Assembly (NCBI RefSeq): GCF_016522505.1
Contig: NZ_JAEHOH010000009.1
Location: forward strand, 1-64,000
Length of the DNA stretch: 64,000 nt
Direction of reading: 5' to 3'
DNA from: Leucobacter chromiisoli
GTDB taxonomy: Bacteria > Actinomycetota > Actinomycetes > Actinomycetales > Microbacteriaceae
Of this stretch, positions 1-64,000 are shown piece after piece (within the stretch, counting starts at the first letter, position 1; each line of letters begins with the position of its first letter). Both the position numbers and the translations under genes were made by a program. The notes under the pieces are model-generated. The model saw nothing but the letters and a program-made list of their open reading frames with translations, was not told where the DNA came from and made no database searches.

Positions 1-226
1 TATACAGCAAGCACTGAACTATTGTCGATGATGGCGAACCATGCACCCGCGACCCAGCAGCGGCACTCCCGCCCCCGCGGAGCCCTCACGACACCCGCAC
101 CGGCGGGCGCGGTACAGTCGCAGAGGAGGCAGTTCCTCGAACATCCACCCGCACCCACACCAAAACGACGGCACGGGCGGAAGTTCCCGCCAAAACCGTC
201 AATATTCACCGGAACATCTAGGTTTT

Positions 227-1711
227 TTAGAGCATTCGGGCGCGGGTGTCGAAGAGTTCCAGTTCGGCGGGGTGTAACTGCGCTTGCACGACGAAGCTGC
301 GGTCTTTGATCTTCCAGAGGCCCTGCCCGATGCCGAGCCCAGGGAGAAGTGAGCGTTCGGTTCCGGTGAGTCCGAGGGTTTGTGCGGTGACGCCGAGCTG
401 ATCGCTCTCTTGCCGGTACACGATCCTCGTTTCGGCGTTCGCGAGCAGCGACGATGCGAGGGCGCGCATTCTGGAGCCTTGGTCGCCGACGTTCTCCAAG
501 TCGGTGAGCTTGTGGAAGATGAGCAGGTTGCTGATGCCGTAGTGGCGGGCGAGCCGCCATTGCGCATCCATGCGGGCAAGCAAGCTTGGGTAGGACATGA
601 GGCGCCAGGCTTCGTCGTAGACGACGAAGCGCTGACCGCCGGACGGGTCTTGGAGCGCTGATTCCATCCACGCCGCAGAGCAGGTCATGAGCACGGCGAG
701 CAGGGCGCTGTTCTCCGAGACGCGGGACAGGTCGAGGGAGAGCATCGGCAGCGTCGGGTCGAACTTCTCCGTCGACGGCCCATCGAACAAGCCGCTGAGA
801 TCCCCGGCGACCAGCCGTCGGAGCGCGTGCCCGAGCATCCGCCCGTCTTCTGCGAGCCGGCCGTCGGGATCGTCCGCCGATGAGGGCGAGAGGATGCGGT
901 CGACGACCATCGGTAGGATCGGCACCTCCGCTGATCTGACGGCGTCTGCGAGAGCGATATCGATCGCGGTGTGCTCGACCGGAGAGAGCCGCCGGTCGAG
1001 CACGGTCTCCGCGAGGGCGCCGATGAGATCCCGGCGGCGGGCTGCGACCTGTGTAGCCCAGTCGGCGTCCGGGATGCCCGCGGCCCGGTATCCCTCATCG
1101 AGCGGGTTCAAACGGGTCGGGAGCGAGGGGCCGAGGACGATCGCGCGGCCCCCGACGGCGCGGGCGACGGGGGTGTGCTCGCCTTTCGGGTCGCCGGGAA
1201 CGTAGACGCGCCGCCCGAACGGGAGCGCCCTCGTGTAGAGCGCTTTCGCAAGCGACGACTTCCCGCTTCCGACGATCCCGGCGAGGATCAGGTTCGGGGC
1301 GGTGATGACGCCTTGCCGGTACAGCTCCCACGGGTCGTACACGAAAGATCCGCCGGAGTAGAGGTCTTGTCCGATGAAGGTGCCGGCGGAGCCGAGCCCG
1401 CCTTCGGCGAGGAACGGGTAATGCCCCGACAGCGTGGCCGAGGTGTCCTGGTGGCGCGGGAGCCGGAACCGGCCCGGCGTGCACAACGCCGCCGGTCCCT
1501 CCTCTCCGGCACGAGGCAGGTAGCGAGTGGCACGGCGGGCTTCGCGTGCTGCTGCCGCCTCCGCCCGCAACTTCGCCACAGTTTCGGCGCGGGCTTCGGC
1601 GTGGATGCGGGCGGCGGCCTGGGCGCGGGCTTTCCGGTGCCGGCGGAGCTCTCCTTCGGGCCCGACGAGCACCGAGGTATGCAGACGTCCCGGATCGGTG
1701 TCGTCGCTCAT
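227..1711 (-). CDS. VirB4/TraC-type conjugation ATPase
   Basis: A 494-residue P-loop ATPase. Walker A is GIVGSGKSS at residues 145-153 and a Walker B-like strand ends in VVYDEAW at about 363-369, both in the form used by VirB4/TraC/HerA-type ATPases that energise type IV secretion. The first 60 residues are charged and Arg/Ala-rich, probably coiled coil. Full VirB4 proteins are about 800 residues, so this one has only the ATPase half; the missing N-terminal part may be supplied by a neighbour such as the SCO6880-like protein. The start overlaps the end of the upstream gene by 4 bp (ATGA), indicating translational coupling. The family call is strong, the exact subfamily less so. Confidence 0.85.
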   Translation of the reverse strand: MSDDTDPGRLHTSVLVGPEGELRRHRKARAQAAARIHAEARAETVAKLRAEAAAAREARRATRYLPRAGEEGPAALCTPGRFRLPRHQDTSATLSGHYPFLAEGGLGSAGTFIGQDLYSGGSFVYDPWELYRQGVITAPNLILAGIVGSGKSSLAKALYTRALPFGRRVYVPGDPKGEHTPVARAVGGRAIVLGPSLPTRLNPLDEGYRAAGIPDADWATQVAARRRDLIGALAETVLDRRLSPVEHTAIDIALADAVRSAEVPILPMVVDRILSPSSADDPDGRLAEDGRMLGHALRRLVAGDLSGLFDGPSTEKFDPTLPMLSLDLSRVSENSALLAVLMTCSAAWMESALQDPSGGQRFVVYDEAWRLMSYPSLLARMDAQWRLARHYGISNLLIFHKLTDLENVGDQGSRMRALASSLLANAETRIVYRQESDQLGVTAQTLGLTGTERSLLPGLGIGQGLWKIKDRSFVVQAQLHPAELELFDTRARML

Positions 1712-2559
1712 CGGCCGAGCCCCCGCCCCGTCTGCCTGCCGGGCTGCTCGCGGCGGATGGCCGGGGTGCCGAGGCGGTCTCGCCGCGACTGCTCCCGCGC
1801 GGCCTCGCGCGCGAGGATCGGCCCCGCCCGCACCCCAGACGGGGCGGCGATCGCAGACGACGGCGATTCGGTAGTGGTGGCGGCGTGGCGGGGGTCTTCG
1901 AGGCCGAGCAGCACCGGGGACGGGAGGACGTCCATGTGCCGGTAGAGGGCGAGGTGCCGGTGATCCTGGTTGTAGACCAGCGTGTAGGCGTCCAACTGGG
2001 CAGTGCAGTCGAGGAGGCCTTGCGGCGGCGTGTCGTAGACGTACCCGTTCTCGAGCGCGGCATCCACGGTCTCGTCACCGTAGTCGTAGCCCGCGAGTTC
2101 CTGGATCACGGCATCGGCGCCGCCCTGGTCGATGAGGTCGAGGAGCCGGTCGGCTTCGCCGCCTTGCAGGAAGACCACGTTGATCCGATGCCCGACTTCC
2201 GGCATTTCTGCGGCGGGGTGCCAGGCGATCCGGCCCGCCGCCGCGGATGCCGCATCGAGGCGTCGTTCCGCCTCACCGATGAGCGCCGCCGCCTGCCGCA
2301 GCTCCCCGGCGGTCGTGAGTGCATCGCGGACGCCCGTGGCGCGGTCTCCGGCGTCGTCGGCGGCGCGGTCGCGCGAGCTCTCGTGGGCGGTGGCGATCTG
2401 GGTGAGGACTTGTTCGAGGGATCGGACGCTGCCGAGGAGATCGCCGAGCACCCCGTACATGTCCTCCGGCTGCTCGAAGGTGCGGCTGGCGTGCGCGAGC
2501 GCCCGCATCGCCTCATAGGCTTCCTCCGCGTCAGCGACGGGATCGGTGAAGGTCAGCAT
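1708..2559 (-). CDS. Conjugation-cluster protein of unknown function
   Basis: A 283-residue soluble protein that I do not recognise. The ATG at 2559 was chosen because the reading frame above it is Arg/Pro-rich shadow sequence and a GGAG lies 9 bases upstream. The N-terminal 130 residues are Ala/Glu/Arg-rich and helical, with likely coiled coil. The middle contains an acidic segment and GYDYGDETVD, and the last 60 residues are basic and disordered. It lies between the SCO6880-like membrane protein and the VirB4 ATPase and overlaps the latter by 4 bp, so it is probably made together with the mating channel. No catalytic motif is visible. Confidence 0.7.
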   Translation of the reverse strand: MLTFTDPVADAEEAYEAMRALAHASRTFEQPEDMYGVLGDLLGSVRSLEQVLTQIATAHESSRDRAADDAGDRATGVRDALTTAGELRQAAALIGEAERRLDAASAAAGRIAWHPAAEMPEVGHRINVVFLQGGEADRLLDLIDQGGADAVIQELAGYDYGDETVDAALENGYVYDTPPQGLLDCTAQLDAYTLVYNQDHRHLALYRHMDVLPSPVLLGLEDPRHAATTTESPSSAIAAPSGVRAGPILAREAAREQSRRDRLGTPAIRREQPGRQTGRGLGR

Positions 2560-2620
2560 GTCCGATGCTCCAATCGTGAAGATGATTCGTATGCCAGGTG
2601 CGCGAAGGTTCGCCGCTGGT

Positions 2621-4078
2621 TCAGATGGGGCGGCAGAGCGGGAGCGCGGCCGCGGTGAAGGCCTGCGCCTGCTGGCCGACCAGGCGGCGGGTTTCGCAGG
2701 ACGCCTGGATCGCGGCCTGCTCGATCTGCGATACCGCGGCATCCAGTTCCCCATTGGTGGGTGCGGAGACGGAGACGAGGCCGACGACGCGGAGCACCCC
2801 GTGCCCCGCGGTCAGCTCAGATTCTTGTTGCAGCACGTCGCCGTATTCGGCGGTGGCCTGGGTGTCTTCGACCTGGCCGATCTTCCGGCGCTGGGCGGCG
2901 TCGGCGACCATCTCGGTCTTCTTCCGCCGCAAATCCCTGGCGGCCTGATCCGCCCGCACCGGCAGATAGTGCAGCGACAAGGAGCGCAGCACCCCGCCGG
3001 TCAGCACGAGCGGGGCGAGGAACCCGGGGAAGGTCTGCGCCCTCGGCCATTCGCTGATCCACAGCACCGCGTGGTGCGCGCTGTCGGAGCGCAGCCGGTC
3101 CCAGGCCTCGTTCACCGCAACCGGGCCCGCGGTCGCGAGCTCCCGGCCGAGCGCGCCGTGACGTTCCAAGGCGGGGCCGGCGGCGGGGTCATAGGCGGTG
3201 CGGAGGATCAGGGCGACATCACCCGGGGTGAGCCATCCCGTCATCTGCAGCTCGGCGGAGCGCAGCGCGGTCTGGAACGACTGCATCTCCTGCCCGAGCA
3301 CCACCGCCGCTCCCTTCATGCCGCCGCCCGCGGAACGGATCTGCCGGGTAGCGGCTCGCATGTCAAGGGAGAGCGACACGGTGGTGGCGTGGCGTTCCCC
3401 GGCGGGGCCCGCCCGTTCGATGAGCTCCCGGTAGGTGTTCGCCGCCCAGGAGCCGTCGTCGTGGCCGTGTTCGCGCCACCACTCGGTCAGCCCCGACCCG
3501 GAATCGGGCAGGGTGCGCTCTTGCACCTGGATGCGGGCGATCCTCCCGGACCGGCACGCGGCCGCAAGGACGCGACCCCAGACACGGCGCTGCTGCTCGC
3601 CGGGGTCGAGAAGCACGAACGCGGGATGCGCCACCCCGCACACGACGGTGAGGGTCTGGGCGTGCGGGTCGTGGATCATCGCCGCCCCCGTCTCGGGGTC
3701 CACCCATTCCCGGAGCGCGGCGAGGTCGCCGGGGAGCGCGAGCGTGCCCGCCGGGCGCGGCTTCACCACCCTGCGCCGATACTGGGTTTGCTTCGCGCGG
3801 GTGCGGAGGAGCCAGCGGGTGACGATCGGCGCCCACTCGATCAGCTTCCGCCCGCCGACGGGCACCCACGCGATCACCACCAGGGATGCCCACGCCGGCG
3901 ACGACCAGGCAAGGCCCTGTCCGCCGCCCGTGTAGAGGCCGGTGACGATGATGCCGAGCGCGGTCGCGAGGACGAGAAGCTGTGGCAGGGAGAGGCCGAG
4001 GAGCAGGCCGCGCTTGGTGAGGCGAGAGAACTGCACCGGACGCAGCTCGAGCGACGCTTCGGAGGTGTTCGCGCTCAT
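2621..4078 (-). CDS. SCO6880-type conjugation membrane protein
   Basis: A 485-residue protein with two hydrophobic segments near the N-terminus (about residues 26-47 and 57-73) followed by a large soluble part. This matches the SCO6880 family, in which a PrgI-like membrane region precedes a domain that resembles the N-terminal part of VirB4. It starts 3 nt after the stop of the TrbL-like gene and is followed by the unknown gene and the ATPase gene, the usual order in actinobacterial type IV secretion operons. It could provide the membrane anchor and N-terminal half missing from the short VirB4 ATPase; that is inference. No Walker A motif is present. Confidence 0.8.
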   Translation of the reverse strand: MSANTSEASLELRPVQFSRLTKRGLLLGLSLPQLLVLATALGIIVTGLYTGGGQGLAWSSPAWASLVVIAWVPVGGRKLIEWAPIVTRWLLRTRAKQTQYRRRVVKPRPAGTLALPGDLAALREWVDPETGAAMIHDPHAQTLTVVCGVAHPAFVLLDPGEQQRRVWGRVLAAACRSGRIARIQVQERTLPDSGSGLTEWWREHGHDDGSWAANTYRELIERAGPAGERHATTVSLSLDMRAATRQIRSAGGGMKGAAVVLGQEMQSFQTALRSAELQMTGWLTPGDVALILRTAYDPAAGPALERHGALGRELATAGPVAVNEAWDRLRSDSAHHAVLWISEWPRAQTFPGFLAPLVLTGGVLRSLSLHYLPVRADQAARDLRRKKTEMVADAAQRRKIGQVEDTQATAEYGDVLQQESELTAGHGVLRVVGLVSVSAPTNGELDAAVSQIEQAAIQASCETRRLVGQQAQAFTAAALPLCRPI

Positions 4079-4081
4079 GGG

Positions 4082-5404
4082 TTACTGCTTCCCGGTCGGG
4101 GCGGGCGGATCGGTCCTTGGCGGCGAGGGCGGCGGGAGCACCGCGGGCGGCTGCTGCACCGGCGGCCCAGGCGGCGGAGCCGCCGGCTCGGACGCACTAC
4201 CCGCGTGCCCGTCCGCTGCGTCACCGATGGCCTCGCCGATCTTCGGGCCCGCGGTCGCGGTCTCTTTCACGACGACTCCTGCGGCGACGGCCGCCGCGAC
4301 CGGCGGCGCAGCAGCCGCAGCCGGGGCGGCCGGTGCGGCCGTGCCTCCGGTGGCAGCCGGGGCTGCGGTGCCGGCCGCGGCAGGCGCCGCCGCTGGTGCT
4401 GGGGTGGGTGTGGGCTTCGGCGTTCCGGCGCCCTTGCCGGTGTCTGCGCCGTTGAGCACTTGCTTCGGGGCGGGGCCGTTCGGCTTCGACGGGAGCGGGA
4501 CGGGCCGGTTGAGGGCGTTCTTCGCCTCCTGCTCCATCGAGGACGCCTGATACATGTCGAAGCCCACGAAGCTCAGGAACTTGTACGCCAGGTACGGGGC
4601 GAACGCGGCGACGAACAGCAGCACGATCCCGGCGATGGGTTCGGACAGGGATTTCAGGTCGAGGCTGATGGGTGCGGCGACCTGGGTGGTGGCGATGAGG
4701 AAGATCACCACGATCACGAGCTTCGACGCGATCAGCGCGACCACGAACGTCGCCCACTTCCCGAACCAGCCGCGGGACGCTTCCCAGGTGAGGCCGGCGA
4801 GCGCGACCGGGCCGAACACGATCGCGACCAGCAGCAAGGCCTTCCGGATGAGGAGGCTGAACCAGAGGATGAAGATCGCGGCGATCATGAGGCCCGCGAG
4901 AAAGATCGTCAGCAGCGCCCCCGCACCCCCAGCAACCGAGGTGATGGTGACCGCGGTGATGAGGAGCGCGAGCCGGTCGTCCATGCTCTCGATCGTCTGC
5001 CCGGTGGCCTGGATGATGCCGACGCAGAGCTGATCGGTGATTTCGAGCAGCAGGGCGGTGCAGGTGATGAGCACGAACGAGCCGAGCACCGATTTCGCGA
5101 CCCCGAGCGCGGCGCGGGTGAGTGCGGACGGGTCGCGGCGGGCGAGGCCGGTGATGAGCTGGAAGCAGAAGAACAGGAGCGTCACGAACACGGCGATGCC
5201 GAACAGGATGTTGTAGACCTTCACGTATCCGTCGCTGGTGACGTCGACCGAGGTGGTGGTGGAGAACACGTCCCACATGCCCTGGAACAGGGTGGACACG
5301 GCGAGCCCCATCGCGGAGGCGATCCACCCGAAGAAGAGGCCGGCGGGGCCCTCGCCGATCGCGGTGCAGACGGTGGAGACGCCGGGGATGTCGCAGATAC
5401 TCAC
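4082..5404 (-). CDS. TrbL/VirB6-like mating-channel protein
   Basis: A 440-residue polytopic membrane protein. Several long hydrophobic helices fill residues 10-300, in the style of TrbL/VirB6 inner-membrane channel proteins. The last 130 residues are Pro/Ala/Thr-rich and low in complexity, so probably disordered or cytoplasmic. I chose the GTG at 5404 because it begins VSICDIP just before the first hydrophobic part and lies 17 nt after the stop of the preceding small membrane protein; the frame above it overlaps that gene. The upstream site GGTGG is weak, so coupling to the previous gene is likely. Confidence 0.82.
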   Translation of the reverse strand: MSICDIPGVSTVCTAIGEGPAGLFFGWIASAMGLAVSTLFQGMWDVFSTTTSVDVTSDGYVKVYNILFGIAVFVTLLFFCFQLITGLARRDPSALTRAALGVAKSVLGSFVLITCTALLLEITDQLCVGIIQATGQTIESMDDRLALLITAVTITSVAGGAGALLTIFLAGLMIAAIFILWFSLLIRKALLLVAIVFGPVALAGLTWEASRGWFGKWATFVVALIASKLVIVVIFLIATTQVAAPISLDLKSLSEPIAGIVLLFVAAFAPYLAYKFLSFVGFDMYQASSMEQEAKNALNRPVPLPSKPNGPAPKQVLNGADTGKGAGTPKPTPTPAPAAAPAAAGTAAPAATGGTAAPAAPAAAAAPPVAAAVAAGVVVKETATAGPKIGEAIGDAADGHAGSASEPAAPPPGPPVQQPPAVLPPPSPPRTDPPAPTGKQ

Positions 5405-5421
5405 CCTGAACCACCACCCGG

Positions 5422-5694
5422 CTAGTTGACGGCCTGGCCGACGGTCCAGAAGAAGTTGATGAGCGTGACGGCCGCACCAGCGAGCACCGCCGCACCGCAC
5501 GACACGAGCACGCCCGTCTTTCCCCTCGACGCGAGGTGCGGGTTGCTGCTATTCGCGCCGAAGCCCCAGACGATCGCGGACACGATGAGCGCCAGCACGC
5601 TGAGGATGAGGCCGACGGTCATCACCGCGCCGACGATGTCGCGCAGTTGCGCGATCCCCGGAAGCCCGTTGCTGTTCGGGTCGATATCGATCAT
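5422..5694 (-). CDS. Small two-TM conjugation protein (DUF6112-like), copy 2
   Basis: A 90-residue protein with two transmembrane helices (about residues 21-44 and 62-85) joined by a short basic loop. The ATG at 5694 is preceded by AGGAG at 9 nt. It is clearly homologous to the product of the next upstream gene (5778-6044): both keep the Asn-Pro loop, a basic residue before a Gly-Val turn, ALAGA-type packing and an Asn-Phe near the end. Size and topology fit VirB2/TrbC-type pilin or DUF6112 proteins found in actinobacterial transfer operons. Its role as a channel or pilin-like subunit is inferred from size and position. Confidence 0.75.
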   Translation of the reverse strand: MIDIDPNSNGLPGIAQLRDIVGAVMTVGLILSVLALIVSAIVWGFGANSSNPHLASRGKTGVLVSCGAAVLAGAAVTLINFFWTVGQAVN

Positions 5695-5777
5695 GGTTGG
5701 GCACTCCTGCCGGTCGGTGAAGCGGACGCGATCCGTCCGACAAGCAGGTGCACTCAGCAGGCCCGGTGGCCGAGCCC

Positions 5778-6044
5778 TTAGATGCGGTCGCCGATGGTGA
5801 GGAGAAAGTTCGCCCAGGCGATGCCGGCGCCGGCGAGGGCTGCGGTGCCGAGGGCGACGAACACGCCGACGCGGGCTTTCTGCGCCGTGTAGGGGTTCCC
5901 GGTGTGGGAGGCGATGGCCCAGATGGTTGCAGAGACGAGGAGGGTGAGCACGGCGCCGATGAGGACGTAGGTGAGGAGCGCGCCGATCACCGACGCGAAC
6001 TCCCCGGATGCGCCGACGGCGCCGAAGTCGGGAAACACGTTCAC
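5778..6044 (-). CDS. Small two-TM conjugation protein (DUF6112-like), copy 1
   Basis: An 88-residue two-helix membrane protein, paralogous to the next downstream gene. The start is the GTG at 6044: it has a near-perfect GGAGGT 5-6 nt upstream and overlaps the stop of the hydrolase gene as GTGA. The ATG at 6071 would lie inside that gene without a ribosome binding site. The protein reads VNVFPDFGAVG, then a helix, a loop with Thr-Gly-Asn-Pro, then a Gly/Ala-rich helix. This is the DUF6112 pattern of short membrane proteins beside TrbL in conjugation clusters. A VirB2-like role is inferred. Confidence 0.78.
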   Translation of the reverse strand: MNVFPDFGAVGASGEFASVIGALLTYVLIGAVLTLLVSATIWAIASHTGNPYTAQKARVGVFVALGTAALAGAGIAWANFLLTIGDRI

Positions 6045-7210
6045 CGGGCACCTCCAAGGTTCGCGCGACACCCGGGCGCGCCCGTCGTGCCGTCACTCGG
6101 GACCGCGCCGTGCTGCGCCAGCCACTCGACTGCGTTCACCGGGGGCTGGGCCTGCCCGCCGGGGCGGATCTCGACGTGCAGGTGCGGGCCGGTCGAGCGG
6201 CCGGAGGAGCCGACATCGCCGATGTGCTGCCCGGCCGCGACGGTCTCCCCGCTGGTGACGTAGATGCCGTCCTGCCACATGTGCGCGTAATAGGACGCGA
6301 CCCGGGCGCCTTGGACGGTGTGTTCGATGACGATGAGGCCGCCCCATCCGGAGCTGAACTCCGCGACGGTCACGCGGCCGTCGGCGACCGCGTAGATCGG
6401 GGTGCCGTCGGCGGCGGCGAGGTCGGAGCCGGAGTGAAACTGCCGCTCGCCGGTGAAGGGGTCGGTGCGCCAGCCGAAGCTATCCGTGTTCGTGTACGAG
6501 CCCTCGGGAAGCGGGAACACGACGCGGCTGGTCTCCGGCACCGCCCCGCCACGGTTCCCGCCGCCGCTGGGGGCGGGCTTGGTGAGGGCGGTGAGGATCG
6601 CTTCGGCGACGGGCTGCCAGTTCCGGTACCGATCCGGGAACGCCGACACTTCGACGGCTTGCGCGGCGGAGCCTGGGTCCATCTGCTGCCAGCCGGGAAT
6701 GTCGAGCAGGCCCCGCGGCGAGGGGAAGTTCGGGCCCTGCTCACCACCGTAGAACGCCTTCGCCTGATAGGTCGGGTTCATAAGCTCAGCGACCGTACCC
6801 CAGCCCGCGGCCGGCCGCATCTGGAACAACCCCAGGCTGTCGTGATCGGAGGCGTCGCCGTCGTTCGGGTAGTTCCCGGATTCGGGGTAGGCGCCGGTGT
6901 TGGCGAGCATCCGCAGCCGGGACTCGGTGAGCGCCGCCATGAGCGCGATGCGCACACCCGCCTGGCCGACGCCGGGGATGCTCGCCCCGGTGGTGATGAT
7001 CGTCGCCGCGTGGGTGAGCTGCCGCTTCTCGAGCGTAACCGAGGTGCCATCGGCAGTGGTCGCGGCGAGCTTGTCCGGGATCGGGCCGACCGTCAGGGAA
7101 TCCGTGAGGCAGAACCCTAACGGGCCCATGAACGCTCCCATGCCGACCAGCGCGGTCGACGGTCCGACGCAGAACAGCACCAAGAACAGGACGAGCAGCT
7201 TCTTCACCAT
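6041..7210 (-). CDS. Bifunctional lytic transglycosylase / M23 endopeptidase
   Basis: A 389-residue exported cell-wall hydrolase. A signal-type hydrophobic segment covers residues 4-30. Residues 85-210 form a lysozyme/transglycosylase-like domain with AALTESRL at 92-99 (candidate catalytic Glu 96) and SLGLFQMRP. The C-terminal half is a LytM/M23 domain: zinc ligands H259 and D263 (FHSGSDLA), H310 (YYAHM) and H343/H345 (GPHLHVE). Such two-domain enzymes open peptidoglycan locally for the mating channel (the role of VirB1). A GTG immediately upstream at 7213 is an alternative start with better GAGG spacing. The stop overlaps the next GTG start. Confidence 0.88.
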   Translation of the reverse strand: MVKKLLVLFLVLFCVGPSTALVGMGAFMGPLGFCLTDSLTVGPIPDKLAATTADGTSVTLEKRQLTHAATIITTGASIPGVGQAGVRIALMAALTESRLRMLANTGAYPESGNYPNDGDASDHDSLGLFQMRPAAGWGTVAELMNPTYQAKAFYGGEQGPNFPSPRGLLDIPGWQQMDPGSAAQAVEVSAFPDRYRNWQPVAEAILTALTKPAPSGGGNRGGAVPETSRVVFPLPEGSYTNTDSFGWRTDPFTGERQFHSGSDLAAADGTPIYAVADGRVTVAEFSSGWGGLIVIEHTVQGARVASYYAHMWQDGIYVTSGETVAAGQHIGDVGSSGRSTGPHLHVEIRPGGQAQPPVNAVEWLAQHGAVPSDGTTGAPGCRANLGGAR

Positions 7211-7226
7211 CACCGAGCCGTCCTCG

Positions 7227-7889
7227 CTATCGGAGCGGGGTGTCGAGAGCGGAGAGCCGCAGCAGCCGGCAGTCCTCGTCGTCCGGGCAGGCGGCGAAGA
7301 TCGTGAACGACACCGGGCGCGCATCGGTAACGCCCTGCCCTTCCCAGACGCCGGTCCGGTGCCGGGTGCCGGTGACTGTGTACGCGGTCGCACCCGGCAG
7401 GAGCGTGCCGGGGCGGGCGTCGGCGGCGATGCCCGCCCAGCTCTCGGGAAAGGTGATCGTGTCGATGGTGAGCCATTGCCGGGTCGAGTAGTTCCGCAGT
7501 TCGGCCCAGGCGGCATCGTCTGGGAGGTAGGCGCGGAGGTCTGCGGCGAGGCCTGGTGCTTCGTCCGGGTCCGCGACATCGATGATCGCCTGCATGTACT
7601 CGTGCGGGCTGTAGCCGAGGCCGGTATCCCACGCGAACAGCCCCTCGGCTACGTCCCGCGCAAACCGTTCCGCGTCTGAGACGGCCGGGAGCTCGCGCGG
7701 CGAGAGATCCCGGTCAGCACCAGGCGTCTCGGACGCCGAGACGCGGGGGCCGGGTGATGATTCGGGGGCGGGGCCGCGCAGCAGGCCATAGATGCCGGCG
7801 CCGACGAGCAGGGCAAGGACGATGCCGCCGCCGATGAGGGCGATGCGCAGGCGCCGCGACGCCTGCTCCGGCTCGGTGGTCTGACGCAT
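7227..7889 (-). CDS. VirB8-like (NTF2-fold) conjugation protein, putative
   Basis: A 220-residue single-pass membrane protein. The ATG at 7889 follows AGGAAG at about 8 nt. A basic N-terminus precedes one helix (about residues 15-37, ending in IYGLL). After a Pro/Ser linker comes an extracytoplasmic domain of about 150 residues with RFARDVAEGLFAWDT and a C-terminal pair of cysteines (FAACPDDEDC). One N-terminal helix followed by an NTF2-sized domain, located next to the wall hydrolase and TrbL, is what VirB8/TcpC proteins look like. I see no diagnostic sequence motif, so this is a call by architecture and context. Confidence 0.6.
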   Translation of the reverse strand: MRQTTEPEQASRRLRIALIGGGIVLALLVGAGIYGLLRGPAPESSPGPRVSASETPGADRDLSPRELPAVSDAERFARDVAEGLFAWDTGLGYSPHEYMQAIIDVADPDEAPGLAADLRAYLPDDAAWAELRNYSTRQWLTIDTITFPESWAGIAADARPGTLLPGATAYTVTGTRHRTGVWEGQGVTDARPVSFTIFAACPDDEDCRLLRLSALDTPLR

Positions 7890-7976
7890 ACGGGCTTCCT
7901 TCCGGCGAACGGGCGAGTTCGGTACCCGGAAGGTGCACACGCACAGCCGGCGGCTCGTAGCCGCCGGCAGGCAGGT

Positions 7977-9080
7977 TTAGACGGCCTGCACCTCCGTGCT
8001 GCCCGCCGCAGCGTTTTCGCGGGCGGCGCGGATGAGGGCGAAGAACGCGATGGTCTCGGCGAGCACGGCTTCGGCGCGCTCCCACTCCGCCCCGGTCAGT
8101 TCCGCGGCGAGGGTGCCCGGGTCGTATTTCTGGGTCCAGCCGTCCATGTCGGCCCAGAGCGCGACGAACGCGCGCGGCGGCAGCACCACGAGCGTCAGCT
8201 TCGGACGCTCCACCGGCCGTACCGGCTTCTTGCCCTTCTTGCGACCCGTGGAGGTGATGCGGGCGATCGCCGCAGCGGCGAGCTGCGCGAGCTCCGCCGT
8301 CCGTGCCTCCCTGGCGGCTGCGGCACGCACTTGCTCGGCAGAGGCGGCGGCCTGCATGCGCACGGGGTCCGGCTGGGCGGGGTTGACGGCGATCCGGTCG
8401 AGCTCGTGCAGGGAGAGGGCGGTGTTCATGCGCAGGTGCGCGCCGTGCACTTTCCCGCCGGCCTCGATCCGCGCCAGCTCCTCGACGGCCTGGGCGCGGA
8501 TGTGCTCGGGTCGGGTGTCGTCGTTTGCGAGATCCTTCAATCTGCCGATTTGTTCGAGCATCGTCTGCGATCCGTGCCCGGTGACCATGCGGGCGGCCTG
8601 CACCCGGGCTTCCCCGGCGGAGCGCGGTGCCGTCGATTCGACGGCACCGTGGACTTCCGCAGAATCCTGCGGATTCTCGCCGTCGGCTCCGAACCGTGTT
8701 GCGGCCTGCCGGCGGGCGGCGTCTTCGGCGAGCACGACCTTCAGCTCCCGGTAGAGGGATTCGGCTTCGATCAGGGAGAGGGGTTTGTGCAGCGAGTTGT
8801 CGTTCTGTTCCGCGAGGAGCTGGGAGAGGCGGCCGGAGAGGTTCGACCGCACCCACACGTTCGTGGAGCGCTGCCCGAGCAGGCGCAGCGCTTCGAGGCG
8901 GCGGCGCCCGCAGACGAGCACCCCGTCCGGGGTGACGGTGATCGGCTGCAACAGGCCCTCTGCACGGATGGACTCGGCGAGCGCCGGAATGTCGCCGAGG
9001 TCGGTGCGGTGGCGCTTCCCGACGGTGATGGAGTCGAGGGAGCGTTCCAGCTCGATATGCCCCGGGCTACTGGCAGCCAT
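7977..9080 (-). CDS. ParB-like nuclease-domain protein
   Basis: A 367-residue protein with a ParB/Srx-type N-terminal domain: LAESIRAEGLLQPITV at about 34-49 and CGRRRLEAL at 57-65 are the family boxes. This is followed by a helical middle region and an Ala/Arg-rich tail containing a basic KKGKK patch. Such proteins bind DNA at partition or regulatory sites in plasmids and ICEs, so it probably contributes to element maintenance or control of transfer. The ATG at 9080 has GGAGGTGG 9 nt upstream and overlaps the end of the preceding gene by 14 bp. No ParA partner is seen in the window. Confidence 0.8.
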   Translation of the reverse strand: MAASSPGHIELERSLDSITVGKRHRTDLGDIPALAESIRAEGLLQPITVTPDGVLVCGRRRLEALRLLGQRSTNVWVRSNLSGRLSQLLAEQNDNSLHKPLSLIEAESLYRELKVVLAEDAARRQAATRFGADGENPQDSAEVHGAVESTAPRSAGEARVQAARMVTGHGSQTMLEQIGRLKDLANDDTRPEHIRAQAVEELARIEAGGKVHGAHLRMNTALSLHELDRIAVNPAQPDPVRMQAAASAEQVRAAAAREARTAELAQLAAAAIARITSTGRKKGKKPVRPVERPKLTLVVLPPRAFVALWADMDGWTQKYDPGTLAAELTGAEWERAEAVLAETIAFFALIRAARENAAAGSTEVQAV

Positions 9081-9945
9081 GGCAGCCACCTCCGTCTGGG
9101 GTGGACAGCACCACCTCCGACAGCACCCGGTCGTCGGCGAGGAGCGCGCGGAGGGGTTCGCCGGTGACCAGGCGGTGCAGGATGCCGCGTGCGGCGCTGG
9201 TGTGCGCCTGGTTCGGGTCCGGCGTCCCCAGCGCCACCCGCAGCATCGCAAGCCACGAGGCGGCGGGGATGTCGAGGAGGGCGCGGGCGTGGTAGTCGCG
9301 GCGCAGCGACTCGAACGCGGAAGCCCGCGACGCTGATTCTGCGAGCCGGGTGATGATGTACTCGATCCCGCCCCGTGCAGCCTCGACCGGCCAGCCGAGC
9401 AGATGGAACAGCGCGACCGCGTCTTCGACGGCCTGCCCCACCCGGGCGGGGGTCTCGTCGTGCTCGGGTTCCTCGATGAGGTCGGGGGCGGGGATTGTGA
9501 GGCTGTGGTGGTAGTCGGTCAGCGGGTTCTCCCGGTCCGAGAAGCGCTCTGCGTCGTGGTGGGTGGAGAACTTCGGTCGCCGCGCCTGATGCACGGAGCA
9601 CAGCAGCCCGTTCGCGCGTTCCTCGGCGATGCAGGTCACTTTCACTGCGCGGGTGATGACGGCCCAGGGGTCGTCGGCGCGCCTCACGGCGCCGGTGCGC
9701 ATCGCGTCGAACGCCGCGGCGGCCGCTTCCCACGGGTCGAGGCCGTGCCGGCGCGCGAGCGCGGCGTACTTGTCGGCCGCGTGCCGCATGAGGGCTGCGA
9801 CTTCGGGGTCGTGCCGCCACGCCCATCGGCCTTCCTCGTGCAGGCGGATCAGCAGGGCGCGGAGCCCTTCGGAATGCTCGAACCCCCACCGCGCATCCCG
9901 TTCGGGACGTGCGGCAGGGGTGCTCTTCGTGCGGGTCTGGTTCAT
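9067..9945 (-). CDS. Element protein of unknown function
   Basis: A 292-residue soluble protein not recognised. The ATG at 9945 has GGAGGTG 9 nt upstream; the longer frame above it lacks a binding site. The sequence is rich in Arg, Ala and His. Around residues 80-150 it reads PWEAAAAAFDAMRTGAV and PWAVITRAV, and the middle part contains AVALFHLLGWPVEAARGGIEYI. The helical, Trp-containing style resembles replication-initiation or helix-turn-helix accessory proteins of actinobacterial elements, but no motif settles this. It overlaps the ParB-like gene by 14 bp, so the two are translationally linked. Confidence 0.65.
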   Translation of the reverse strand: MNQTRTKSTPAARPERDARWGFEHSEGLRALLIRLHEEGRWAWRHDPEVAALMRHAADKYAALARRHGLDPWEAAAAAFDAMRTGAVRRADDPWAVITRAVKVTCIAEERANGLLCSVHQARRPKFSTHHDAERFSDRENPLTDYHHSLTIPAPDLIEEPEHDETPARVGQAVEDAVALFHLLGWPVEAARGGIEYIITRLAESASRASAFESLRRDYHARALLDIPAASWLAMLRVALGTPDPNQAHTSAARGILHRLVTGEPLRALLADDRVLSEVVLSTPDGGGCHGCQ

Positions 9946-10038
9946 GATGACGGCACCTCCTACATGGCAGGTGCGCCCCGCGTGCCTGGGGCCGGGAAGG
10001 TCCTGCGCGAACCGGGCTGCTGACTCGTGCATGGCGGA

Positions 10039-10515
10039 TCACCTCAGCCCCATCCCCGAACGCGCGGGCTCCGGTCGTGTCTGGCGTCTGCGGCCCCGGA
10101 TCGACAGATCGGGCAATCGCGATGCCCGCTCACTCCGGACCGCACGCTGTTCGGCGCGGTCCTGCTTGCGGTCGGCGCGGGCGTCGCGGAGGCGCTGGGC
10201 GAGCTCGGCCCGCAGATCGAGCCCCCACCCGGTCGCGCGGGCGCCGCCCTGCATCGCCAGCTCGGTCGGCCGCACCCACCGAATCTGCGTCCGCCGCTTC
10301 GCCTCAGCATCCGGCTCGGCTTCTACCGTGTCGCGCTCGGCGCGGTCGCTCCCGGTCAGGGAGGGGTCGCGGTGTACGGCGAGCATCGACCGCTCCGCCT
10401 CCACCTGCTCAGGCCCGCCCGGCGAGGTTCGTTCGGCGTTCATCGCCGCAGCGAGCGCGGGATGCAGACGCGACCGCGCCGCCTCCGCTACTTCGGGGCC
10501 GTGTTCGTGGTACAT
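10039..10515 (-). CDS. Small charged protein of unknown function
   Basis: A 158-residue protein rich in Arg, Ala and Glu with no hydrophobic segment and no recognised domain. Residues 95-140 would form a strongly charged helix (LRAELAQRLRDARADRK). Its start lies inside the end of the DUF2637-type gene (28-bp overlap in a different frame), and the next gene follows after 93 bp. Codon use matches the neighbours. It is probably a real element gene because it keeps the operon packing, but no function can be given. Confidence 0.55.
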   Translation of the reverse strand: MYHEHGPEVAEAARSRLHPALAAAMNAERTSPGGPEQVEAERSMLAVHRDPSLTGSDRAERDTVEAEPDAEAKRRTQIRWVRPTELAMQGGARATGWGLDLRAELAQRLRDARADRKQDRAEQRAVRSERASRLPDLSIRGRRRQTRPEPARSGMGLR

Positions 10516-11354
10516 GACGGGTCCTCCTCGTCTCTGGGGTCATCTGCAGCCGTCGCGGCTGCTGCATCGGTCGTTGGCATAGCGATGACTGGCTGTTCGG
10601 TGCCGGGCTCGGCTTCCGGCGTGGGGCTGGGTTGCGGGAGCCAGCGGCCGACGGTCGAGGGGTGCACGTCGAGGTAGCGGGCGATCTTCTTGTTCGACCA
10701 GCCGCCCGCCCGCAGCACCTCCGCCACCTCACGCCGCGACCACCCATCCCGCCCCTGCTCTGGCATCGGCGGATCACCCGCTTCGGCGCCGGGCTCCGCA
10801 TCGGGCGCCAGCACCGCAGCGAGCACCGGCGCTCGGAGCGCCGGTTCCAGCGACGCCACCGGCACCGGCCCGCCCGGCCGCTCCGCGGCCTCGACGTGCA
10901 GTTCCGCGGCTTCCTCAGCAGCCGTCTCAGGGGCCGGTTTGGGTTGGTGGCGGGTGAGGATCACGGTGAGGTGCGTGATCGCGAGCAGCACCAGCGGTGG
11001 CACTGCCGCAACCGACGCCGCGAGCACCGCAGGCACATCCGCATCGGCGGCGACGATCGCGTGGATCGAGTTCGCCGTCACCGACAACCCAGCTCCAGCG
11101 ATGAGCAGCATCCAGGGGTACCAGGCGGTGCGGGTGCCGGCGAGCGCGACGACGGCGACGGTCGCAACGACGATGACGCCGTCCACGATCAGCGGCCACG
11201 CCCACGCCTGCCCCTCCTCGATCCCGGAGCGGCGGGCGAGATCGGCCAGCGCAATGAAGGAAAGCCAGAACGCCCCGCACGCGATCAACACCGTCCCCGC
11301 CACCGCCGTCACCACGGCGAGCCAGCCACCCCGGCGCTCCCTCCTCATGTTCAT
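10488..11354 (-). CDS. DUF2637-like membrane protein with C-terminal HTH
   Basis: A 288-residue protein. The N-terminal 130 residues contain about four transmembrane helices, separated by IEEGQAWAWPLIVDGVIV and LSVTANSIHAI, the signature style of DUF2637/SpdB-like proteins of actinobacterial plasmids and ICEs. The C-terminal part contains GWSRREVAEVLRAGGWSNKKIARYLDVHPSTVGRW at about 205-240, a helix-turn-helix of the Trp-flanked resolvase/MerR-like kind. It may therefore connect membrane and DNA. SpdB proteins assist spread of conjugative elements within mycelia; a like role here is inference. The ATG overlaps the stop of the prim-pol gene by 4 bp. Confidence 0.78.
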   Translation of the reverse strand: MNMRRERRGGWLAVVTAVAGTVLIACGAFWLSFIALADLARRSGIEEGQAWAWPLIVDGVIVVATVAVVALAGTRTAWYPWMLLIAGAGLSVTANSIHAIVAADADVPAVLAASVAAVPPLVLLAITHLTVILTRHQPKPAPETAAEEAAELHVEAAERPGGPVPVASLEPALRAPVLAAVLAPDAEPGAEAGDPPMPEQGRDGWSRREVAEVLRAGGWSNKKIARYLDVHPSTVGRWLPQPSPTPEAEPGTEQPVIAMPTTDAAAATAADDPRDEEDPSCTTNTAPK

Positions 11355-12259
11355 GCGAGCACCCGCCCTCGATCAACTGGGGCACGCTGCGCAACCGGGC
11401 GCGCCGTGGCAGGTGCGGGTGCTGCCGGGGTGGTGTTCGGAGTGCGGTAGGCGGAGCGGATCGTGCGCTCGATCTCCCGCGGCGGCAAGCCAATCCCTTC
11501 CGCAACCGGCCCGAGCGCCTGAAACGCTTCCGCCAATGTGGCGCCGTTCTCCGCGAGGCGGCACGACGCCCAGAACAGGCCCTGGTTCCGTTCGCCTTCG
11601 CCTTGCCCTTCCAGCCATGCCGCGATCCGCTTCGCCCGCTCCTCCACAGTGCCGCGGAACGGGCGCGCCTCCCACGACGACCGCACGGGCCTCGGGTCCA
11701 GAAACTCCCGCAGCGCGCCCGCGTCGACGGGATGCACGTCGCCAGTGGCGAGGTCGAGGAGCTGATACGCGACCGTCTCGCCGTCGATGATCGTTCTCGA
11801 CGGCGGGGCGACGATGTAACCAGCGGTGCCTCGGAAATCGAGCTGCGCCGCCCCCGACGCCCACGACCGCTGCTCGATGGCGGCTGCCGGATAATAGGCG
11901 TGCAACCCGCCCGACGGGGTGACGACCTGCACCGCCCACCCATCGAGCAGGCCCGCCTCGGTGGCCTGCTGCCAAGAGGCGGGACCGCGCGGCGGGTCGC
12001 CCTTCACATCGACATCGACAACCTCGATCCCCGAGATGGGGCCGGTCGGGATGCCGATGTTCGCATCCGGCCACCGCCGCCACCACGCCTCAACCTGCGC
12101 GGGATCGGTGCTGGCATCCTTGAAACCATGCGCGACGAGCGGCCGCTTCTCACCCGGCACACAAGGAAACACCGGCACCCCCAGCGAAACATAGTGGCGG
12201 GCGGCGTCCGCGAGACTCATGCGGGCGACCGGCGCGAGGAGCTGTTCGACGTCCATCAC
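11351..12259 (-). CDS. Bifunctional DNA primase/polymerase (prim-pol)
   Basis: A 302-residue archaeo-eukaryotic-type primase domain. Residues 30-45 read VFPCVPGEKRPLV, the acidic catalytic pair is VDVDVKG with D82 and D84, and the distal histidine motif is SGGLHAYYP with H120. These are the marks of the bifunctional DNA primase/polymerase N-terminal family, used by plasmids, phages and ICEs to start replication. A separate superfamily-3 helicase domain is absent; the protein ends with an Ala/Pro-rich tail. It overlaps ArdC and the DUF2637 gene by 4 bp on each side, so the three are one translational unit. Likely role: autonomous replication of the excised element. Confidence 0.88.
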   Translation of the reverse strand: MMDVEQLLAPVARMSLADAARHYVSLGVPVFPCVPGEKRPLVAHGFKDASTDPAQVEAWWRRWPDANIGIPTGPISGIEVVDVDVKGDPPRGPASWQQATEAGLLDGWAVQVVTPSGGLHAYYPAAAIEQRSWASGAAQLDFRGTAGYIVAPPSRTIIDGETVAYQLLDLATGDVHPVDAGALREFLDPRPVRSSWEARPFRGTVEERAKRIAAWLEGQGEGERNQGLFWASCRLAENGATLAEAFQALGPVAEGIGLPPREIERTIRSAYRTPNTTPAAPAPATARPVAQRAPVDRGRVLA

Positions 12260-13362
12260 AGCCCCCGCACCAGCGACGAGGAACGCGCCGACCGTGCCGC
12301 AGCTGGCTTCCGCGCGGACGAGCGGGCCGACGGCTTACGCTCGACCTGCTTCGCCGCCGAGACTTCGGGACCCTCGCGGGTGAGGCCCGGCGGGGTGCCG
12401 TCGCCAAGCTGTTCGGTGTCGAGCCGATCCAGGATCTCGACGGCGACCTTCCGCACCCGCTCCGCGGTCGCCTGCACCACCTGGATCGGGTTCTTCCCGT
12501 CGGCGGCCATCGCCCACCCCGACACATACGGGATCGTGAAGGCGGTCGTGTCCATCCCGTGCGCGGCCCCGACCATGAGCGCGACGGACTCGGCTTCGAC
12601 TTCGCCGATCCCGCGATGCTGGCGGGCTTCCTCCTGGTCGGGGCCGTGCATCTTCACGTGCGCGAGCTCGTGCACGAGGGTCTTCACCTGGGCGGCATCG
12701 TCCATATTCGTCCGCACCGCCACCTGCCGAGTGTCGAAGTTCGTGCTGCCGTTCGCGCCGTGGATCATGCCCTCGTGCGGCACCGGCAAGAACTGGAACC
12801 CAGCCTCGGCAACCTGCCGGATCAGCCCATCACGAAGCCCCGCCGGGGCCTCGCCTTCGAGAAGCTGCGGCGAAGGCGGGAGCGGCACATCCGGGCCGCT
12901 GGTTTGAGAGATGTCGAAGACGTAGGCGACTTTCGCGCCGATCATCCGCGACCTGACGACCTCGCCCGGCTTCGGCTGCTCTTTCGGGGCGAGCTTGCGC
13001 CACGACATCGGACCAGCAGGAGTCTTCGACGCGAACTTCCCGGTCACCGGCGCGAGAATCGCGTACCCCTTCTGCCCCTTCTGAACCTGGCGGCCGAGCT
13101 GCTCCCACTGCCGGAACCCGGCCACGTACGTCGGCATCGGCTCGGGCACCCGGCCGGCTTCCCAGGCGGCCTGATGCTGGGCGAAGATCAGCCACGAGTT
13201 GTTCACGCTGCGGGACCGGAACTTCGCCGCAAACGTCAGCGCCTGCTTCCAGTCTTCACCGGTGACCAGCTTCTCGACCTGCGCGTTCAGCTGCTCGCGC
13301 ACCTCGTCGAGCTTCGCCTCCCGCGCGGCGCGCGCCTCTTCGGGGGTTCTCCTCGCAGCCAT
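12256..13362 (-). CDS. ardC: ArdC-type antirestriction protein
   Basis: A 368-residue protein with the two ArdC parts. The N-terminal ssDNA-binding region (residues 20-160) contains FAAKFRSRSVNNSWLIFAQ and a GYRQWEQLGR-like box (here FRQWEQLGRQVQKGQKGYAI). The C-terminal zincin-like domain contains HELAHVKMHG with H231, E232 and H235, and a later acidic helix, IGEVEAESVALMV. ArdC proteins bind incoming single-stranded DNA and protect it from host restriction just after conjugative entry. It is the first gene of the long minus-strand operon, which fits early expression in the recipient. The tail from 335 is Arg/Ser-rich. Confidence 0.9.
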   Translation of the reverse strand: MAARRTPEEARAAREAKLDEVREQLNAQVEKLVTGEDWKQALTFAAKFRSRSVNNSWLIFAQHQAAWEAGRVPEPMPTYVAGFRQWEQLGRQVQKGQKGYAILAPVTGKFASKTPAGPMSWRKLAPKEQPKPGEVVRSRMIGAKVAYVFDISQTSGPDVPLPPSPQLLEGEAPAGLRDGLIRQVAEAGFQFLPVPHEGMIHGANGSTNFDTRQVAVRTNMDDAAQVKTLVHELAHVKMHGPDQEEARQHRGIGEVEAESVALMVGAAHGMDTTAFTIPYVSGWAMAADGKNPIQVVQATAERVRKVAVEILDRLDTEQLGDGTPPGLTREGPEVSAAKQVERKPSARSSARKPAAARSARSSSLVRGL

Positions 13363-13594
13363 GACCGCCTCCTCTCGTCATCGGGGCGGCCCGAGAACGG
13401 GGTGCCCGTGCAAGCGAGGTACGCCGGGGATGCCGGCGGCGGGTCGAGACGGTCAGCGAACAGTAAGAGGTAGGTTGGCCGTCAGGACCCAACGGCACCT
13501 GACGTAGGACTACCGATAGCAGCCCATGAGAGATTCGTTCCCGCGGTCGGGCGAACTGCGTCCATTCCCTGCGCAGAGAATGTCTAAATGCTGG

Positions 13595-14593
13595 TCACAA
13601 CGATTTTTCTTGCATCGCCCGGTACCGGCCCGGAGTGAGACCAGTGCATTCCCGAAAAGCCGTCGCAGCACGATTCCGACTCACCCACCCAACCAGGTTG
13701 CCGGCCTCGGCAATCGACACTCCAGACTCACGAAGGAGCCGCGCCATCTCCTCAACACGGAGCATCGTGAGATATGCCAGCGGCGTCTTCCCGTAAGCGT
13801 TCGTGAACACTCGGACGAGTTGCTTTTCGGAAAGGTGTACCGCTCCTGATAGTTCCGAGAGCAACCATGCACGGCGCACATCAGAGGCCAGGAGCTCTCG
13901 CACAGCACGGGCCTCGGCCCGCAGCGGTGCGAACCGCCGCCCACGCGGGACCGACGGGCGCGTGCGCGCCCGCTGAGCCGGAAGAGTGCGAGTCGGCGAG
14001 ACGTGGATGAACGGGGACACCTGGTCGATCACCGCGTGCCAGAGCGCCTGCATCCGGTGGAATCGTTCCCGGTACTGCCCGTCGACGCTGAGCGCGACCA
14101 ACTCATCAAGCCACGGCATCAGCATCCCGATCCGATCCTCACCAAGCCCCATCAACTGTGCGGGCTCGGTGTAGATCGTGTCCGCGACACTCTGCGACGC
14201 GAAGCGATCCTTGACGATATCGATGTACTGCCAGAAGAACTGATCCAGGATGAAATCGAGATCGAGATAGATCACCGTGACGGTGACGTGGCCCTCGGGT
14301 TGCGCGCCGCAGAGCACGTTCGCGCCGAGCAGCAGCACGTCACCGACCTTCGCGTGCTTCTCCCCAAACTCGCTGTAAACGATTGCCGATCCGTCGCGCA
14401 CGGTGGCGAGCTTTACGCAGTCATAGGTCTCGGGGCCGACTGGTCGGTGAAAGGTGCGGGTGCGGGCGAGCAGTGGCTGGTAGCCACCAGTAGCCACCAG
14501 GTCCTGATTCGCCAGCGAAAGCCGATCGTTCCCGCTACTCATCGCTGACGCGCACATGGTGAGCCCGGCCAGATCAGAGAGCGGGCTCCCCAT
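13595..14593 (-). CDS. AraC-family transcriptional regulator
   Basis: A 332-residue regulator. A cupin-like N-terminal sensor region (about residues 40-190) precedes a C-terminal AraC/XylS double helix-turn-helix: LSELSGAVHLSEKQLVRVFTNAYGKTPLAYL, then MARLLRESGVSIAEAGNLVGWVSRNRAATAFRECTGLTPGRYR. The last part is the canonical second helix-turn-helix. It lies upstream of, and in the same direction as, the ardC-transfer operon, a common position for AraC regulators in actinobacterial ICEs. It may control transfer genes, though its ligand is unknown. The start is uncertain: ATG codons at 14593, 14557 and 14542 all lack a good ribosome binding site. Confidence 0.85.
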   Translation of the reverse strand: MGSPLSDLAGLTMCASAMSSGNDRLSLANQDLVATGGYQPLLARTRTFHRPVGPETYDCVKLATVRDGSAIVYSEFGEKHAKVGDVLLLGANVLCGAQPEGHVTVTVIYLDLDFILDQFFWQYIDIVKDRFASQSVADTIYTEPAQLMGLGEDRIGMLMPWLDELVALSVDGQYRERFHRMQALWHAVIDQVSPFIHVSPTRTLPAQRARTRPSVPRGRRFAPLRAEARAVRELLASDVRRAWLLSELSGAVHLSEKQLVRVFTNAYGKTPLAYLTMLRVEEMARLLRESGVSIAEAGNLVGWVSRNRAATAFRECTGLTPGRYRAMQEKSL

Positions 14594-14641
14594 GAGCGCG
14601 TCAGAGGACTTGAGCGGGACACCTGGCTTCCTTCCGTCGAA

Positions 14642-15704
14642 TTACTCCCATTGTCGCAGGAGGGCTTCGAGAGCCGCGGCCGCTTGGAGCGGGAGCACGC
14701 CGTTGCCGAGCGCGGTTATCTGTTGGTTCGCGGTCAGTACGTAAGCCGGGCCCGTAACCCAGCCCCGTTCAAGTCCCATCAGCCATTCGAGGAACGCCGG
14801 GGCCGGTCTCGGTCCGCCGGACTCATGAAGGAGTGCCGGGCTCGGAGCCGCACTCCCTGTGATGTACTCCCATCGGGCTATGGCGTCGGCGTATCGTCCC
14901 CAGCGGTGAAGATGCCATCTATCAGCGACCACAGACTCTCCGACTCGTTCCGACATTCGGTCGAGCCATTCGGCCCGTGCAAGGCGAGGTCGATGACCTG
15001 ATGAGAGAGCGCGATTGTTCCCGCTCTCCCCGCCGCGGGAAGCGTCCGAGGCGAGCGGCGTGCGAAAGAGAATCGGCGCGATGCGCGAGAACGAAGACGC
15101 GGAACCGGGGATGCGGTGCGCCGATGAGGGAAGCGGGTAGGCCGATCCAGCGCGCGTCGTACCGGAGGTCGGCCAGGTCTCCGAGTACGGCGCCGAGCGC
15201 CCGGAGAGGTCGAGCTGGCTCGTCTCCCACACCCCAGAGGCCGGGTTCCAGATCGCGAAGGGTTGCGGGGTCAGGGGTTGCATCGGAGACTCCTTCGGGG
15301 GTTGCACGAACGGCGGATGCGGAGAGCAGACCGCGCACGTTCTCGATCACGACGTACTCGGGGCGCAAGCGGTCGATCGCGTCGGCCATGTGCGACCAGA
15401 GCCCGGAGCGGGTGCCAGGTGTGAGGCCGGCCATCTTCCCGACAGTCGAGACATCCTGACAGGGGAACCCGCCGCAGAGGATATCCACCGGCGGCACGTC
15501 CGCCCAGTTGATCGTGGTGATGTCGCCGAGGTTCGGCGCGTCCGGCCAGTGGTGCGCGAAGACGCGCTGCACGGGACTGATCTCGGAGAACCAGACCGTC
15601 TGCGCGTGGAGGGCATGTTCGACGGCGAGGTCGAGACCGCCGTAGCCGGAGAACAACGACCCGACGCGGAGAAGCGCGGCGCTTGGGGCGGGGTCTTCTC
15701 GCAT
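14642..15704 (-). pseudogene. DNA cytosine-5 methyltransferase, split by a frame change
   Basis: The 5' part (from the ATG at 15704, with GGGAG upstream) carries the C5-methyltransferase motifs in order: LFSGYGGLDLAV (motif I, SAM binding), GGFPCQDVS (motif IV, catalytic Cys), VVIENVRGL (motif VI) and PRFRVFVLAHR (motif VIII). This frame stops at 14922. The 3' part reads in another frame, beginning no later than about 15090, through WGRYADAIARWEY, FLEWLMGLERGWVTGP and ITALGNGVLPLQAAAALEALL, which are the target-recognition/motif X end of phage- and ICE-type enzymes. All parts of one enzyme are therefore present, but no single frame holds them. It is either a frameshift mutation, a sequencing error, or two overlapping genes. 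Confidence 0.7.
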
Positions 15705-15758
15705 CGGGGCTCCCGGTGATCGGTGCTCCCGGCCCGCACGCCCAGTGCTGCCGGATGG

Positions 15759-15947
15759 TCACCTCTCAGGTGCACCCCGCGCCCACCTCGAACGCTCGGA
15801 ACTCTCACTCGCAAGTTCCGTCGCCGACGCACGCCAGCCTGACCTCGCCGAGGCGCAGGCGATCAGCTCGTCGTACGTCTCGTTCCTGACCTTCCACGCG
15901 TCTTGCATCTGCGGTTTGACGCGTGCATCACTCGCCTCAGAAGTCAC
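15759..15947 (-). CDS. Possible small protein upstream of the methyltransferase
   Basis: A 62-codon frame beginning with GTG, 54 bp upstream of the methyltransferase start and on the same strand. The middle, DAWKVRNETYDELIACASA, looks protein-like, but the third-position G+C is lower than in neighbouring genes and no ribosome binding site is clear. It could be a short element gene or chance. The remaining sequence between 15705 and 16038 shows no other convincing gene; it must contain divergent promoters for the methyltransferase and for the gene at 16039. Confidence 0.28.
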   Translation of the reverse strand: MTSEASDARVKPQMQDAWKVRNETYDELIACASARSGWRASATELASESSERSRWARGAPER

Positions 15948-16038
15948 ACGCTGCTCGCGCCGATCTGCTCGTTGCGCCGTAGCTGTCTACGCGCACCTTC
16001 TTCCTGACCGAGACTCCACGGAGGAAGGGACGCGCGCC

Positions 16039-16482
16039 ATGAGCACGGGAGCACCGAGGTACCAGCCAGCCCAGTTCGAGGCGTCGGGGTGGGAGTCGGG
16101 CACGCCGGAGCGCAAGGCCCGGTTCGTGAACTCGCTGCTGCGGTTCATCGCTGCTGACTTCCCGCGTGAGCGCTTCACCCGATCCCTGTACGGCGGGTTT
16201 TCCACTCACGGCTGCTTCGGGTTCATCGCGCACTACAACCTCGACGGCTTCTACGAAGCCCAGCTCTCCACCCCAGACCGACGCGCCCGCTTCCTCCACG
16301 ACCTGCGCCAGGAATGCGAACGCGACGCCCGGCATGATCGGCCTGATCTATGGAGCGACGTGAAACGCGTGCTCGCCGAACGTCTGCAACCCCAGGAACT
16401 GCAGCCACCAGCCCGACGGCTGCCAGCACCTACGCGGCGGCACTCCTCGCCGAGCAGGCGCGACTGCCGGACGCTCTTCTGA
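16039..16482 (+). CDS. Element protein of unknown function
   Basis: A 147-residue soluble protein. The ATG at 16039 has GGAGGAAGG 9 nt upstream, which decides the start over the longer frame from 15745. The core reads ARFVNSLLRFIAADF, then GGFSTHGCFGFIAHYNLDGFYEAQL, then FLHDLRQECERDA, a compact alpha/beta-like protein of the kind seen as conserved hypotheticals in actinobacterial ICEs. The last 30 residues are Arg/Pro-rich. It is the only plus-strand gene in the transfer half and ends just before the long guanine tract, so its 3' region may be unstable. Confidence 0.6.
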   Translation: MSTGAPRYQPAQFEASGWESGTPERKARFVNSLLRFIAADFPRERFTRSLYGGFSTHGCFGFIAHYNLDGFYEAQLSTPDRRARFLHDLRQECERDARHDRPDLWSDVKRVLAERLQPQELQPPARRLPAPTRRHSSPSRRDCRTLF

Positions 16483-16496
16483 CCCGGCACCGGGGT

Positions 16497-16552
16497 GGGG
16501 GGGGGGGGGGGGGGGGGGGGGGGGGTGGGGGTCCACCTGCACCCCCCCCCCC
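16497..16552. repeat. G29 homopolymer with a facing C11 tract
   Basis: A run of 29 guanines (16497-16525), then T, five more guanines, a short spacer TCCACCTGCA, and 11 cytosines (16542-16552). The two tracts can pair as a hairpin or form quadruplex structure. Such a run is prone to slippage in the cell and to error in sequencing, so its exact length should not be trusted. It lies 15 bp after the stop of the gene at 16039. Confidence 0.9.
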
Positions 16553-16613
16553 AACCCGATTGCACCTGCTTGTGGGGAGAGCGGAGCCGTTTGAGGCGAT
16601 GGTTCAGTCGCTA

Positions 16614-16651
16614 GCGCGAGGGGACTTGAACTGACCTCGACCCCCTCGCGC
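16614..16651. other. Perfect 10-bp hairpin with T-loop-like sequence
   Basis: GCGCGAGGGG (16614-16623) and CCCCTCGCGC (16642-16651) form a perfect inverted repeat around an 18-nt loop. Read on the minus strand, the loop region gives TTCAAGTCCCCTCGC, which looks like the T-loop and 3' stem of a tRNA, but no complete tRNA can be folded here. It could be a terminator without a T-tract, a recombination site derived from a tRNA 3' end, or a structural element. There is no decisive evidence for any of these. Confidence 0.45.
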
Positions 16652-16748
16652 CGCGAATCTCGGGCGAGCATTCTACTGTATGAAATCAACGATCTACGGC
16701 ATCTAACCTGTGGATAACTCCACCGCGATACCCCGACCTACAGGCTGC

Positions 16749-16770
16749 TTAGCACTTTCGTTAGCACTTT
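16749..16770. repeat. Tandem TTAGCACTTT repeat, 12-bp period
   Basis: TTAGCACTTT occurs at 16749-16758 and again at 16761-16770, separated by CG. A 12-bp spacing puts the two copies on nearly the same helix face. Short spaced repeats of this kind are used as binding sites for recombinases or regulators. No partner gene is identified, so only the repeat itself is certain. Confidence 0.6.
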
Positions 16771-16850
16771 TCGCAGCCCGAGCTAGGAGTCGTGCAAATT
16801 GCAGAGTAGCTAGCCACCGCATAGGCATGATGGGGAAGTTTCACGGGCTC

Positions 16851-19040
16851 TCAAGCTGAGCGATCCAGGATCCGGGCGGTGCTGGCCTCTGGGGTGAGGT
16901 CGAGCCTGCGGAGTAACTGCGCGTTGAGGGCGACGACGACGGTGGAGACGGACATGAGGATCGCCCCGATGCTCATCGGCAGTACGAAGCCGATCGGCGC
17001 GAGGACGCCCGCGGCCAGCGGCACGGAGACGAGGTTGTAGCCGGCCGCCCACCACAGGTTCTGCTTCATCTTCCGGTACGCCGCGCGGGAGAGCTCGATG
17101 ACGGACAGCACCGACCGGGGATCGGAGGAGGCCAGGATCACACCCGCCGAGCCGATCGCCACGTCGGTGCCCGCCCCGATCGCGATGCCGACGTCGGCCT
17201 GGGCGAGTGCGGGAGCGTCGTTCACGCCGTCGCCGACCATGGCGACCCGGCGACCTTCGTGCTGCAGCTCGGCGACCTTGGCGGCCTTGTCCTCGGGGCG
17301 CACCCCGGCGAACACGCGGTCGATGCCGAGATCCCGCGCGACCGTCTCGGCGACGGCCCGCGCGTCGCCGGTGATCATCACGACCTGGACCCCGGCGGCG
17401 TGCAGCGCGTCGACGGCCTCGCGCGACTCGGGTCTGATCTCGTCGGCCAGCCGCAGGGCGCCGATGACCTTGCCGTCGGCGATCACGTGCAGGATGATCG
17501 CGCCCTCTTCGCGCCAGGTGTCGGCGACGGGGAGTTCGTCCGCCCCGTGCTGGTCGAGCAGGTACGGTCCGCCGACCTCGATGACGATTCCATCGACGGT
17601 CGCCTTGACGCCGACCGCCGGGGAGGATGAGAAGTCCGAGGCCACGGGCACGTCGAGCTCCCTGGCGCGCGCGGCGCCGACGATCGCGCGGGCGAGCGGG
17701 TGCTCGCTGTCGGCCTCCGCGGCGGCGGCCAGGGCCAGCACCTCGGCCTCGGTCCGGGTGTCGGCGGGATCGATGGCGGTCACCGTCGGCTCGCCCTTGG
17801 TGAGGGTGCCGGTCTTGTCGAACAGAATCGCATCCACGGTGCGCATAGACTCCAGCGCGAGGCGATCCTTGACGAGCACTCCGCCGCGGGCGGCGCGTTC
17901 GGTCGCGATGGACACCACCAGCGGGATCGCCAGGCCGAGCGCGTGCGGGCAGGCGATGACCAGCACGGTGATCGTGCGCACCACGGCGGCGTCGGGCAGC
18001 CCGACGAGCGACCAGATAGTGGCGGTGATTGCCGCCGCGCCCAGGGCGAACCAGAACAGCCACGCCGCCGCGGTGTCGGCGATCCGCTGCGCCCGGGACG
18101 AGGACGCCTGAGCGTCTGCGACGAGCTTCTGGATACCGGCGAGGGCGGTGTCGTCGCCGGTGGCGGTGACCTCGACGCGCAGGCCGGAGTCGGTGGCGAC
18201 GGTGCCGGCGACCACCTGATCGCCGGTCTCCCGGCGCACCGTCTTCGACTCGCCGGTGACCATCGACTCGTCCATCGAGGCCGCCCCGTCGACGATCCTG
18301 CCATCAGCGGGTACCGAGGAACCCGGGCGCACGATCACCACGTCGCCGACGGCCAGATCAGCAGGAGCGACCTTTGCTACGTCGTTGCCGTCGATTTTCT
18401 CGGCCTCGTCGGGCAGCAGCGCGGCGAGCGAGTCGAGGGCGGAGGTGGTCTGCGCGAGCGAGCGCATCTCGATCCAGTGCCCCAGCAGCATGATGACAAC
18501 CAGCAGCGCCAGCTCCCACCAGAAGTTCAGCTCGTGGTGCAGCATGCCGAGGCTCGCACCCCAGGAGGCGAGGAATGCGACGGTGATCGCCAGTGCGATG
18601 AGCAGCATCATGCCCGGCTTGCGGGAGCGGATCTCGCTCAGCCCGCCCGAGAGGAACGGCCTGCCGCCCCAGAGGTAGACGACCGTGCCCAGGATCGGCG
18701 ACACCCACGGCACCCACGCGGCCTCGGGCAGCTGATAGCCGACGAGGTGGGCGAACATGTCGTTGCAGGCCACCACCGGCACGGCGAGCACGAGCATGAT
18801 CCAGAACAAGCGCCGGAATTGCCCGACGTGATCCCCGTGTCCGGCATGCCCATGATCATGTCCGCCGTGTCCCTCGTGGTGCGCGTGGGCGTCGTGGTGA
18901 TGGCTGGAAGGCTCGCCGTGACTCTGGTGGTGGTCGTGCGAGTGGTGACCGGAGTGGGTGTTCGGCTCGTCGTGGTGCGCGTGCTGAACGTCCACGTGCT
19001 CAGGATGCGCGTGCGATCGTGTCGAGGGATCGTTGCTCAT
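16851..19040 (-). CDS. copB: CopB-type copper-translocating P1B-ATPase
   Basis: A 729-residue P-type ATPase that exports a heavy metal, most likely copper. The first 75 residues are extremely His/Asp-rich, a metal-binding tail replacing the usual CxxC domain. Catalytic landmarks are TGES at 262-265, the intramembrane metal motif CPH at 364-366, the phosphorylated DKTGT at 408-412 and GDGVNDAP at 603-610. The CPH motif together with YN and MSVST motifs in the last helices identifies the CopB subclass (known for Cu2+ or Ag+), not CPC-type CopA. The ATG at 19040 follows AGGAG at 9 nt. The YHS-domain gene lies 105 bp upstream in the same direction. Confidence 0.93.
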   Translation of the reverse strand: MSNDPSTRSHAHPEHVDVQHAHHDEPNTHSGHHSHDHHQSHGEPSSHHHDAHAHHEGHGGHDHGHAGHGDHVGQFRRLFWIMLVLAVPVVACNDMFAHLVGYQLPEAAWVPWVSPILGTVVYLWGGRPFLSGGLSEIRSRKPGMMLLIALAITVAFLASWGASLGMLHHELNFWWELALLVVIMLLGHWIEMRSLAQTTSALDSLAALLPDEAEKIDGNDVAKVAPADLAVGDVVIVRPGSSVPADGRIVDGAASMDESMVTGESKTVRRETGDQVVAGTVATDSGLRVEVTATGDDTALAGIQKLVADAQASSSRAQRIADTAAAWLFWFALGAAAITATIWSLVGLPDAAVVRTITVLVIACPHALGLAIPLVVSIATERAARGGVLVKDRLALESMRTVDAILFDKTGTLTKGEPTVTAIDPADTRTEAEVLALAAAAEADSEHPLARAIVGAARARELDVPVASDFSSSPAVGVKATVDGIVIEVGGPYLLDQHGADELPVADTWREEGAIILHVIADGKVIGALRLADEIRPESREAVDALHAAGVQVVMITGDARAVAETVARDLGIDRVFAGVRPEDKAAKVAELQHEGRRVAMVGDGVNDAPALAQADVGIAIGAGTDVAIGSAGVILASSDPRSVLSVIELSRAAYRKMKQNLWWAAGYNLVSVPLAAGVLAPIGFVLPMSIGAILMSVSTVVVALNAQLLRRLDLTPEASTARILDRSA

Positions 19041-19145
19041 GGTCTCGTCTCCTTCGTTCGTCACCCCAGCCCAGAGGCGAGACCGGGGCGAAGGTTCCGC
19101 GCTCCCGTGCACGTCCGCACGTCGGGAGCGCGGAACCAGATGCCG

Positions 19146-19415
19146 TCAGGCGGCGTAGGCGTAGCGGTCGGGGTCGGCGTCGAACAGGGGCCCGCAGGCC
19201 GCGCAGCAGAACCAGTACCGCTGCCCGTTGTGGTCGCGGTAGAGTCCGGCGGCCTCAGCGTCGGCCTTCACGACCGGGGTGCCGGCCATGACCTGGCACT
19301 CGGTCATCGCATCGGCCGGCGTCTGGGCGATGGTCTCCGCACTGGGCGTATGGTCGCAGCAGCTGCCACCCGTGGCGGAGGTGTCGGTGAGGTTGAGGTT
19401 CTCGTATGCAGTCAT
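19146..19415 (-). CDS. YHS-domain metal-binding protein
   Basis: An 89-residue soluble protein. The C-terminal half is a YHS domain: CQVMAGTPVVKADAEAAG, then YRDHNGQRYWFCCAACGPLF, with a CCAAC cysteine cluster. The N-terminal half has a further Cys-Cys-Asp-His. YHS domains are small treble-clef-like metal-binding modules often fused or adjacent to copper ATPases, where they deliver or sense copper. It directly precedes the CopB gene, so a chaperone role is likely. The ATG at 19415 has GGAAGAG upstream. The IS30 copy begins only about 90 bp upstream and may separate it from its original promoter. Confidence 0.8.
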   Translation of the reverse strand: MTAYENLNLTDTSATGGSCCDHTPSAETIAQTPADAMTECQVMAGTPVVKADAEAAGLYRDHNGQRYWFCCAACGPLFDADPDRYAYAA

Positions 19416-19504
19416 CAGGTAGATCTCTTCCTTTGGTTGATTACGGTTCGATCGGATACGGATCAGATCGCAAGTGAGCGCCCGGCGGCTTGTAGTTGCA
19501 TGAC

Positions 19505-19530
19505 CGGATTCAACCGGTCGATGCAACACC
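19505..19530. repeat. IS30 left inverted repeat
   Basis: The left end begins CGGATTCAACCGGT and continues to GCAACACC. It matches the complement of the right end except at about three internal positions. It contains the transposase stop codon. Confidence 0.8.
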
Positions 19531-20907
19531 AGCTTGTTGAACCAAGAATAACTGCTCATTAAACGCTTCTGCCGGTGTCTTCCATCCAAGAGATTTCCGT
19601 GGTCTGCTGTTCAACGCATGAGCGACCGCCTCGAGATCCTCAGCACCCCACCTGGAAAGATCCGTCCCCTTCGGAAAATACTGACGTAGCAGCCCGTTCG
19701 TGTTCTCGTTCGTGCCGCGCTGCCAAGGCGATTGCGGGTCAGCGAAGAACACCGGGATCCCAGTCTCCACCCTGAATTGGGCATGCGCAGACATCTCTTT
19801 CCCACGATCCCAGGTAAGCGACCTCACCAGCTCAGTCGGCAGCATCGACATGGTGTTCGCAAGAGCATTCTTCATCGTGATGGCCCCGTACCCGCCAAGC
19901 GCTGGCCCATTCTTCGGGGTCTGCTTATGCCGGTAACCTTCTTCGCGCGGCAGGTGCACCAGCTTGGTGTATCTCGTCGTCCGCTCGACCACAGTGCCAA
20001 TCGCCGAACGCTCCAGGCCGATAAGCAAATCACCTTCCCAATGGCCAGGAACCGCCCGATCAGCCACCTCTGCGGGGCGCTCACTGATCAGCGTTTCCGG
20101 GGTGACATGCGCCCACGTCTTCCGACGCGACCGCTCCCTGGGCGCCCGCAACGCTCTCCCCGTCCGCAAACACCACACCAGCTCACGCTTCAGCGCGCCA
20201 CGCCCCTCAATATATAGCGACTGGTAGATCGCTTCGTGACTAATTCGCATACTCTCATCATCGGGGAAATCAACCCGGAGCCGGTTCGCGATCTGCTCCG
20301 GGCTCCACGCCCACACCCACGCCCGATCCTTGCGATGCGGTTTGTTCCGTCCCGTGAACCGCGGAGAGACAGGTCCGGCAATTGCCGTCCCATCTGGGTG
20401 GGTGATCTCCCCGCTCAACCGTTGCTGCACATACTCCCGAAGCTTGGGGTTCGCCACGAGCTTCGCGACTTTCGGACGCTTCGCGGCCATGTCGGCTTTC
20501 CATTGTGCAACCGACGCCCGATACCCCCGGTTCGTGCTGCGTGTCGCTGCATTCCTTCGTAACTCGCGAGATATCGTGCCAGGATCGCGACCAATGACGT
20601 GCGCGATCTCGCGCACCCCTTTACCTTGCACACGAAGCAACGCGATCTCTTCACGCTCCACGAACGACAAATACCGGCCCGAGGGTTGGTCCTTCAGAGT
20701 GAATGGTGACATACCCCCAGCATTCCGGAACCACCGTGCCGTCACCGCAGGCGCAACCCCGATCTGTTCGGCAGCTTCCTCAGCGAGGAGCCCCTGCGCG
20801 ATGAGCTTCCAGAACCCAGCCTCGACCGGTCGCTGATACTTCGGATGCCCCGGCGACCTGAGTTTCGGACGGACCGCCCGGTCCGCGTTCTGTTGTCTAC
20901 GTGCCAT
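19510..20907 (-). CDS. IS30-family DDE transposase
   Basis: A 465-residue transposase. The N-terminal region contains YLSFVEREEIALLRVQGKG and IGRDPGTISRELRRN, the IS30 helix-turn-helix. The catalytic DDE core is GHWEGDLLIG (first Asp), LTWDRGKEMSAH (second Asp) and NENTNGLLRQYFPKG (Glu), exactly in family style. The ATG at 20907 was chosen over 20967 because GGAGGTG lies 7 nt upstream. The gene looks intact, so the insertion may still be mobile. Confidence 0.95.
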   Translation of the reverse strand: MARRQQNADRAVRPKLRSPGHPKYQRPVEAGFWKLIAQGLLAEEAAEQIGVAPAVTARWFRNAGGMSPFTLKDQPSGRYLSFVEREEIALLRVQGKGVREIAHVIGRDPGTISRELRRNAATRSTNRGYRASVAQWKADMAAKRPKVAKLVANPKLREYVQQRLSGEITHPDGTAIAGPVSPRFTGRNKPHRKDRAWVWAWSPEQIANRLRVDFPDDESMRISHEAIYQSLYIEGRGALKRELVWCLRTGRALRAPRERSRRKTWAHVTPETLISERPAEVADRAVPGHWEGDLLIGLERSAIGTVVERTTRYTKLVHLPREEGYRHKQTPKNGPALGGYGAITMKNALANTMSMLPTELVRSLTWDRGKEMSAHAQFRVETGIPVFFADPQSPWQRGTNENTNGLLRQYFPKGTDLSRWGAEDLEAVAHALNSRPRKSLGWKTPAEAFNEQLFLVQQAGVASTG

Positions 20908-20926
20908 TCCACACCTCCGTATTCGA

Positions 20927-20952
20927 GGTGTTGCGACCACCGGTTGAATCCG
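20927..20952. repeat. IS30 right inverted repeat
   Basis: The right end reads GGTGTTGC ... CCGGTTGAATCCG, the complement of the left end. The transposase ribosome binding site lies just inside it, so the transposase promoter must overlap or lie close to this end. Confidence 0.8.
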
Positions 20953-21042
20953 CCATGTATCTGCCACTCATTATGGTGACTCGCTCCCGCATTCTCGTGA
21001 CAATCTTCTCGGGCTTTCGCTAGGACATGGCTCCTCCAACAC

Positions 21043-21061
21043 AATACCCCTTAGGGGTATT
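21043..21061. promoter_or_regulatory. CsoR-like copper operator palindrome
   Basis: AATACCCC TTA GGGGTATT is a palindrome with 8-bp arms. TACCCC-n-GGGGTA sites are the known form of CsoR-family copper-repressor operators upstream of copper export genes in actinobacteria. It overlaps the last codons of the drug-exporter gene and points towards the YHS/copB pair, but the IS30 copy lies between. No CsoR gene is present in the window, so a host or outside CsoR would be needed. Assignment by motif only. Confidence 0.55.
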
Positions 21062-22625
21062 CCTGGCTGGTGTGAACTTCCTCAGCGAGGCGCTGCGCTT
21101 GCCCGGTGGGGCGGATGTGACGCAGGCGGGTAGCGGCGATGATCGCGGCCACCGCGGCGATGACCGCGGAGACGATCGCCGCCATGTTCAGGCCGCCGGA
21201 GAAGGCCGCCTGTGCGGCGGCGATCAGCTGTTCGCCCAGCGCGCCGGGCAGTTCCGCAGCGGCGGCGAGGGCGCCGTCGATGCTGTCCGACGCGGCGGCC
21301 GCGGCCTCCGGGGAGAGCCCGTCGGGCAGGGTGCCGTCGATCCGGTTGCGGTAGGCGGCGAGGCCGACGCTGCCGATGACGGCGACACCGAGCGAGATGC
21401 CCAGGTCGTTCGCCGTGGTCGCCAGCCCCGAGGCGCCGCCGGTCTTCTCCGGGGGCACCGAGCCCACCACGAGCTCGGTGGTCAGTGCCATCGAGGGGGC
21501 GACGCCGGGGTAGGTGATCACGAAGCTCGCGATCACCAGCGCCAGGCCTGTGCCGGCGTCGAGCTGGGTGAACAGGATGTAGCCGACGACCTGGGTGAGC
21601 AGGCCGATCGCGATCACGTTCCCGGGCCGGAACTTCCGTGCGAAGACCGGCGAGAGGGTCGAGACGACGATCAGCACCGCCGCCGCAGGCAGGATCGCCA
21701 GGCCCGCCTGCAAGGGCGAGAGGCCTTGCACCGTCTGGAGGTACTGGGTGAACAGCGAGTACACCCCACCCAGTGCCGCCGCCGAGAGCAGGAACACCGC
21801 CAGCGCACCGGAGACGGTGCGATTGGCGAACAGCCGCACGTCCAGCAGGGGCTGCTTGGCGCGCAGCTGCCGGAGCGTGAACCACAGCCCGATCAGCACG
21901 CCTGCGGCGAGCAGCCCGAGTGTGGGCCCGACGGGCTCTTGGGCGGCGAAGCGCTTGATGCTGTAGATGATCGCGAGCAGCCCGCCGACCAGCAGCAGGG
22001 CGCTGAACAGGTCGATCTTCGCCGACGGATCGCGGTGCTCGGGCACGAGGATTGGGGCGCCGATGGCGACGAGCGCCATGATTGGCACCGCGACGAGGAA
22101 CGTCGCCTGCCAGCCAAACCCTTCCAGCAGCAGGCCGGACAGGAGTGGGCCGAGGGCGACGCCGGCGGAGATACCGCCCGCCCAGACCCCGATGGAGACG
22201 CCGCGCTGTTTCGCGTCGGCGAAGATCACGAAGATCAGTCCGATCGTTGCGGGCACCATCATCGCTGCGGCCAGTCCGAGGACGGCGCGCCAGACGATCA
22301 TCAGCTCGGGGATCGTGGTCAGGGACGCCGCGATGGAGACGGCAGCGAACAGGGACGCGCCGATGACCATGAGCAGGCGCTTGCCCACCCGGTCGCCGAG
22401 CACGCCCATCGCGACGAGGAACCCGGCCATCACGAAGCCGTAGATGTCGAGAATCCACAGCAGCTGCGTGCTCGTCGGGTTCAGGTCCGCGGCGAGGTTC
22501 GGGGCTGCCAGGAACAGGATCGTCAGCATCATGAACAGCAGCGTCGAGGGGATCACCAGCACGGCGAGCCCCCACCACTGCCTCGCCCCGGCCTTCGGGG
22601 CCGCGGGGGTGCCGGGCGCGCTCAT
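21051..22625 (-). CDS. DHA2-family (14-TM) multidrug MFS exporter
   Basis: A 524-residue major-facilitator protein of the EmrB/QacA type. It has about 14 hydrophobic helices; motif A is GVLGDRVGKRLLM after helix 2, and motif C-like GGISAGVALGPLLSGLLL occurs in helix 5, typical of drug/H+ antiporters. The ATG at 22625 follows GGGGGT; the longer frame above contains His/Asp-rich shadow sequence. A divergent TetR regulator starts 162 bp away and shares a palindromic intergenic region, so the exporter is probably repressed by it and induced by its substrate. The substrate is not predictable. Confidence 0.9.
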   Translation of the reverse strand: MSAPGTPAAPKAGARQWWGLAVLVIPSTLLFMMLTILFLAAPNLAADLNPTSTQLLWILDIYGFVMAGFLVAMGVLGDRVGKRLLMVIGASLFAAVSIAASLTTIPELMIVWRAVLGLAAAMMVPATIGLIFVIFADAKQRGVSIGVWAGGISAGVALGPLLSGLLLEGFGWQATFLVAVPIMALVAIGAPILVPEHRDPSAKIDLFSALLLVGGLLAIIYSIKRFAAQEPVGPTLGLLAAGVLIGLWFTLRQLRAKQPLLDVRLFANRTVSGALAVFLLSAAALGGVYSLFTQYLQTVQGLSPLQAGLAILPAAAVLIVVSTLSPVFARKFRPGNVIAIGLLTQVVGYILFTQLDAGTGLALVIASFVITYPGVAPSMALTTELVVGSVPPEKTGGASGLATTANDLGISLGVAVIGSVGLAAYRNRIDGTLPDGLSPEAAAAASDSIDGALAAAAELPGALGEQLIAAAQAAFSGGLNMAAIVSAVIAAVAAIIAATRLRHIRPTGQAQRLAEEVHTSQEYP

Positions 22626-22710
22626 GTCGCACCCCCTCGGGGTGTGCGTGTCGTGGTCATGGTCGTGTGCTCCTCTCTGCCGGATCGCCGCCCGGGCGGG
22701 CGACCTCCCG

Positions 22711-22778
22711 CACAAGTCGTATATGTGTGTACGAGTTGCAACGAATACAATATCTCATACATTCCAGTACGACTTGTG
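22711..22778. promoter_or_regulatory. TetR operator region between exporter and tetR
   Basis: CACAAGTCGTA (22711-22721) and TACGACTTGTG (22768-22778) are exact inverted copies. An inner palindrome TCGTA-n8-TACGA lies at 22717-22734. Between them are A+T-rich stretches suitable for -10 boxes. The arrangement suggests two TetR-type operators that control both divergent genes. The right half-site ends 9 bp before the tetR start, consistent with autorepression. Confidence 0.65.
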
Positions 22779-22787
22779 AGGTAGAGC

Positions 22788-23426
22788 ATGGCGACGAAGA
22801 ACGCCCAGCCGACCGGCGGCGCTCGACGTGGCCCGGCGACAGTGAGCCGGGCGGCTAACCAGCGCGCCGACGCGCAGCGCAACCGGGTAAAGATTCTGGC
22901 CGCGACAGTGACCGCGATCCGCAAGAACCTCGACGCGTCGGTCGCCGACATCGCTGCTGAGGCGGGAGTGGGCCGGATGACCCTTTATGGGCATTTCCAG
23001 ACTCGCGCAGAGCTCATTGAGGCCGCACTGGTAGACAGTCTGGAACGCGCCGAGGACGTGCTCAGTCAGATCCCGCTGGACGGCGACCCGCGTGCGGCCT
23101 TCCAGCGACTCATTGCCTCCAGCTGGATGTTCGTCGACCAATCCCGTGCCCTGCTGGCCGCGGCACAGAAGGAACTCTCCGCCGCCCGCATTCGCGAGCT
23201 GCACGAGAAGGCTGAGGCGCGCATGCGCGGACTGCTGCTGCGCGGACAGCGCGAAGGTGCCTTCCGCGCCGACTTGCCGGTGTCCTGGCTGCTGACCACC
23301 ACGCACGTCGTTCTCAACGGTGCGGCCGAGGAGGTGCGCACGGGCCGGATCGACCCTGACGATGCGCCATGGTTCATCGACGCGATCTTGCTGCCGGCCT
23401 TCACCGCCCCGCCGTCGGCGAGATGA
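22788..23426 (+). CDS. TetR-family transcriptional repressor
   Basis: A 212-residue regulator. After a basic leader of 30 residues, the DNA-binding domain contains NRVKILAATVTAIRKN and VADIAAEAGVGRMTLYGHFQTRAELIEAAL, the TetR helix-turn-helix. The C-terminal helices form the ligand and dimer domain. It is divergent from the DHA2 exporter and ends in a perfect bidirectional terminator. GAGGTAG lies upstream of the ATG. It is the likely repressor of the exporter and of itself. Confidence 0.92.
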   Translation: MATKNAQPTGGARRGPATVSRAANQRADAQRNRVKILAATVTAIRKNLDASVADIAAEAGVGRMTLYGHFQTRAELIEAALVDSLERAEDVLSQIPLDGDPRAAFQRLIASSWMFVDQSRALLAAAQKELSAARIRELHEKAEARMRGLLLRGQREGAFRADLPVSWLLTTTHVVLNGAAEEVRTGRIDPDDAPWFIDAILLPAFTAPPSAR

Positions 23427-23455
23427 CCTCGCCCGCGTATTGCAGGGGCGAGGTC
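23425..23455. terminator. Bidirectional terminator
   Basis: GACCTCGCCC (23425-23434) and GGGCGAGGTC (23446-23455) form a perfect 10-bp stem with an 11-nt loop. The arms include the stop codons of the two convergent genes, so one hairpin serves both. There is no long T-tract. Confidence 0.7.
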
Positions 23456-23720
23456 AAGGGGCTTTGCGTCCGGCGAGGACGCCACCGCCGAGGAGGAACA
23501 GGGCGCCCATCGGGTAGCCGGCGACGAGGTCGACCCAGCCCTCGGGCTGGGCGGGGCCGAAGGTTTCGAGGTGCGCGAGCCAATGCACGATGAGGATCAC
23601 CGCACCGAGCGCCAGGAGCAGTTGACCTAGGCGCACGAAGCGGCGGTGTCGGCGGTAGGCGGAATCGGGGCCGGGGACGCCGGCTGGCTGCTGAGATTTC
23701 ATGAGGTTGTGTGCTTTCAC
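23454..23720 (-). CDS. Small membrane protein in the multicopper-oxidase operon
   Basis: An 88-residue protein with two hydrophobic helices (about residues 33-50 and 66-82) and a basic N-terminus. It follows the multicopper oxidase by 12 nt, so it is co-transcribed. No family is recognised. The start may be the GTG at 23720 or the ATG at 23702; neither has a strong ribosome binding site, which fits translational coupling to the oxidase. It may help export or membrane placement of the copper proteins, but this is a guess from context. Confidence 0.6.
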   Translation of the reverse strand: MKAHNLMKSQQPAGVPGPDSAYRRHRRFVRLGQLLLALGAVILIVHWLAHLETFGPAQPEGWVDLVAGYPMGALFLLGGGVLAGRKAP

Positions 23721-23732
23721 GCTGTGGATGGG

Positions 23733-25238
23733 CTACTGCTGGTAGGCGATAGTCGCCATCATCCCGGCTTCGCCGTGGTAGAGGTTGTGGCAGTGGGTGA
23801 GCCACCGGCCAGGATTGTCGGCGTCGAACTCGAGGCGGAAGCTCTGGCCGGGAAGCACGATCGAGGTGTCCTTGCGAGGGCCGCCATCGGGGTGCTGGTA
23901 GGTGTGCCCGTGCAGATGCATGGGATGCCACATCGTGGTCGAGTTCGTGATGGTGAGCGCGACCCGCTCCCCTTCACTGATCGCGAGGGCGTCGCGGAGG
24001 GGGTCGTCCATGTCCAGGCGGGTGCCGTTGATCGCCCAGTCGTATTTCTCCATGGTGCCCGTGAGTTCCAGGGCGATCGTGCGATCCGCGCGCTTGGGGG
24101 CCAGCGCCACCTCCTCCGCGGCCGTCAGGTCGGCCGCGATCGTGGGGGTGCGGGCCTGCGAGAGGGTGGTGCCTGCCGGGGGCGGGGAGCCGGCCCCTGT
24201 GGAGAGGATCGCGAGGGCCTGGTCGACTTTGCCGAGCGCCTCGGCGACGACGGCGAACATGCCGTCGCCGGCGGTGAGGATCGCGTCGTAGCGTTCCCCC
24301 ATCCCAATCACGATGCTCTCCGCCTCGTGCGGCGCGACTGGGTACCCGTCGGTGTGGGTGATCGTAAGCTGATGCCCGGTGACCCCGAAGCGGAAGGCTG
24401 TGTCGCCACCGGCATTGATGATCCTGAGCCGGATCCGTTCCCCGGGTTTCGCAGTAAAGGTTTCAGGATCGAGCTGGGGGCGTCCATTGATGAGGTAGAG
24501 CGGATAGTAGACGTCGCCCGCATCGCCGCCGAGGAGGTCGGAGGTAGCACCCATGAGGGTATTGCCCATCCGCATCGGCATGCCGCCATGATCCATTCCG
24601 CCCATCCCGCCCATGCCGCGGCTGAGCTCAGCGAATACGTCGTCGGGGGTGGCGTTGATGCCGTCGAGCCAGTCGTCGAGCACGATCACCCATTCCCGGT
24701 CGTAGTCGCCCCGCTCCCGGGGGTCGTCGATGATGAGCGGCGCGTATAGACCCCGGTCGAGCTGCGTGCCGACATGGGGGTGGAACCAGTAGGTGCCCGC
24801 GTGCGGCAACGCGAACTCATAGGTGAACGTGTCGCCGGCCGCGATGGCAGGCTGCGTGAGACCCGGCACCCCGTCCATGTCGTTGCGCAGAGCGAGGCCG
24901 TGCCAATGCACGGTCGTCGGATCGGGGAGGTCATTGGTGAGGGTGACACGGAGCAGATCGCCGACGTTGCCGCGGATCGGCTCCGCAGCCGTCACACCCC
25001 GGTATCCCCAGGTCTTGACGGTCTTCCCGCCGAGATCCAGGGTGACCGGCTCAGCAGAGAGCGTGCGTGTGACTGTCTGACCCGTGGTCAGTCGGCTCGC
25101 CTCGGCCGCATCGACCGCGTCCGCCGTGGGCGAGAGGAACGCAGAGCTCTGCCTCGGGGTGCAGGCGGCCAAGCCCATCGCGGCAAGCGTCAGCGTGCCG
25201 GCGGCGAGGAACTGGCGGCGATTCAAAGAGCCGGTCAT
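23733..25238 (-). CDS. Exported multicopper oxidase
   Basis: A 501-residue cupredoxin-type oxidase, the kind that oxidises Cu+ to the less toxic Cu2+ outside the membrane. The N-terminus has a twin-arginine motif NRRQFLAAG and a lipobox LAAC (C26), so it should be Tat-exported and lipid-anchored. Copper ligand motifs are HWHG at 111-114, WFHPH at 151-155, and the C-terminal HPMHLHGH and HCHNLYHGEAGM. Residues 208-224 are a Met-rich stretch, a common Cu+-binding feature. The ATG at 25238 follows GGGAAG. It is in a minus-strand operon with an M23 peptidase and small membrane proteins. Confidence 0.93.
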   Translation of the reverse strand: MTGSLNRRQFLAAGTLTLAAMGLAACTPRQSSAFLSPTADAVDAAEASRLTTGQTVTRTLSAEPVTLDLGGKTVKTWGYRGVTAAEPIRGNVGDLLRVTLTNDLPDPTTVHWHGLALRNDMDGVPGLTQPAIAAGDTFTYEFALPHAGTYWFHPHVGTQLDRGLYAPLIIDDPRERGDYDREWVIVLDDWLDGINATPDDVFAELSRGMGGMGGMDHGGMPMRMGNTLMGATSDLLGGDAGDVYYPLYLINGRPQLDPETFTAKPGERIRLRIINAGGDTAFRFGVTGHQLTITHTDGYPVAPHEAESIVIGMGERYDAILTAGDGMFAVVAEALGKVDQALAILSTGAGSPPPAGTTLSQARTPTIAADLTAAEEVALAPKRADRTIALELTGTMEKYDWAINGTRLDMDDPLRDALAISEGERVALTITNSTTMWHPMHLHGHTYQHPDGGPRKDTSIVLPGQSFRLEFDADNPGRWLTHCHNLYHGEAGMMATIAYQQ

Positions 25239-25282
25239 CAGTGGTCTTCCCGTGGTCGAGGATGGTTTGTGCGGTGCGGGGG

Positions 25283-26047
25283 TCATTGCGCGTTCGCTTC
25301 GATGAAGGGGAGCGGGTCGATCGGCTCACCGTTCAAGCGCAGCGCGAGATGCAAATGCGCACCGAAAGACATACCGGTGTTGCCCACGCGCCCCGCCTCA
25401 TCGCCGATACTCACCCGATCGCCGACCTGATAGGCATGGGACTCGCCCTCCATGTGGCAGTAGCGACTGGTGAGGTCTTGCCCGTCGACGAGATGCTGCA
25501 CCTTGAGCGAGAACCCGCAGCCGTCGCTCGCCCAGCCCGCTTCCACGACTACCCCGTCGCCGATAATACGAATCGGGGTGCCGTTGGCGGCAGCGATGTC
25601 CTGGGCATCGTGGAACTGCGCCACGGGAGCAGTGCGATATCCGAAACCGTCGGTGAGGGGCATGGTCTGATCGAAGGGGTAGCGCAGCTTCGTATCCGTC
25701 AGCTGATCCGGATCGACGAGGCCCTGCTCGGTGTTCACGCGTCGCGGTGCGACGGGGGCGGCCTGAACTTCGACCGCACCGATCGCATTGAACGTCTCGG
25801 CGCCGATTGCGGCGGGCGCGCCGACGAGCTGCTGCGCGGGGAGCTCGGCGGCGGCCGCCGCGGACACTGGGGCGAACGGGGCGGGGAAGGCGACGGGGCT
25901 CATCATGCCAGCCACGCTCAGCACCGCCGTCGCGGTGGCCATGAGGCTGCGCCGTGCCCGCTGTTGGGGTGGGGTGCCGCCGCCAGTGCCGTCAGTGAGG
26001 AAGTCGAACGACGGCATAGGGGTGAGATAGATCTGCTGGCCGTTCAC
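25283..26047 (-). CDS. M23-family metallopeptidase in the copper operon
   Basis: A 254-residue exported protein. Residues 38-65 are a hydrophobic secretion or anchor segment. The M23 (LytM) domain has H146 and D150 (FHDAQDIAAANGTP), H198 (YCHM) and H231/H233 (GAHLHLAL), so all zinc ligands are present, though the first motif reads HDAQD and not the usual HxGxD with Gly. It is a peptidoglycan endopeptidase or a regulator of cell-wall access. The start is GTG 26047 with GGAGGG 10 nt upstream, overlapping the previous stop as GTGA. Its presence between copper genes is unexplained. Confidence 0.85.
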   Translation of the reverse strand: MNGQQIYLTPMPSFDFLTDGTGGGTPPQQRARRSLMATATAVLSVAGMMSPVAFPAPFAPVSAAAAAELPAQQLVGAPAAIGAETFNAIGAVEVQAAPVAPRRVNTEQGLVDPDQLTDTKLRYPFDQTMPLTDGFGYRTAPVAQFHDAQDIAAANGTPIRIIGDGVVVEAGWASDGCGFSLKVQHLVDGQDLTSRYCHMEGESHAYQVGDRVSIGDEAGRVGNTGMSFGAHLHLALRLNGEPIDPLPFIEANAQ

Positions 26048-26160
26048 GCGAAGAGCCCTCCGATGACGTAGTAGTTGCCGATCGCGACCGCGATACTCAG
26101 GGCGAGGGTGCTGGGAATGAAGACGACGGGGTTCTTGAATGGGTTTCGACGGGTATGCAT
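26044..26160 (-). CDS. 38-residue single-TM protein
   Basis: A very short gene: ATG 26160, product MHTRRNPFKNPVVFIPS followed by a single hydrophobic helix ending YYVIGGLFA. It has a basic N-terminus, then one membrane span. The stop overlaps the GTG of the M23 peptidase, so the two are coupled. I take it as real because of this overlap and the clean membrane signature; its role is unknown, perhaps an accessory to the secreted copper proteins. Confidence 0.55.
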   Translation of the reverse strand: MHTRRNPFKNPVVFIPSTLALSIAVAIGNYYVIGGLFA

Positions 26161-26479
26161 AACTGTTCCGTGAGTCGGTGGCCAGGGAAGCGAAGGGTTC
26201 GAAGCTGCGACAGGGAAGCCGCAGTCACTCGGGCGCATGAGCGACAGGCACACGCACCGGCGGGGTGGGCGTGATCGAACTGCGCGCCTTAGCGAGACGC
26301 TTGGAGGACGACGGCCGGGCAGCGACGCGCGCCAGGCACACGCTGCGTGCAGGCCCTCGGCCAGGGTCGGCGTCCGGCCCGGTTGATCCCGGAGAAGGCC
26401 GGGCGTCAGTCGATCAGCCGCACCGCTCGTCGCGGCTCAGTGCCGGGGTGCGCGGGCAGGCTCGTGCCGAGATCCTAGT
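26161..26479. other. Gene-free spacer in the copper region
   Basis: 319 bp between a DUF6153-like gene and the short membrane gene, both on the minus strand. I see no gene that passes; the open frames are high-GC shadows. The spacer contains several CCCGG/CCGGG imperfect inverted repeats near 26375-26405 that could terminate the upstream transcript, and it must hold the promoter for the oxidase operon. Confidence 0.5.
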
Positions 26480-26938
26480 TCAAGTGCGGCTGATCGACAG
26501 TGCGAACAACGACGGCGGACGGGCCGCCGGAGGCGCGGGAAGTGCGCGGTTCAGCCAGCCGGCGGACTGTGCGGCGGCGCGGGAGAGACGGAACAGGGCG
26601 GGCCTGAGCAGGAAGAGCACTCCGGTCAACAGGGCCAGCATGCACAGCATGAGCATGCTCAGGTGCCCGTGATCAGGAACTGTGCCGTGCGCGCAGCTCG
26701 CGTCACAGCCAGCGGACGCTCCGCTCACTGAGCCGTCTAAGGTTAGCGCGTCGGCCGCGCGTACTGTGTCGCTGGCGGTAGCTGTGCCCGCGGGCACGAG
26801 CGCGTCGCGCGCTGTAGCGTTGCCGGACAGGGAGTGCATCGCCACCAGGCCAAAGATGAGCATCAGCACGATCGCGAAGACCGTGCCGGCGCTCTGGATA
26901 AAGGGGCGCGTGGTCGCACGGTTCACCGCATCTCGCAC
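26480..26938 (-). CDS. DUF6153-like small membrane protein, copy A
   Basis: A 152-residue protein with two hydrophobic helices (about residues 18-36 and 94-112). Between them is a segment with Cys-Asp-Ala-Ser-Cys-Ala-His and a His-rich GTVPDHGHLSM, suggesting metal contact outside the membrane. The C-terminus reads ARPPSLFALSISRT, almost identical to that of the divergent gene at 27135, so the two are paralogues. GTG 26938 has AAAGGGG upstream. Such proteins occur beside copper-resistance genes in actinobacteria; the exact function is unknown. Confidence 0.7.
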   Translation of the reverse strand: MRDAVNRATTRPFIQSAGTVFAIVLMLIFGLVAMHSLSGNATARDALVPAGTATASDTVRAADALTLDGSVSGASAGCDASCAHGTVPDHGHLSMLMLCMLALLTGVLFLLRPALFRLSRAAAQSAGWLNRALPAPPAARPPSLFALSISRT

Positions 26939-27134
26939 ACCAGCCCCTTTCGTTATGGTTTTGTTACCGTATCATGCTCGCCTGAGCCGTCGCCAGCTGC
27001 CCCTCACAGGCATGCCCTGCGATCCTCCTGGGGGTCGCGGCTCCCAGCCTGTGTCTCCCGGAATGCCCTAGCGTAGAACTAGGACGCTCCAGCGATCTGC
27101 GGGTGCGGTGCGCGGCAAAGGAGAGGAGGCGGCG

Positions 27135-27632
27135 ATGCTGACCTGTGGTGGAACGCCGCACAGAGACTCGCCTCGCCGACGCCTAGTTTCCTTCAGTCTG
27201 CTCGCTCTGGTGCTGGCAGGAATCTTCGGTATGCATGTCCTGAGCAGCTCGGCCGGACACGGCGGCCACGACACGAGATCCCCCGTCGCGCTTATCACGA
27301 GCGATCACGAAGCCGCGGATGTCGGCATGGGCGGCAGCTTGGGCACGTTAGCGGGGGCGCACGCATCCGGCACAATGGCCGCACCGGATGTGGCACCGGG
27401 AGATGCGCAGTGTCCCAACTCGTGTGAAGATCCGGCGCCTGGTCATGCCGCTCTGATGGTGGGGTGTGTACTCGCTCTGTTGGCGGGCGTCGTGCTGCTA
27501 CTCATTCCGCTCGTGCTGGAGCACTCCTGGCGCTCCCTCGTCCTCGCGATCCGCTCCCTGCCACTTGCGGGCACTGTGTTGCCGCGACCACGGCCGCCGT
27601 CTCTTCTCGTTCTGTCGATCAGTCGCACCTGA
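27135..27632 (+). CDS. DUF6153-like small membrane protein, copy B
   Basis: A 165-residue paralogue of the divergent gene ending at 26480. It has an N-terminal helix (about residues 18-36), an outer region with GHGGHD, a second Cys pair (CPNSCEDPAPGH), a second helix and the end RPPSLLVLSISRT. The ATG at 27135 has GGAGG 6 nt upstream. It is followed by the DUF305 lipoprotein and the propeller-like lipoprotein in the same direction. The shared outer His/Cys pattern suggests metal handling at the cell surface; this is inferred. Confidence 0.7.
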   Translation: MLTCGGTPHRDSPRRRLVSFSLLALVLAGIFGMHVLSSSAGHGGHDTRSPVALITSDHEAADVGMGGSLGTLAGAHASGTMAAPDVAPGDAQCPNSCEDPAPGHAALMVGCVLALLAGVVLLLIPLVLEHSWRSLVLAIRSLPLAGTVLPRPRPPSLLVLSISRT

Positions 27633-27726
27633 TTCGCGCCCGCTCCGGCCTCGGCTGGAGCACGGCTGCGCCCTGCCCGGGGCGCGATTCTCTGACTTTG
27701 TTGACTGAATGAAAGGACGCATACTG

Positions 27727-28335
27727 ATGCGTATTCGCACGCTTGCGCTGGCTTCGGCCGCGCTGTCCACCGCCCTCCTGCTGGCCGGCTGCTCCCCGAG
27801 CGGAACGTCGGACGGGATGGCCGGCATGGATCACGGATCCACCGCTTCTAAGACGCCGACTGAGTCCGCAGCGCAGTTCAATGCAGCCGACCAGATGTTC
27901 GTGACGATGATGATCCCGCACCACGAGCAGGCGATCGAGATGGCCGACATGCTGCTCGCCAAGGACGGCATCGACGAACGGGTGGTTGCCCTCGCGCAGC
28001 AGATCAAGGACGCCCAGGGGCCCGAGATCAAGACTATGCAGGCCTGGCTCGACAATTGGGGCGTCTCCGCCGATGATTCGTCGACGGGCGGCATGGATCA
28101 CGGCGGCGGCATGATGTCGGAAGACAGTATGACCGCCTTCGAATCAGCCACCGGAACCGAGGCGACGCGCCTGTTCCTCGAAGGCATGATCGAGCACCAC
28201 ACCGGCGCGATCGAGATGGCCCAGTCCGCCCTCGATGGCGGCAAGAACCCGGACGTGCTCGAGCTTGCGCAGCAGGTCATCGACGACCAGAGCGCAGAGA
28301 TCACCACGATGCAGGAGCTCCTGAACAGCCTCTGA
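27727..28335 (+). CDS. DUF305-family lipoprotein
   Basis: A 202-residue exported protein. The signal peptide ends in the lipobox LLAGC. Two DUF305 repeats follow: FVTMMIPHHEQAIEMADMLL and FLEGMIEHHTGAIEMAQSAL, each with a His pair on a helix; linkers are Met/His-rich (GMAGMDHG, GGMDHGGGMM). DUF305 proteins are four-helix bundles commonly found with copper or silver resistance genes, where the His/Met side chains bind metal. The ATG at 27727 was chosen because AAAGGA lies upstream; the ATG at 27709 lacks a site. Confidence 0.87.
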   Translation: MRIRTLALASAALSTALLLAGCSPSGTSDGMAGMDHGSTASKTPTESAAQFNAADQMFVTMMIPHHEQAIEMADMLLAKDGIDERVVALAQQIKDAQGPEIKTMQAWLDNWGVSADDSSTGGMDHGGGMMSEDSMTAFESATGTEATRLFLEGMIEHHTGAIEMAQSALDGGKNPDVLELAQQVIDDQSAEITTMQELLNSL

Positions 28336-28350
28336 TTCCGGCCTTGACCC

Positions 28351-28380
28351 GGGTCCCCGCCCACGCAGGAGCGGGGACCC
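28351..28380 (+). terminator. Putative terminator after the DUF305 gene
   Basis: GGGTCCCCGC (28351-28360) and GCGGGGACCC (28371-28380) make a perfect 10-bp stem with a 10-nt loop, 15 nt after the DUF305 stop. A T-tract is absent, as is common in high-GC bacteria. Confidence 0.65.
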
Positions 28381-28476
28381 CGCCCGCATCCTCGCAGCTC
28401 GCACCGCTCCCCAGTGCCCCCTGCATCCTCTCCGTTGACCGGGCCGCCCGCCCGCGTCCCACAGAAAGATGATCCA

Positions 28477-29358
28477 ATGCCCGCATCTCTCCTCTCCAGC
28501 ACGCCCCGCCTGCGCGGGCGGCTGCTCGTCACCGCGGCGACGGCTGCCCTCGCCATCGTGCTGACCGGCTGCGCCGCTGTCGCTCCCGCTGCGCCAGCAT
28601 CCTCGCCACCGCCAACCTTCGGCCATATTCATGCCGTGATCCCAGAAGCCGGGGGAACCCTCCTCGTCGGCACCCATACCGGCCTCTACCGCGTGGACGA
28701 GGACGGTGCAGTGGACGGCCCACTCGGCGACTACGACTTCGATCTAATGGGACTCACCGACACCCAAGGCGCGCTGATCGCTTCCGGGCACCCAGGCCTT
28801 GAAACCCCGACGGAGCTGGGCTCCCCGAATCTCGGCATTATCCGCAGCGACGACACCGGGAAGAAGTGGCACCCGGTCGCCTTCACCAACGATGAGGACT
28901 TCCACGTCCTCACTGCCAGCCCGGACGGTCAGCTCTACGGCATCGGATCAACCAGCCCCGCGCTGCGAGTCAGCAACGACCTGGGGACCACTTGGGAGTC
29001 CCGCACCGAGCTCGACGCCGTTGATCTCGCTGTAACCACAGATGGCACGATCTACGCGGCCACCCCTGAGGGCGTGCGCACCAGCACCGACGGCGGGGCA
29101 TCGTTCACGCCACTCGGAGATGCGCCGCTGCAGTACCTGCTCGAAGCTGCCGGAGACACAGTCGTCGGGGTCGGCACCGACGGACAGATCTGGCAGCGAG
29201 TCGGTAAGGGCGAGTGGAAGGCAATCGGATCAGCGACGGGCACCGTCGAAGCATTGGGGCTCTCCCCGGCCGGAGACGTCATCCTCGTCGACGAACGCGG
29301 CATCGTTGCACTCGACGACGACGCCACGATCATCCTGCCCGCACTATCGAGCCCCTGA
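28477..29358 (+). CDS. Secreted BNR/beta-propeller-like lipoprotein
   Basis: A 293-residue exported protein. The signal peptide ends in LTGC. The mature part is built of repeats such as GGTLLVGTHTGLYRVDEDG, NDLGTTWESRTELD and STDGGASFTPLGD. These S/T-x-D-x-G-x-T/S-F/W turns are BNR (Asp-box) motifs of sialidase-like propellers; the F510_1955 'glycosylhydrolase' family found in copper clusters looks like this. No catalytic residues can be assigned, so enzyme activity is doubtful. The ATG at 28477 was chosen because it directly precedes the signal peptide. Confidence 0.75.
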   Translation: MPASLLSSTPRLRGRLLVTAATAALAIVLTGCAAVAPAAPASSPPPTFGHIHAVIPEAGGTLLVGTHTGLYRVDEDGAVDGPLGDYDFDLMGLTDTQGALIASGHPGLETPTELGSPNLGIIRSDDTGKKWHPVAFTNDEDFHVLTASPDGQLYGIGSTSPALRVSNDLGTTWESRTELDAVDLAVTTDGTIYAATPEGVRTSTDGGASFTPLGDAPLQYLLEAAGDTVVGVGTDGQIWQRVGKGEWKAIGSATGTVEALGLSPAGDVILVDERGIVALDDDATIILPALSSP

Positions 29359-29476
29359 CCGATATCGAAGGAGCCCTCACACCCTGAACCTCCAAGCCTC
29401 AGCGACTGCTTTCGCACCCCGGTCTCGCCACTCCGACACAGCCTCCTTAGCGCCACATGTGATACCCCTGTTCTGC

Positions 29477-29503
29477 TGTATACACATAGGCTACGAATCG
29501 TAG
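29477..29503. promoter_or_regulatory. Palindromes upstream of the relaxase gene
   Basis: TGTATACA (29477-29484) and CTACGA-A-TCGTAG (29491-29503) lie in the 183-bp gap before the relaxase gene. TATACA could serve as a -10 box. MobF relaxases nick an origin of transfer with inverted repeats that often lies beside the relaxase gene, so this is a candidate oriT or operator. There is no direct proof. Confidence 0.4.
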
Positions 29504-29541
29504 GCAAAGGCGCGCAGGACTTGGCTTCGCACCTGTCTTCT

Positions 29542-32500
29542 GTGACGGTCTCGATGCGGGTGATGAGCGCCGGTGACGGCTACAAGTACCTCCTGCGCTC
29601 CGTCGTCACCGGCGACTGCGACCGCTCGCTGTCCACACCGCTCACGCGCTACTACGCCGAAGCCGGGACCCCGCCCGGCAGGTGGCTCGGCGCCGGGATC
29701 GCGCAGCTTGCCGGCGGTCAGATCACGACCGGCGATGAAGTGTCGGAGGAACAACTGCAGCTCCTCATCGGCATGGGCCGAGATCCCGTGACCGGTGATC
29801 CGCTCGGGCAGGCCTACCCGGTCTATTCGACCCCGGTAGAGCGCGTCGACGCACGGGTCGAAGCCCTCGACCCCGAGCTCGGCCCTGCCTCCCGCGCGGA
29901 GGCTGTCGCGCAGATCGAGAACGAGGAACGCAAGCGCGGCACCCGGAAGGCGGTCGCAGGCTACGACTACACCTTCTCGTTGCCGAAGTCGGCCTCCGTG
30001 CTCTGGGCGGTCGCCGACGCGGGCACGCAAGCGCTGATCGCCGACGCGCATCACGCGGCGATCGCGGAAGTGATCGAGTTCATGGAACGCGAAGTCGCTG
30101 CCACGCGTGTCGGCTCGACCGGCGCCGACGGCGGCGCGGTCGCCCAGGTCGATACCTTCGGGCTCGCCGCGACCGCCTACGACCACTACGACTCCCGCGC
30201 GAACGACCCGCACCTGCACACGCACGTGGTGGTCTCTAACAAAGTGCGCACGGTGCTTGATGGGAAGTGGCGGTCGCTCGACGGCCGCCCTATGCACGCC
30301 GCCACGGTCGCGCTCTCCGAGTTGCACGAGGCGGTCATCGCCGACCATCTCACCCGGCTTCTCGGCGTCGAGTGGGAGGCACGCGAGCGGGGCCGGGGCC
30401 GGAACCCGGCATGGGCGATCGCGACGGTCCCGGAAGACCTCGTGCTCGAGTTCTCGACCCGCTCGTATCAGATCGATTCGGAGAAGGATCGCCTGATCGC
30501 CGAGTACGTGCAGCGGCATGGGCGGCAGCCGTCGGCGGCGACGGTCATCAAGCTCCGCGCTCAGGCCACGCTCACGACCCGGCCAGAGAAGAAAGTGCGC
30601 TCGCTCGCCGACCTCACGACCGAATGGCGCAAGCGCGCCACCAGGAAGCTCGGCCGGGATGCCGGCGAGTGGGCGCGCGAGGCGATCCCGGCGGGGATGA
30701 TGCGGGTGCTGCGGGCGGATGACGTGCCGCTCGATGAGATCGAAGCGATCGCGCTCTCCGTGGTCGAGGCCGTTGGGGCGAAGCGGTCGACCTGGCACCG
30801 CTGGAACCTCACCGCCGAGGCCGCACGGCAGACGATGGGGTATCGGTTCGCGACGACTCGGGATCGGGAAGCCGTCAGCGGCATGGTCGTCGATGCGGCC
30901 GAGCGCGCCTCGCTGCGCCTCACCCCACCCGAACTCGCCTCCACCCCGGCACGGTTCCAGCGCCCGGACGGCACCTCGGCGTTCCGGCCCCGCCACTCGA
31001 CCCTTTACTCCTCGACCGAACTCCTGGAAGCGGAAGCACGGCTCTTGAAACGCTCCCGCACCCTGACTGGGCCGACGCTGCCGCTCGCGGTGATCGAGCG
31101 CGTCACGGCCGCCCCGGATCGGGACGGGCGGATGCTTGGCCCAGACCAGGCCGACGCCCTCACCAAGATCGCCATATCGGGGCGAGTGCTCGACATGCTG
31201 GTCGGCCCCGCCGGCACCGGGAAAACCACCGCTATGAACGCACTCCGCCGCGCGTGGGAAGCCGAGCACGGGGCGGGGTCGGTGGTGGGGTTGGCGCCGT
31301 CGGTGGTCGCGGCGGAAGTCCTAGCCGACGACCTCGGCATCAAGACGGAGAACACCGCACGATGGTGGACGCTCCACAACCTGGGCCGGGTGTCATTCCG
31401 GGCAGGGCAGCTCGTCATCATCGATGAAGCCAGCCTCGCAGGCACCCTCTCACTCGACCGCATCACCAAGATCGCCGAAGAAGCCGGCGCGAAAGTCCTG
31501 CTCGTCGGCGACTACTCCCAGCTCCAAGCCGTCGAAGCCGCCGGCGCCTTTGGGCTCCTCGCGGGTGACCGCGACGACACCCCGGAGCTGTCCACGATCT
31601 ACCGGTTCACGAACGAGTGGGAGAAGATCGCATCCCTCGGGCTCCGCCTCGGCCAAACCGATGTGATCGACACCTACCAGGATGCGGGCCGGATCGCCGG
31701 CGGCGATACCGAGGATGTGACCGCCCTGGCGTATGAGGCGTGGCGTGCCGACCGGGAGGCGGGGGTCGCGTCGATCCTCGTCACCGATTCCAGCGAATCC
31801 ATGACCGCGCTGAACCTCCGCGCCCGCACCGAGCTGATCCTCGCGGGGGTCGTGCAGCCGATCCGTGGTGAAGTCGCCCTCGACGGCGGCGCGACCGCCG
31901 CGGTCGGGGATGTCGTCATCACGCGGGATAACCGCCGGGATCTCCGCTCACGGTCGGCGTGGGTGCAGAACGGGAACCGGTGGACCATCACCCGTGTGCG
32001 GCGCGACGGCTCCGTGACGATCCGGCCCGCCGCCCAGGATCGGGGCGGGTCGATCGTGCTGCCCGCCGACTACGTCGCCGAGCACCTCGACCTCGGCTAC
32101 GCCGTCACCGCCTACCGCGCCCAGGGCGTCACCGTTGACACTTCGCATGTGCTGGTCGAGCCGTCGATGACCAGGGAGAACCTGTACGTCGCCATGACTC
32201 GCGGCAGGGACGGGAACTACGCCTACGTCGCCGTCGACACCCCAGACGACGCGCACCGGCACCCGCACGAAGCCTCGGATGTGGAGGAGGCCGCACGGCG
32301 GGTGCTGTTCGGGGTGCTCAATCATTCCGGTGCGGAGCTGTCGGCGCACGAGACGACCGAGCGGGAGCAGGAGAAGTGGGGGTCGATCCGGCAGCTCGCC
32401 GCGGAGTACGAGACCATCGCCACCGAAGCTCAACACGACCGCTGGGCCACCCTCATACGTGCATCTGGCCTCACCACCGCCCAAGTAGGCGCCGTGCTCG

Positions 32501-33102
32501 ACTCCGATACTTTCGACGCCCTCGTCGCTGAACTCCGCCGGGCCGAGGCGAACCATCACGACGTTGACCGGCTTCTCCCACGCCTGGTGAGGGCTCGGGG
32601 CTTCGATGACGCCGACGACATCGCCTCCGTCCTGCACTGGCGACTCGCCACCGCCACCGAACACCCTGCCAGCAGCGGGCGCGCGGCGCAGGTGCCGAGG
32701 TTGATTGCGGGGCTGATCCCCGTCGCTGGCGGCATCACGGAACCGGATATGCGGCAGGCGCTCGCGGAACGGCATCAGCTCATCGAACAACGCGCCGCGG
32801 CCATCGCTGAGCAAGCCGCGGCAGATGGTGCGCCGTGGGTGCGGGCGCTCGGGGCGCGGCCGGATGATCCACGCAAGCAGGAGGCCTGGGTACGGTATGC
32901 GCGCACGGTCGCCGCGTACCGTGACCGATACGGCATTACGAGTGACGATGCTCTCGGGCCGGCTCCGGATGGGCTCGCGCAGAAGATCGACCAGGCCCGC
33001 GCCACGCAAGCGATCCAACGCGCGCGAGCACTCACGACTCAGCGGGCGCGCCCGAAGGCCGCGTCGAACGCGCTCACCAGACGGGGCGCACGGTCACTCT
33101 GA
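29542..33102 (+). CDS. traA: MobF conjugative relaxase-helicase (TraA/TrwC type)
   Basis: A 1186-residue bifunctional enzyme that nicks the origin of transfer and unwinds the strand sent to the recipient. N-terminal relaxase: VMSAGDGYKYLLRSV, the tyrosine pair YY at about 37-38 (candidate nicking residues) and the metal triad HLHTH at 224-228. C-terminal helicase: Walker A GPAGTGKTT at 555-563, VIIDEAS, and later YAVTAYRAQGVTVD and VAMTRGRDG (superfamily-1 motifs V/VI). The last 250 residues are less conserved. The start is uncertain: GTG 29542 gives the family-like VTVSMRVMSAG; TTG 29521 and ATG 29554 are alternatives, and none has a good ribosome binding site. Confidence 0.93.
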   Translation: MTVSMRVMSAGDGYKYLLRSVVTGDCDRSLSTPLTRYYAEAGTPPGRWLGAGIAQLAGGQITTGDEVSEEQLQLLIGMGRDPVTGDPLGQAYPVYSTPVERVDARVEALDPELGPASRAEAVAQIENEERKRGTRKAVAGYDYTFSLPKSASVLWAVADAGTQALIADAHHAAIAEVIEFMEREVAATRVGSTGADGGAVAQVDTFGLAATAYDHYDSRANDPHLHTHVVVSNKVRTVLDGKWRSLDGRPMHAATVALSELHEAVIADHLTRLLGVEWEARERGRGRNPAWAIATVPEDLVLEFSTRSYQIDSEKDRLIAEYVQRHGRQPSAATVIKLRAQATLTTRPEKKVRSLADLTTEWRKRATRKLGRDAGEWAREAIPAGMMRVLRADDVPLDEIEAIALSVVEAVGAKRSTWHRWNLTAEAARQTMGYRFATTRDREAVSGMVVDAAERASLRLTPPELASTPARFQRPDGTSAFRPRHSTLYSSTELLEAEARLLKRSRTLTGPTLPLAVIERVTAAPDRDGRMLGPDQADALTKIAISGRVLDMLVGPAGTGKTTAMNALRRAWEAEHGAGSVVGLAPSVVAAEVLADDLGIKTENTARWWTLHNLGRVSFRAGQLVIIDEASLAGTLSLDRITKIAEEAGAKVLLVGDYSQLQAVEAAGAFGLLAGDRDDTPELSTIYRFTNEWEKIASLGLRLGQTDVIDTYQDAGRIAGGDTEDVTALAYEAWRADREAGVASILVTDSSESMTALNLRARTELILAGVVQPIRGEVALDGGATAAVGDVVITRDNRRDLRSRSAWVQNGNRWTITRVRRDGSVTIRPAAQDRGGSIVLPADYVAEHLDLGYAVTAYRAQGVTVDTSHVLVEPSMTRENLYVAMTRGRDGNYAYVAVDTPDDAHRHPHEASDVEEAARRVLFGVLNHSGAELSAHETTEREQEKWGSIRQLAAEYETIATEAQHDRWATLIRASGLTTAQVGAVLDSDTFDALVAELRRAEANHHDVDRLLPRLVRARGFDDADDIASVLHWRLATATEHPASSGRAAQVPRLIAGLIPVAGGITEPDMRQALAERHQLIEQRAAAIAEQAAADGAPWVRALGARPDDPRKQEAWVRYARTVAAYRDRYGITSDDALGPAPDGLAQKIDQARATQAIQRARALTTQRARPKAASNALTRRGARSL

Positions 33103-33184
33103 TGAAATGCCCGCACATTATCGGCGGGTGCATGACAAAGGCGAGAGCGCCGTTCAGGTGCCCCCGCCTGTATCGGGAGCAGTG

Positions 33185-33382
33185 CTATTCGGGCAGCTGC
33201 GAGGTGGACAGCACAAGTCGGTATGCCTCGGTGTTCTCGTCGCCGTAGTCAACGACATCTTCCAGCGTCATGATGTTGCGCACGTGCTCGATGGCCTCTG
33301 CCTGGGTCATCGGCGGTTCGTCGCCCCAGTCGTTCTGGTTCTGATCAGCGGTGACGATCGCTGCCGCTTCTTGGAAGTCCAT
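33185..33382 (-). CDS. Small acidic protein of unknown function
   Basis: A 65-residue acidic, soluble protein (MTQAEAIEHVRNIMTLEDVVD in the middle). It is placed opposite and downstream of the relaxase. The ATG at 33382 has GTGGAGATG 9 nt upstream and codon use is normal, so it is very likely real. It has no recognised domain. By size and charge it could be an anti-restriction or regulatory mini-protein, but nothing shows it. Confidence 0.6.
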   Translation of the reverse strand: MDFQEAAAIVTADQNQNDWGDEPPMTQAEAIEHVRNIMTLEDVVDYGDENTEAYRLVLSTSQLPE

Positions 33383-33595
33383 CGTCGCATCTCCACGCTC
33401 GGTCTGTTCGGTGATGTGTCTTCAGCGCAACGTAGCGCCTCCTACTGGGTGCGCTCTCGTCTTCACCATCGCCAGGCGGCGGCCAGTGACGAGGGTTCCG
33501 CTTCCGCGCTGGCCGACGTACAGTGGAGGCGTAGGCAGTCTCTACAAAACGTTCGCCGCTATCGGATGTAGTGGCACGGCCACCCGGGAACGGGA

Positions 33596-33638
33596 AGCCC
33601 TTTTCAAATGACTCACTGCCGAGTGATCTGAAAGGGCT
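33596..33638 (+). promoter_or_regulatory. Hairpin that can hide the ribosome binding site
   Basis: AGCCCTTTTCA (33596-33606) pairs with TGAAAGGGCT (33629-33638), and an inner stem TCACT/AGTGA (33613-33626) stacks on it. The AAAGGG ribosome binding site of the gene at 33645 lies in the 3' arm, so the folded mRNA would block translation start. Confidence 0.5.
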
Positions 33639-33644
33639 GTCCTC

Positions 33645-34022
33645 ATGCTCTCGACCATCTTCTCCGGCGTCGTCCGCTGCTACTACTTCCTCGCGAGGTA
33701 CGCACCCGGCCCTCGGCTCATCTCTCGCATCCTCCGTCGCGACGGATTGAAGTGGGGCACGCCCGCGATGCTCGTCGCCGCCCCGTACTACTTCCTCGCG
33801 AACTTCCTCAAAGGGCTCATCGAGCAAGGCGGTGACGCCTGGCTCAGCTTGCCGATGCTGTGGTGCCTCGTCATGGGAACCGTGTTCCTCGTGCTCGGGC
33901 CGGTCAGCCTTCTTAAGCTAGCGAAGGCTCGCATACTAGAAGCTGTGCAGGCACGCCGCGGCGACCGCAAGAAGGGCGTCCCTGCGACAAAGAACCCCGC
34001 GCCCGCGAGCAATGACGAGTAA
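33645..34022 (+). CDS. Two-TM membrane protein of unknown function
   Basis: A 125-residue protein with amphipathic aromatic residues (CYYFLARYAPGPRLI) and hydrophobic helices at about 40-56 and 68-92, then a basic tail ending KNPAPASNDE. It is a typical short membrane protein near the end of actinobacterial ICEs. AAAGGG lies 8 nt before the ATG and is part of a hairpin. No family function is known to me. Confidence 0.6.
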   Translation: MLSTIFSGVVRCYYFLARYAPGPRLISRILRRDGLKWGTPAMLVAAPYYFLANFLKGLIEQGGDAWLSLPMLWCLVMGTVFLVLGPVSLLKLAKARILEAVQARRGDRKKGVPATKNPAPASNDE

Positions 34023-34261
34023 ACTTCGTAGTGTGTCACCGGTTCGCTCAGGCGAACGGAACCAGGTTCCGACGCGAGTGGCACGCAGGTGGCATACAGG
34101 TAGTGACGGGCTCAGAAAACCGCATGATTCCGCGCCTCTTGTCAAAACTGGGACTTCTAGGAGCCAGGTAGTGCCGCTAGCCCGAAAGGGCTGATGCGAG
34201 GCCCGGAGCGGTCTGCTCAATCTCCTTATCCAGCGGATCGCATACAGGCTAAGCAAAGCGG
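34023..34261. other. Gene-free spacer near the presumed right edge of the element
   Basis: A stretch without a gene. It contains a perfect small hairpin AGCCC-GAAA-GGGCT (34179-34192) and several short direct words (GGTAGTG occurs twice, near 34099 and 34167). Together with the MarR remnant that follows, this spacer to 34471 is the most likely place for the boundary between the element and chromosomal genes. No att site can be fixed without the other end. Confidence 0.5.
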
Positions 34262-34432
34262 AGGCGCTCGCCAGCCCGGGTGCTGGTGCTGACCCCGAAG
34301 GCTCCAGCCGCGAGCGTCGCGGCGGTCAGACCATGAGTGCGCGTCGAACAGGCGCTCGACTCGTTCACGGAGAGCGAGCAGCGGCGTCTCGCCGAACTGC
34401 TCACCAAGCTCGCCAATGCGTGGCCGCGGTGA
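34262..34432 (+). pseudogene. C-terminal remnant of a MarR-family regulator
   Basis: Reading from 34262, the frame gives RRSPARVLVLTPK, then after an in-frame TGA (34319-34321) EQALDSFTESEQRRLAELLTKLANAWPR and a stop at 34430-34432. This matches the wing and last helix of MarR proteins (RSRxVxLTPxG, then AL-S-L-T-E-x-E-RxxL-xxLLxKL). The first 90 or so residues are missing and a stop codon interrupts the rest, so the gene is dead. It is probably a chromosomal gene cut by the insertion of the element. Confidence 0.65.
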
Positions 34433-34471
34433 GGGCCGAGTGGCCGGAGCTGGCGGAATCCGGACGCGCTG

Positions 34472-35239
34472 TCAGCGGAAGTCGGGGCCGAAGTAGGCGA
34501 GGATCCCGCCGCGGTGCTGTGCGGGGCGTTCGACCGAAGCGCCGGCCTCCTCCGCGATGAGTGCGGCGGCAGCCCAGTCGAACTCGTAGAGATCGCTCTC
34601 GAGGAAGGCGTCGACCGAGCCGTCGGCCACTGCGCACAGACCGAGCGCAGCAGAGCCGAGACTGCGCATATCGTCGAAATGATCCATGTAGTGGCTCAGG
34701 TCTGCGAGTTGCGTCGTGCGAACGGAGGAATCGTAGGAGAGACCCGTTCCGAGCAGACGGGTCCCAGCATCCGGGGCGGGGCCGCTCAGGCGTTCGACCC
34801 GGCCGCCGAATTTCACCCATGCGCCCTGGCCCCGGGCCGCGAAGTACTCCTTGCTCAGCTCGGGAGCGTGCACCGCTCCTGCGAGCCACTCGCCTGTTGC
34901 GGTCGACTGCACCGCGACCGAGGTGGCGTAGAAGGGGAGTCCCTTGACCTTGTTGGTCGTGCCGTCGAGCGGATCGATGCTCCAGCGCAGTGAGGCGTCG
35001 GGGGCTCCCGCGTCGTCGAGTTCTTCTCCCACGACCCGGTCGTGGGGTCGCGCCTCGAGCAGGAACTCTCGGACCCGTCGTTCTGCGGCGACATCGAGCT
35101 GAGTCACGATATCGCCCGGCGCACCTTTGGTGACGACGCTGTCCCGCGGCAGCGGTCGACCGATCACATGTGCTCCCGCTTCGGCTGCGTGTCGCGCGAG
35201 GTCGAGGAGTTCGGTGACGGTGGGAAGCGGCGCTGTCAT
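34472..35239 (-). CDS. Inositol-monophosphatase-family phosphatase
   Basis: A 255-residue Mg2+-dependent phosphatase of the inositol monophosphatase/FBPase superfamily. Metal-binding motifs are GEEL at 71-74 and IDPLDGTTN at 88-96, and the third motif is DLYEFDWAAAALIAEEAGA near the C-terminus. The family hydrolyses inositol phosphate, sugar phosphate or nucleotide phosphate. It follows the BtpA-like gene by 41 nt on the minus strand and lies beside the kinase operon, so its substrate is probably a phosphorylated intermediate of that pathway. The ATG at 35239 has only a weak AGAAAG site. Confidence 0.87.
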   Translation of the reverse strand: MTAPLPTVTELLDLARHAAEAGAHVIGRPLPRDSVVTKGAPGDIVTQLDVAAERRVREFLLEARPHDRVVGEELDDAGAPDASLRWSIDPLDGTTNKVKGLPFYATSVAVQSTATGEWLAGAVHAPELSKEYFAARGQGAWVKFGGRVERLSGPAPDAGTRLLGTGLSYDSSVRTTQLADLSHYMDHFDDMRSLGSAALGLCAVADGSVDAFLESDLYEFDWAAAALIAEEAGASVERPAQHRGGILAYFGPDFR

Positions 35240-35280
35240 GGGGATGCTTTCTGCTCGAAGACTATCGGTCGTCGTCTCCG

Positions 35281-36096
35281 TCAGAGAGACTTCCGGAAGT
35301 CGTCGGCCGCCGCCACGAGCTCGCGAACACGAGTGCCGTCGACCTCGTTCTCGAAGATCCCGTCCTTCTTGAAGTAGGTGCCGACGACGGCACCGTCGGC
35401 CACGGCGAGTTGATCCGCGACATTGTGCGCCCGCACGCCGGTGTTGACGAATACCGGCACGTCGCCCGCGGCGGTCTTGGCGATCGACAGCGTCTGAGTG
35501 TCGGTGGGTGCACCCGCGGTGAGACCCGAGACGCAGAGCGCGTCGGGCAGCGTGGCGAAGACGGTGGAGCGCGTGAGGGATTCGAGATCGCGCTCGGCGA
35601 GATACTTGGCCGACTCGGGAACGATGTTGAAGAGCAGCTTCACGTGATCCGCGCCGATGCGGTGGCGGTGGCGGGCGACCTCGCCGACGTTGGTGTTCCA
35701 GAGCCCGAAGTCGCTGGCGTACACGCCGGTGAAGATCTCGCGCACGTACTGCGCGCCGGTCGCCATGGCGAGATCGATCGACGCGCGCCCGTCCCAGAGC
35801 ACGTTCACGCCGTACGGAATCGTGATCTCGTCCACGAGCTCACCGATGACGCGGGCCATCGAGACCGCTGTGATCGGCTCGGTCTTCGTGAGGTAGGGCA
35901 GGCTGAACTCGTTGGAGATGAGGATCCCGTCCACTCCTCCGTCTTGCAGCGCGTGAAGCTCGCGGCGGGCGCGCTCCACGACCTTCTGCATGCCCGCCGC
36001 GCTGTCGTAGAGCGTGTCGCCCGGCAGCGGAGACAGATGCAGCATCGCGATCACGGGCTTGGGCTTGTCGAAGGCGTCCTTGAGCCAGCTGGTCAT
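35281..36096 (-). CDS. BtpA/SgcQ-family TIM-barrel protein
   Basis: A 271-residue soluble protein with KPVIAMLHLSPLPG at the N-terminus, GGVDGILISNEFSLPY, YGVNVLWDG and SGLTAGAPTD, the set of conserved blocks of the BtpA/SgcQ family. Family members occur in sugar operons (SgcQ) and have a TIM-barrel fold, but their reaction is not established. The first gene of a two-gene minus-strand unit with the phosphatase, divergent from the kinase operon; GAGAGGAA precedes the ATG. It probably handles a carbohydrate intermediate of this locus. Confidence 0.85.
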   Translation of the reverse strand: MTSWLKDAFDKPKPVIAMLHLSPLPGDTLYDSAAGMQKVVERARRELHALQDGGVDGILISNEFSLPYLTKTEPITAVSMARVIGELVDEITIPYGVNVLWDGRASIDLAMATGAQYVREIFTGVYASDFGLWNTNVGEVARHRHRIGADHVKLLFNIVPESAKYLAERDLESLTRSTVFATLPDALCVSGLTAGAPTDTQTLSIAKTAAGDVPVFVNTGVRAHNVADQLAVADGAVVGTYFKKDGIFENEVDGTRVRELVAAADDFRKSL

Positions 36097-36211
36097 GGTG
36101 ATTCCTCTCTCGGGGCGTGTGGGGAAGTGTCTTCGGGTGGAACAAATATGTTGTGATTTAACGTCTTTACAGGATGAATGAGAACTTGTAACATAATCAA
36201 AACACGTACGG

Positions 36212-36242
36212 TGTGAGAAAGCAACAATGAGGTTCTAGGCTC
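36212..36242 (+). promoter_or_regulatory. Promoter/operator element 1, upstream of the kinase
   Basis: A 31-bp element nearly identical (27 of 31 positions) to 54510-54540 upstream of deoR. Its core is GAAAGCAACAATGAGG, followed by TAGGCT (36236-36241), a good actinobacterial -10 box. The ATG at 36248 comes 6 nt later, with no ribosome binding site, so transcription should start at or next to the start codon (leaderless). The shared GAAAG-AACA part is the likely DeoR binding site. Confidence 0.65.
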
Positions 36243-36247
36243 TCCAT

Positions 36248-37741
36248 ATGACTGCACAGAAGCGATACACGATCGGCATCGATGTCGGTACGACGGGAAC
36301 AAAGGTCGTGCTGCTCGATCCAGACGGCGCGCTGCTCGCGCAGGAGGGCCGCGACTGCGAGCTGTTCTCGCAGCGCTCCGGATTCGCGGAGGCTGACCCT
36401 GGCCAGTGGCTCAACAACATCGCGAGTGCGATCCCGGTGCTGCTGAAGACCGCCGGTGTTGCACCCGCCGAGATCGCGGCGATCGCCACCACCGGCATGG
36501 TGCCGGCTCTCGTGCTGGTCGATGGCGAGAGACGGGCCGTGCGGCGCGCGATCCTGCAGAACGACGCCCGTGCGACGGCGCAGCTCAGCGAACTCGGTGA
36601 AGCTTACCGGGGGCTCGACGTCGTCGGCACCACGGGATCCGCGCTCACGCAGCAGTCGATCGCTCCGACCCTGATGTGGTTGCGGGAGCACGAGCCGGAT
36701 GCCCTGAGGAAAGCCGAGATCGTCATGGGCTCCTATGACTGGGTCCTGTACTCGCTCGGGGCCGAAGCTCACGTCGAGCAGAACTGGGCGCTCGAATCGG
36801 GGCTGTTCGAGATCGACGGGCGGTTCTTCTCACCCGCCTTCGAACACGCTCGCATCGAGCCGGAGCTCGTGCCTCCGCCGCGTTCCCCCGGCACCGTCGT
36901 CGGAGAGCTGTCGGCGAACGGTGCGCGACTGACCGGGCTGGTGGCGGGTGTGCAACTCGTCGTCGGCGGCGCGGATCACGTGTTGAGCGCGTTCGCGGCC
37001 GGCGTCGATGAGGCCGGCAGCTTCCTCGTGAAGCTCGGCGGGGCGGGTGACATCCTCGCGGCGTCCAACACGCCGGTCGTCGATCCCCGGCTCTATCTCG
37101 ACGCGCACCCCGTACCCGGGCTGTGGCTGCCGAACGGATGCATGGCGACCAGCGGCAGCCTGATCCGGTGGTATCAATCGCTCGTCGGCGGTGCCGAGCT
37201 CATGCGGCTCGATGCCGAGGCGGCGGAGCGCGAGCCCGCCGAGATCCTGTGCCTGCCCTACTTCCTGGGGGAGAAGAGCCCGCTCCACGACCCCGATCTG
37301 CGCGGTGCCTTCATCGGGATGCATCTCGGGCACACCCGCGCGGATCTGTACCGCTCGGTTCTCGAGGGCATCGCGTTCGGATTCCGCCACCACGTGGAGG
37401 TCTTCGCGGAGATCGGCATGCCCGTGCACAGAGCGATGGTCACGAACGGCGGCAGCAAATCGGTGCTGTGGAAGCAGATCCACGCCGATGTGCTCGGGAT
37501 CCCGATGCATCCCGTTCTCGATCATCCCGGGGCATCCCTCGGAGCCGCGATCATCGCTGCCATCGGCGCTGGAGTGCTGCCCGACTGGGCGGCGGCCTCG
37601 CGCTTCCTGCAGCTCGGGCCGGTCGTCGAGCCGAACCCCGACACGCTGGACCGCTATTCGGATGCCTACGCCGAGTGGAGACGCTCAGCCGATGTGCTCA
37701 CCCCTGTTTCCCACCACCTCTCACGAAGGGCTCTCTCATGA
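36248..37741 (+). CDS. FGGY-family carbohydrate kinase
   Basis: A 497-residue kinase that phosphorylates a sugar or polyol with ATP. GIDVGTTGTKVVLLD at residues 10-24 is the phosphate-1 loop; the adenosine and second-half motifs include GGADHVLSAFAAG, VKLGGAGDIL and VTNGGSKSVLWKQIHADVLG. The size and order match xylulokinase/erythritol kinase-type FGGY enzymes; the exact substrate cannot be read. It is the first gene of the main operon and overlaps the next gene by 4 bp. It has no ribosome binding site and appears leaderless. Confidence 0.92.
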   Translation: MTAQKRYTIGIDVGTTGTKVVLLDPDGALLAQEGRDCELFSQRSGFAEADPGQWLNNIASAIPVLLKTAGVAPAEIAAIATTGMVPALVLVDGERRAVRRAILQNDARATAQLSELGEAYRGLDVVGTTGSALTQQSIAPTLMWLREHEPDALRKAEIVMGSYDWVLYSLGAEAHVEQNWALESGLFEIDGRFFSPAFEHARIEPELVPPPRSPGTVVGELSANGARLTGLVAGVQLVVGGADHVLSAFAAGVDEAGSFLVKLGGAGDILAASNTPVVDPRLYLDAHPVPGLWLPNGCMATSGSLIRWYQSLVGGAELMRLDAEAAEREPAEILCLPYFLGEKSPLHDPDLRGAFIGMHLGHTRADLYRSVLEGIAFGFRHHVEVFAEIGMPVHRAMVTNGGSKSVLWKQIHADVLGIPMHPVLDHPGASLGAAIIAAIGAGVLPDWAAASRFLQLGPVVEPNPDTLDRYSDAYAEWRRSADVLTPVSHHLSRRALS

Positions 37742-38511
37742 CCAATGCAGCAGTGATCACCGGCGGCGGCTCCGGCATCGGCAGGGCTATCGCCACCCGC
37801 CTCGCGGAGCGCGGGTGGCAGGTCGTCGTCACCGATATCGACCTCTCGGCCGCCGAGGCCACTGCGGCCTCCCTCCCCGCGGTTCAGGCCGGACCGCATG
37901 AGGCGGCTCGACTCAATGTCACGGATGCGGCGGGAGCGGCAGGTCTCGCGGAGGACGTCTCCGCGCGGCTCGGCCTCGGCGCCTGGGTGAACAACGCCGG
38001 AATCTCCTTCATGCAGGCCTTCGTCGACGTATCGGAGGAGGACTACGACCGGACGCTCGACATCAACCTGAAGGGGGTATTCATCTGCGGTCAGGCTGCT
38101 GCGCGAGCGATGATCGCGGCAGGTCGCGGAGGGCAGATCGTGAACACGGCCTCGATGGCGGGCAAGCAGGGACGGGTGCCGTTCCTCGCCGACTACGTGG
38201 CCAGCAAGTTCGGTGTCGTGGGTCTCACACAGGCGATGGCCTACGAACTCGGACCGTCGGGCATCCGGGTGAACTCGGTGTGTCCGGGTTTCGTCAAGAC
38301 TCCGATGCAGGATCGGGAACTCGAGTGGGAGGCCTCCCTCCGCGGCGTGCGGCCTCAGGACGTGCAGCAGCTCATGCTCGATGAGACGCCGCTCGGGAGG
38401 CTGCAGACGGCCGAGGACATCGCGAAGGTGGTCGGCTTCCTGCTCTCGGACGATGCCGACGCCGTGACTGGAGAAGCGCTCGCCGTCAACGGCGGGGCGT
38501 ACATGGATTGA
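37738..38511 (+). CDS. Short-chain dehydrogenase/reductase 1
   Basis: A 257-residue classical SDR using NAD(P). TGGGSGIGRAIA is the nucleotide-binding glycine motif at 8-19, NNAG lies near residue 88, and the catalytic set ends in YVASK. Such enzymes oxidise or reduce a secondary alcohol of sugars and polyols. It overlaps the kinase stop as ATGA, hence coupled translation. The NAD/NADP preference is suggested by Asp-Ile-Asp after beta-2 (NAD-like). Confidence 0.9.
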   Translation: MTNAAVITGGGSGIGRAIATRLAERGWQVVVTDIDLSAAEATAASLPAVQAGPHEAARLNVTDAAGAAGLAEDVSARLGLGAWVNNAGISFMQAFVDVSEEDYDRTLDINLKGVFICGQAAARAMIAAGRGGQIVNTASMAGKQGRVPFLADYVASKFGVVGLTQAMAYELGPSGIRVNSVCPGFVKTPMQDRELEWEASLRGVRPQDVQQLMLDETPLGRLQTAEDIAKVVGFLLSDDADAVTGEALAVNGGAYMD

Positions 38512-38549
38512 ACGCAGAGCCGTTCACGAGAGAGACGAGGAGTTCCCCT

Positions 38550-39866
38550 ATGAATAAGAACGCGAAGAGCCCACTCGGGCGCCTTCGGTTCGTCGCGACA
38601 GGTCTGCTGGCAGCATCGGCGCTGACGCTCGTCGGCTGCGCAGGGCAGGGCGGTCCCGCCCCCGTCGAGGCGACGGGCGAGGGGGACATCCCCACCGATA
38701 CCGAGGCGACCGTGCGCGTGCTGCTCGAGACCGTACCCGATTCGGACATCGTCATCGACATGGTCGACGAGTTCAACGAGACCTACCCGAACATCACGGT
38801 CGACATCGAACAGCTCCCCTTCGATCAGATGCGCGACCGACTGATCGCGTCGTTCCAGGCCCCGGATCCCAACTACGACTTGATCGTCGTCGACAACCCT
38901 TGGATGGTCGACTTCGCGGAGGCCGGTTTCCTGCAGCCGCTCGACGCCCGCATCGATTCGACGTCGGACTACGATCCGGACGACTTCTTCGATCCGCTCG
39001 TCGACATCACGACCGTGGATGAGGCGCGGTACGCCGTGCCCTTCTACAACTACGCGCTCGGCTTCATCTATCGAACCGACCTGATGGAGGAGGCGGGAGC
39101 GGAGCCGCCGGAGACCCTCGACGAGCTGGTGTCGACCGTGCAGCAGTTGAACACCCCGGAACACGCGGGCATCGCCATGCAGCCGCAGCGCGGTTACAAG
39201 GTCTTCGAGGAGTGGGCCAACTGGCTGTTCGCGGCCGGCGGCTCGATCTACGACGATGAGGGCAACGTCACCCTCGACACCCCGGAGGCGGCGCACGCGC
39301 TGGAGGCGTACATCGAAGCCTACGAGACGGCGGCTCCCGCCAACAGCCTGAACTGGGCGGTGGACGACGCGGTGCGTTCGGTGTCGAGCGGCGGGTCCGC
39401 CTCGCTCATCACCTACAACTGGAACCTCCCGGTGCTGAACGACCCCGAGGGCGCCGCGGGCGACCTCGCGGGAGAGTTCGCGCTGGCTCCGATGCCCGGA
39501 GGCAAACAAGCGCTCGGCGCATGGAGCTGGGCGCTTCCGTCGAACTCGGCCGAGCCCGACGCGGCCTGGGCGTTCATCTCGTGGGTGACATCGCCGGAGA
39601 CCGACGTCGAGCGGGTGATCGCAGGAGGAGCGGCCATTCGCGAAAGCACTCTCGAGGAGCAGCGAGTACTCGATGAGGGATACGGAGCCGGCTACTACGA
39701 CGCGGTGAAGACGATCCTGTCCGACGCCTCGCCGTTGAGCGAGGGGCCGAGTGGCGAAGAATTCATCCAGGACGTTGGGACCGAGCTGAACAAGGCGGTT
39801 GCCGGGACGGCGAGCGTCGAAGAGGCTCTCGCCGCGGCCCAGGCGGCCGGTGAGCGTCTGGAGTGA
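38550..39866 (+). CDS. ABC sugar importer 1, substrate-binding lipoprotein
   Basis: A 438-residue family-1 (UgpB/MalE-like) binding protein. The signal peptide ends in LVGC (lipobox). The mature part has FNETYPNITVDIEQ, LPFDQMRDRLIASF, and the Trp- and Tyr-rich C-terminal lobe. The ATG at 38550 was chosen over upstream codons because GAGGAG lies 8 nt away and the signal peptide begins there. The next genes encode two permeases and an ATPase, making one complete importer. The expected ligand is a sugar, polyol or oligosaccharide. Confidence 0.9.
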   Translation: MNKNAKSPLGRLRFVATGLLAASALTLVGCAGQGGPAPVEATGEGDIPTDTEATVRVLLETVPDSDIVIDMVDEFNETYPNITVDIEQLPFDQMRDRLIASFQAPDPNYDLIVVDNPWMVDFAEAGFLQPLDARIDSTSDYDPDDFFDPLVDITTVDEARYAVPFYNYALGFIYRTDLMEEAGAEPPETLDELVSTVQQLNTPEHAGIAMQPQRGYKVFEEWANWLFAAGGSIYDDEGNVTLDTPEAAHALEAYIEAYETAAPANSLNWAVDDAVRSVSSGGSASLITYNWNLPVLNDPEGAAGDLAGEFALAPMPGGKQALGAWSWALPSNSAEPDAAWAFISWVTSPETDVERVIAGGAAIRESTLEEQRVLDEGYGAGYYDAVKTILSDASPLSEGPSGEEFIQDVGTELNKAVAGTASVEEALAAAQAAGERLE

Positions 39867-39870
39867 TCGG

Positions 39871-40791
39871 ATGAGCGCTCCATCGGCTCCCTCGACGGTC
39901 GCGATCAAGGTCGGGACCGCGCGTGTCAGGGTACGGCCGAACCGTTTCTCCAGGGGGATGCTCGCCCCGCTCCTGATCGTGATCGGTTTCGTGGTCGGGT
40001 TCCCCCTGGTGTACGCCGGGTACCTGAGCTTCACCGACTACCGGCTGACGGATCGGGGAACACCCGACCTCGTGTGGTTCGACAGTTATATCGGCGCACT
40101 CACGAACCCTTCGTTCTGGCAGGCGTTCGGTACCACCGCGACCTATCTCGTGATCGCCGTCACCGGGGAGCTCGTGCTCGGGTTGTTCATCGCGATGGCG
40201 CTGCAGAAGCAGCGGTGGGCGAAGGATCTCACCCGCGCTCTGCTGCTGGCGCCGATGTTCATCACGCCGATCGCGGTCGGCCTCACGTTCCGCTTCCTGC
40301 TCAACGACCAACTGGGGGCGGTGCCCGAGCTCTTGAGCCGGATCGGCGTGAGCTACGACTTCCTCGGCTCGGGCAAGGCGCTCATCACCCTCGCCTTCAT
40401 CGACATGTGGCAATGGACGCCGTTCATGGTGCTGTTGCTGCTCGCCGGATTGGAATCGCTGCCGAAGGCACCCCTCGAGGCGGCCCGGGTCGATGGCGCG
40501 AGCTGGTGGTACACCTTCCGGCGAGTGATGCTTCCGCTGCTGTCGCCCGTGCTCGTGATCGCCGTGCTGCTGCGCGCGCTCGATGCGATGAAGGTCTTCG
40601 AATACGTCTACGCGACCACAAGAGGCGGGCCGGGCGAGGAGACGCAGACGCTGCAGTATTTCACCTATCAGACGGGCATCCAGTTCTTCCGCCTGGGTTC
40701 CGCGAGCGCGATGGCGTTCATCGTGCTCGCGGTGGTGCTGACCGTGATCGTGGTGATCTACCGCAGGATGGAAAGGAGTCGGGAGCAATGA
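39871..40791 (+). CDS. ABC sugar importer 1, permease A
   Basis: A 306-residue permease with about six transmembrane helices. The inner-loop EAA motif reads EAARVDGASWWYTFRRVMLPLL, the point that contacts the ATPase. It belongs to the UgpA/MalF type. The ATG at 39871 has GGAG 8 nt upstream, 4 nt after the previous stop. The next permease gene overlaps by 4 bp. Confidence 0.92.
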   Translation: MSAPSAPSTVAIKVGTARVRVRPNRFSRGMLAPLLIVIGFVVGFPLVYAGYLSFTDYRLTDRGTPDLVWFDSYIGALTNPSFWQAFGTTATYLVIAVTGELVLGLFIAMALQKQRWAKDLTRALLLAPMFITPIAVGLTFRFLLNDQLGAVPELLSRIGVSYDFLGSGKALITLAFIDMWQWTPFMVLLLLAGLESLPKAPLEAARVDGASWWYTFRRVMLPLLSPVLVIAVLLRALDAMKVFEYVYATTRGGPGEETQTLQYFTYQTGIQFFRLGSASAMAFIVLAVVLTVIVVIYRRMERSREQ

Positions 40792-41606
40792 ATCGTTCAG
40801 CCGCAATGACGACGCTCCGCTCGGTGTTCTTGTGGATCGCGGTCGCCGCCGTCCTGTTCCCGTTGCTGTGGGTCCTTCTGGCCAGCTTCAAGACGGCTGT
40901 GCAGCTCAACGACCCCACGGCGCTGCTGTTCTCTCCGACCCTCGACAACTGGACGCGGGTGCTGTTCGCCTCGGAGATCCTGCCATCGGCCGGGCGCAGC
41001 TTCGCGGTCGCTGCCATCGCCGTGATCGTCAGCCTGCTCGTCGGCGCTCCGGGCGCATATGTCATCGCGAAGTACCGTACCGGCGGCACGGCGACACGGT
41101 TCGGGATCCTCGCCTCGCAGGTGTTGCCGCCGGCCGTGCTCGTGTTCCCCTTCCTGACGATGGCCTACTCGCTGCGGATGACGGATACCCTGCTGCCGGT
41201 CATCATGGCGCACCTGAGCATCGTCCTGCCGGTTGTGACCTGGTTCCTGATCGGCTTCTTCAGCGCGGTGCCCGACTCTCTGGAGGAGCAGGCGCGGGTC
41301 GACGGCTACAGTCGCTTTGCGGCGTTCCGCAAGGTCGTCGTGCCGCAGGTCTACCCGGGCATCGGGGCGGCCGCGATCTTCGGCTTCACGTTGTCGTGGA
41401 ACGACATGTTCTACGGGCTGATCCTCGCGCCGGGGAATGCCGCGATCCTGCCGGTGACCATCGCGGGCTTCAATACCTTCCGCGGAGTGGAGCTCGGCTC
41501 CATGAGCGCGGCCATCATCGTCGCCGTCGTACCCGTGGTCATCGCCAGCTTCTTCATTCAGCGTCGTCTGGTGCAGGGCATCAGCGGTGGCGCCGTCAAA
41601 GCATAG
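40788..41606 (+). CDS. ABC sugar importer 1, permease B
   Basis: A 272-residue MalG/UgpE-type permease. It has six helices and the EAA motif EEQARVDGYSRFAAFRKVVVPQV. It starts within the stop of permease A (ATGA). Its C-terminus QGISGGAVKA matches the MalG-type ending QGLTxGAVKG, which reaches into the transport core. It pairs with permease A. Confidence 0.92.
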   Translation: MNRSAAMTTLRSVFLWIAVAAVLFPLLWVLLASFKTAVQLNDPTALLFSPTLDNWTRVLFASEILPSAGRSFAVAAIAVIVSLLVGAPGAYVIAKYRTGGTATRFGILASQVLPPAVLVFPFLTMAYSLRMTDTLLPVIMAHLSIVLPVVTWFLIGFFSAVPDSLEEQARVDGYSRFAAFRKVVVPQVYPGIGAAAIFGFTLSWNDMFYGLILAPGNAAILPVTIAGFNTFRGVELGSMSAAIIVAVVPVVIASFFIQRRLVQGISGGAVKA

Positions 41607-41618
41607 AAAGGGCCGATC

Positions 41619-42689
41619 GTGGCCGAAGTGATTTTTGAGAACGTCCGCAAGGTCTACGGCGAGCACGAGATCGTCTCCGACTTGAACCTGACGCTGCCAG
41701 ATGGGAGCTTCACGGTGCTGGTGGGGCCGTCCGGGTGCGGGAAGTCGACCTCACTGCGCATGCTCGCGGGCCTGGAGCCCATCACCTCGGGCCGGATCCT
41801 CGTCGGTGGAAAAGATGTCACCGCGAAGGAGCCGAAGGAACGGGACATCTCGATGGTGTTCCAGAACTACGCGCTCTACCCGCACTTGACCGTGCGCGAG
41901 AACATCGCCTTCCCGCTTCGCGCGAACAAGACGCTCGGCAAGCAGGAGATCTCCGCCCGCGTGGACGAGGTCGCGCAGACCCTGGGTCTCGCATCGCTCG
42001 CGGACCGGCGTCCGAAGGACCTGAGCGGCGGCCAACAGCAGCGGGTCGCGATCGGCCGGGCGATCGTGCGTCAGCCCTCGGCCTTCCTCTTCGACGAACC
42101 GCTCAGCAACCTTGATGCGAAGCTGCGCGTCGAGACGCGCACCGAGCTCCTGCAGCTCCAGCGCCGTCTCGGGGTGACCTCGCTGTACGTCACCCACGAT
42201 CAGGAGGAGGCGATGACGCTCTCGGATCGGATGGTCGTGATGCGGGACGGCGTCATCGCCCAGGAAGGCATCCCGAGCGAGGTCTACGCGCGCCCGCGAT
42301 CGGTCTTCGTGGCGACGTTCGTCGGCAGTCCGAAGATGAACATTCTGCGCGGTCGTGTCGCCGAGGGAGTGTTCGACGAGGAGCGAGGTGCGGTGCGTCT
42401 GCCCGTGGAGCGAGCGGGCGAGGGGGAGATCGTCCTGGGGGTGCGTCCTGACGACCTGCTGGTGACACCCGCCGCGGCGCCCTCGGGGGTGCGCGTCGAA
42501 CTGATCGAACTGCTCGGCCCGCGAGCCATCGTCACTCTCGACGCGAACGGAGTGCAGCTGCGCAGCGTGTTGGAGGCGGACGCGCTGAGCGGTGTCGGTG
42601 AAGGGGCCGAGGTGGAGCTGGCGATCCGGCCGGGCTCGGCGCACGTCTTCGATCCCGAGACGGAGGACCGCCTCGAAGCGGGCCGATGA
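41619..42689 (+). CDS. ABC sugar importer 1, ATPase (MsmK/UgpC type)
   Basis: A 356-residue ATPase. Walker A GPSGCGKST, Q-loop VFQNYALYPHLTV, signature LSGGQQQRVAIGRA, Walker B AFLFDEPLSNLDAKLR, H-loop YVTHDQEEA. A C-terminal TOBE-like regulatory domain follows (GVRPDDLLV), as in MalK. GTG at 41619 is preceded by AAAGGG. It drives importer 1; in actinobacteria one such ATPase often serves several sugar permeases, but here it is inside the operon. Confidence 0.93.
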   Translation: MAEVIFENVRKVYGEHEIVSDLNLTLPDGSFTVLVGPSGCGKSTSLRMLAGLEPITSGRILVGGKDVTAKEPKERDISMVFQNYALYPHLTVRENIAFPLRANKTLGKQEISARVDEVAQTLGLASLADRRPKDLSGGQQQRVAIGRAIVRQPSAFLFDEPLSNLDAKLRVETRTELLQLQRRLGVTSLYVTHDQEEAMTLSDRMVVMRDGVIAQEGIPSEVYARPRSVFVATFVGSPKMNILRGRVAEGVFDEERGAVRLPVERAGEGEIVLGVRPDDLLVTPAAAPSGVRVELIELLGPRAIVTLDANGVQLRSVLEADALSGVGEGAEVELAIRPGSAHVFDPETEDRLEAGR

Positions 42690-42786
42690 GGGAGGCGCGC
42701 CGGCTGGGGCGCGCGAATCGAGCCCCGCGGTTGGCCCGTCGTGGTTCCCCGCGAGAAGAACAGAACGTGAGAGAAAGGACGCACGC

Positions 42787-43524
42787 ATGGTCGCAGAGGC
42801 ACTCAGCGTGACGAGATTGGGAAAGAAGTTCGGCGCAGTGAGAGCGCTGAGAGACGTGAACCTCAGCGTGGAAGCGGGGGAGATCGTCGCGCTGCTCGGA
42901 GACAACGGGGCCGGCAAGTCGACCCTGATGAACATCATCTGCGGCTCCGACAGCGCCGACGAGGGTGAGATCAGGGTGAGCGGGGAACCGCTCGAGAGTC
43001 TGACGGATGCGAATAGGCTCGGCGTCGGCGTGGTCTACCAGGATCTGGCCCTCGCTCCCCACCTCTCAGTGGCCGAGAACATGTTCCTCGGTAGCGAGAA
43101 GAAGCGGCGTGTCGGTCCGTTCACCGTGCTCGATCGACGGGGAATGGCCGCTGAAGCCGAGGCCGCGGTGGGGGAGCTCGGTATCTCCACGCTGCGGAAC
43201 GTGCAGTTGGCGGTGGCAAGACTGTCGGGTGGTCAGCGACAGGTGCTCGCAGTGGCTCGCGCGATCAAGCGCGCCAGCAGTTTCATCCTCTTGGACGAGC
43301 CGACCGCTGCCCTGGGTCCCAAACAAGTGGACATCGTCCTCGACGCCATCCGGGCGGCGAAGGCCCAGGGTCTCGGCGTCATTCTCGTGTCGCACGACAT
43401 CCCGAGCGTCTTGAAACTGGCCGATCGCGTGGTGATCCTGCGGCACGGCACGGTTGCACTCGATCGCAAGCCCGAGGGCATGTCCGTGGCAGACGTGATG
43501 ACCGCAATGGTCGGGGAGGAGTGA
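42787..43524 (+). CDS. ABC sugar importer 2, single-domain ATPase (RbsA-like)
   Basis: A 245-residue ATPase. Walker A GDNGAGKST, Q-loop VYQDLALAPHLSV, signature LSGGQRQVLAVARA, Walker B FILLDEPTAALGPKQ, H-loop VSHD. Sequence and motif style are those of ribose/xylose-type ATPases, but those usually have two fused ABC domains of about 500 residues; here there is one. AAAGGA precedes the ATG. It belongs with the following permease and binding protein. Confidence 0.9.
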   Translation: MVAEALSVTRLGKKFGAVRALRDVNLSVEAGEIVALLGDNGAGKSTLMNIICGSDSADEGEIRVSGEPLESLTDANRLGVGVVYQDLALAPHLSVAENMFLGSEKKRRVGPFTVLDRRGMAAEAEAAVGELGISTLRNVQLAVARLSGGQRQVLAVARAIKRASSFILLDEPTAALGPKQVDIVLDAIRAAKAQGLGVILVSHDIPSVLKLADRVVILRHGTVALDRKPEGMSVADVMTAMVGEE

Positions 43525-43529
43525 GGCGC

Positions 43530-44561
43530 ATGAACGCACTGACCGGAAACATCGAGGTGGAGACCGGAACCGCGAGCAGCCGGATGCTCAAGCGGGTGCT
43601 CTCCTCGAGGCCGTTCCAGATTCTCGCCGTCGAGATCGTGCTCGTCGTGATCTTCTTCAACCTGTCCGGGGGTTCGTTTCTGAACTCCATGAACATCCGA
43701 GGCATGCTCATCACCGCCTCCCAGGTGCTGCTGCTCGCGGTCGCGCAGGCGATTCTCATGTCGGCGGGACACATCGACATCTCGCAGGGCGCTGTACTCA
43801 TCTTCGCCTCGGTCATCGCGGGCAAACTCATCCTCGCGGTTCAGGGATCAGCGCCCCTGCCGCTACTCCTGCTGCTCGGTCTCCTCGCAGCGGTCCTCGC
43901 AGGATCGCTGGTGGGGATCGTGAACGGTCTCATGGTGGGAGTCGTGGGGATCAACGCCCTCGTCGTGACGCTCGCCATGCTCGGCATCGCGACCGGTGTC
44001 TCCCAGGTCATCACCGGCGGGGTGAACCTCACGGGTCTTCCCCCCGGCTTGCAGAGCGCGTTCGGTGGAGTGACTTTCGGCGTGCTGCCGCTCCCGATCA
44101 TCGTCAGTCTGGTCGTGATCCTCGGCATCTGGGCCCTGTTCCACTTCACGAGTTGGGGTACCCACGTGCTCGCGATGGGATCGAACCAGCGCGCCGCCCA
44201 CCGCGTCGGGATCCGGACGATGCGGAACACGATTGGCGTGTTCGTCCTCTCCTCGGCTCTTGCGGGCCTCGCCGGCTTCGTAGACCTCGCCCGGTATTCG
44301 ACGACGAACATCTCGGGCCACACGAACGACTCGCTCGCCGCGATCGCCGCCGCACTCATCGGTGGCACGCTGCTCACGGGCGGCCGCATCAACTTCCTCG
44401 GGGCGGTCCTCGGCGCCTTCCTCGCGATCATCCTGCAGTCGGGCTTGGTGATCATCAACCTCTCGCCGTTCTACCAGACCATCGCGATCGGGATCATGCT
44501 GCTGGTCGCGGTGAGCCTCGACCGCTCCAACCGCCTGCGCAGATCCGGCGGCGACGGATAA
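43530..44561 (+). CDS. ABC sugar importer 2, permease (RbsC-like)
   Basis: A 343-residue permease with about 10 hydrophobic helices in the BPD_transp_2 (RbsC) layout. Conserved parts include AGHIDISQGAV, GLMVGVVGINALVVTLAMLGI and AALIGGTLLTGGRINFLGAVLGAF. The ATG at 43530 was chosen because GGAGGAG precedes it at a proper distance; the GTG at 43521 lies too close to the binding site. It would form a homodimer with the single-domain ATPase. Confidence 0.92.
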   Translation: MNALTGNIEVETGTASSRMLKRVLSSRPFQILAVEIVLVVIFFNLSGGSFLNSMNIRGMLITASQVLLLAVAQAILMSAGHIDISQGAVLIFASVIAGKLILAVQGSAPLPLLLLLGLLAAVLAGSLVGIVNGLMVGVVGINALVVTLAMLGIATGVSQVITGGVNLTGLPPGLQSAFGGVTFGVLPLPIIVSLVVILGIWALFHFTSWGTHVLAMGSNQRAAHRVGIRTMRNTIGVFVLSSALAGLAGFVDLARYSTTNISGHTNDSLAAIAAALIGGTLLTGGRINFLGAVLGAFLAIILQSGLVIINLSPFYQTIAIGIMLLVAVSLDRSNRLRRSGGDG

Positions 44562-44605
44562 CCGTCGACGACTTCAATCACACATTCACTACAAAGGAGT
44601 AAACG

Positions 44606-45619
44606 ATGTCGAAGAAAATCCCTCAGCGTTACGGCTGGACGATCATGGCTGCGGTCTCCGCAGGCGCGCTTGCACTCAGCGGATGCAGCGGAACGAGCGA
44701 AGACGGCGGTGGGGAGCAGAGCGATCTCCGTGTCGCAATGGTCACCCCCGAGAGCACGGGTGAGTACTACGGCGCGATGTACTGCGGTGCGCAGGCCGCC
44801 GCCGACGAACAGGGAGTCGAACTGGACATCCAGGGCACTCCTGAGGTGACCGTCGAAGCCGAGATGCAGGTGCTGCAGTCGGTGTTGGCGACCGAGCCGG
44901 ACGGCATGCTCCTGACGGTCTGGGACACCGAATCCTTCAACAGTGTCATGGCCGAGTACACGTCGCTCGGGCACCCGGTCGTCATGCCCGACTCCTTCAT
45001 GTCCAGTGAGGATTTCTTGCAGAGCATCCGTACCGACAGCTACCAATCGTCCTATGATGCCGCACTGGAAGTGATCGAGGCGCACGGCATCACCGAGGGC
45101 AAAGTGCTCATCAACACCGACTCACCGGGCAACGCGATCCAGAGTGCTCGCGCCGAAGGCTTCCGCGACGCGATCGAGAAGGAGACCGACCTCGAGACGC
45201 TGGAATTCCAGTACGTCGGAGGCGATTCGGCGAAGGCTTCTTCGGCGGTGACGTCGGCGGCCGCAGGCAACGACGACCTTGCCATCGTGTACTCCACGAA
45301 CATCGGCGCGGGTACCGGTTCTGCGAACGGGATCACGACCTCCGGTGCCGAGATCGTGCACGTCGGATACGACGCCTCCCCTGCTCAGGTGGAGCAGCTC
45401 AAGAGCGGGGAGTACGACGCCCTCATCGCTCAGAGCCCCTACCAGATGGGGTACGACGCGATGAACCTCATCTCCGAGGTGTTGAAGGAGGAGCAGAGCG
45501 CCGACGATGTGGACGAGCAGACGGTCTTCTCGCCGTGGGCGTTGCTGACCGCGGACAATATCGACGATCCCGAGAACGGGGCGTTCATCTACACCTCTGA
45601 CTGCTCGCAGGCGGGCTGA
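44606..45619 (+). CDS. ABC sugar importer 2, substrate-binding lipoprotein (RbsB-like)
   Basis: A 337-residue periplasmic-binding-protein type 1 lipoprotein. The lipobox LSGC follows a hydrophobic helix. Typical elements are RVAMVTPESTGEYYGAMYCG, IVHVGYDASPAQVEQLKSGEYDALIAQSPYQMGYDAM. AAAGGAG precedes the ATG. It binds a monosaccharide- or polyol-like ligand for importer 2. The presence of two importers in one operon suggests that related or consecutive substrates enter separately. Confidence 0.92.
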   Translation: MSKKIPQRYGWTIMAAVSAGALALSGCSGTSEDGGGEQSDLRVAMVTPESTGEYYGAMYCGAQAAADEQGVELDIQGTPEVTVEAEMQVLQSVLATEPDGMLLTVWDTESFNSVMAEYTSLGHPVVMPDSFMSSEDFLQSIRTDSYQSSYDAALEVIEAHGITEGKVLINTDSPGNAIQSARAEGFRDAIEKETDLETLEFQYVGGDSAKASSAVTSAAAGNDDLAIVYSTNIGAGTGSANGITTSGAEIVHVGYDASPAQVEQLKSGEYDALIAQSPYQMGYDAMNLISEVLKEEQSADDVDEQTVFSPWALLTADNIDDPENGAFIYTSDCSQAG

Positions 45620-45690
45620 CCGTTGCTCATCCGGTGTCGGGCCCGGTTTCGGGTTCCGACACCGCCGACCCGGAGAGGAGCCTCGTACGG

Positions 45691-47592
45691 ATGGGCCCAG
45701 AGAGAACAGCCGCGGAGCGCAGGGTGGACGCGCTCAGGCGAGTGGATGCGCTGGATCGCCGCGGCCCGGCCCTCGGCGCAGTGCCCGTGCTGAATCCGGA
45801 CTTCCTCGCGGAGGTCGGCCCGGGCCCGCTCTCCGGACGGGTGTGCACGTTCAAAGACTCCTTCGCGGTCGCCGGGCTTCCTCTCGCCGCCGGTTCACCG
45901 GCGCTCGAGCACCTCGTCGGGGGCCGGAACGCCACGGTGGTCGAGCGCGTGCGAGGTGCCGGCGCCGGCGTGCTCGGCAAGACGAACATGCCTCCCGTCG
46001 CGATCGGTGGCGGGCAACCCGGTCTCTACGGGCGTACGCGCAGTCCGTTCAATCCCGATTTCCTCGCGGCGGCCTGGCATTCGGGTTCCTCGATCGGATC
46101 CGGAGTCTCCGTGGCCGCGGGGTTCTGCGATTTCGGGATCGGCGAGGAGACGGTCTCCTCGGGGCGCTCGCCAGCCTCGAACAACGGCCTCGTCGCCTAC
46201 ACGCCGTCCTGGGGAGTGATCTCCAGCTCCGGCAACCTCCCGCTGCATCCGTACAGGGATGTCGTCGTTCCACACACCACCACCGTGCATGGCCTGCTCG
46301 AGATAGCGAAGCACCTCGTCGGCGAGGACGATCAGGATGCGTGGCACCGCCAGCGTGGCGTGGACGTATCAGCAGCGGGGGCGGTGATCGAGCGACTGCG
46401 AGAGGGCGTGCAGGCGCCGCCGCTGCAGGGCGTGCGCCTCGGCGTGCCGCACCTCTATGTCGGCGAGTCCGTCGGCGACGTCGCCGGGATCCCGATACGC
46501 CGCTCCATCCGGACGCTCTGGGAGAGAACCGAACAGCTGCTCCGGGAGGCAGGAGCCGAGGTGGTGCGGGTGAGGCTCCCGGTCGTCGAATCCTACGAGC
46601 GGAGAAGCGCGTCGTCAGCGAGCTTCGAGAGCCAGGGGTTTCTCCTGCCCGGCTGGACGGAGTTCGAACTCGGTCCGCTCATGACCTATGCCTGGACGCG
46701 CTTTCTCGATGCGTTCGCCGGGGGAGCGAGACTCGCCGACATCGCGCCTCACGCGGTGCGGCCCGTCTCGCCGTGGTCGACGGACGTGCGCGGCGAGTCC
46801 CTGAGGCATCCCGGGAGAGACGTGTTCGACTTCGCGGGCATCGTCTCAGGCGCGGCTCTGCCGGAGCGCGAGATTCTGCGTATCGCCGAGCCGGCCGTGC
46901 GCGCCTTGAACGAGGGGCGCACACGGATGTACGACGAGTGGTTGGACGCTCTCGGCCTCGATGCGGTGATCTTCCCGGCCAACGGGGATATCGGGCCGTG
47001 GGATGCCGACAGCAACCTCGGGGCGGCTGAGTTGGCCTGGAGGGACGGCGCCGTGTTCTCCCACGGCAACCATGTGCTCCGCCGCCTCGGGATACCTACG
47101 GTCACCGTTCCCATGGGCGTCGCGTCCGACATCGGCGTGCCCGTCGGTGCGACCCTCGCCGGACGGGCGTGGGGCGACGTTCGCCTGCTGGGCATCGCGG
47201 CGGCCCTCGAAGCGGTGCTTCCGCCTGCACCGGTTCCGGGCCTTCCCGATGTGGGCGCGGCGCCGCTCGCCCACGCGCAGGAGATCTGCTCCCCCGAGCA
47301 GGGCGAACCGGTGCGGAGGATCGAGGTGCGTGCCACAGCCGTGCAGCGGGAATCGTCGATCGAGATCTCGGTGGTGCACCCCTCCGACCGGGGCCCGGTC
47401 GGAGTGGAGCTTCTGGGGCAGTCGATGGAGGACGAGAGGATCCGCGTCGATCCCCGCGACTGGCCGACGCGGGCCAGTCCTCTGGTCATCGCGGTGTCCG
47501 CCGAGACCGGCGCAGCCGGTTTCTGCGAGATCGAGTTGGAGTTCACCGATGACACGGTGCTGTACGACGGAGCGGAGGGCTCGGAGAGATGA
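45691..47592 (+). CDS. Amidase-signature enzyme 1 (long form)
   Basis: A 633-residue amidase. The catalytic triad is K55 (CTFKDSF), a cis-serine in SGSS (about 131-134) and the nucleophile S157 in ETVSSGRSPAS. The signature is unusual: the second half reads EETVSSGR in place of TDTGGSIR, so the active-site loop differs. The protein carries an extra C-terminal part of about 120 residues beyond the usual 450-500, possibly a beta domain. The ATG at 45691 follows GAGAGGAG. It overlaps amidase 2 by 4 bp. Substrate: an amide, probably from the imported compound. Confidence 0.85.
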   Translation: MGPERTAAERRVDALRRVDALDRRGPALGAVPVLNPDFLAEVGPGPLSGRVCTFKDSFAVAGLPLAAGSPALEHLVGGRNATVVERVRGAGAGVLGKTNMPPVAIGGGQPGLYGRTRSPFNPDFLAAAWHSGSSIGSGVSVAAGFCDFGIGEETVSSGRSPASNNGLVAYTPSWGVISSSGNLPLHPYRDVVVPHTTTVHGLLEIAKHLVGEDDQDAWHRQRGVDVSAAGAVIERLREGVQAPPLQGVRLGVPHLYVGESVGDVAGIPIRRSIRTLWERTEQLLREAGAEVVRVRLPVVESYERRSASSASFESQGFLLPGWTEFELGPLMTYAWTRFLDAFAGGARLADIAPHAVRPVSPWSTDVRGESLRHPGRDVFDFAGIVSGAALPEREILRIAEPAVRALNEGRTRMYDEWLDALGLDAVIFPANGDIGPWDADSNLGAAELAWRDGAVFSHGNHVLRRLGIPTVTVPMGVASDIGVPVGATLAGRAWGDVRLLGIAAALEAVLPPAPVPGLPDVGAAPLAHAQEICSPEQGEPVRRIEVRATAVQRESSIEISVVHPSDRGPVGVELLGQSMEDERIRVDPRDWPTRASPLVIAVSAETGAAGFCEIELEFTDDTVLYDGAEGSER

Positions 47593-49025
47593 GGGACGAG
47601 ATGGACGTGAGAGAGCAACCGGGTGAGGCGCCGCTGATCTGGTGGTCCGCCGAGGACCTCAGAGACGCTATTGCGGAGGGAACGCTGACCGCCGAGGAGG
47701 TGATGAGCGCCTTCCTGGACCGGATCGATACCGTCAACGATGAGATCAATGTGCTGGTCTTCCAGCTACCGAGGGAGGAGTGCCTGGAACTGGCGAGAGA
47801 GGCTGACAGACGACGTGAGACCGGCGAAGCGCTCGGGCCTCTGCACGGGCTGCCGATCGCGGTGAAGGACCTCGTCGACGTTAGGGGTATGCCGACGTCG
47901 CAGGGATCCCGAGCATTCGCGAACGGGTCCCCGGTCGCCGCTGACGCGCCGCACGTGGGGCTCATGCGGGAGGCGGGAGCGCTCATCATCGGCAAGACGA
48001 ATTCCCCGGAGTTCGGCGTCGGCACGCTCACCTGGAATGACGTGTTCGGGATCACCCGCAATCCGTACGACACCTCCAGGCACGCCGGCGGATCCTCCGG
48101 AGGGGTCGCCGCCGTGGCTGCGGGTATGCTCCCGCTCTGCGACGGCTCGGATTCGGGCGGGAGCCTGCGGTACCCGGCGGCCTTCTGCAATGCGGTGGGG
48201 CTGCGCACAACCCCCGGGACGGTGCCCGGGACGTTCGGTGGCAACTCGTGGGATCCCCATTCGGTGTACGGGCCCATGGCGAGGAGCTGCAGCGACGCCG
48301 CGCTTCTGCTCGACGCGATGCGGGGTGCGCATCCTGCCGCTCCGCTCTCGCGCCTGGGCGAAGCACACGGCGCCGAGGGCGAGGAGCGAGGGCGGGCGAT
48401 CAGGCTCGCCTGGAGCGATGACCTCGGGGGGCTCCCGGTCTCTGCGGAGGTGCGGGAGACGCTGGCGGATGCCCGTCGGCGTCTCGTGGAAGCGGGAGTC
48501 CAGATCGTCGACGTGAATGTGGATCTCGACGGCGTGGACCGCGCGTGGGAGATCATCGAGCTCTTCGGCTGGTACAGCCTCCTCGGCGCAGATCCCCTGG
48601 AGAGGCCTGAGCTGTACCGCGACGATTTTCTGCGGAACGTGAGCGAAGCGGCGGACTTCACCTCCGACGACCTTGCGACTGCCTTCGCGCGCCGCTATCG
48701 GCTCTACACCCAGTTCGCAGCGCTGCTCGAGGACTTCGACGGCTTCGTTTGCCCCGCCACTCCCGTCGTGGCGCCTCCTGCCGAAGTGCTCTGGGTCGAC
48801 GAGGTGGACGGCGTCGAGTTCTCGCGTTACTTCGAGTGGCAGCGGCTGGCCTGCCGACTGACGATGACCGGGCATCCCGTCCTCGCGATGCCCGCCGGCT
48901 TCTCCGGCGGCCTGCCCGTGGGTATGCAGGTGGTGGGAAGCTACGGCGGTGACCGGGAGCTTCTCGCGCTTGGCAGTGCTCTGGAAGAAGTCCTCGGCAT
49001 GGGTCGCGTGCTGCCGCAACTGTAG
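47589..49025 (+). CDS. Amidase-signature enzyme 2
   Basis: A 478-residue amidase of standard length. Triad: K93 (IAVKDLVD), cis-serine in GGSSGG (167-172), nucleophile S192 (SDSGGSLRYPA). The sequence is canonical, close to aliphatic amidases and glutamyl-tRNA amidotransferase A-like hydrolases, but it stands alone without GatB/C. Cytoplasmic. The ATG overlaps the stop of amidase 1, so the two are made in equal amounts and may form a complex or act in series. Confidence 0.9.
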   Translation: MRDEMDVREQPGEAPLIWWSAEDLRDAIAEGTLTAEEVMSAFLDRIDTVNDEINVLVFQLPREECLELAREADRRRETGEALGPLHGLPIAVKDLVDVRGMPTSQGSRAFANGSPVAADAPHVGLMREAGALIIGKTNSPEFGVGTLTWNDVFGITRNPYDTSRHAGGSSGGVAAVAAGMLPLCDGSDSGGSLRYPAAFCNAVGLRTTPGTVPGTFGGNSWDPHSVYGPMARSCSDAALLLDAMRGAHPAAPLSRLGEAHGAEGEERGRAIRLAWSDDLGGLPVSAEVRETLADARRRLVEAGVQIVDVNVDLDGVDRAWEIIELFGWYSLLGADPLERPELYRDDFLRNVSEAADFTSDDLATAFARRYRLYTQFAALLEDFDGFVCPATPVVAPPAEVLWVDEVDGVEFSRYFEWQRLACRLTMTGHPVLAMPAGFSGGLPVGMQVVGSYGGDRELLALGSALEEVLGMGRVLPQL

Positions 49026-49066
49026 CGGCCGGGAAGAGACGGACAACGATGAAAGGCGGAGGGCAT

Positions 49067-51703
49067 ATGGCGGCGCACACGGAACGCAACAGGGAGGCGG
49101 AGGTCTACGAGCACTTCCTGCGGCGCGCACGGGATCGGTTCGGCGAACTGCTGACACCGGAGTTGATCGAGGAGCACCGGCGCGACCCTCTGGGCGAGAA
49201 ATCCCCTGCGCTGCTCCATCTGCTGGATTTCATGCGGCAAGCCCCCATCCCGGGCAAGTTGGCGGTCTACGCGATCAAACCGCGGGAGGAGTACCAGATC
49301 ATCCGGCTCTCCGGTGTGTCAGGCGTGCCCAACGACACGCGAGATCCGCGGCGTTTCGCAACGGAAGAGGAGGCGCTGCACGAGGTCTTCCTCCGCCGTC
49401 TCGGGGAGCTCGGACTCATCTCGCACGAGGAACCCGACCCGGCTGACCCCTCCTGGCCGGCCACGTCCGAGGCGCACGTCATCGGCTATACCGACCGCTT
49501 GGACGCGCGACCGGGGGAGTCGGTGGAGGTGTTCCTCTCGGCCGACCATCCGACAGAGGTGCGCGCGGAGCTGGTCTCACTCGGTTTCGGCGAGCCGACC
49601 GGCGAGGTCCGCGAGCGGGTGGTCAGCGATCTCGGAATCGTCCCGGTGCAGCCGCAGGAGACGGTCCTCGGATCCTCCGCGACGTCGGGGCGGCTCGGGG
49701 AGCTCTATGAAGACGCCGATGTCCTCGCGCTGACCGTCATGCCGACCGCGCCGCAACGGGATGGCCAGCTGATCGCCGGGCAGCGCGACGAGGCCGGCGA
49801 CGGCTGGGGCCTCCTGCTCTCCTCAGGACGGGTGCGCCTCAGCGTGTTCAAGGCCGGACGCGAGACCCCGGTGTGCGAATCCGAGGGACGGTTGGCCAGA
49901 GGGTTCTGGTACAGCATCGCGGTAGGGTTCGGCTCCTCGCGAGCTTCCATAGCGATTCGACCGGTGAGGTCGCGTGCGACGCTCGGGAACACGACTGCCG
50001 CGGACGTGGGAGAGACGCTCCGCGGAACAGCGGGAGCACGGCTGCTCCCCGAACCGCTGCACTTCGCGGCATGGCCCGACGTCGGCCTCCGGGCGGCGTT
50101 CGACGGCCGCATCGAAACTCCGTTCCTCGCCGAGGGGGCCGGACCCGAGGGTGCTGGAGCTGAAGAGGTCGCGGAGAGACGCGCGGCGCACGAGCACGCC
50201 CGCGATCTCCCCGCCGCACACGTCGTCTGGGATCCCGCGGCGTCGCTCGCATCGGGCGTTCTGCGGTCCCAGACCATCCCGGCCTTCCGCCGTAGTGACG
50301 CGGAGTGGGGGCCGGCACCCCAGTGGGACGCGCTCTGCCGGAATACGCCTACCTGGGGCGTGCGGTCGAGCTCCTGGGACACGACCGAAGAGGACTTTGC
50401 GCGGCGCCCGCAGCAGTGGGCGGCCGTCCACTTCCACAGTGACGATATCGACGACGCGGGATGGGACCGCGCGACGGTCGTCGAGCTCCCGGACGATCTC
50501 TCTTCGGGCGCGTACGCCGTGAGGCTGAGCGGAGCCGAGACCGAGACGGAACGACTCCCCCTGTTCGTCGAGCCGCTCCGTTCGGAGCGGACGGTCGCCG
50601 TGATCATTCCGACCGCCTCCTATCTGGCGTACGCGAATGATCACCCCGGCACCCAGGCGCAGATGGCCCAGGCCACTGCGAGCCGTACGCCCGTCCTGAT
50701 GGAGGGCGATCTGTTCATGCAGGATCACCCGGAACTGGGGCGCAGCTGCTACGACGAGCACCTGGATGGAACGGGAGTCGGCTTCGCCAGCCTGCGTCGG
50801 CCGCTGCTCAACATGCGGCCCACGCACCGTTACCACGTGGGCGCCTGGCAGCTGCCGGCGGACCTGCATCTGCTCTCCTGGCTGAACGACGAGGGCATCT
50901 CCTACGACGTGATTACCGATCACACCCTGCACAGGCTCGGCGCGGAGGCGCTCGATGGCTACGACGTCGTGATGACGACGAGCCACTCCGAGTACTACTC
51001 GACCAGAATGCTCGATGCGGTCGAGTCGTACATCGATGAGGGCGGGCGCTTCATGTACCTGGGCGCCAACGGTTTCTATTGGAGGGTCGCCTTCGACCCC
51101 GATCGGCCGTGGGTGATGGAGCTGCGTCGCGGGGAGAACGGCTCGCGGGCGTGGCAATCGAAGCCCGGCGAGCATTACCACGTCTTCACCGGCGAGCGCG
51201 GCGGCCTGTGGGCGAACCTCGGGCGAACCACGAACAGCGTGTTCGGCGTCGGATTCTCTGCGCAGGGCTTCGACGGCGCCGGCTGGTACCGGAAGCTCGA
51301 CGACGCGGAGGATCCGCGGGCGACCTTTATCTTCGAGGGGGTGGAGGCCGAGACCTTCGGGCACATCGGGGACACCGGTGGAGCTGCGGGGCAAGAGATC
51401 GACCGATACGATCTCGCGCTCGGCACGCCCGCGGACACGCTGCTGCTCGCGACCTCGGAAGGTCTGTCGGAGGGGTATCTCCGCACGGTGGAAGAAATCC
51501 ATTTCCTCGTCGCGGGAACCTCTGCGAACGTGGACCATCAGGTGCGCGCGGATATGACGTACTTCGTCAACTCCAGAGGTGGCGCGGTGTTCTCGACAGG
51601 ATCCATCGCCTGGAGCATGGCGCTGGGCGACGATCCCGGAGTGAGCCGCATCACGAGAAACGTGATCACCCGCTTCAACAGCCAGGAGGAACTGGAATGG
51701 TGA
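49067..51703 (+). CDS. Dimethylformamidase-family iron amidohydrolase, small and large subunits fused
   Basis: An 878-residue protein. N-terminal residues 10-120 resemble the small subunit of bacterial N,N-dimethylformamidase (FATEEEALHEVFLRRL is the best block); the rest is the large subunit. The large-subunit active site in this family is a mononuclear iron held by two Tyr and one carboxylate: here Y522 (SYLAYAND), Y562 (SCYDEH) and E642, next to H640 in SHSEYYS. Their spacing agrees with the family as I recall it. The ATG at 49067 follows GGAGGGC at 6 nt. Family members hydrolyse dialkylformamides; the natural substrate here is unknown. Fusion into one chain and location inside a sugar operon are both unusual. 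Confidence 0.82.
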   Translation: MAAHTERNREAEVYEHFLRRARDRFGELLTPELIEEHRRDPLGEKSPALLHLLDFMRQAPIPGKLAVYAIKPREEYQIIRLSGVSGVPNDTRDPRRFATEEEALHEVFLRRLGELGLISHEEPDPADPSWPATSEAHVIGYTDRLDARPGESVEVFLSADHPTEVRAELVSLGFGEPTGEVRERVVSDLGIVPVQPQETVLGSSATSGRLGELYEDADVLALTVMPTAPQRDGQLIAGQRDEAGDGWGLLLSSGRVRLSVFKAGRETPVCESEGRLARGFWYSIAVGFGSSRASIAIRPVRSRATLGNTTAADVGETLRGTAGARLLPEPLHFAAWPDVGLRAAFDGRIETPFLAEGAGPEGAGAEEVAERRAAHEHARDLPAAHVVWDPAASLASGVLRSQTIPAFRRSDAEWGPAPQWDALCRNTPTWGVRSSSWDTTEEDFARRPQQWAAVHFHSDDIDDAGWDRATVVELPDDLSSGAYAVRLSGAETETERLPLFVEPLRSERTVAVIIPTASYLAYANDHPGTQAQMAQATASRTPVLMEGDLFMQDHPELGRSCYDEHLDGTGVGFASLRRPLLNMRPTHRYHVGAWQLPADLHLLSWLNDEGISYDVITDHTLHRLGAEALDGYDVVMTTSHSEYYSTRMLDAVESYIDEGGRFMYLGANGFYWRVAFDPDRPWVMELRRGENGSRAWQSKPGEHYHVFTGERGGLWANLGRTTNSVFGVGFSAQGFDGAGWYRKLDDAEDPRATFIFEGVEAETFGHIGDTGGAAGQEIDRYDLALGTPADTLLLATSEGLSEGYLRTVEEIHFLVAGTSANVDHQVRADMTYFVNSRGGAVFSTGSIAWSMALGDDPGVSRITRNVITRFNSQEELEW

Positions 51704-52476
51704 CGACGAACGTGCTGGATGCGTTCCGGCTGGAGGGGCAGACGGCTCTCGTCACGGGGGCGAGTCGAGGCCTGGGGCTCGCCATGGCGCGGGCGCTCGG
51801 GGAGCTCGGCGCGACCGTCGTTCTGACGGCGCGCACTGGCCCGGCTGCTGAAGCCGCTGCCGCGCTTCTCGTGGCCGAAGGGATCGATGCGCACGGTCGA
51901 GTGCTGGAGGTGAGCGACCGGGATGATGTCGACCGCTGCGTGACGGACATCGAGGCCACCGTCGGCTATGTCGACGTGCTCGTCAACAACGCGGGCGTCT
52001 CGATCGGCAACGAAGCCTTCGACGTCACCGATGAGGAGTGGCGGACCGTGTTCGGCACGAACGTCGATGGGGTCTGGCACTGCAGCCGGCGAATCGCCCA
52101 CTCCATGCGTGACCAGGGCATCCGTGGCCGGATCGTGAACATGGGGTCGATCTCGGCGGAGATCGTGAACCGACCTCGGTGGCAGGCCGGTTACCTCGCT
52201 TCGAAAGCCGCCGTGCACCAACTCACCCGAGGACTGGCGGTCGAATGGGCGCCGCACGGCCTTCGTGTGAACGCGATCGCCCCCGGTTACTTCCTCACCG
52301 AGATGAGCCCCGTCGACCAACCGGAGTACTACGAGCACTGCATCGCTCCTACTCCGCTCAAGCGATGGGGAGAGCCCGTGGAGCTCGGCCCGGTCGTCGC
52401 GCTGCTCAGCAGTGAGGCGTCCGCGTTCATGACAGGTTCCGTCGTCACCATCGACGGTGGCTACACGCTGTTCTGA
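51697..52476 (+). CDS. Short-chain dehydrogenase/reductase 2
   Basis: A 259-residue classical SDR. Glycine motif TGASRGLGLAMA at about 20-31, NNAG near residue 96, catalytic YLASK. Ending VVTIDGGYTLF matches 2-deoxy-D-gluconate/KduD-like dehydrogenases. It overlaps the amidohydrolase end by 7 bp with GGAGGA upstream. With SDR 1 and the zinc enzyme, the operon has three alcohol dehydrogenases. Confidence 0.9.
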   Translation: MVTTNVLDAFRLEGQTALVTGASRGLGLAMARALGELGATVVLTARTGPAAEAAAALLVAEGIDAHGRVLEVSDRDDVDRCVTDIEATVGYVDVLVNNAGVSIGNEAFDVTDEEWRTVFGTNVDGVWHCSRRIAHSMRDQGIRGRIVNMGSISAEIVNRPRWQAGYLASKAAVHQLTRGLAVEWAPHGLRVNAIAPGYFLTEMSPVDQPEYYEHCIAPTPLKRWGEPVELGPVVALLSSEASAFMTGSVVTIDGGYTLF

Positions 52477-52485
52477 GGAGACGAC

Positions 52486-53523
52486 ATGCTCACGATGAAT
52501 GCGGCGCGGTATCACGGTCGGCGCGATATCCGCATCGAAAGGGTCCCGGTCCCGGAGCCCGCACAGGGCCAAGTCCGTCTCCGTGTCGCGTACAACGGCA
52601 TATGCGGGTCCGATCTCCATGAGTACTACGACGGTCCCATCTTCATGCCGGCGCAGGCGCATCCGCTCACCGGTCACCACCTCCCGGCGATCCTCGGACA
52701 CGAGTTCTCCGGAGTCGTCGACAAGATCGGACCGGGCTGCCCGGACGGAACCCCTGACGTCGGTCGACTGGTCGCCGTCAATCCGGTGCTGTCGTGCGGG
52801 GAGTGCGACCACTGCCGCTCTCATGAGGAGAATCGCTGTCGCGATGTCGCGATACTCGGAAACGCCGGTGGGCACGGCGGCCTCGCGGAGTACGTGATCA
52901 TCACCGCGGACCAGTTGATCCCGGTGCCGGACGGGGTGAGCGCGGAGGAGGCGGCGGTCGCCGAACCCTTGGCGGTGGCCGTCCACGGGGTGTCCAAGCT
53001 CTCATTGGCACCGGTTTCTACCGCGCTGGTGATCGGAGGCGGTCCCGTAGGTCTCGGATCGGCGATGGCGCTTCGCTCGGCCGGAGCCGAGACCATCCAC
53101 GTCGCTGAGCTTTCCGAGCGGCGACGCGAGTTGGTGGAGAGCCTCGGCTTCGACCTGCATGCCGACGGCGCAGGACAGGAGTACGACGTCGTGGTCGACT
53201 GCGCTGGCGCTCCGGCGACCCTAGCCATGGCTCTCGGCAGTCTGAGAGCCGGCGGACAGATCCTCGTCGTGGCGATGGCGGCGAGCGACATCCCCCTGTC
53301 GATCACCGGTCTCAACGTGAAAGAGGCCACGCTGCAGGGGACCCACCTCTATTCGACGGCCGATTTCCGAGTCGTACTGGAACGCTTCGCGGCCGGCGAG
53401 TACTCCGTTGATGGATGGGTCGAGACCGTGCCGCTGCGCGATCTCATCGACGAAGGATACGAGGCTCTGCGAGCCGGAGACCGGGTCAAAGTTCTGATCG
53501 ACCCCCACGAAGGAGAGAAATGA
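52486..53523 (+). CDS. Zinc-dependent alcohol/polyol dehydrogenase (butanediol/threonine DH type)
   Basis: A 345-residue medium-chain dehydrogenase. Catalytic zinc ligands lie in GICGSDLHEY (Cys) and ILGHEFSG (His, Glu), the structural zinc loop is CGECDHCRSHEENRC, and the cofactor fold is VIGGGPVGLGSAMA. The N-terminal part DGPIFMPAQAHPLTGHHLP is typical for (R,R)-butanediol dehydrogenase and related polyol enzymes. GAGGAGACGAC precedes the ATG. It probably oxidises a vicinal diol or polyol in the pathway. Confidence 0.9.
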   Translation: MLTMNAARYHGRRDIRIERVPVPEPAQGQVRLRVAYNGICGSDLHEYYDGPIFMPAQAHPLTGHHLPAILGHEFSGVVDKIGPGCPDGTPDVGRLVAVNPVLSCGECDHCRSHEENRCRDVAILGNAGGHGGLAEYVIITADQLIPVPDGVSAEEAAVAEPLAVAVHGVSKLSLAPVSTALVIGGGPVGLGSAMALRSAGAETIHVAELSERRRELVESLGFDLHADGAGQEYDVVVDCAGAPATLAMALGSLRAGGQILVVAMAASDIPLSITGLNVKEATLQGTHLYSTADFRVVLERFAAGEYSVDGWVETVPLRDLIDEGYEALRAGDRVKVLIDPHEGEK

Positions 53524-54422
53524 CTGAAATGCTACTCGGTGTCAACAACTGCTTCGCGGTGAAGAGGTGGGCGTCTCCTGACGCATGGCTGCGCGTCATC
53601 CGGGAGGATCTGGACCTGTCGCACTGCCAGTTCAGCCTCGATCTCCTTCCCCCAGGATTCGACCTGCCGTTCGCGCTGCGATATGCCGAGCACGTTCGCA
53701 CCGTGGCCGAACAGTGGGAGGTGACCATCCACAGCACCTTCACCGGTCTCGGCGCATATGGTGCGAGCCTGCTGATGGCCGATGAGCGCGAGGACCGCGA
53801 GCAGGCGGAACGCTGGTATCGCGGAGTCATCGACCTCACCGCCGCCATGGGTGCGACGATGACCGGTGGTCATATCGGCGCCGCTACCGTGCCGGCCTGG
53901 CAGAACGCGGGTGAGCGGCGCGAGCGGCGCCGGCAGATGATCGACGCGATGCACCGCCTGGCGGAGTACGCCGATGAGCGCGGACTCGTCGGGCTGACGT
54001 TCGAGAACCTCGCCGTCGAACGGGAGTACGGGCACACGATCGAGGAAGCGCAGCAGTTGGAGGAGGCGCTCGCGGGGACCGCTGTCCCATGGGTGCTCTG
54101 CTTAGATCTCGGACACCCCGCGGCGCTCACCACCGGTACCGGTAGCGACGACCCCACGAACTGGCTGCGCTCGGCTTGGCGGCACCAGCCGCTCCTCCAA
54201 CTGCAGCAGTCGCCTCGCGGGGCGGACCTCCACGGACCCTTCACCGCATCTACGAATGCCGAGGGGATCGTGCAGCGCGAGCCGGTCTTGACCGCGCTCG
54301 ATCAGGCTGAGTGGCAGTCGCCCGTCCACGCCTTTCTCGAAGTCATCCCCGCGCATGAAGCCGACGACCAGGTGGTGCTCGCCGACCTCGTTCACAGTGT
54401 CCGCTACTGGCGGGGCGCATGA
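53520..54422 (+). CDS. Sugar-phosphate isomerase/epimerase (TIM barrel, AP-endonuclease-2 superfamily)
   Basis: A 300-residue TIM-barrel enzyme. Likely metal ligands are the Glu in LTFENLA, Asp/His in CLDLGHPAAL, the His in ADLHGPF and the Glu in FLEVIPAHE, which follow the E-D-H-E pattern of xylose-isomerase-like epimerases. Such enzymes (for example EryC-type) interconvert tetrulose or ketose phosphates. The ATG overlaps the stop of the dehydrogenase (ATGA). It is the last structural gene before deoR. Confidence 0.8.
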   Translation: MTEMLLGVNNCFAVKRWASPDAWLRVIREDLDLSHCQFSLDLLPPGFDLPFALRYAEHVRTVAEQWEVTIHSTFTGLGAYGASLLMADEREDREQAERWYRGVIDLTAAMGATMTGGHIGAATVPAWQNAGERRERRRQMIDAMHRLAEYADERGLVGLTFENLAVEREYGHTIEEAQQLEEALAGTAVPWVLCLDLGHPAALTTGTGSDDPTNWLRSAWRHQPLLQLQQSPRGADLHGPFTASTNAEGIVQREPVLTALDQAEWQSPVHAFLEVIPAHEADDQVVLADLVHSVRYWRGA

Positions 54423-54509
54423 GCATCGCAGACGGTGGTCGTCGGAGACTCCCCGGCACCGGCTCCCGATCACACGCAGCGGCCGCTATGTGAGAGGGGT
54501 GTGAGGGAA

Positions 54510-54540
54510 TGTGGGAAAGTAACAGTGAGGATCTAGGCTC
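54510..54540 (+). promoter_or_regulatory. Promoter/operator element 2, upstream of deoR
   Basis: The second copy of the 31-bp element of 36212-36242, with four substitutions. TAGGCT (54534-54539) is the -10 box and the ATG of deoR is 7 nt further, without a ribosome binding site. The shared GAAAGTAACAGTGAGG core fits a DeoR operator, so DeoR would repress its own gene and the kinase operon. Confidence 0.65.
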
Positions 54541-54546
54541 GACGAC

Positions 54547-55329
54547 ATGAATGCGAACACGCGGAGATCATTGATCGAGGAGATGATTGCTCAGCAGGGC
54601 GAGGTCTCCCTGGTCGACCTCGCCGAGAAGTTCGGTGTCTCCGAGATGACCGTTCGCCGCGATCTCGACGTGCTCGAGGAAGACGGAGTGCTCCGCAAAG
54701 TCATGGGCGGAGCGATCTTCATCGGGGGGAAATCCACCGAGCCCTCCTTTCACGCACGCGCCGCAGCTGCGGCCGAGGAGAAACACCATCTTGCCGAGAT
54801 CGCTGTCGGCCTGTTGAAGCCACGGCAAACCGTGATCCTCGACAGCGGCAGCACAGTGCTCGCCGTGGCCAGAGAGATCAAAGGGAAAGGGCTCGGGTTG
54901 ACGGTCGTGACGCCGAGCGTGCTCGCCGCTGTAGAGCTTGCAGACGAGCCCGACACCACGGTTCTCGTTACGGGTGGTCGCTTGCGGCCGGGGGAGCTGT
55001 CTCTGATCGGTTCGGAGGCGGAGGACGCGTTCCTGCGTTACAACTGCGACGTCTACTTCATGGGAGTTGCGGGGGTCGACGCTGTTCGAGGTGCTTCGGA
55101 ATACCATCGTGAAGAAGGTGCGGTGAAGCGGTACGCCGCACGTTCTGCGGACCGGGTGATCGCGGTGGTGGATCAGAGCAAGCTCGGGAGGGTGCAGCTG
55201 ATCAACGTGGTCGATGCTGCAGATATCGACGCGGTGGTGACGGATGCGCCCGAGGACCATCCGACGGTGATGCAGCTGCGAGAGTCCGGGGTCGTCGTTC
55301 ACCGCACAGCTGCTCCCGGCGAAAAGTAA
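54547..55329 (+). CDS. DeoR-family sugar-responsive repressor
   Basis: A 260-residue regulator. The N-terminal helix-turn-helix contains VSLVDLAEKFGVSEMTVRRDLDVLEEDGVLRK; the C-terminal sensor domain has ILDSGSTVLAVAREI and VTGGRLRPGELSLIG, typical of DeoR sensors that bind phosphorylated sugars. It is probably the local repressor of the catabolic operon, relieved by a sugar phosphate made by the FGGY kinase. It appears to be leaderless. Confidence 0.93.
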   Translation: MNANTRRSLIEEMIAQQGEVSLVDLAEKFGVSEMTVRRDLDVLEEDGVLRKVMGGAIFIGGKSTEPSFHARAAAAAEEKHHLAEIAVGLLKPRQTVILDSGSTVLAVAREIKGKGLGLTVVTPSVLAAVELADEPDTTVLVTGGRLRPGELSLIGSEAEDAFLRYNCDVYFMGVAGVDAVRGASEYHREEGAVKRYAARSADRVIAVVDQSKLGRVQLINVVDAADIDAVVTDAPEDHPTVMQLRESGVVVHRTAAPGEK

Positions 55330-55437
55330 AGGGATCGGCCTGGTCAGGAAGGAGCGGCGGTCGAGGCTCCTTCTACCGTTCGGGGCAGCTCGGCGCAAGG
55401 GGGTGCACGGAAAACGCAGGGTGAATAGCCTCGAAGC

Positions 55438-55599
55438 ATGAACGCTCTATTCCCGATCATTCTCATCATCGCCATCGTCATCGCGATCGTGGGCGGCCTC
55501 GTCAAAGCGGTCAACTTCCTGCTCTGGGTGGGCATCGCTCTCGCGATCATCGCGATCATCGGTTGGCTGCTGCGATCCATCGCTGGGAGGCGAGGATAG
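55438..55599 (+). CDS. 53-residue membrane peptide
   Basis: A small gene below common length limits. ATG 55438, product starting MNALFPIILIIAIVIAIVGG, a second hydrophobic half ending in IIGWLLRSIAGRRG. Two hydrophobic helices, basic C-terminus, strongly G/C-ending codons. TAGCCT lies 6 nt before the ATG (55426-55431), a leaderless-type -10, and a strong terminator follows. It resembles short phage-shock/DUF-type hydrophobic peptides of actinobacteria; no function is known to me. Confidence 0.65.
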   Translation: MNALFPIILIIAIVIAIVGGLVKAVNFLLWVGIALAIIAIIGWLLRSIAGRRG

Positions 55600-55631
55600 C
55601 GCAATGACCGCGCGCAGTCAGTTGCGCCCCG

Positions 55632-55672
55632 CGGCGCGGGTGCCCGGCCAGAGCCGGCACCCGCGCCGTTTT
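55632..55672 (+). terminator. Rho-independent terminator
   Basis: CGGCGCGGGTGCC (55632-55644) pairs with GGCACCCGCGCCG (55656-55668), a perfect 13-bp stem, followed by TTTT. It ends the small membrane-peptide transcript, 32 nt after its stop. Confidence 0.85.
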
Positions 55673-55830
55673 GCGTGGGAGGGACCATTGGCTTCGCCCG
55701 GTGGCAGAGACCTCCGAGACCTGCGGCACACCGATGACCGGCCGCGCAACCCCTGGAGGTCGCGCGAAGGCGCCGAGTAGATTCACTTGCCACCGCGTGT
55801 GAGCGAGGAGCCGCGTGGGAGCGAGGAGCG

Positions 55831-56904
55831 ATGACGAGGATAGAGAACCTGCGAGGCGCCGTGGCGCGCACGGGTCGCCAAGTGGGAAACCCGTCGCGTC
55901 TGGTGCTCGCGGTCAAGACCGCGGCCGCGGCCGCGATCGCGTGGTACTTCGCTCCCTATGTGCCGCTCGCCGAGTCGGAGTACTCCTATTATGCGCCGCT
56001 GGGCGTGCTCGTGAGCATGTACTCCACGGTCGTCGACTCGGTGCGGACGGGTCTGCAGACGCTGTTGGGTCTCGGCGCGGGCATCGTGCTCGGGCTCGGG
56101 GCCCTGACCTTCGTCACGTTGGGGGTTCCCGCGATCGTGTCCATGGCGCTGCTCGTCGCCGGCGGCGTGGCGCTCGGGGGATTGCAGATATTCGGGGCGG
56201 GGCGGGACTGGATCGCGCTCGCCGGAATCATGGTGCTGCTGCTGGGTGGTCGGAATGCGGACGACTTCTCGTTCTCCTACCTCGCAACCATGGGCTTCGG
56301 GGTGCTCGTCGGGCTCATCGTGCAGCTGCTCGCGGTGCCGCCGCTGTATCTGAGCGAGGCCCGCACGCGGCTCTCCGATCTGCGGCGTGCGCTGGGCGAC
56401 TGCCTCGAGGAGACCGCGACGGCGGTGGAGGACGGCCGTCGCGACAGCGGTGCGCTGCAGGAGGCGATCGACAGTCTGACCGGCACGGCCACCGCCGCAT
56501 CGGAGGAGATCAGGCAGGCGCAACGGAGTCGACGGGTGAACCCCCGCGCACGCCGGCGAGGCCACGAGAACGAGGACATCGACGCGCAGTTCCGCTCGCT
56601 CGACCATGTCGTGTTCTTCGTTCGCGCCCTCTCAGACCTCATCGAGCAGCGCACCCCGGATCAGGTGCCCGCCGCCGCGAAGCAGGGCGGAGAGCGTCTC
56701 GCGGAAGCGATACGTCAGTGCGGCGCACTCCTGTCGATGCCCGTCGACGCAGAGGATCGCGAGACGCAGGTGACGCGCACGCGGCAGGCGCTCCGACTGT
56801 ACCTCCACGGTTTCGAAACCGAGGGGCGAGCGGATCCATCCGCCTTCGCGGACGAGATGGCGGCGGGGGTGTGCCTGCGACGCATCATCGAGGAGCTCGA
56901 ATAG
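55831..56904 (+). CDS. FUSC/aromatic-exporter-like membrane protein
   Basis: A 357-residue protein. Residues 24-175 have about six hydrophobic helices, with SYYAPLGVLVSMYSTVVDSVRTGLQTLLGLGAG as the conserved FUSC-like block; residues 180-357 form a charged, helical cytoplasmic part. FUSC/ArAE proteins are putative exporters of aromatic acids or other toxic molecules. Monocistronic, bounded upstream by a terminator. GAGCGAGGAGC-like sequence precedes the ATG. Confidence 0.75.
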   Translation: MTRIENLRGAVARTGRQVGNPSRLVLAVKTAAAAAIAWYFAPYVPLAESEYSYYAPLGVLVSMYSTVVDSVRTGLQTLLGLGAGIVLGLGALTFVTLGVPAIVSMALLVAGGVALGGLQIFGAGRDWIALAGIMVLLLGGRNADDFSFSYLATMGFGVLVGLIVQLLAVPPLYLSEARTRLSDLRRALGDCLEETATAVEDGRRDSGALQEAIDSLTGTATAASEEIRQAQRSRRVNPRARRRGHENEDIDAQFRSLDHVVFFVRALSDLIEQRTPDQVPAAAKQGGERLAEAIRQCGALLSMPVDAEDRETQVTRTRQALRLYLHGFETEGRADPSAFADEMAAGVCLRRIIEELE

Positions 56905-57045
56905 GGGCGGGTTCGAAAGATCCGCCTCCGGAGTGGGATGAGATCGACGGCGGTGGGCGGCATCCCCGCGTCCGCCGCGGCTTGCGCAGGCCCTCCTGTT
57001 TCTGGGAGTGTGGGAGAAAGCCGGACGACGGAGACGGGAGCCGCC

Positions 57046-58038
57046 GTGAGCACAGCAGCACGTATCGAGGTCGCGGGGCTTTCCAAGAGCTTCGGCACCG
57101 TGCAGGCGGTGCAGGATCTCGGCTTCGTCGCCGAGCCCGGTCGCGTCACCGGCTTCCTTGGCCCGAACGGCTCGGGTAAGACGACGACGCTGTCGATGCT
57201 TCTGGGGCTGGTGCGACCCGACAGCGGCACCGCGACGATCGGCGGTGTTCCCTACGCGGACCTCGAGAGACCCGCCATCACGGTCGGTTCGTCCCTCTCG
57301 GCGAACTTCCATCCCGCGCACACCGGGAGGGCCCACCTCGACATCATGCGGCGAGGGATCGGGGTGTCGAAGCAGAGGGTCGACGAGGTGCTCGAGCTCG
57401 TGGGGATCGCCGACGCGGCCGACCGCAAGACCGGTGGCTACTCGCTCGGCATGCGGCAGCGTCTCGCGCTCGCGGCAGCGCTGCTCGGTGAGCCGCAGGT
57501 GATCCTGCTCGATGAGCCGATCAACGGGCTGGATCCCGAGGGGATCCGCTGGATCCGCATGTTCCTGCGGCACCTGGCGAGTGAGGGCCGCACCGTACTG
57601 CTCTCGTCGCACCTGCTCAGCGAGGTGCAGCAGACCGTCGACGACGTGATCGTGATCCGGCAGGGCCGGCTCGCCTTCGCCGGCACTCTCGAGGGGCTCC
57701 GCGGCGGCGAGGAACGCGCGGTGCTGGTCGCCGCCCCGGATCGCCAGGGGCTCGCGCGGGCGCTGCAGGCCGTCGGAGCAGAGGTGCACGGCCTGAGGGG
57801 CGAGACCATGCGTGTCACGGGGGCGGACGCCGAGCGCGTCGGCCTCGTGGCGCTCCAGGCCGGGATCCCGCTCACGCATCTCAGCGTCGAGGAGAGCGGG
57901 CTCGAGGAGAGCTTCCTCGAGCTCATCGACGGGGCGAGGGAGCCGGATCCTCGCGGGCTCGCCGACGGCATACCGCCGGGTGCGGTTCAGGATCCCGGTC
58001 CGGATGCCGCTTCCGCGACGGAAGGGGGTGCGCGATGA
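57046..58038 (+). CDS. ABC-2-type exporter, ATPase
   Basis: A 330-residue ATPase. Walker A GPNGSGKTT, signature YSLGMRQRLALAAALLG, Walker B VILLDEPINGLDPEG, H-loop LLSSHLLSEV. The CcmA/NatA style and the partner permease gene mark it as an exporter (antibiotic or lipid type). GTG 57046 follows GGGAG at 6 nt, preferred over the frame beginning at 56938. It overlaps the permease by 4 bp. Confidence 0.9.
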   Translation: MSTAARIEVAGLSKSFGTVQAVQDLGFVAEPGRVTGFLGPNGSGKTTTLSMLLGLVRPDSGTATIGGVPYADLERPAITVGSSLSANFHPAHTGRAHLDIMRRGIGVSKQRVDEVLELVGIADAADRKTGGYSLGMRQRLALAAALLGEPQVILLDEPINGLDPEGIRWIRMFLRHLASEGRTVLLSSHLLSEVQQTVDDVIVIRQGRLAFAGTLEGLRGGEERAVLVAAPDRQGLARALQAVGAEVHGLRGETMRVTGADAERVGLVALQAGIPLTHLSVEESGLEESFLELIDGAREPDPRGLADGIPPGAVQDPGPDAASATEGGAR

Positions 58039-58865
58039 GCCGTTTCGGACGGACCCTGTCGGCGGAGTTCCGCAAGGTCACCGCGACGAAGATCTGGTGG
58101 ATCCTCGCCGTCGTCCTCGCGGCGTACTCGGCCATGATGGCCGTGACCTTCGCCTTCCTGTTCGGCACGATGTCGGATCAGCTGGGCGAGGGCGTGCCGC
58201 TTCCCTCGGGCCAGGAGACCGCGAACATGGTCTACGCCTCGGTGGCGACCTTCGGATACGTCGTCCCGCTGCTGGTGGGGTCGCTCTTCGCGACCGGGGA
58301 GATCCGGCATCACATCCTCGGCCTCGCCTTCATCGCGGAGCCGAAGCGGGGCATCGTGCTGCTCAGCAAGACTCTCGTGCTGCTCGGCGTCGGAGCGCTG
58401 CTGGGCATCGCAGGGCTCATCGGGGCGGTACCCTCGGGCGCCGCGGTGATCGGTGCGACCGGTGGCGAGCCGATGCTCGGAACCACCGATACCTGGTCAC
58501 TGATCACGCGCGTCGTCGCGGTGATCGCCGTGTGGGCCGTCATCGGGTTCGGCATCGGCCTGATCGTGCGCAACCAGGCATTCGCCATCGTCCTGGCCCT
58601 CGTGTTCACCCAGTTCCTCGAACCGGTGCTGCGCGCCGGCGCCCAGTTCTGGGACTGGAGCGCGAACATCGCCCGCTTCTTCCCCGGGGCCGCCACCGAC
58701 GCATTCGTCGGCTCGAGCGCGATGAGCCTCGCCGCGGGCGACATGTCTGCGGCGGGCGGGGCGGATCCTCTCAGCTGGTGGCAGGGGCTTCTCGTGCTTC
58801 TCGTGTACGTGGTCGTGACCATCGCGGCGGGTTGGTGGCTTCGCTGGAGGCGAGACGTCGAGTAG
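58035..58865 (+). CDS. ABC-2-type exporter, permease
   Basis: A 276-residue membrane protein with about six helices (first at 21-43). The N-terminal SAEFRKVTATKIWWIL motif and the overall layout match ABC-2 permeases of actinobacterial self-resistance exporters. It is coupled to its ATPase through ATGA. The substrate is unknown. Confidence 0.88.
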   Translation: MSRFGRTLSAEFRKVTATKIWWILAVVLAAYSAMMAVTFAFLFGTMSDQLGEGVPLPSGQETANMVYASVATFGYVVPLLVGSLFATGEIRHHILGLAFIAEPKRGIVLLSKTLVLLGVGALLGIAGLIGAVPSGAAVIGATGGEPMLGTTDTWSLITRVVAVIAVWAVIGFGIGLIVRNQAFAIVLALVFTQFLEPVLRAGAQFWDWSANIARFFPGAATDAFVGSSAMSLAAGDMSAAGGADPLSWWQGLLVLLVYVVVTIAAGWWLRWRRDVE

Positions 58866-58867
58866 AC

Positions 58868-59108
58868 CTATGGTTCGGGGCGCCGCGGGGCGCGGGACTG
58901 CGTGCGCGCGCGGATCCGGGTAGCGGCGTCAAGCTCGCGGGCGAACCTACCGTGATCGCCGAGCTCATCATCGGGACCGGGATCCTCGAAGAGCGGGAGC
59001 CAGCGCTCGATCCTCGTGGTCTGAGCGACGTTATCGACCTCGGGATGCGCGATCGGGGCCAGGTTCATCATCGGCGATGCCGCCGAGGGCGAGACCGGCA
59101 GCGATCAT
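58868..59108 (-). pseudogene. Possible frameshifted small gene after tetR
   Basis: An ATG at 59108 overlaps the stop of the TetR gene (ATGA) and begins MIAAGLALGGIADDE, but the frame stops at about 59031. A different frame from 59071 gives IAHPEVDNVAQTTRIERWL and LFEDPGPDDELGDHGRFARE with strongly G/C-ending codons. Joined by one frame change they would make a short protein of about 80 residues. It may be a broken gene or a sequence error; a chance explanation remains possible. Confidence 0.35.
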
Positions 59109-59728
59109 GGTCCCACCGGGCTGGCGGGCGCGGTCAGTCGCTCGATCCAGCCCTTGGCGAGCCGCGCTCCCTCGGCCGGATCGGACACCCCGCTCGAACC
59201 GGCGATCAGATGGTGGATCGCATACCCGTCGACCAGCGCGACGATCTCGGCCGCGATCTCATCCACCGGGAGTGCCGGATCCATCGCGTCCCTCTCCTGA
59301 CATCTTCGTATGGCTCGGGCAATGGTCCGTCGCCAATTCGCGAGATAGCTCGCGACCTCCTCACGAATACCGGCGTCATTGGTCGACTTCGCGTAGAAGT
59401 CGAGGAAGATGCTGATGGAGGCGACCCCCTGCGGGGGGAACGGCAGCCCCCGCTCCACCAGCAGTTGCAGCGCGCGCCGCGGATCTTCGCCGTGCTGCTC
59501 GTGGATCTGCCGGAAGAAGTCTCCCTCGATCTCGGCGGCTCGGCGGAGCGTGCCGAGCAGCAGCTCCTCGCGACTGGGGAAGTAGTAGGTCAGCGAGCCC
59601 GTGGAGCAGCCGGCCTCGGATGCGACGGTGCGATTGGTGATCTCGCTCAACCCCTGACGGGCGATCAGACGCAGTACGGCGTCTGCGAGTTCTCTTCGCT
59701 TCTCCGCGTGATCCACTATTTTCGGCAT
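59105..59728 (-). CDS. TetR-family regulator
   Basis: A 207-residue regulator. DNA-binding region: VLRLIARQGLSEITNRTVASEAGCSTGSLTYYFPSREELLL, the TetR helix-turn-helix. It follows the acyl-CoA-ligase/transporter operon on the same strand (23 nt after the ATPase stop) and may control it. TATCAT lies 11 nt before the ATG with no ribosome binding site, so a very short leader is likely. Confidence 0.9.
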   Translation of the reverse strand: MPKIVDHAEKRRELADAVLRLIARQGLSEITNRTVASEAGCSTGSLTYYFPSREELLLGTLRRAAEIEGDFFRQIHEQHGEDPRRALQLLVERGLPFPPQGVASISIFLDFYAKSTNDAGIREEVASYLANWRRTIARAIRRCQERDAMDPALPVDEIAAEIVALVDGYAIHHLIAGSSGVSDPAEGARLAKGWIERLTAPASPVGP

Positions 59729-59751
59729 GAGAACTCAATGATATTCGCTCG

Positions 59752-60498
59752 TCACAAGCCCACAAACTCCCGCGTCCGCTGCAGGAGCGGCGCATCGATC
59801 ACCTGCGCCGGAGGCCCCGACTCGACCACGTTCCCCTCCGAGAGGAAGTGGACCGTGTCGGCGATCCGCCGGGCGAAGCCGAGCTCGTGCGTCACGACGA
59901 GCATCGCGACGTTCTCCTCTTCGGCAATGCTGACGATCACCTCCAGCACACCGTCCACCAGCTGAGGGTCGAGAGCCGAGGTGACCTCGTCCAGGAGGAG
60001 CAACTGGGGTCGGGTCATGAGCGCGCGGGCGAGCGCCGCACGCTGCTGCTGGCCTCCGGAGAGCTCCGCCGGACGGCTGTCGACCTTCGCGCTGAGCCCG
60101 ACTCGTTCGAGCAGGTCGTGCGCTCGCTCCACCGCCTGCTCGCGCGGCACCTTCTGCACGTGCACCGGAGCCTCGATGAGGTTCGCGAGTACCGTCATGT
60201 GCGGGAAGAGATTGTAGGACTGGAAGACGACGCCGAGCCCCGCCCGCACCTGCAGCAGGTTTCGGCGGATGTCACGGACGCTGCGCCCCTCGCCGACCGG
60301 GGTGCCGAGGGTCTCCACCGACCCCGAATCGGGAAACTCGAGACCGGCCGCCATCCGTAGCAGCGTGCTCTTCCCCGAGCCGCTCGGCCCGATCAGCGCC
60401 ACCCGCTCATTGGCCTTCACGCTCAACGAGACCGCCTGGAGCACCTCGGTGGAACCGAACGCCTTGCGGACTCCCGCGAACCTCAGGACCTCGTTCAT
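59752..60498 (-). CDS. Polar amino-acid-type ABC importer, ATPase
   Basis: A 248-residue GlnQ-type ATPase. Walker A GPSGSGKST, Q-loop VFQSYNLFPHMTV, signature LSGGQQQRAALARAL, Walker B LLLLDEVTSALDPQL, H-loop VVTHE. The ATG at 60498 follows GGAG at 8 nt; 4-bp overlap with the permease gene. It energises the two following permeases. Confidence 0.93.
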   Translation of the reverse strand: MNEVLRFAGVRKAFGSTEVLQAVSLSVKANERVALIGPSGSGKSTLLRMAAGLEFPDSGSVETLGTPVGEGRSVRDIRRNLLQVRAGLGVVFQSYNLFPHMTVLANLIEAPVHVQKVPREQAVERAHDLLERVGLSAKVDSRPAELSGGQQQRAALARALMTRPQLLLLDEVTSALDPQLVDGVLEVIVSIAEEENVAMLVVTHELGFARRIADTVHFLSEGNVVESGPPAQVIDAPLLQRTREFVGL

Positions 60499-61145
60499 GT
60501 TCTTTTCTCCAATCGGCGGACGAGCAGCAGGGCGGGCACGGCGATCACGATGTAGATCAAACCGCAGATGGTGTAGGTCTCCAGGTACCGGAACGAGCTG
60601 TAGCCGATCTCCTGTGCGCGGCCCAGCAGCACGCCGAGGCCGATGGCCATGAGCACGGCGCTCTGCTGCAGCGCCATGATCAGGTAGTTCATCAGCGATG
60701 GCGAGGATCTCGGCACCGCGAGCGGCAGGATCACGCGCCGCCAGGCCTGGGCGGTCGTCAGATTGATCACGGCGCAGACCTCGATCAGGGTGGGGGAGAC
60801 GGTCTGCACTCCGGAGATGAAGGCGTCGGCCATGTACACGCTGTAGTAGAGGCAGAGCACGATGACGCCCGTCCAGAAGGCGTCGATCCTGACGCCCCAT
60901 TGCGGTAGCGCGTAGTAGACGAAGAAGAGCTGCACCAGGAACGGGGTGCCGCGCAGCAGCTTCGAGACGGTGCCTGAGCTTCTCGAAGCGAACGGATATG
61001 GCGAGAGCCGAGCGAGCGCGAGGAGCAGGCCGAGGACGATCGCGAGCACACCCCCTACCAGCGATACAACGAGCGTGAGCGGCAGGGCCTCCAGGATCTT
61101 CGGCAGGACCTCGACCGCGAATTCCCAGTCCCAGACGTCAGACAT
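60495..61145 (-). CDS. Polar amino-acid-type ABC importer, permease B
   Basis: A 216-residue HisMQ-type permease. Helices near 20-45 and onward; the conserved loop is LLRGTPFLVQLFFVYYALP and the EAA-like motif is INLTTAQAWRRVILPLAVP. Overlaps permease A by 8 bp. The family imports amino acids, opines, ectoine or betaine-like compounds. Confidence 0.92.
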   Translation of the reverse strand: MSDVWDWEFAVEVLPKILEALPLTLVVSLVGGVLAIVLGLLLALARLSPYPFASRSSGTVSKLLRGTPFLVQLFFVYYALPQWGVRIDAFWTGVIVLCLYYSVYMADAFISGVQTVSPTLIEVCAVINLTTAQAWRRVILPLAVPRSSPSLMNYLIMALQQSAVLMAIGLGVLLGRAQEIGYSSFRYLETYTICGLIYIVIAVPALLLVRRLEKRT

Positions 61146-61890
61146 GGGCGTAACCTCCTCCCGCAGTGACGTTCACCGGCATCGCCGCGCGGGCGAGGCG
61201 GGCCTCTCGAGCGCCGCGACTCCGTCTCGGAGGCTCTGCGACGCCGAGCCCCAGACTCCGTCCGATCAGGCGATAGCCGGCGGCCACGCCGCGCCCGAGC
61301 AGGAAGTAGACGATCACAGCGATCACGTAGAGCATCGCGGTGTGCCCCGTCTGCGCTCGCGCCACCCCGATCCAGTAGAGGAAGTCGGGCACCGCCACGA
61401 GGCTCACGACCGCCGTCCACTTGAAGACCTCGACCGAGAGCGCCGAGAGCGAGGGAAGGGCGCTCGTGATGACCTGCGGCAGCACGATCCGCCCCTCCCT
61501 CGTCCAGAAGCCCATGTTCAGCACGGCGCATGCGTCGAGCTGCTGTACCGGGATCCCTTTCGCCGCACCGCGCAGGATCTCCGAGGCGTAGGCCCCGCCG
61601 CTGATCCCGAGCACGATGAGGGCGCTCACCGCGCCGCTCAGCTCCGCGCCCGGGATGAAGAGGGGGAGCGCGTAGAAGACCCAGAACACGCCGACGACGG
61701 CGGAGCCGCTCCGGAGGAACTCGATCAGGAAGGCTATGGCTCCCCCGACGACGCGGTGCTGCGTGCGCAGGAGCAGGAACAGCGCGACGCCGGTGACGAG
61801 CATCGTCAGGATCGATGCCAGGCCCACCCACACCGTGACCCAGAGCCCCTGGAGAAACCCTGGGAGGAAGTGCCAGAGGTCCGAGAGCAT
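61138..61890 (-). CDS. Polar amino-acid-type ABC importer, permease A
   Basis: A 250-residue HisMQ-type permease. It contains FLRSGSAVVGVFWVFYALP and SGGAYASEILRGAAKGIPVQQ, the conserved loop before the coupling helix. The last 35 residues are basic and Arg-rich. Three nucleotides separate it from the binding-protein gene. Confidence 0.92.
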   Translation of the reverse strand: MLSDLWHFLPGFLQGLWVTVWVGLASILTMLVTGVALFLLLRTQHRVVGGAIAFLIEFLRSGSAVVGVFWVFYALPLFIPGAELSGAVSALIVLGISGGAYASEILRGAAKGIPVQQLDACAVLNMGFWTREGRIVLPQVITSALPSLSALSVEVFKWTAVVSLVAVPDFLYWIGVARAQTGHTAMLYVIAVIVYFLLGRGVAAGYRLIGRSLGLGVAEPPRRSRGAREARLARAAMPVNVTAGGGYAHV

Positions 61891-61893
61891 CAG

Positions 61894-62754
61894 CTATTCA
61901 CAGCCCTCGGCGAACGGGTCCAGCGAGGTGGCTTCCGTCAGTCCGGGATTCTCCTCGCCGAACCACTCCTCGAACATCTGCTCCAGGGAGCCGTCGGAGC
62001 GGAGCTTCTCCAGCTGCTCGTTGAACTTGTCGCGGAAGTCACGATCCTCCTCGCGGAACGCAACTGCGGTCGCCGAGACGGGCGCTCCCTCGACGAGGTT
62101 GTACTCGAGCTGGTCCGCGTAGGGCTTGAGCAGCCCGACGATGCCGATGTTGCCGAGGGCGAAGGCGTCGGCTCGCCCGCTGACGACGCTGTCGATGAGG
62201 CCGCTGGAGTCGGAGACCTTGACGAGTCGCTCGGCGGGGACGCCTTGCTCGAGCGCGTACTTCTCCTGGCTGGAGCCGGTGAGCACCGCGAGGTTCAGTC
62301 CGGACTCGGTGGAGAAGTCGTCGTAGGAGGAGATATCGTCGGGATTCCCCGTCGGGTAGACCAGCGCCTCCTGGAGCACCGTCAGCGGGTTCGAGAAGAG
62401 CACCGCCTCGCAACGCTCCGAGGTCACGGTCAGGCCCGTAGTCACCATCGACCAGCGGCTGGCCTGGAGGCCGGGGATAAAGGCCTCGAACTCGGCGACA
62501 GAGCCGTTGAGCTTCGTGATGCCGTACTCCTCGAGCGCGGCGAGAGTGACTTCCGGGACGTATCCCGTCACCTCCCCACTCGGCGTGAGGTTGCTGTCCG
62601 GCTCGAGCGAGGCGAGAGCGACATCGACCTCGCCGGTCTTCTGGGCCTTCTCGAAGGTGGAGAGGTCCGCGTCGGAACTCCCCGAGCACGCCGCGAGCGA
62701 CGTCGCCAATGCGACTGCGGCGATGGCCGCACCCGCTGTTCGCATGAGTTTCAT
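61894..62754 (-). CDS. Polar amino-acid-type ABC importer, binding lipoprotein
   Basis: A 286-residue family-3 solute-binding protein. Signal peptide with lipobox LAAC. Core motifs include GYVPEVTLAALEEYGIT, FSNPLTVLQEALVYPTG and FNEQLEKLRSDGSLEQMFEEWFG. The layout is like the ectoine or amino-acid binders. The ATG is preceded by AAAGGAAAC. It defines the substrate of the importer, which from context may be a zwitterionic acid that is then activated to a CoA thioester. Confidence 0.9.
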   Translation of the reverse strand: MKLMRTAGAAIAAVALATSLAACSGSSDADLSTFEKAQKTGEVDVALASLEPDSNLTPSGEVTGYVPEVTLAALEEYGITKLNGSVAEFEAFIPGLQASRWSMVTTGLTVTSERCEAVLFSNPLTVLQEALVYPTGNPDDISSYDDFSTESGLNLAVLTGSSQEKYALEQGVPAERLVKVSDSSGLIDSVVSGRADAFALGNIGIVGLLKPYADQLEYNLVEGAPVSATAVAFREEDRDFRDKFNEQLEKLRSDGSLEQMFEEWFGEENPGLTEATSLDPFAEGCE

Positions 62755-62793
62755 GATGTTTCCTTTCTCAGGTTTTCCGGCATGCGCAAGTGA

Positions 62794-63231
62794 TCAGGAG
62801 GCCTCGAGGTGACCGTGCTCCGCAGCGGTCATGGGGCGCGTCCTCCGGGTCGCGATATCCCAGACGACCACCCAGGATCGAGAGGTGAGGAGCACCTCCC
62901 CATCGGGAGAGGCGAGGGTCTCATCGAATCGCAGACTCTTGCGCCCGACATGGGTGAGCCGGACGGTGCAGTCGACATATCCCATCGCGAGGCTGATGGG
63001 GCGATGGTAGTCGGCTTCGACGCGCGCGATCACGTAGTCGGTGGTCTCTGCGTCGAAGCACCCTTCGAACCATCGCGCCCGCCCCTCGTCAACCAGGGAT
63101 AGTGCGACGGCGTGGTATACGTGGCCCTGCGAGTCGATGTCGAGCCAGCGCAGCGGGATCCGATGCGAGGCGGACTGGGGATCGGGATCCAGCAGCGTGC
63201 TTTCCTCCACGGGGACAGCCTGCTCGTTCAT
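62794..63231 (-). CDS. Hotdog-fold acyl-CoA thioesterase
   Basis: A 145-residue protein of the 4-hydroxybenzoyl-CoA thioesterase type. RWLDIDSQGHVYHAVALSLVDEGRARWF is the conserved active-site block (Asp in the first part). The ATG at 63231 overlaps the ligase stop by 4 bp, so they are translationally coupled. In carnitine-degradation clusters a like enzyme releases the acid from its CoA ester. Confidence 0.85.
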   Translation of the reverse strand: MNEQAVPVEESTLLDPDPQSASHRIPLRWLDIDSQGHVYHAVALSLVDEGRARWFEGCFDAETTDYVIARVEADYHRPISLAMGYVDCTVRLTHVGRKSLRFDETLASPDGEVLLTSRSWVVVWDIATRRTRPMTAAEHGHLEAS

Positions 63232-64000
63232 TGGGCGCCCTCCGCGTCGTAGACGCCCTCGACGTCGCGTGAGAGCGCCGACTTGCGCACGCGCTGCGTC
63301 GCACCCCGAGGGAAGTCCTCGACGAACTCCACGTATCTGGGCACCTGGTAGTAGGCGAGGCGCTCTCTGCACCACTCGAGTACGGCCTCCGGTCCGATGT
63401 CCGATCCGGGCTCCCGACGAATGAAGATCTTAATGTCTTCCTCGCCCATCTCCGAGGGCACGCCGATTACGGCGGCCTCGGTGATCTCCGGGTTCTGCTC
63501 GGCGACCCGCTCGACCTCCCATGCCGAGACGTTCTCTCCCCGTCTGCGGAGGCTATCGGTGACACGTCCCTGGAACCCGAAGTAGCCGTCCTCCAGCTCC
63601 ACGGCGAGATCACCCGTGCGCACCAGTCCGCCGCTGAGCACGCGCTCGCTCGCCTCGCCGTTCCGGAAGAACCCGGCCATCGTGAGCTTCTCGGCGTGCG
63701 GGCGCAGCACCAGCTCCCCGGGCGATCCCTGCGGAGCCCGGACTCCGGGCTGCGATTCCACCCAGGCCTCGAACTCGGGGATCGGCCGGCCCATCGACCC
63801 GACGGGGCCGTCGATGTTCAGCAGCGCGAAGTCGGCGCCCTCAGTCAGACCGTAGCCCTCGCGGACCTCGACTCCGAAGCGCTCCTCGAATCGGACCCAG
63901 CTGTCCTGCGGACAGGCCGCACCCCAGGCGATCTCAACCGGATTGTCAGCATCGTCGTCTCGCGGCTGCTGCTTCAAGAGCAGGTTCACGACCGCACCCA
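63228..64000 (-). CDS. Acyl-CoA ligase (AMP-forming), 3' part only
   Basis: The gene continues beyond the right edge of the window; the first part is missing. What is seen (about 257 residues) has GWGAACPQD-like IAWGAACPQDSW, REGYGLTEG (ATP/AMP motif), RTGDLAVELEDGYFGFQGR, SLRRRGENVSAWEVERV and a final KSALSR catalytic-lysine region. It is close to crotonobetaine/carnitine-CoA ligase (CaiC)-type enzymes. It activates an imported acid to CoA. First gene of the operon in transcription order that is visible here. Confidence 0.88.
   Translation of the reverse strand, partial: GAVVNLLLKQQPRDDDADNPVEIAWGAACPQDSWVRFEERFGVEVREGYGLTEGADFALLNIDGPVGSMGRPIPEFEAWVESQPGVRAPQGSPGELVLRPHAEKLTMAGFFRNGEASERVLSGGLVRTGDLAVELEDGYFGFQGRVTDSLRRRGENVSAWEVERVAEQNPEITEAAVIGVPSEMGEEDIKIFIRREPGSDIGPEAVLEWCRERLAYYQVPRYVEFVEDFPRGATQRVRKSALSRDVEGVYDAEGAQ

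Follow-up and report, generated by a model that had tools for sequence, protein, structure and literature searches.

A dimethylformamidase-type protein of Leucobacter chromiisoli with its small and large subunits joined in one chain

The stretch of Leucobacter chromiisoli DNA analysed here (64,000 nucleotides; hereafter the window) carries a cluster of forward strand genes. The first of these encodes an FGGY carbohydrate kinase (36248..37741; PF00370, PF02782). This is followed by a MalEFGK-type ABC importer consisting of a binding protein, permeases and an ATPase (38508..42689; PF01547, PF00528 and PF00005, with the second permease recognised by eye). A ribose-type ABC importer comes next (42787..45619; PF00005, PF02653, PF13407); the start of its ATPase gene is uncertain, the permease is encoded at 43521-44561 and the binding protein at 44606-45619. 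Two amidase-signature genes then precede the gene that is our subject. Amidase gene A encodes 652 amino acids (45634..47592; PF01425, E 9e-44) and amidase gene B 478 amino acids (47589..49025; PF01425, E 3e-82). Gene B overlaps gene A by 4 bases and stops 41 bases 5′ of the fused gene at 49067-51703. The end of the fused gene is overlapped, by 7 bases, by a gene for an SDR dehydrogenase (51697..52476; PF13561). Further downstream, on the same strand, are genes for a zinc-type alcohol/polyol dehydrogenase (52486..53523; PF08240, PF00107), a xylose-isomerase-like TIM barrel protein (53520..54422, scanned from 53517; PF01261, E 5e-12) and a DeoR-type regulator (54547..55329; PF00455, PF08220).

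Another SDR gene lies upstream, near the FGGY kinase and the importers. The opposite strand upstream carries an inositol-phosphatase-like gene and a BtpA/SgcQ family gene (35281-36096, reverse strand), which scores above its NCBIfam cut-off and adjoins the FGGY kinase gene. The first-pass annotation had placed the fused gene in the context of a sugar kinase and importers, and the Pfam matches to an FGGY kinase and two sugar-type ABC importers agree with this. NCBIfam matches for the kinase, dehydrogenase, isomerase and regulator neighbours fell below their cut-offs. Hence, no substrate can be named from these families. The gene for a TrwC-type relaxase (window 29521-33102; PF08751, E 8e-88) ends ~1.4 kb before the cluster. 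By eye, the first 33 kb of the window also contain genes for conjugation-like ATPases, a ParB-like protein, an IS30-like transposase, a copper-type ATPase and a multicopper oxidase. Because of the relaxase and conjugation-like genes, the cluster may adjoin a mobile element. No tRNA gene was found in the 64,000-nt window.

The fused gene (49067-51703, forward strand) is a single uninterrupted frame of 878 amino acids, and a ribosome-binding-site-like sequence, AGGCGGAGGG (49054..49063), is located just 5′ of its ATG. That the small and large subunits of a dimethylformamidase are here fused had been proposed from the sequence at the outset, and the proposal was upheld: residues 7-114 correspond to the small subunit of Paracoccus dimethylformamidase and, in the same frame, residues 138-874 to its large subunit. 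We assign residues 1-115 (49067..49411) to the small-subunit domain. Residues 116-137 (49412..49477) form a linker, as judged from the sequence and from model confidence, and residues 138-878 with the stop codon (49478..51703) make up the large-subunit part.

Characterised dimethylformamidases are usually two separate polypeptides, although membership of the Pfam family does not depend on this trait. The window protein does not share the trait, being encoded by one frame in which the linker has no internal start. Reading by eye, there is no in-frame ATG, GTG or TTG codon from residue 112 to residue 144. It is therefore unlikely that a separate large chain is made from a start within the linker. 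The fraction of G or C at third codon positions (GC3) is 0.83 in the small part, 0.86 in the linker and 0.84 in the large part, consistent with one coding gene. In the predicted model, confidence is ~61-90 across the three blocks of ten residues that span the linker. The small and large genes are adjacent or overlapping in many relatives, so a minor assembly or sequencing error could merge two such genes into one. As an account of the fusion in the window we find such an error barely credible, since the linker is in frame, rich in acidic residues and proline, and free of start codons. Furthermore, the identical small-large joint is found in the closest kin, in all three of their genomes.

The N-terminal domain was compared with the small subunit in several ways. 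In phmmer searches of PDB sequences, the small subunit 6lvb_B matched residues 7-114 of the whole protein (E 6e-10) and also matched residues 1-140 searched alone (E 4.2e-11). With a profile of the small subunit that was made from nine relatives and without the window protein itself, the window protein scored 106 bits (E 1e-29 against 177,635 sequences). When residues 1-137 were shuffled, the same profile reported none of 200 copies. The similarity of the N-terminal part to the small subunit, on which the first-pass annotation had staked its reading, is thus present. The window block FATEEEALHEVFLRRL aligns with FKTEEEAMHAVFLRRI, at the end of 6lvb_B. Neither Pfam nor NCBIfam had a matching small-subunit model for residues 1-140. 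Hence, this part of the protein is recognised only through 6lvb_B and relatives.

The large subunit 6lvb_A matched residues 138-874 with E 1.8e-122 (phmmer, PDB sequences). The sole Pfam match in the fused protein is the PF20254 DMFA2_C domain (residues 439-854; 50381..51628; E 2e-88), and nothing in NCBIfam matched. In the report on the Paracoccus enzyme (PMC7686228), iron is bound by Y399, Y440 and E521, mutant data mark H519 as essential and F693 narrows the pocket. The same report describes the large subunit as inactive without the small one, and proposes that the small subunit serves stabilisation and substrate entry. Alignments by phmmer and of large chains place Y522 (codon 50630..50632), Y562 (50750..50752) and E642 (50990..50992) of the window protein at the three ligands, and H640 (50984..50986) at H519, as the first-pass annotation had suggested. 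This Tyr/Tyr/Glu/His quartet is identical in 99 of the 99 aligned large chains, a set that includes the window protein and L023 and leaves out the triple fusions described below. The equivalent of N547 is kept in 95 of the 99 chains, among them the window protein (N668). Among the 133 columns of this alignment that are conserved at 85% or more, the window protein differs at 15. Departures adjoining the ligands include G517, replaced by T638, and P520, replaced by S641.

An AlphaFold2 model of the fused protein, made from a 60-row alignment, has a mean pLDDT of 87.5 and a pTM of 0.90. Its top Foldseek match is 6lvb_A (TM 0.89 by target length, 34% identity). In the same model Foldseek also finds 6lvb_B (TMt 0.81, rmsd 1.6 over 115 columns). 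Judging from the fold match to 6lvb_A, residues Y522, Y562 and E642 would be gathered in space. Taken together, the PF20254 match, the predicted 6lvb_A fold, the small domain and the Tyr/Tyr/Glu/His quartet indicate a protein of the dimethylformamidase type.

Fusion of the small and large parts is rare among relatives. A scan of genome contigs with the fused protein as single query found no relative, so far as that search is concerned. A profile scan, for which the full fused protein was aligned with large chains, yielded 591 confirmed relatives. We inspected the best 80 of these, ranked by similarity to the fused protein and so biased towards kin that bear the small domain. Three of the 80 loci are fused, 54 are split, ~15 have the small domain on the end of a permease and in 8 no small domain was found. 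A script based on ORF length had sorted the same best 80 of 591 into 51 split, 18 long-frame, 3 fused and 8 without a small domain. Three of the 18 long frames (L072, L074 and L097), and also L028, are likely frame artefacts, in which only the small domain matched, and were counted as split. The long ORF of L028 was also considered as an amidase-small fusion and dropped on inspection, as a likely artefact of frame. L031, which has no small gene, tells us little because the locus is at a contig edge. The three fused loci among the best 80 of 591 are from a Lautropia MAG (L054), Rhizobiales 2SD (L056) and a Rhodospirillaceae MAG (L061).

Surveys by taxon gave a similar picture. Matches were found in 4 of 54 genomes of the genus and in 14 of 299 genomes of the family; in both cases the N-terminal part was covered only in the window. 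Across the class, 108 of 394 genomes matched, and residues 1-878 were found in one frame only in the window. The small-domain profile matched 4 of 297 genomes of the order and 2 of 396 genomes of the phylum, the latter being the window and G491, where the pair is split. Since PF20254 occurs in 61 of the 396 genomes of the phylum, most PF20254 proteins of the phylum seem to be without this small domain. Among plasmids, 96 records had a match and eleven were inspected. The small gene is separate in 7 of the eleven and at an ABC permease end in 3 (L020, L022 and L026). Both forms of the small domain are present in an unannotated record (L025), and no small-large fusion was seen in these eleven records. 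We found no description of a fused dimethylformamidase in searches of listed open-licence papers.

Elsewhere, a branched-chain-type ABC permease carries the small domain at its C-terminus, and the gene for the large subunit lies just 3′. Examples are L020:6690-8348, L022:6696-8351 and L026:6693-8348. The same joint is present in L030, L032, L036, L037, L042, L059, L077, L088, L090, L092 and L107, and on longer open frames in L033, L041, L057 and L079. PF02653 was detected in 20 of the 24 permease-small proteins submitted to Pfam. Such a joint could tie the amidase to an importer. Two copies of the small domain precede one large gene in L025, L080 and L104; the first copy ends a long frame in L025 and L080, and in L104 the contig ends within the first frame. 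In Aminobacter niigataensis DMFA1 (L024:6090-7850), a gene for a flotillin-domain protein is directly 5′ of the small-large pair. The survey thus portrays the small domain as a mobile module, found alone, on the large chain or at the end of an ABC permease.

The closest kin of the window protein are single chains of 1306-1309 amino acids, in which an allophanate-hydrolase-like amidase is followed by the small and large parts. These triple fusions account for the other three matches of the small-domain profile in the order (G792, G831 and G857), all in one genus of a different family, where they were seen in 3 of 13 genomes. Pfam scans of two of the three (L115 and L116) identified the PF01425 amidase, the PF21986 allophanate hydrolase C-terminal domain (AH_C) and PF20254, and the small domain sits between the amidase/AH_C part and the PF20254 part. 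Allophanate hydrolase models give the amidase part its best scores, though these fall below the curated cut-offs, and the amidase motifs look intact by eye. Identity between the dimethylformamidase part and the window protein is 42-43% over 885-891 columns. In all three chains the equivalent of Y522 is Ala, the stretch containing Y562 is deleted and H640 is replaced by Arg. At the position of E642, L114 and L115 have Ser and L116 has Glu. By sequence, then, the iron site is largely lost in the triple fusions, and the loss of three of its residues from 3/3 of these kin suggests a lineage that tolerates loss of the site. The triple fusion (L114:3072-7823, L115:5879-9835 and L116:5497-9486) is followed by a DUF1349 gene, for which PF07081 was scanned in L115 and similar frames are present in L114 and L116. 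A gene for a phosphatidylethanolamine-binding protein is also nearby in these loci.

A quick maximum-likelihood tree was built from 95 large chains. In it, the window protein and the triple fusions form one clade (support 100) on a long stem of 1.1 changes per column, so the deeper placement of the group is unsure. In this and a second tree, the group is placed together with the enzyme of Paracoccus aminophilus and the permease-linked group. The fused state takes three changes on the tree of 95 chains: in the window and triple fusions, in L054 with L061, and in L056. Three independent gains are the simplest reading; alternatively, the history may be one of gain with losses.

The kin with depleted iron sites raise the main alternative, namely that the site in the window protein is itself vestigial or weak. 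In this case, the module would be turning into a structural or substrate-binding partner of the amidase-signature (Ser-Ser-Lys) amidases, and true amide cleavage in the window cluster would fall to amidases A and B. The placement of two amidase genes directly 5′ of the fused gene is in keeping with this, as are the divergence of the window protein at conserved columns and its well supported grouping with chains that carry an amidase and AH_C. We nevertheless judge it unlikely. The window protein retains the full catalytic quartet where its kin do not, a sign of selection on the site. Moreover, amidases A and B show no special closeness to the amidase of the triple fusions (~34-42% over 136-251 residues). 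This is similarity at the general family level, so the two arrangements are not orthologous. Pfam found neither the amidase nor the AH_C domain in the window's fused chain; its amidases are separate genes.

The reading that we favour, and hold to be probable, makes the window protein an iron amidase in a single chain, which would act on an imported amide within a sugar-type pathway. Against this reading count the depleted sites of the closest kin, the departures of the window protein from conserved columns and the long stem of its group. The fusion, the homology, the ligand residues and the predicted fold are described above; from these and the neighbouring genes we infer iron binding, activity, mode of assembly and class of substrate as follows. 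With the small subunit joined to the front of the large one, residues 1-115 would most likely take the position of the separate Paracoccus subunit, packed on the dimer interface and the catalytic domain. There, the small domain may hold the domains in place and shape the entrance. In the large part, a mononuclear Fe3+ would be bound by Y522, Y562 and E642, and H640 would help water to attack the carbonyl of a small-acyl amide. The inactivity of the large subunit without the small one, as given in PMC7686228, would provide a reason for joining the two. The likely job would be to free an amine or a sugar-like part from an imported amide, prior to sugar metabolism. This role is suggested by a cluster that combines two serine amidases with an FGGY kinase, importers and dehydrogenases.

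Split homologues also bear on the substrate. In 5 of 92 loci searched (L046, L047, L051, L075 and L108), an FGGY kinase homologue is encoded on the same strand 14-757 bases 5′ of the small domain. Because these five loci form one clade, their support for a sugar-like substrate is modest. Together with the neighbours of the fused gene, they make a sugar-like amide, as put forward in the first-pass annotation, plausible. A homologue of amidase B adjoins on the opposite strand in L047 and L051. Homologues of both BtpA and the FGGY kinase are near the dimethylformamidase pair in L075, L108 and L046.

If the sugar genes were mere neighbours, the protein could instead be a true formamide or dimethylformamide hydrolase for solvent breakdown. 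It does share a 42-row set (support 100) with the Paracoccus aminophilus enzyme, and has F813 in the place of F693, the residue that narrows the pocket according to PMC7686228. However, just 26 of the 99 rows have F at this place and it does not single out dimethylformamidases, and identity to the P. aminophilus large chain is ~37%. No formate or methylamine genes were seen among the neighbours scanned, and the fused gene is tightly spaced with amidases and dehydrogenases. Such a role is, on these grounds, improbable. A more speculative idea, which we put forward tentatively, joins the favoured single-chain iron amidase to the history of its kin. The lineage might be midway through a handover of amide cleavage from iron to serine, the welded module working with amidase-signature amidases on one sugar-derived amide. 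The iron site would have been kept in the window organism, and the module would be non-catalytic in the triple-domain machine of its kin.

Comparison with known systems sets the protein in context. N-acetyl-(R)-beta-phenylalanine acylase (PDB 8huy, 8i59, 8i5a) is homologous to the large part (E 1.4e-97 over residues 138-872, TMt 0.83-0.85), but no small-subunit chain of that enzyme was among the PDB matches. The fused proteins L054, L056 and L061 likewise have the small domain before the large part in one frame; their small domain is shorter and they occupy other branches of the tree. The triple fusions share the small-large joint of the window protein but have the additional N-terminal amidase and AH_C, and lack the equivalents of Y522, Y562 and H640 in 3/3 cases and of E642 in 2/3. 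These ligand-poor chains offer a direct contrast for the role of the module without the usual means of holding iron. Paracoccus N,N-dimethylformamidase (PDB 6lvb-6lve, 6lvv, 7w8j) has both subunits, the fold, the Tyr/Tyr/Glu ligands, the His and Asn547 (N668) in common with the window protein, which differs at 15/133 conserved columns. How the small subunit contributes to these iron amidases is not well understood. A natural single chain is a simple construct with which to test it, and spares the co-expression of two genes. Whereas the Paracoccus enzyme is made of two chains, the window protein has one: it is a single-chain form of a known kind of enzyme, the dimethylformamidase-type amidases.
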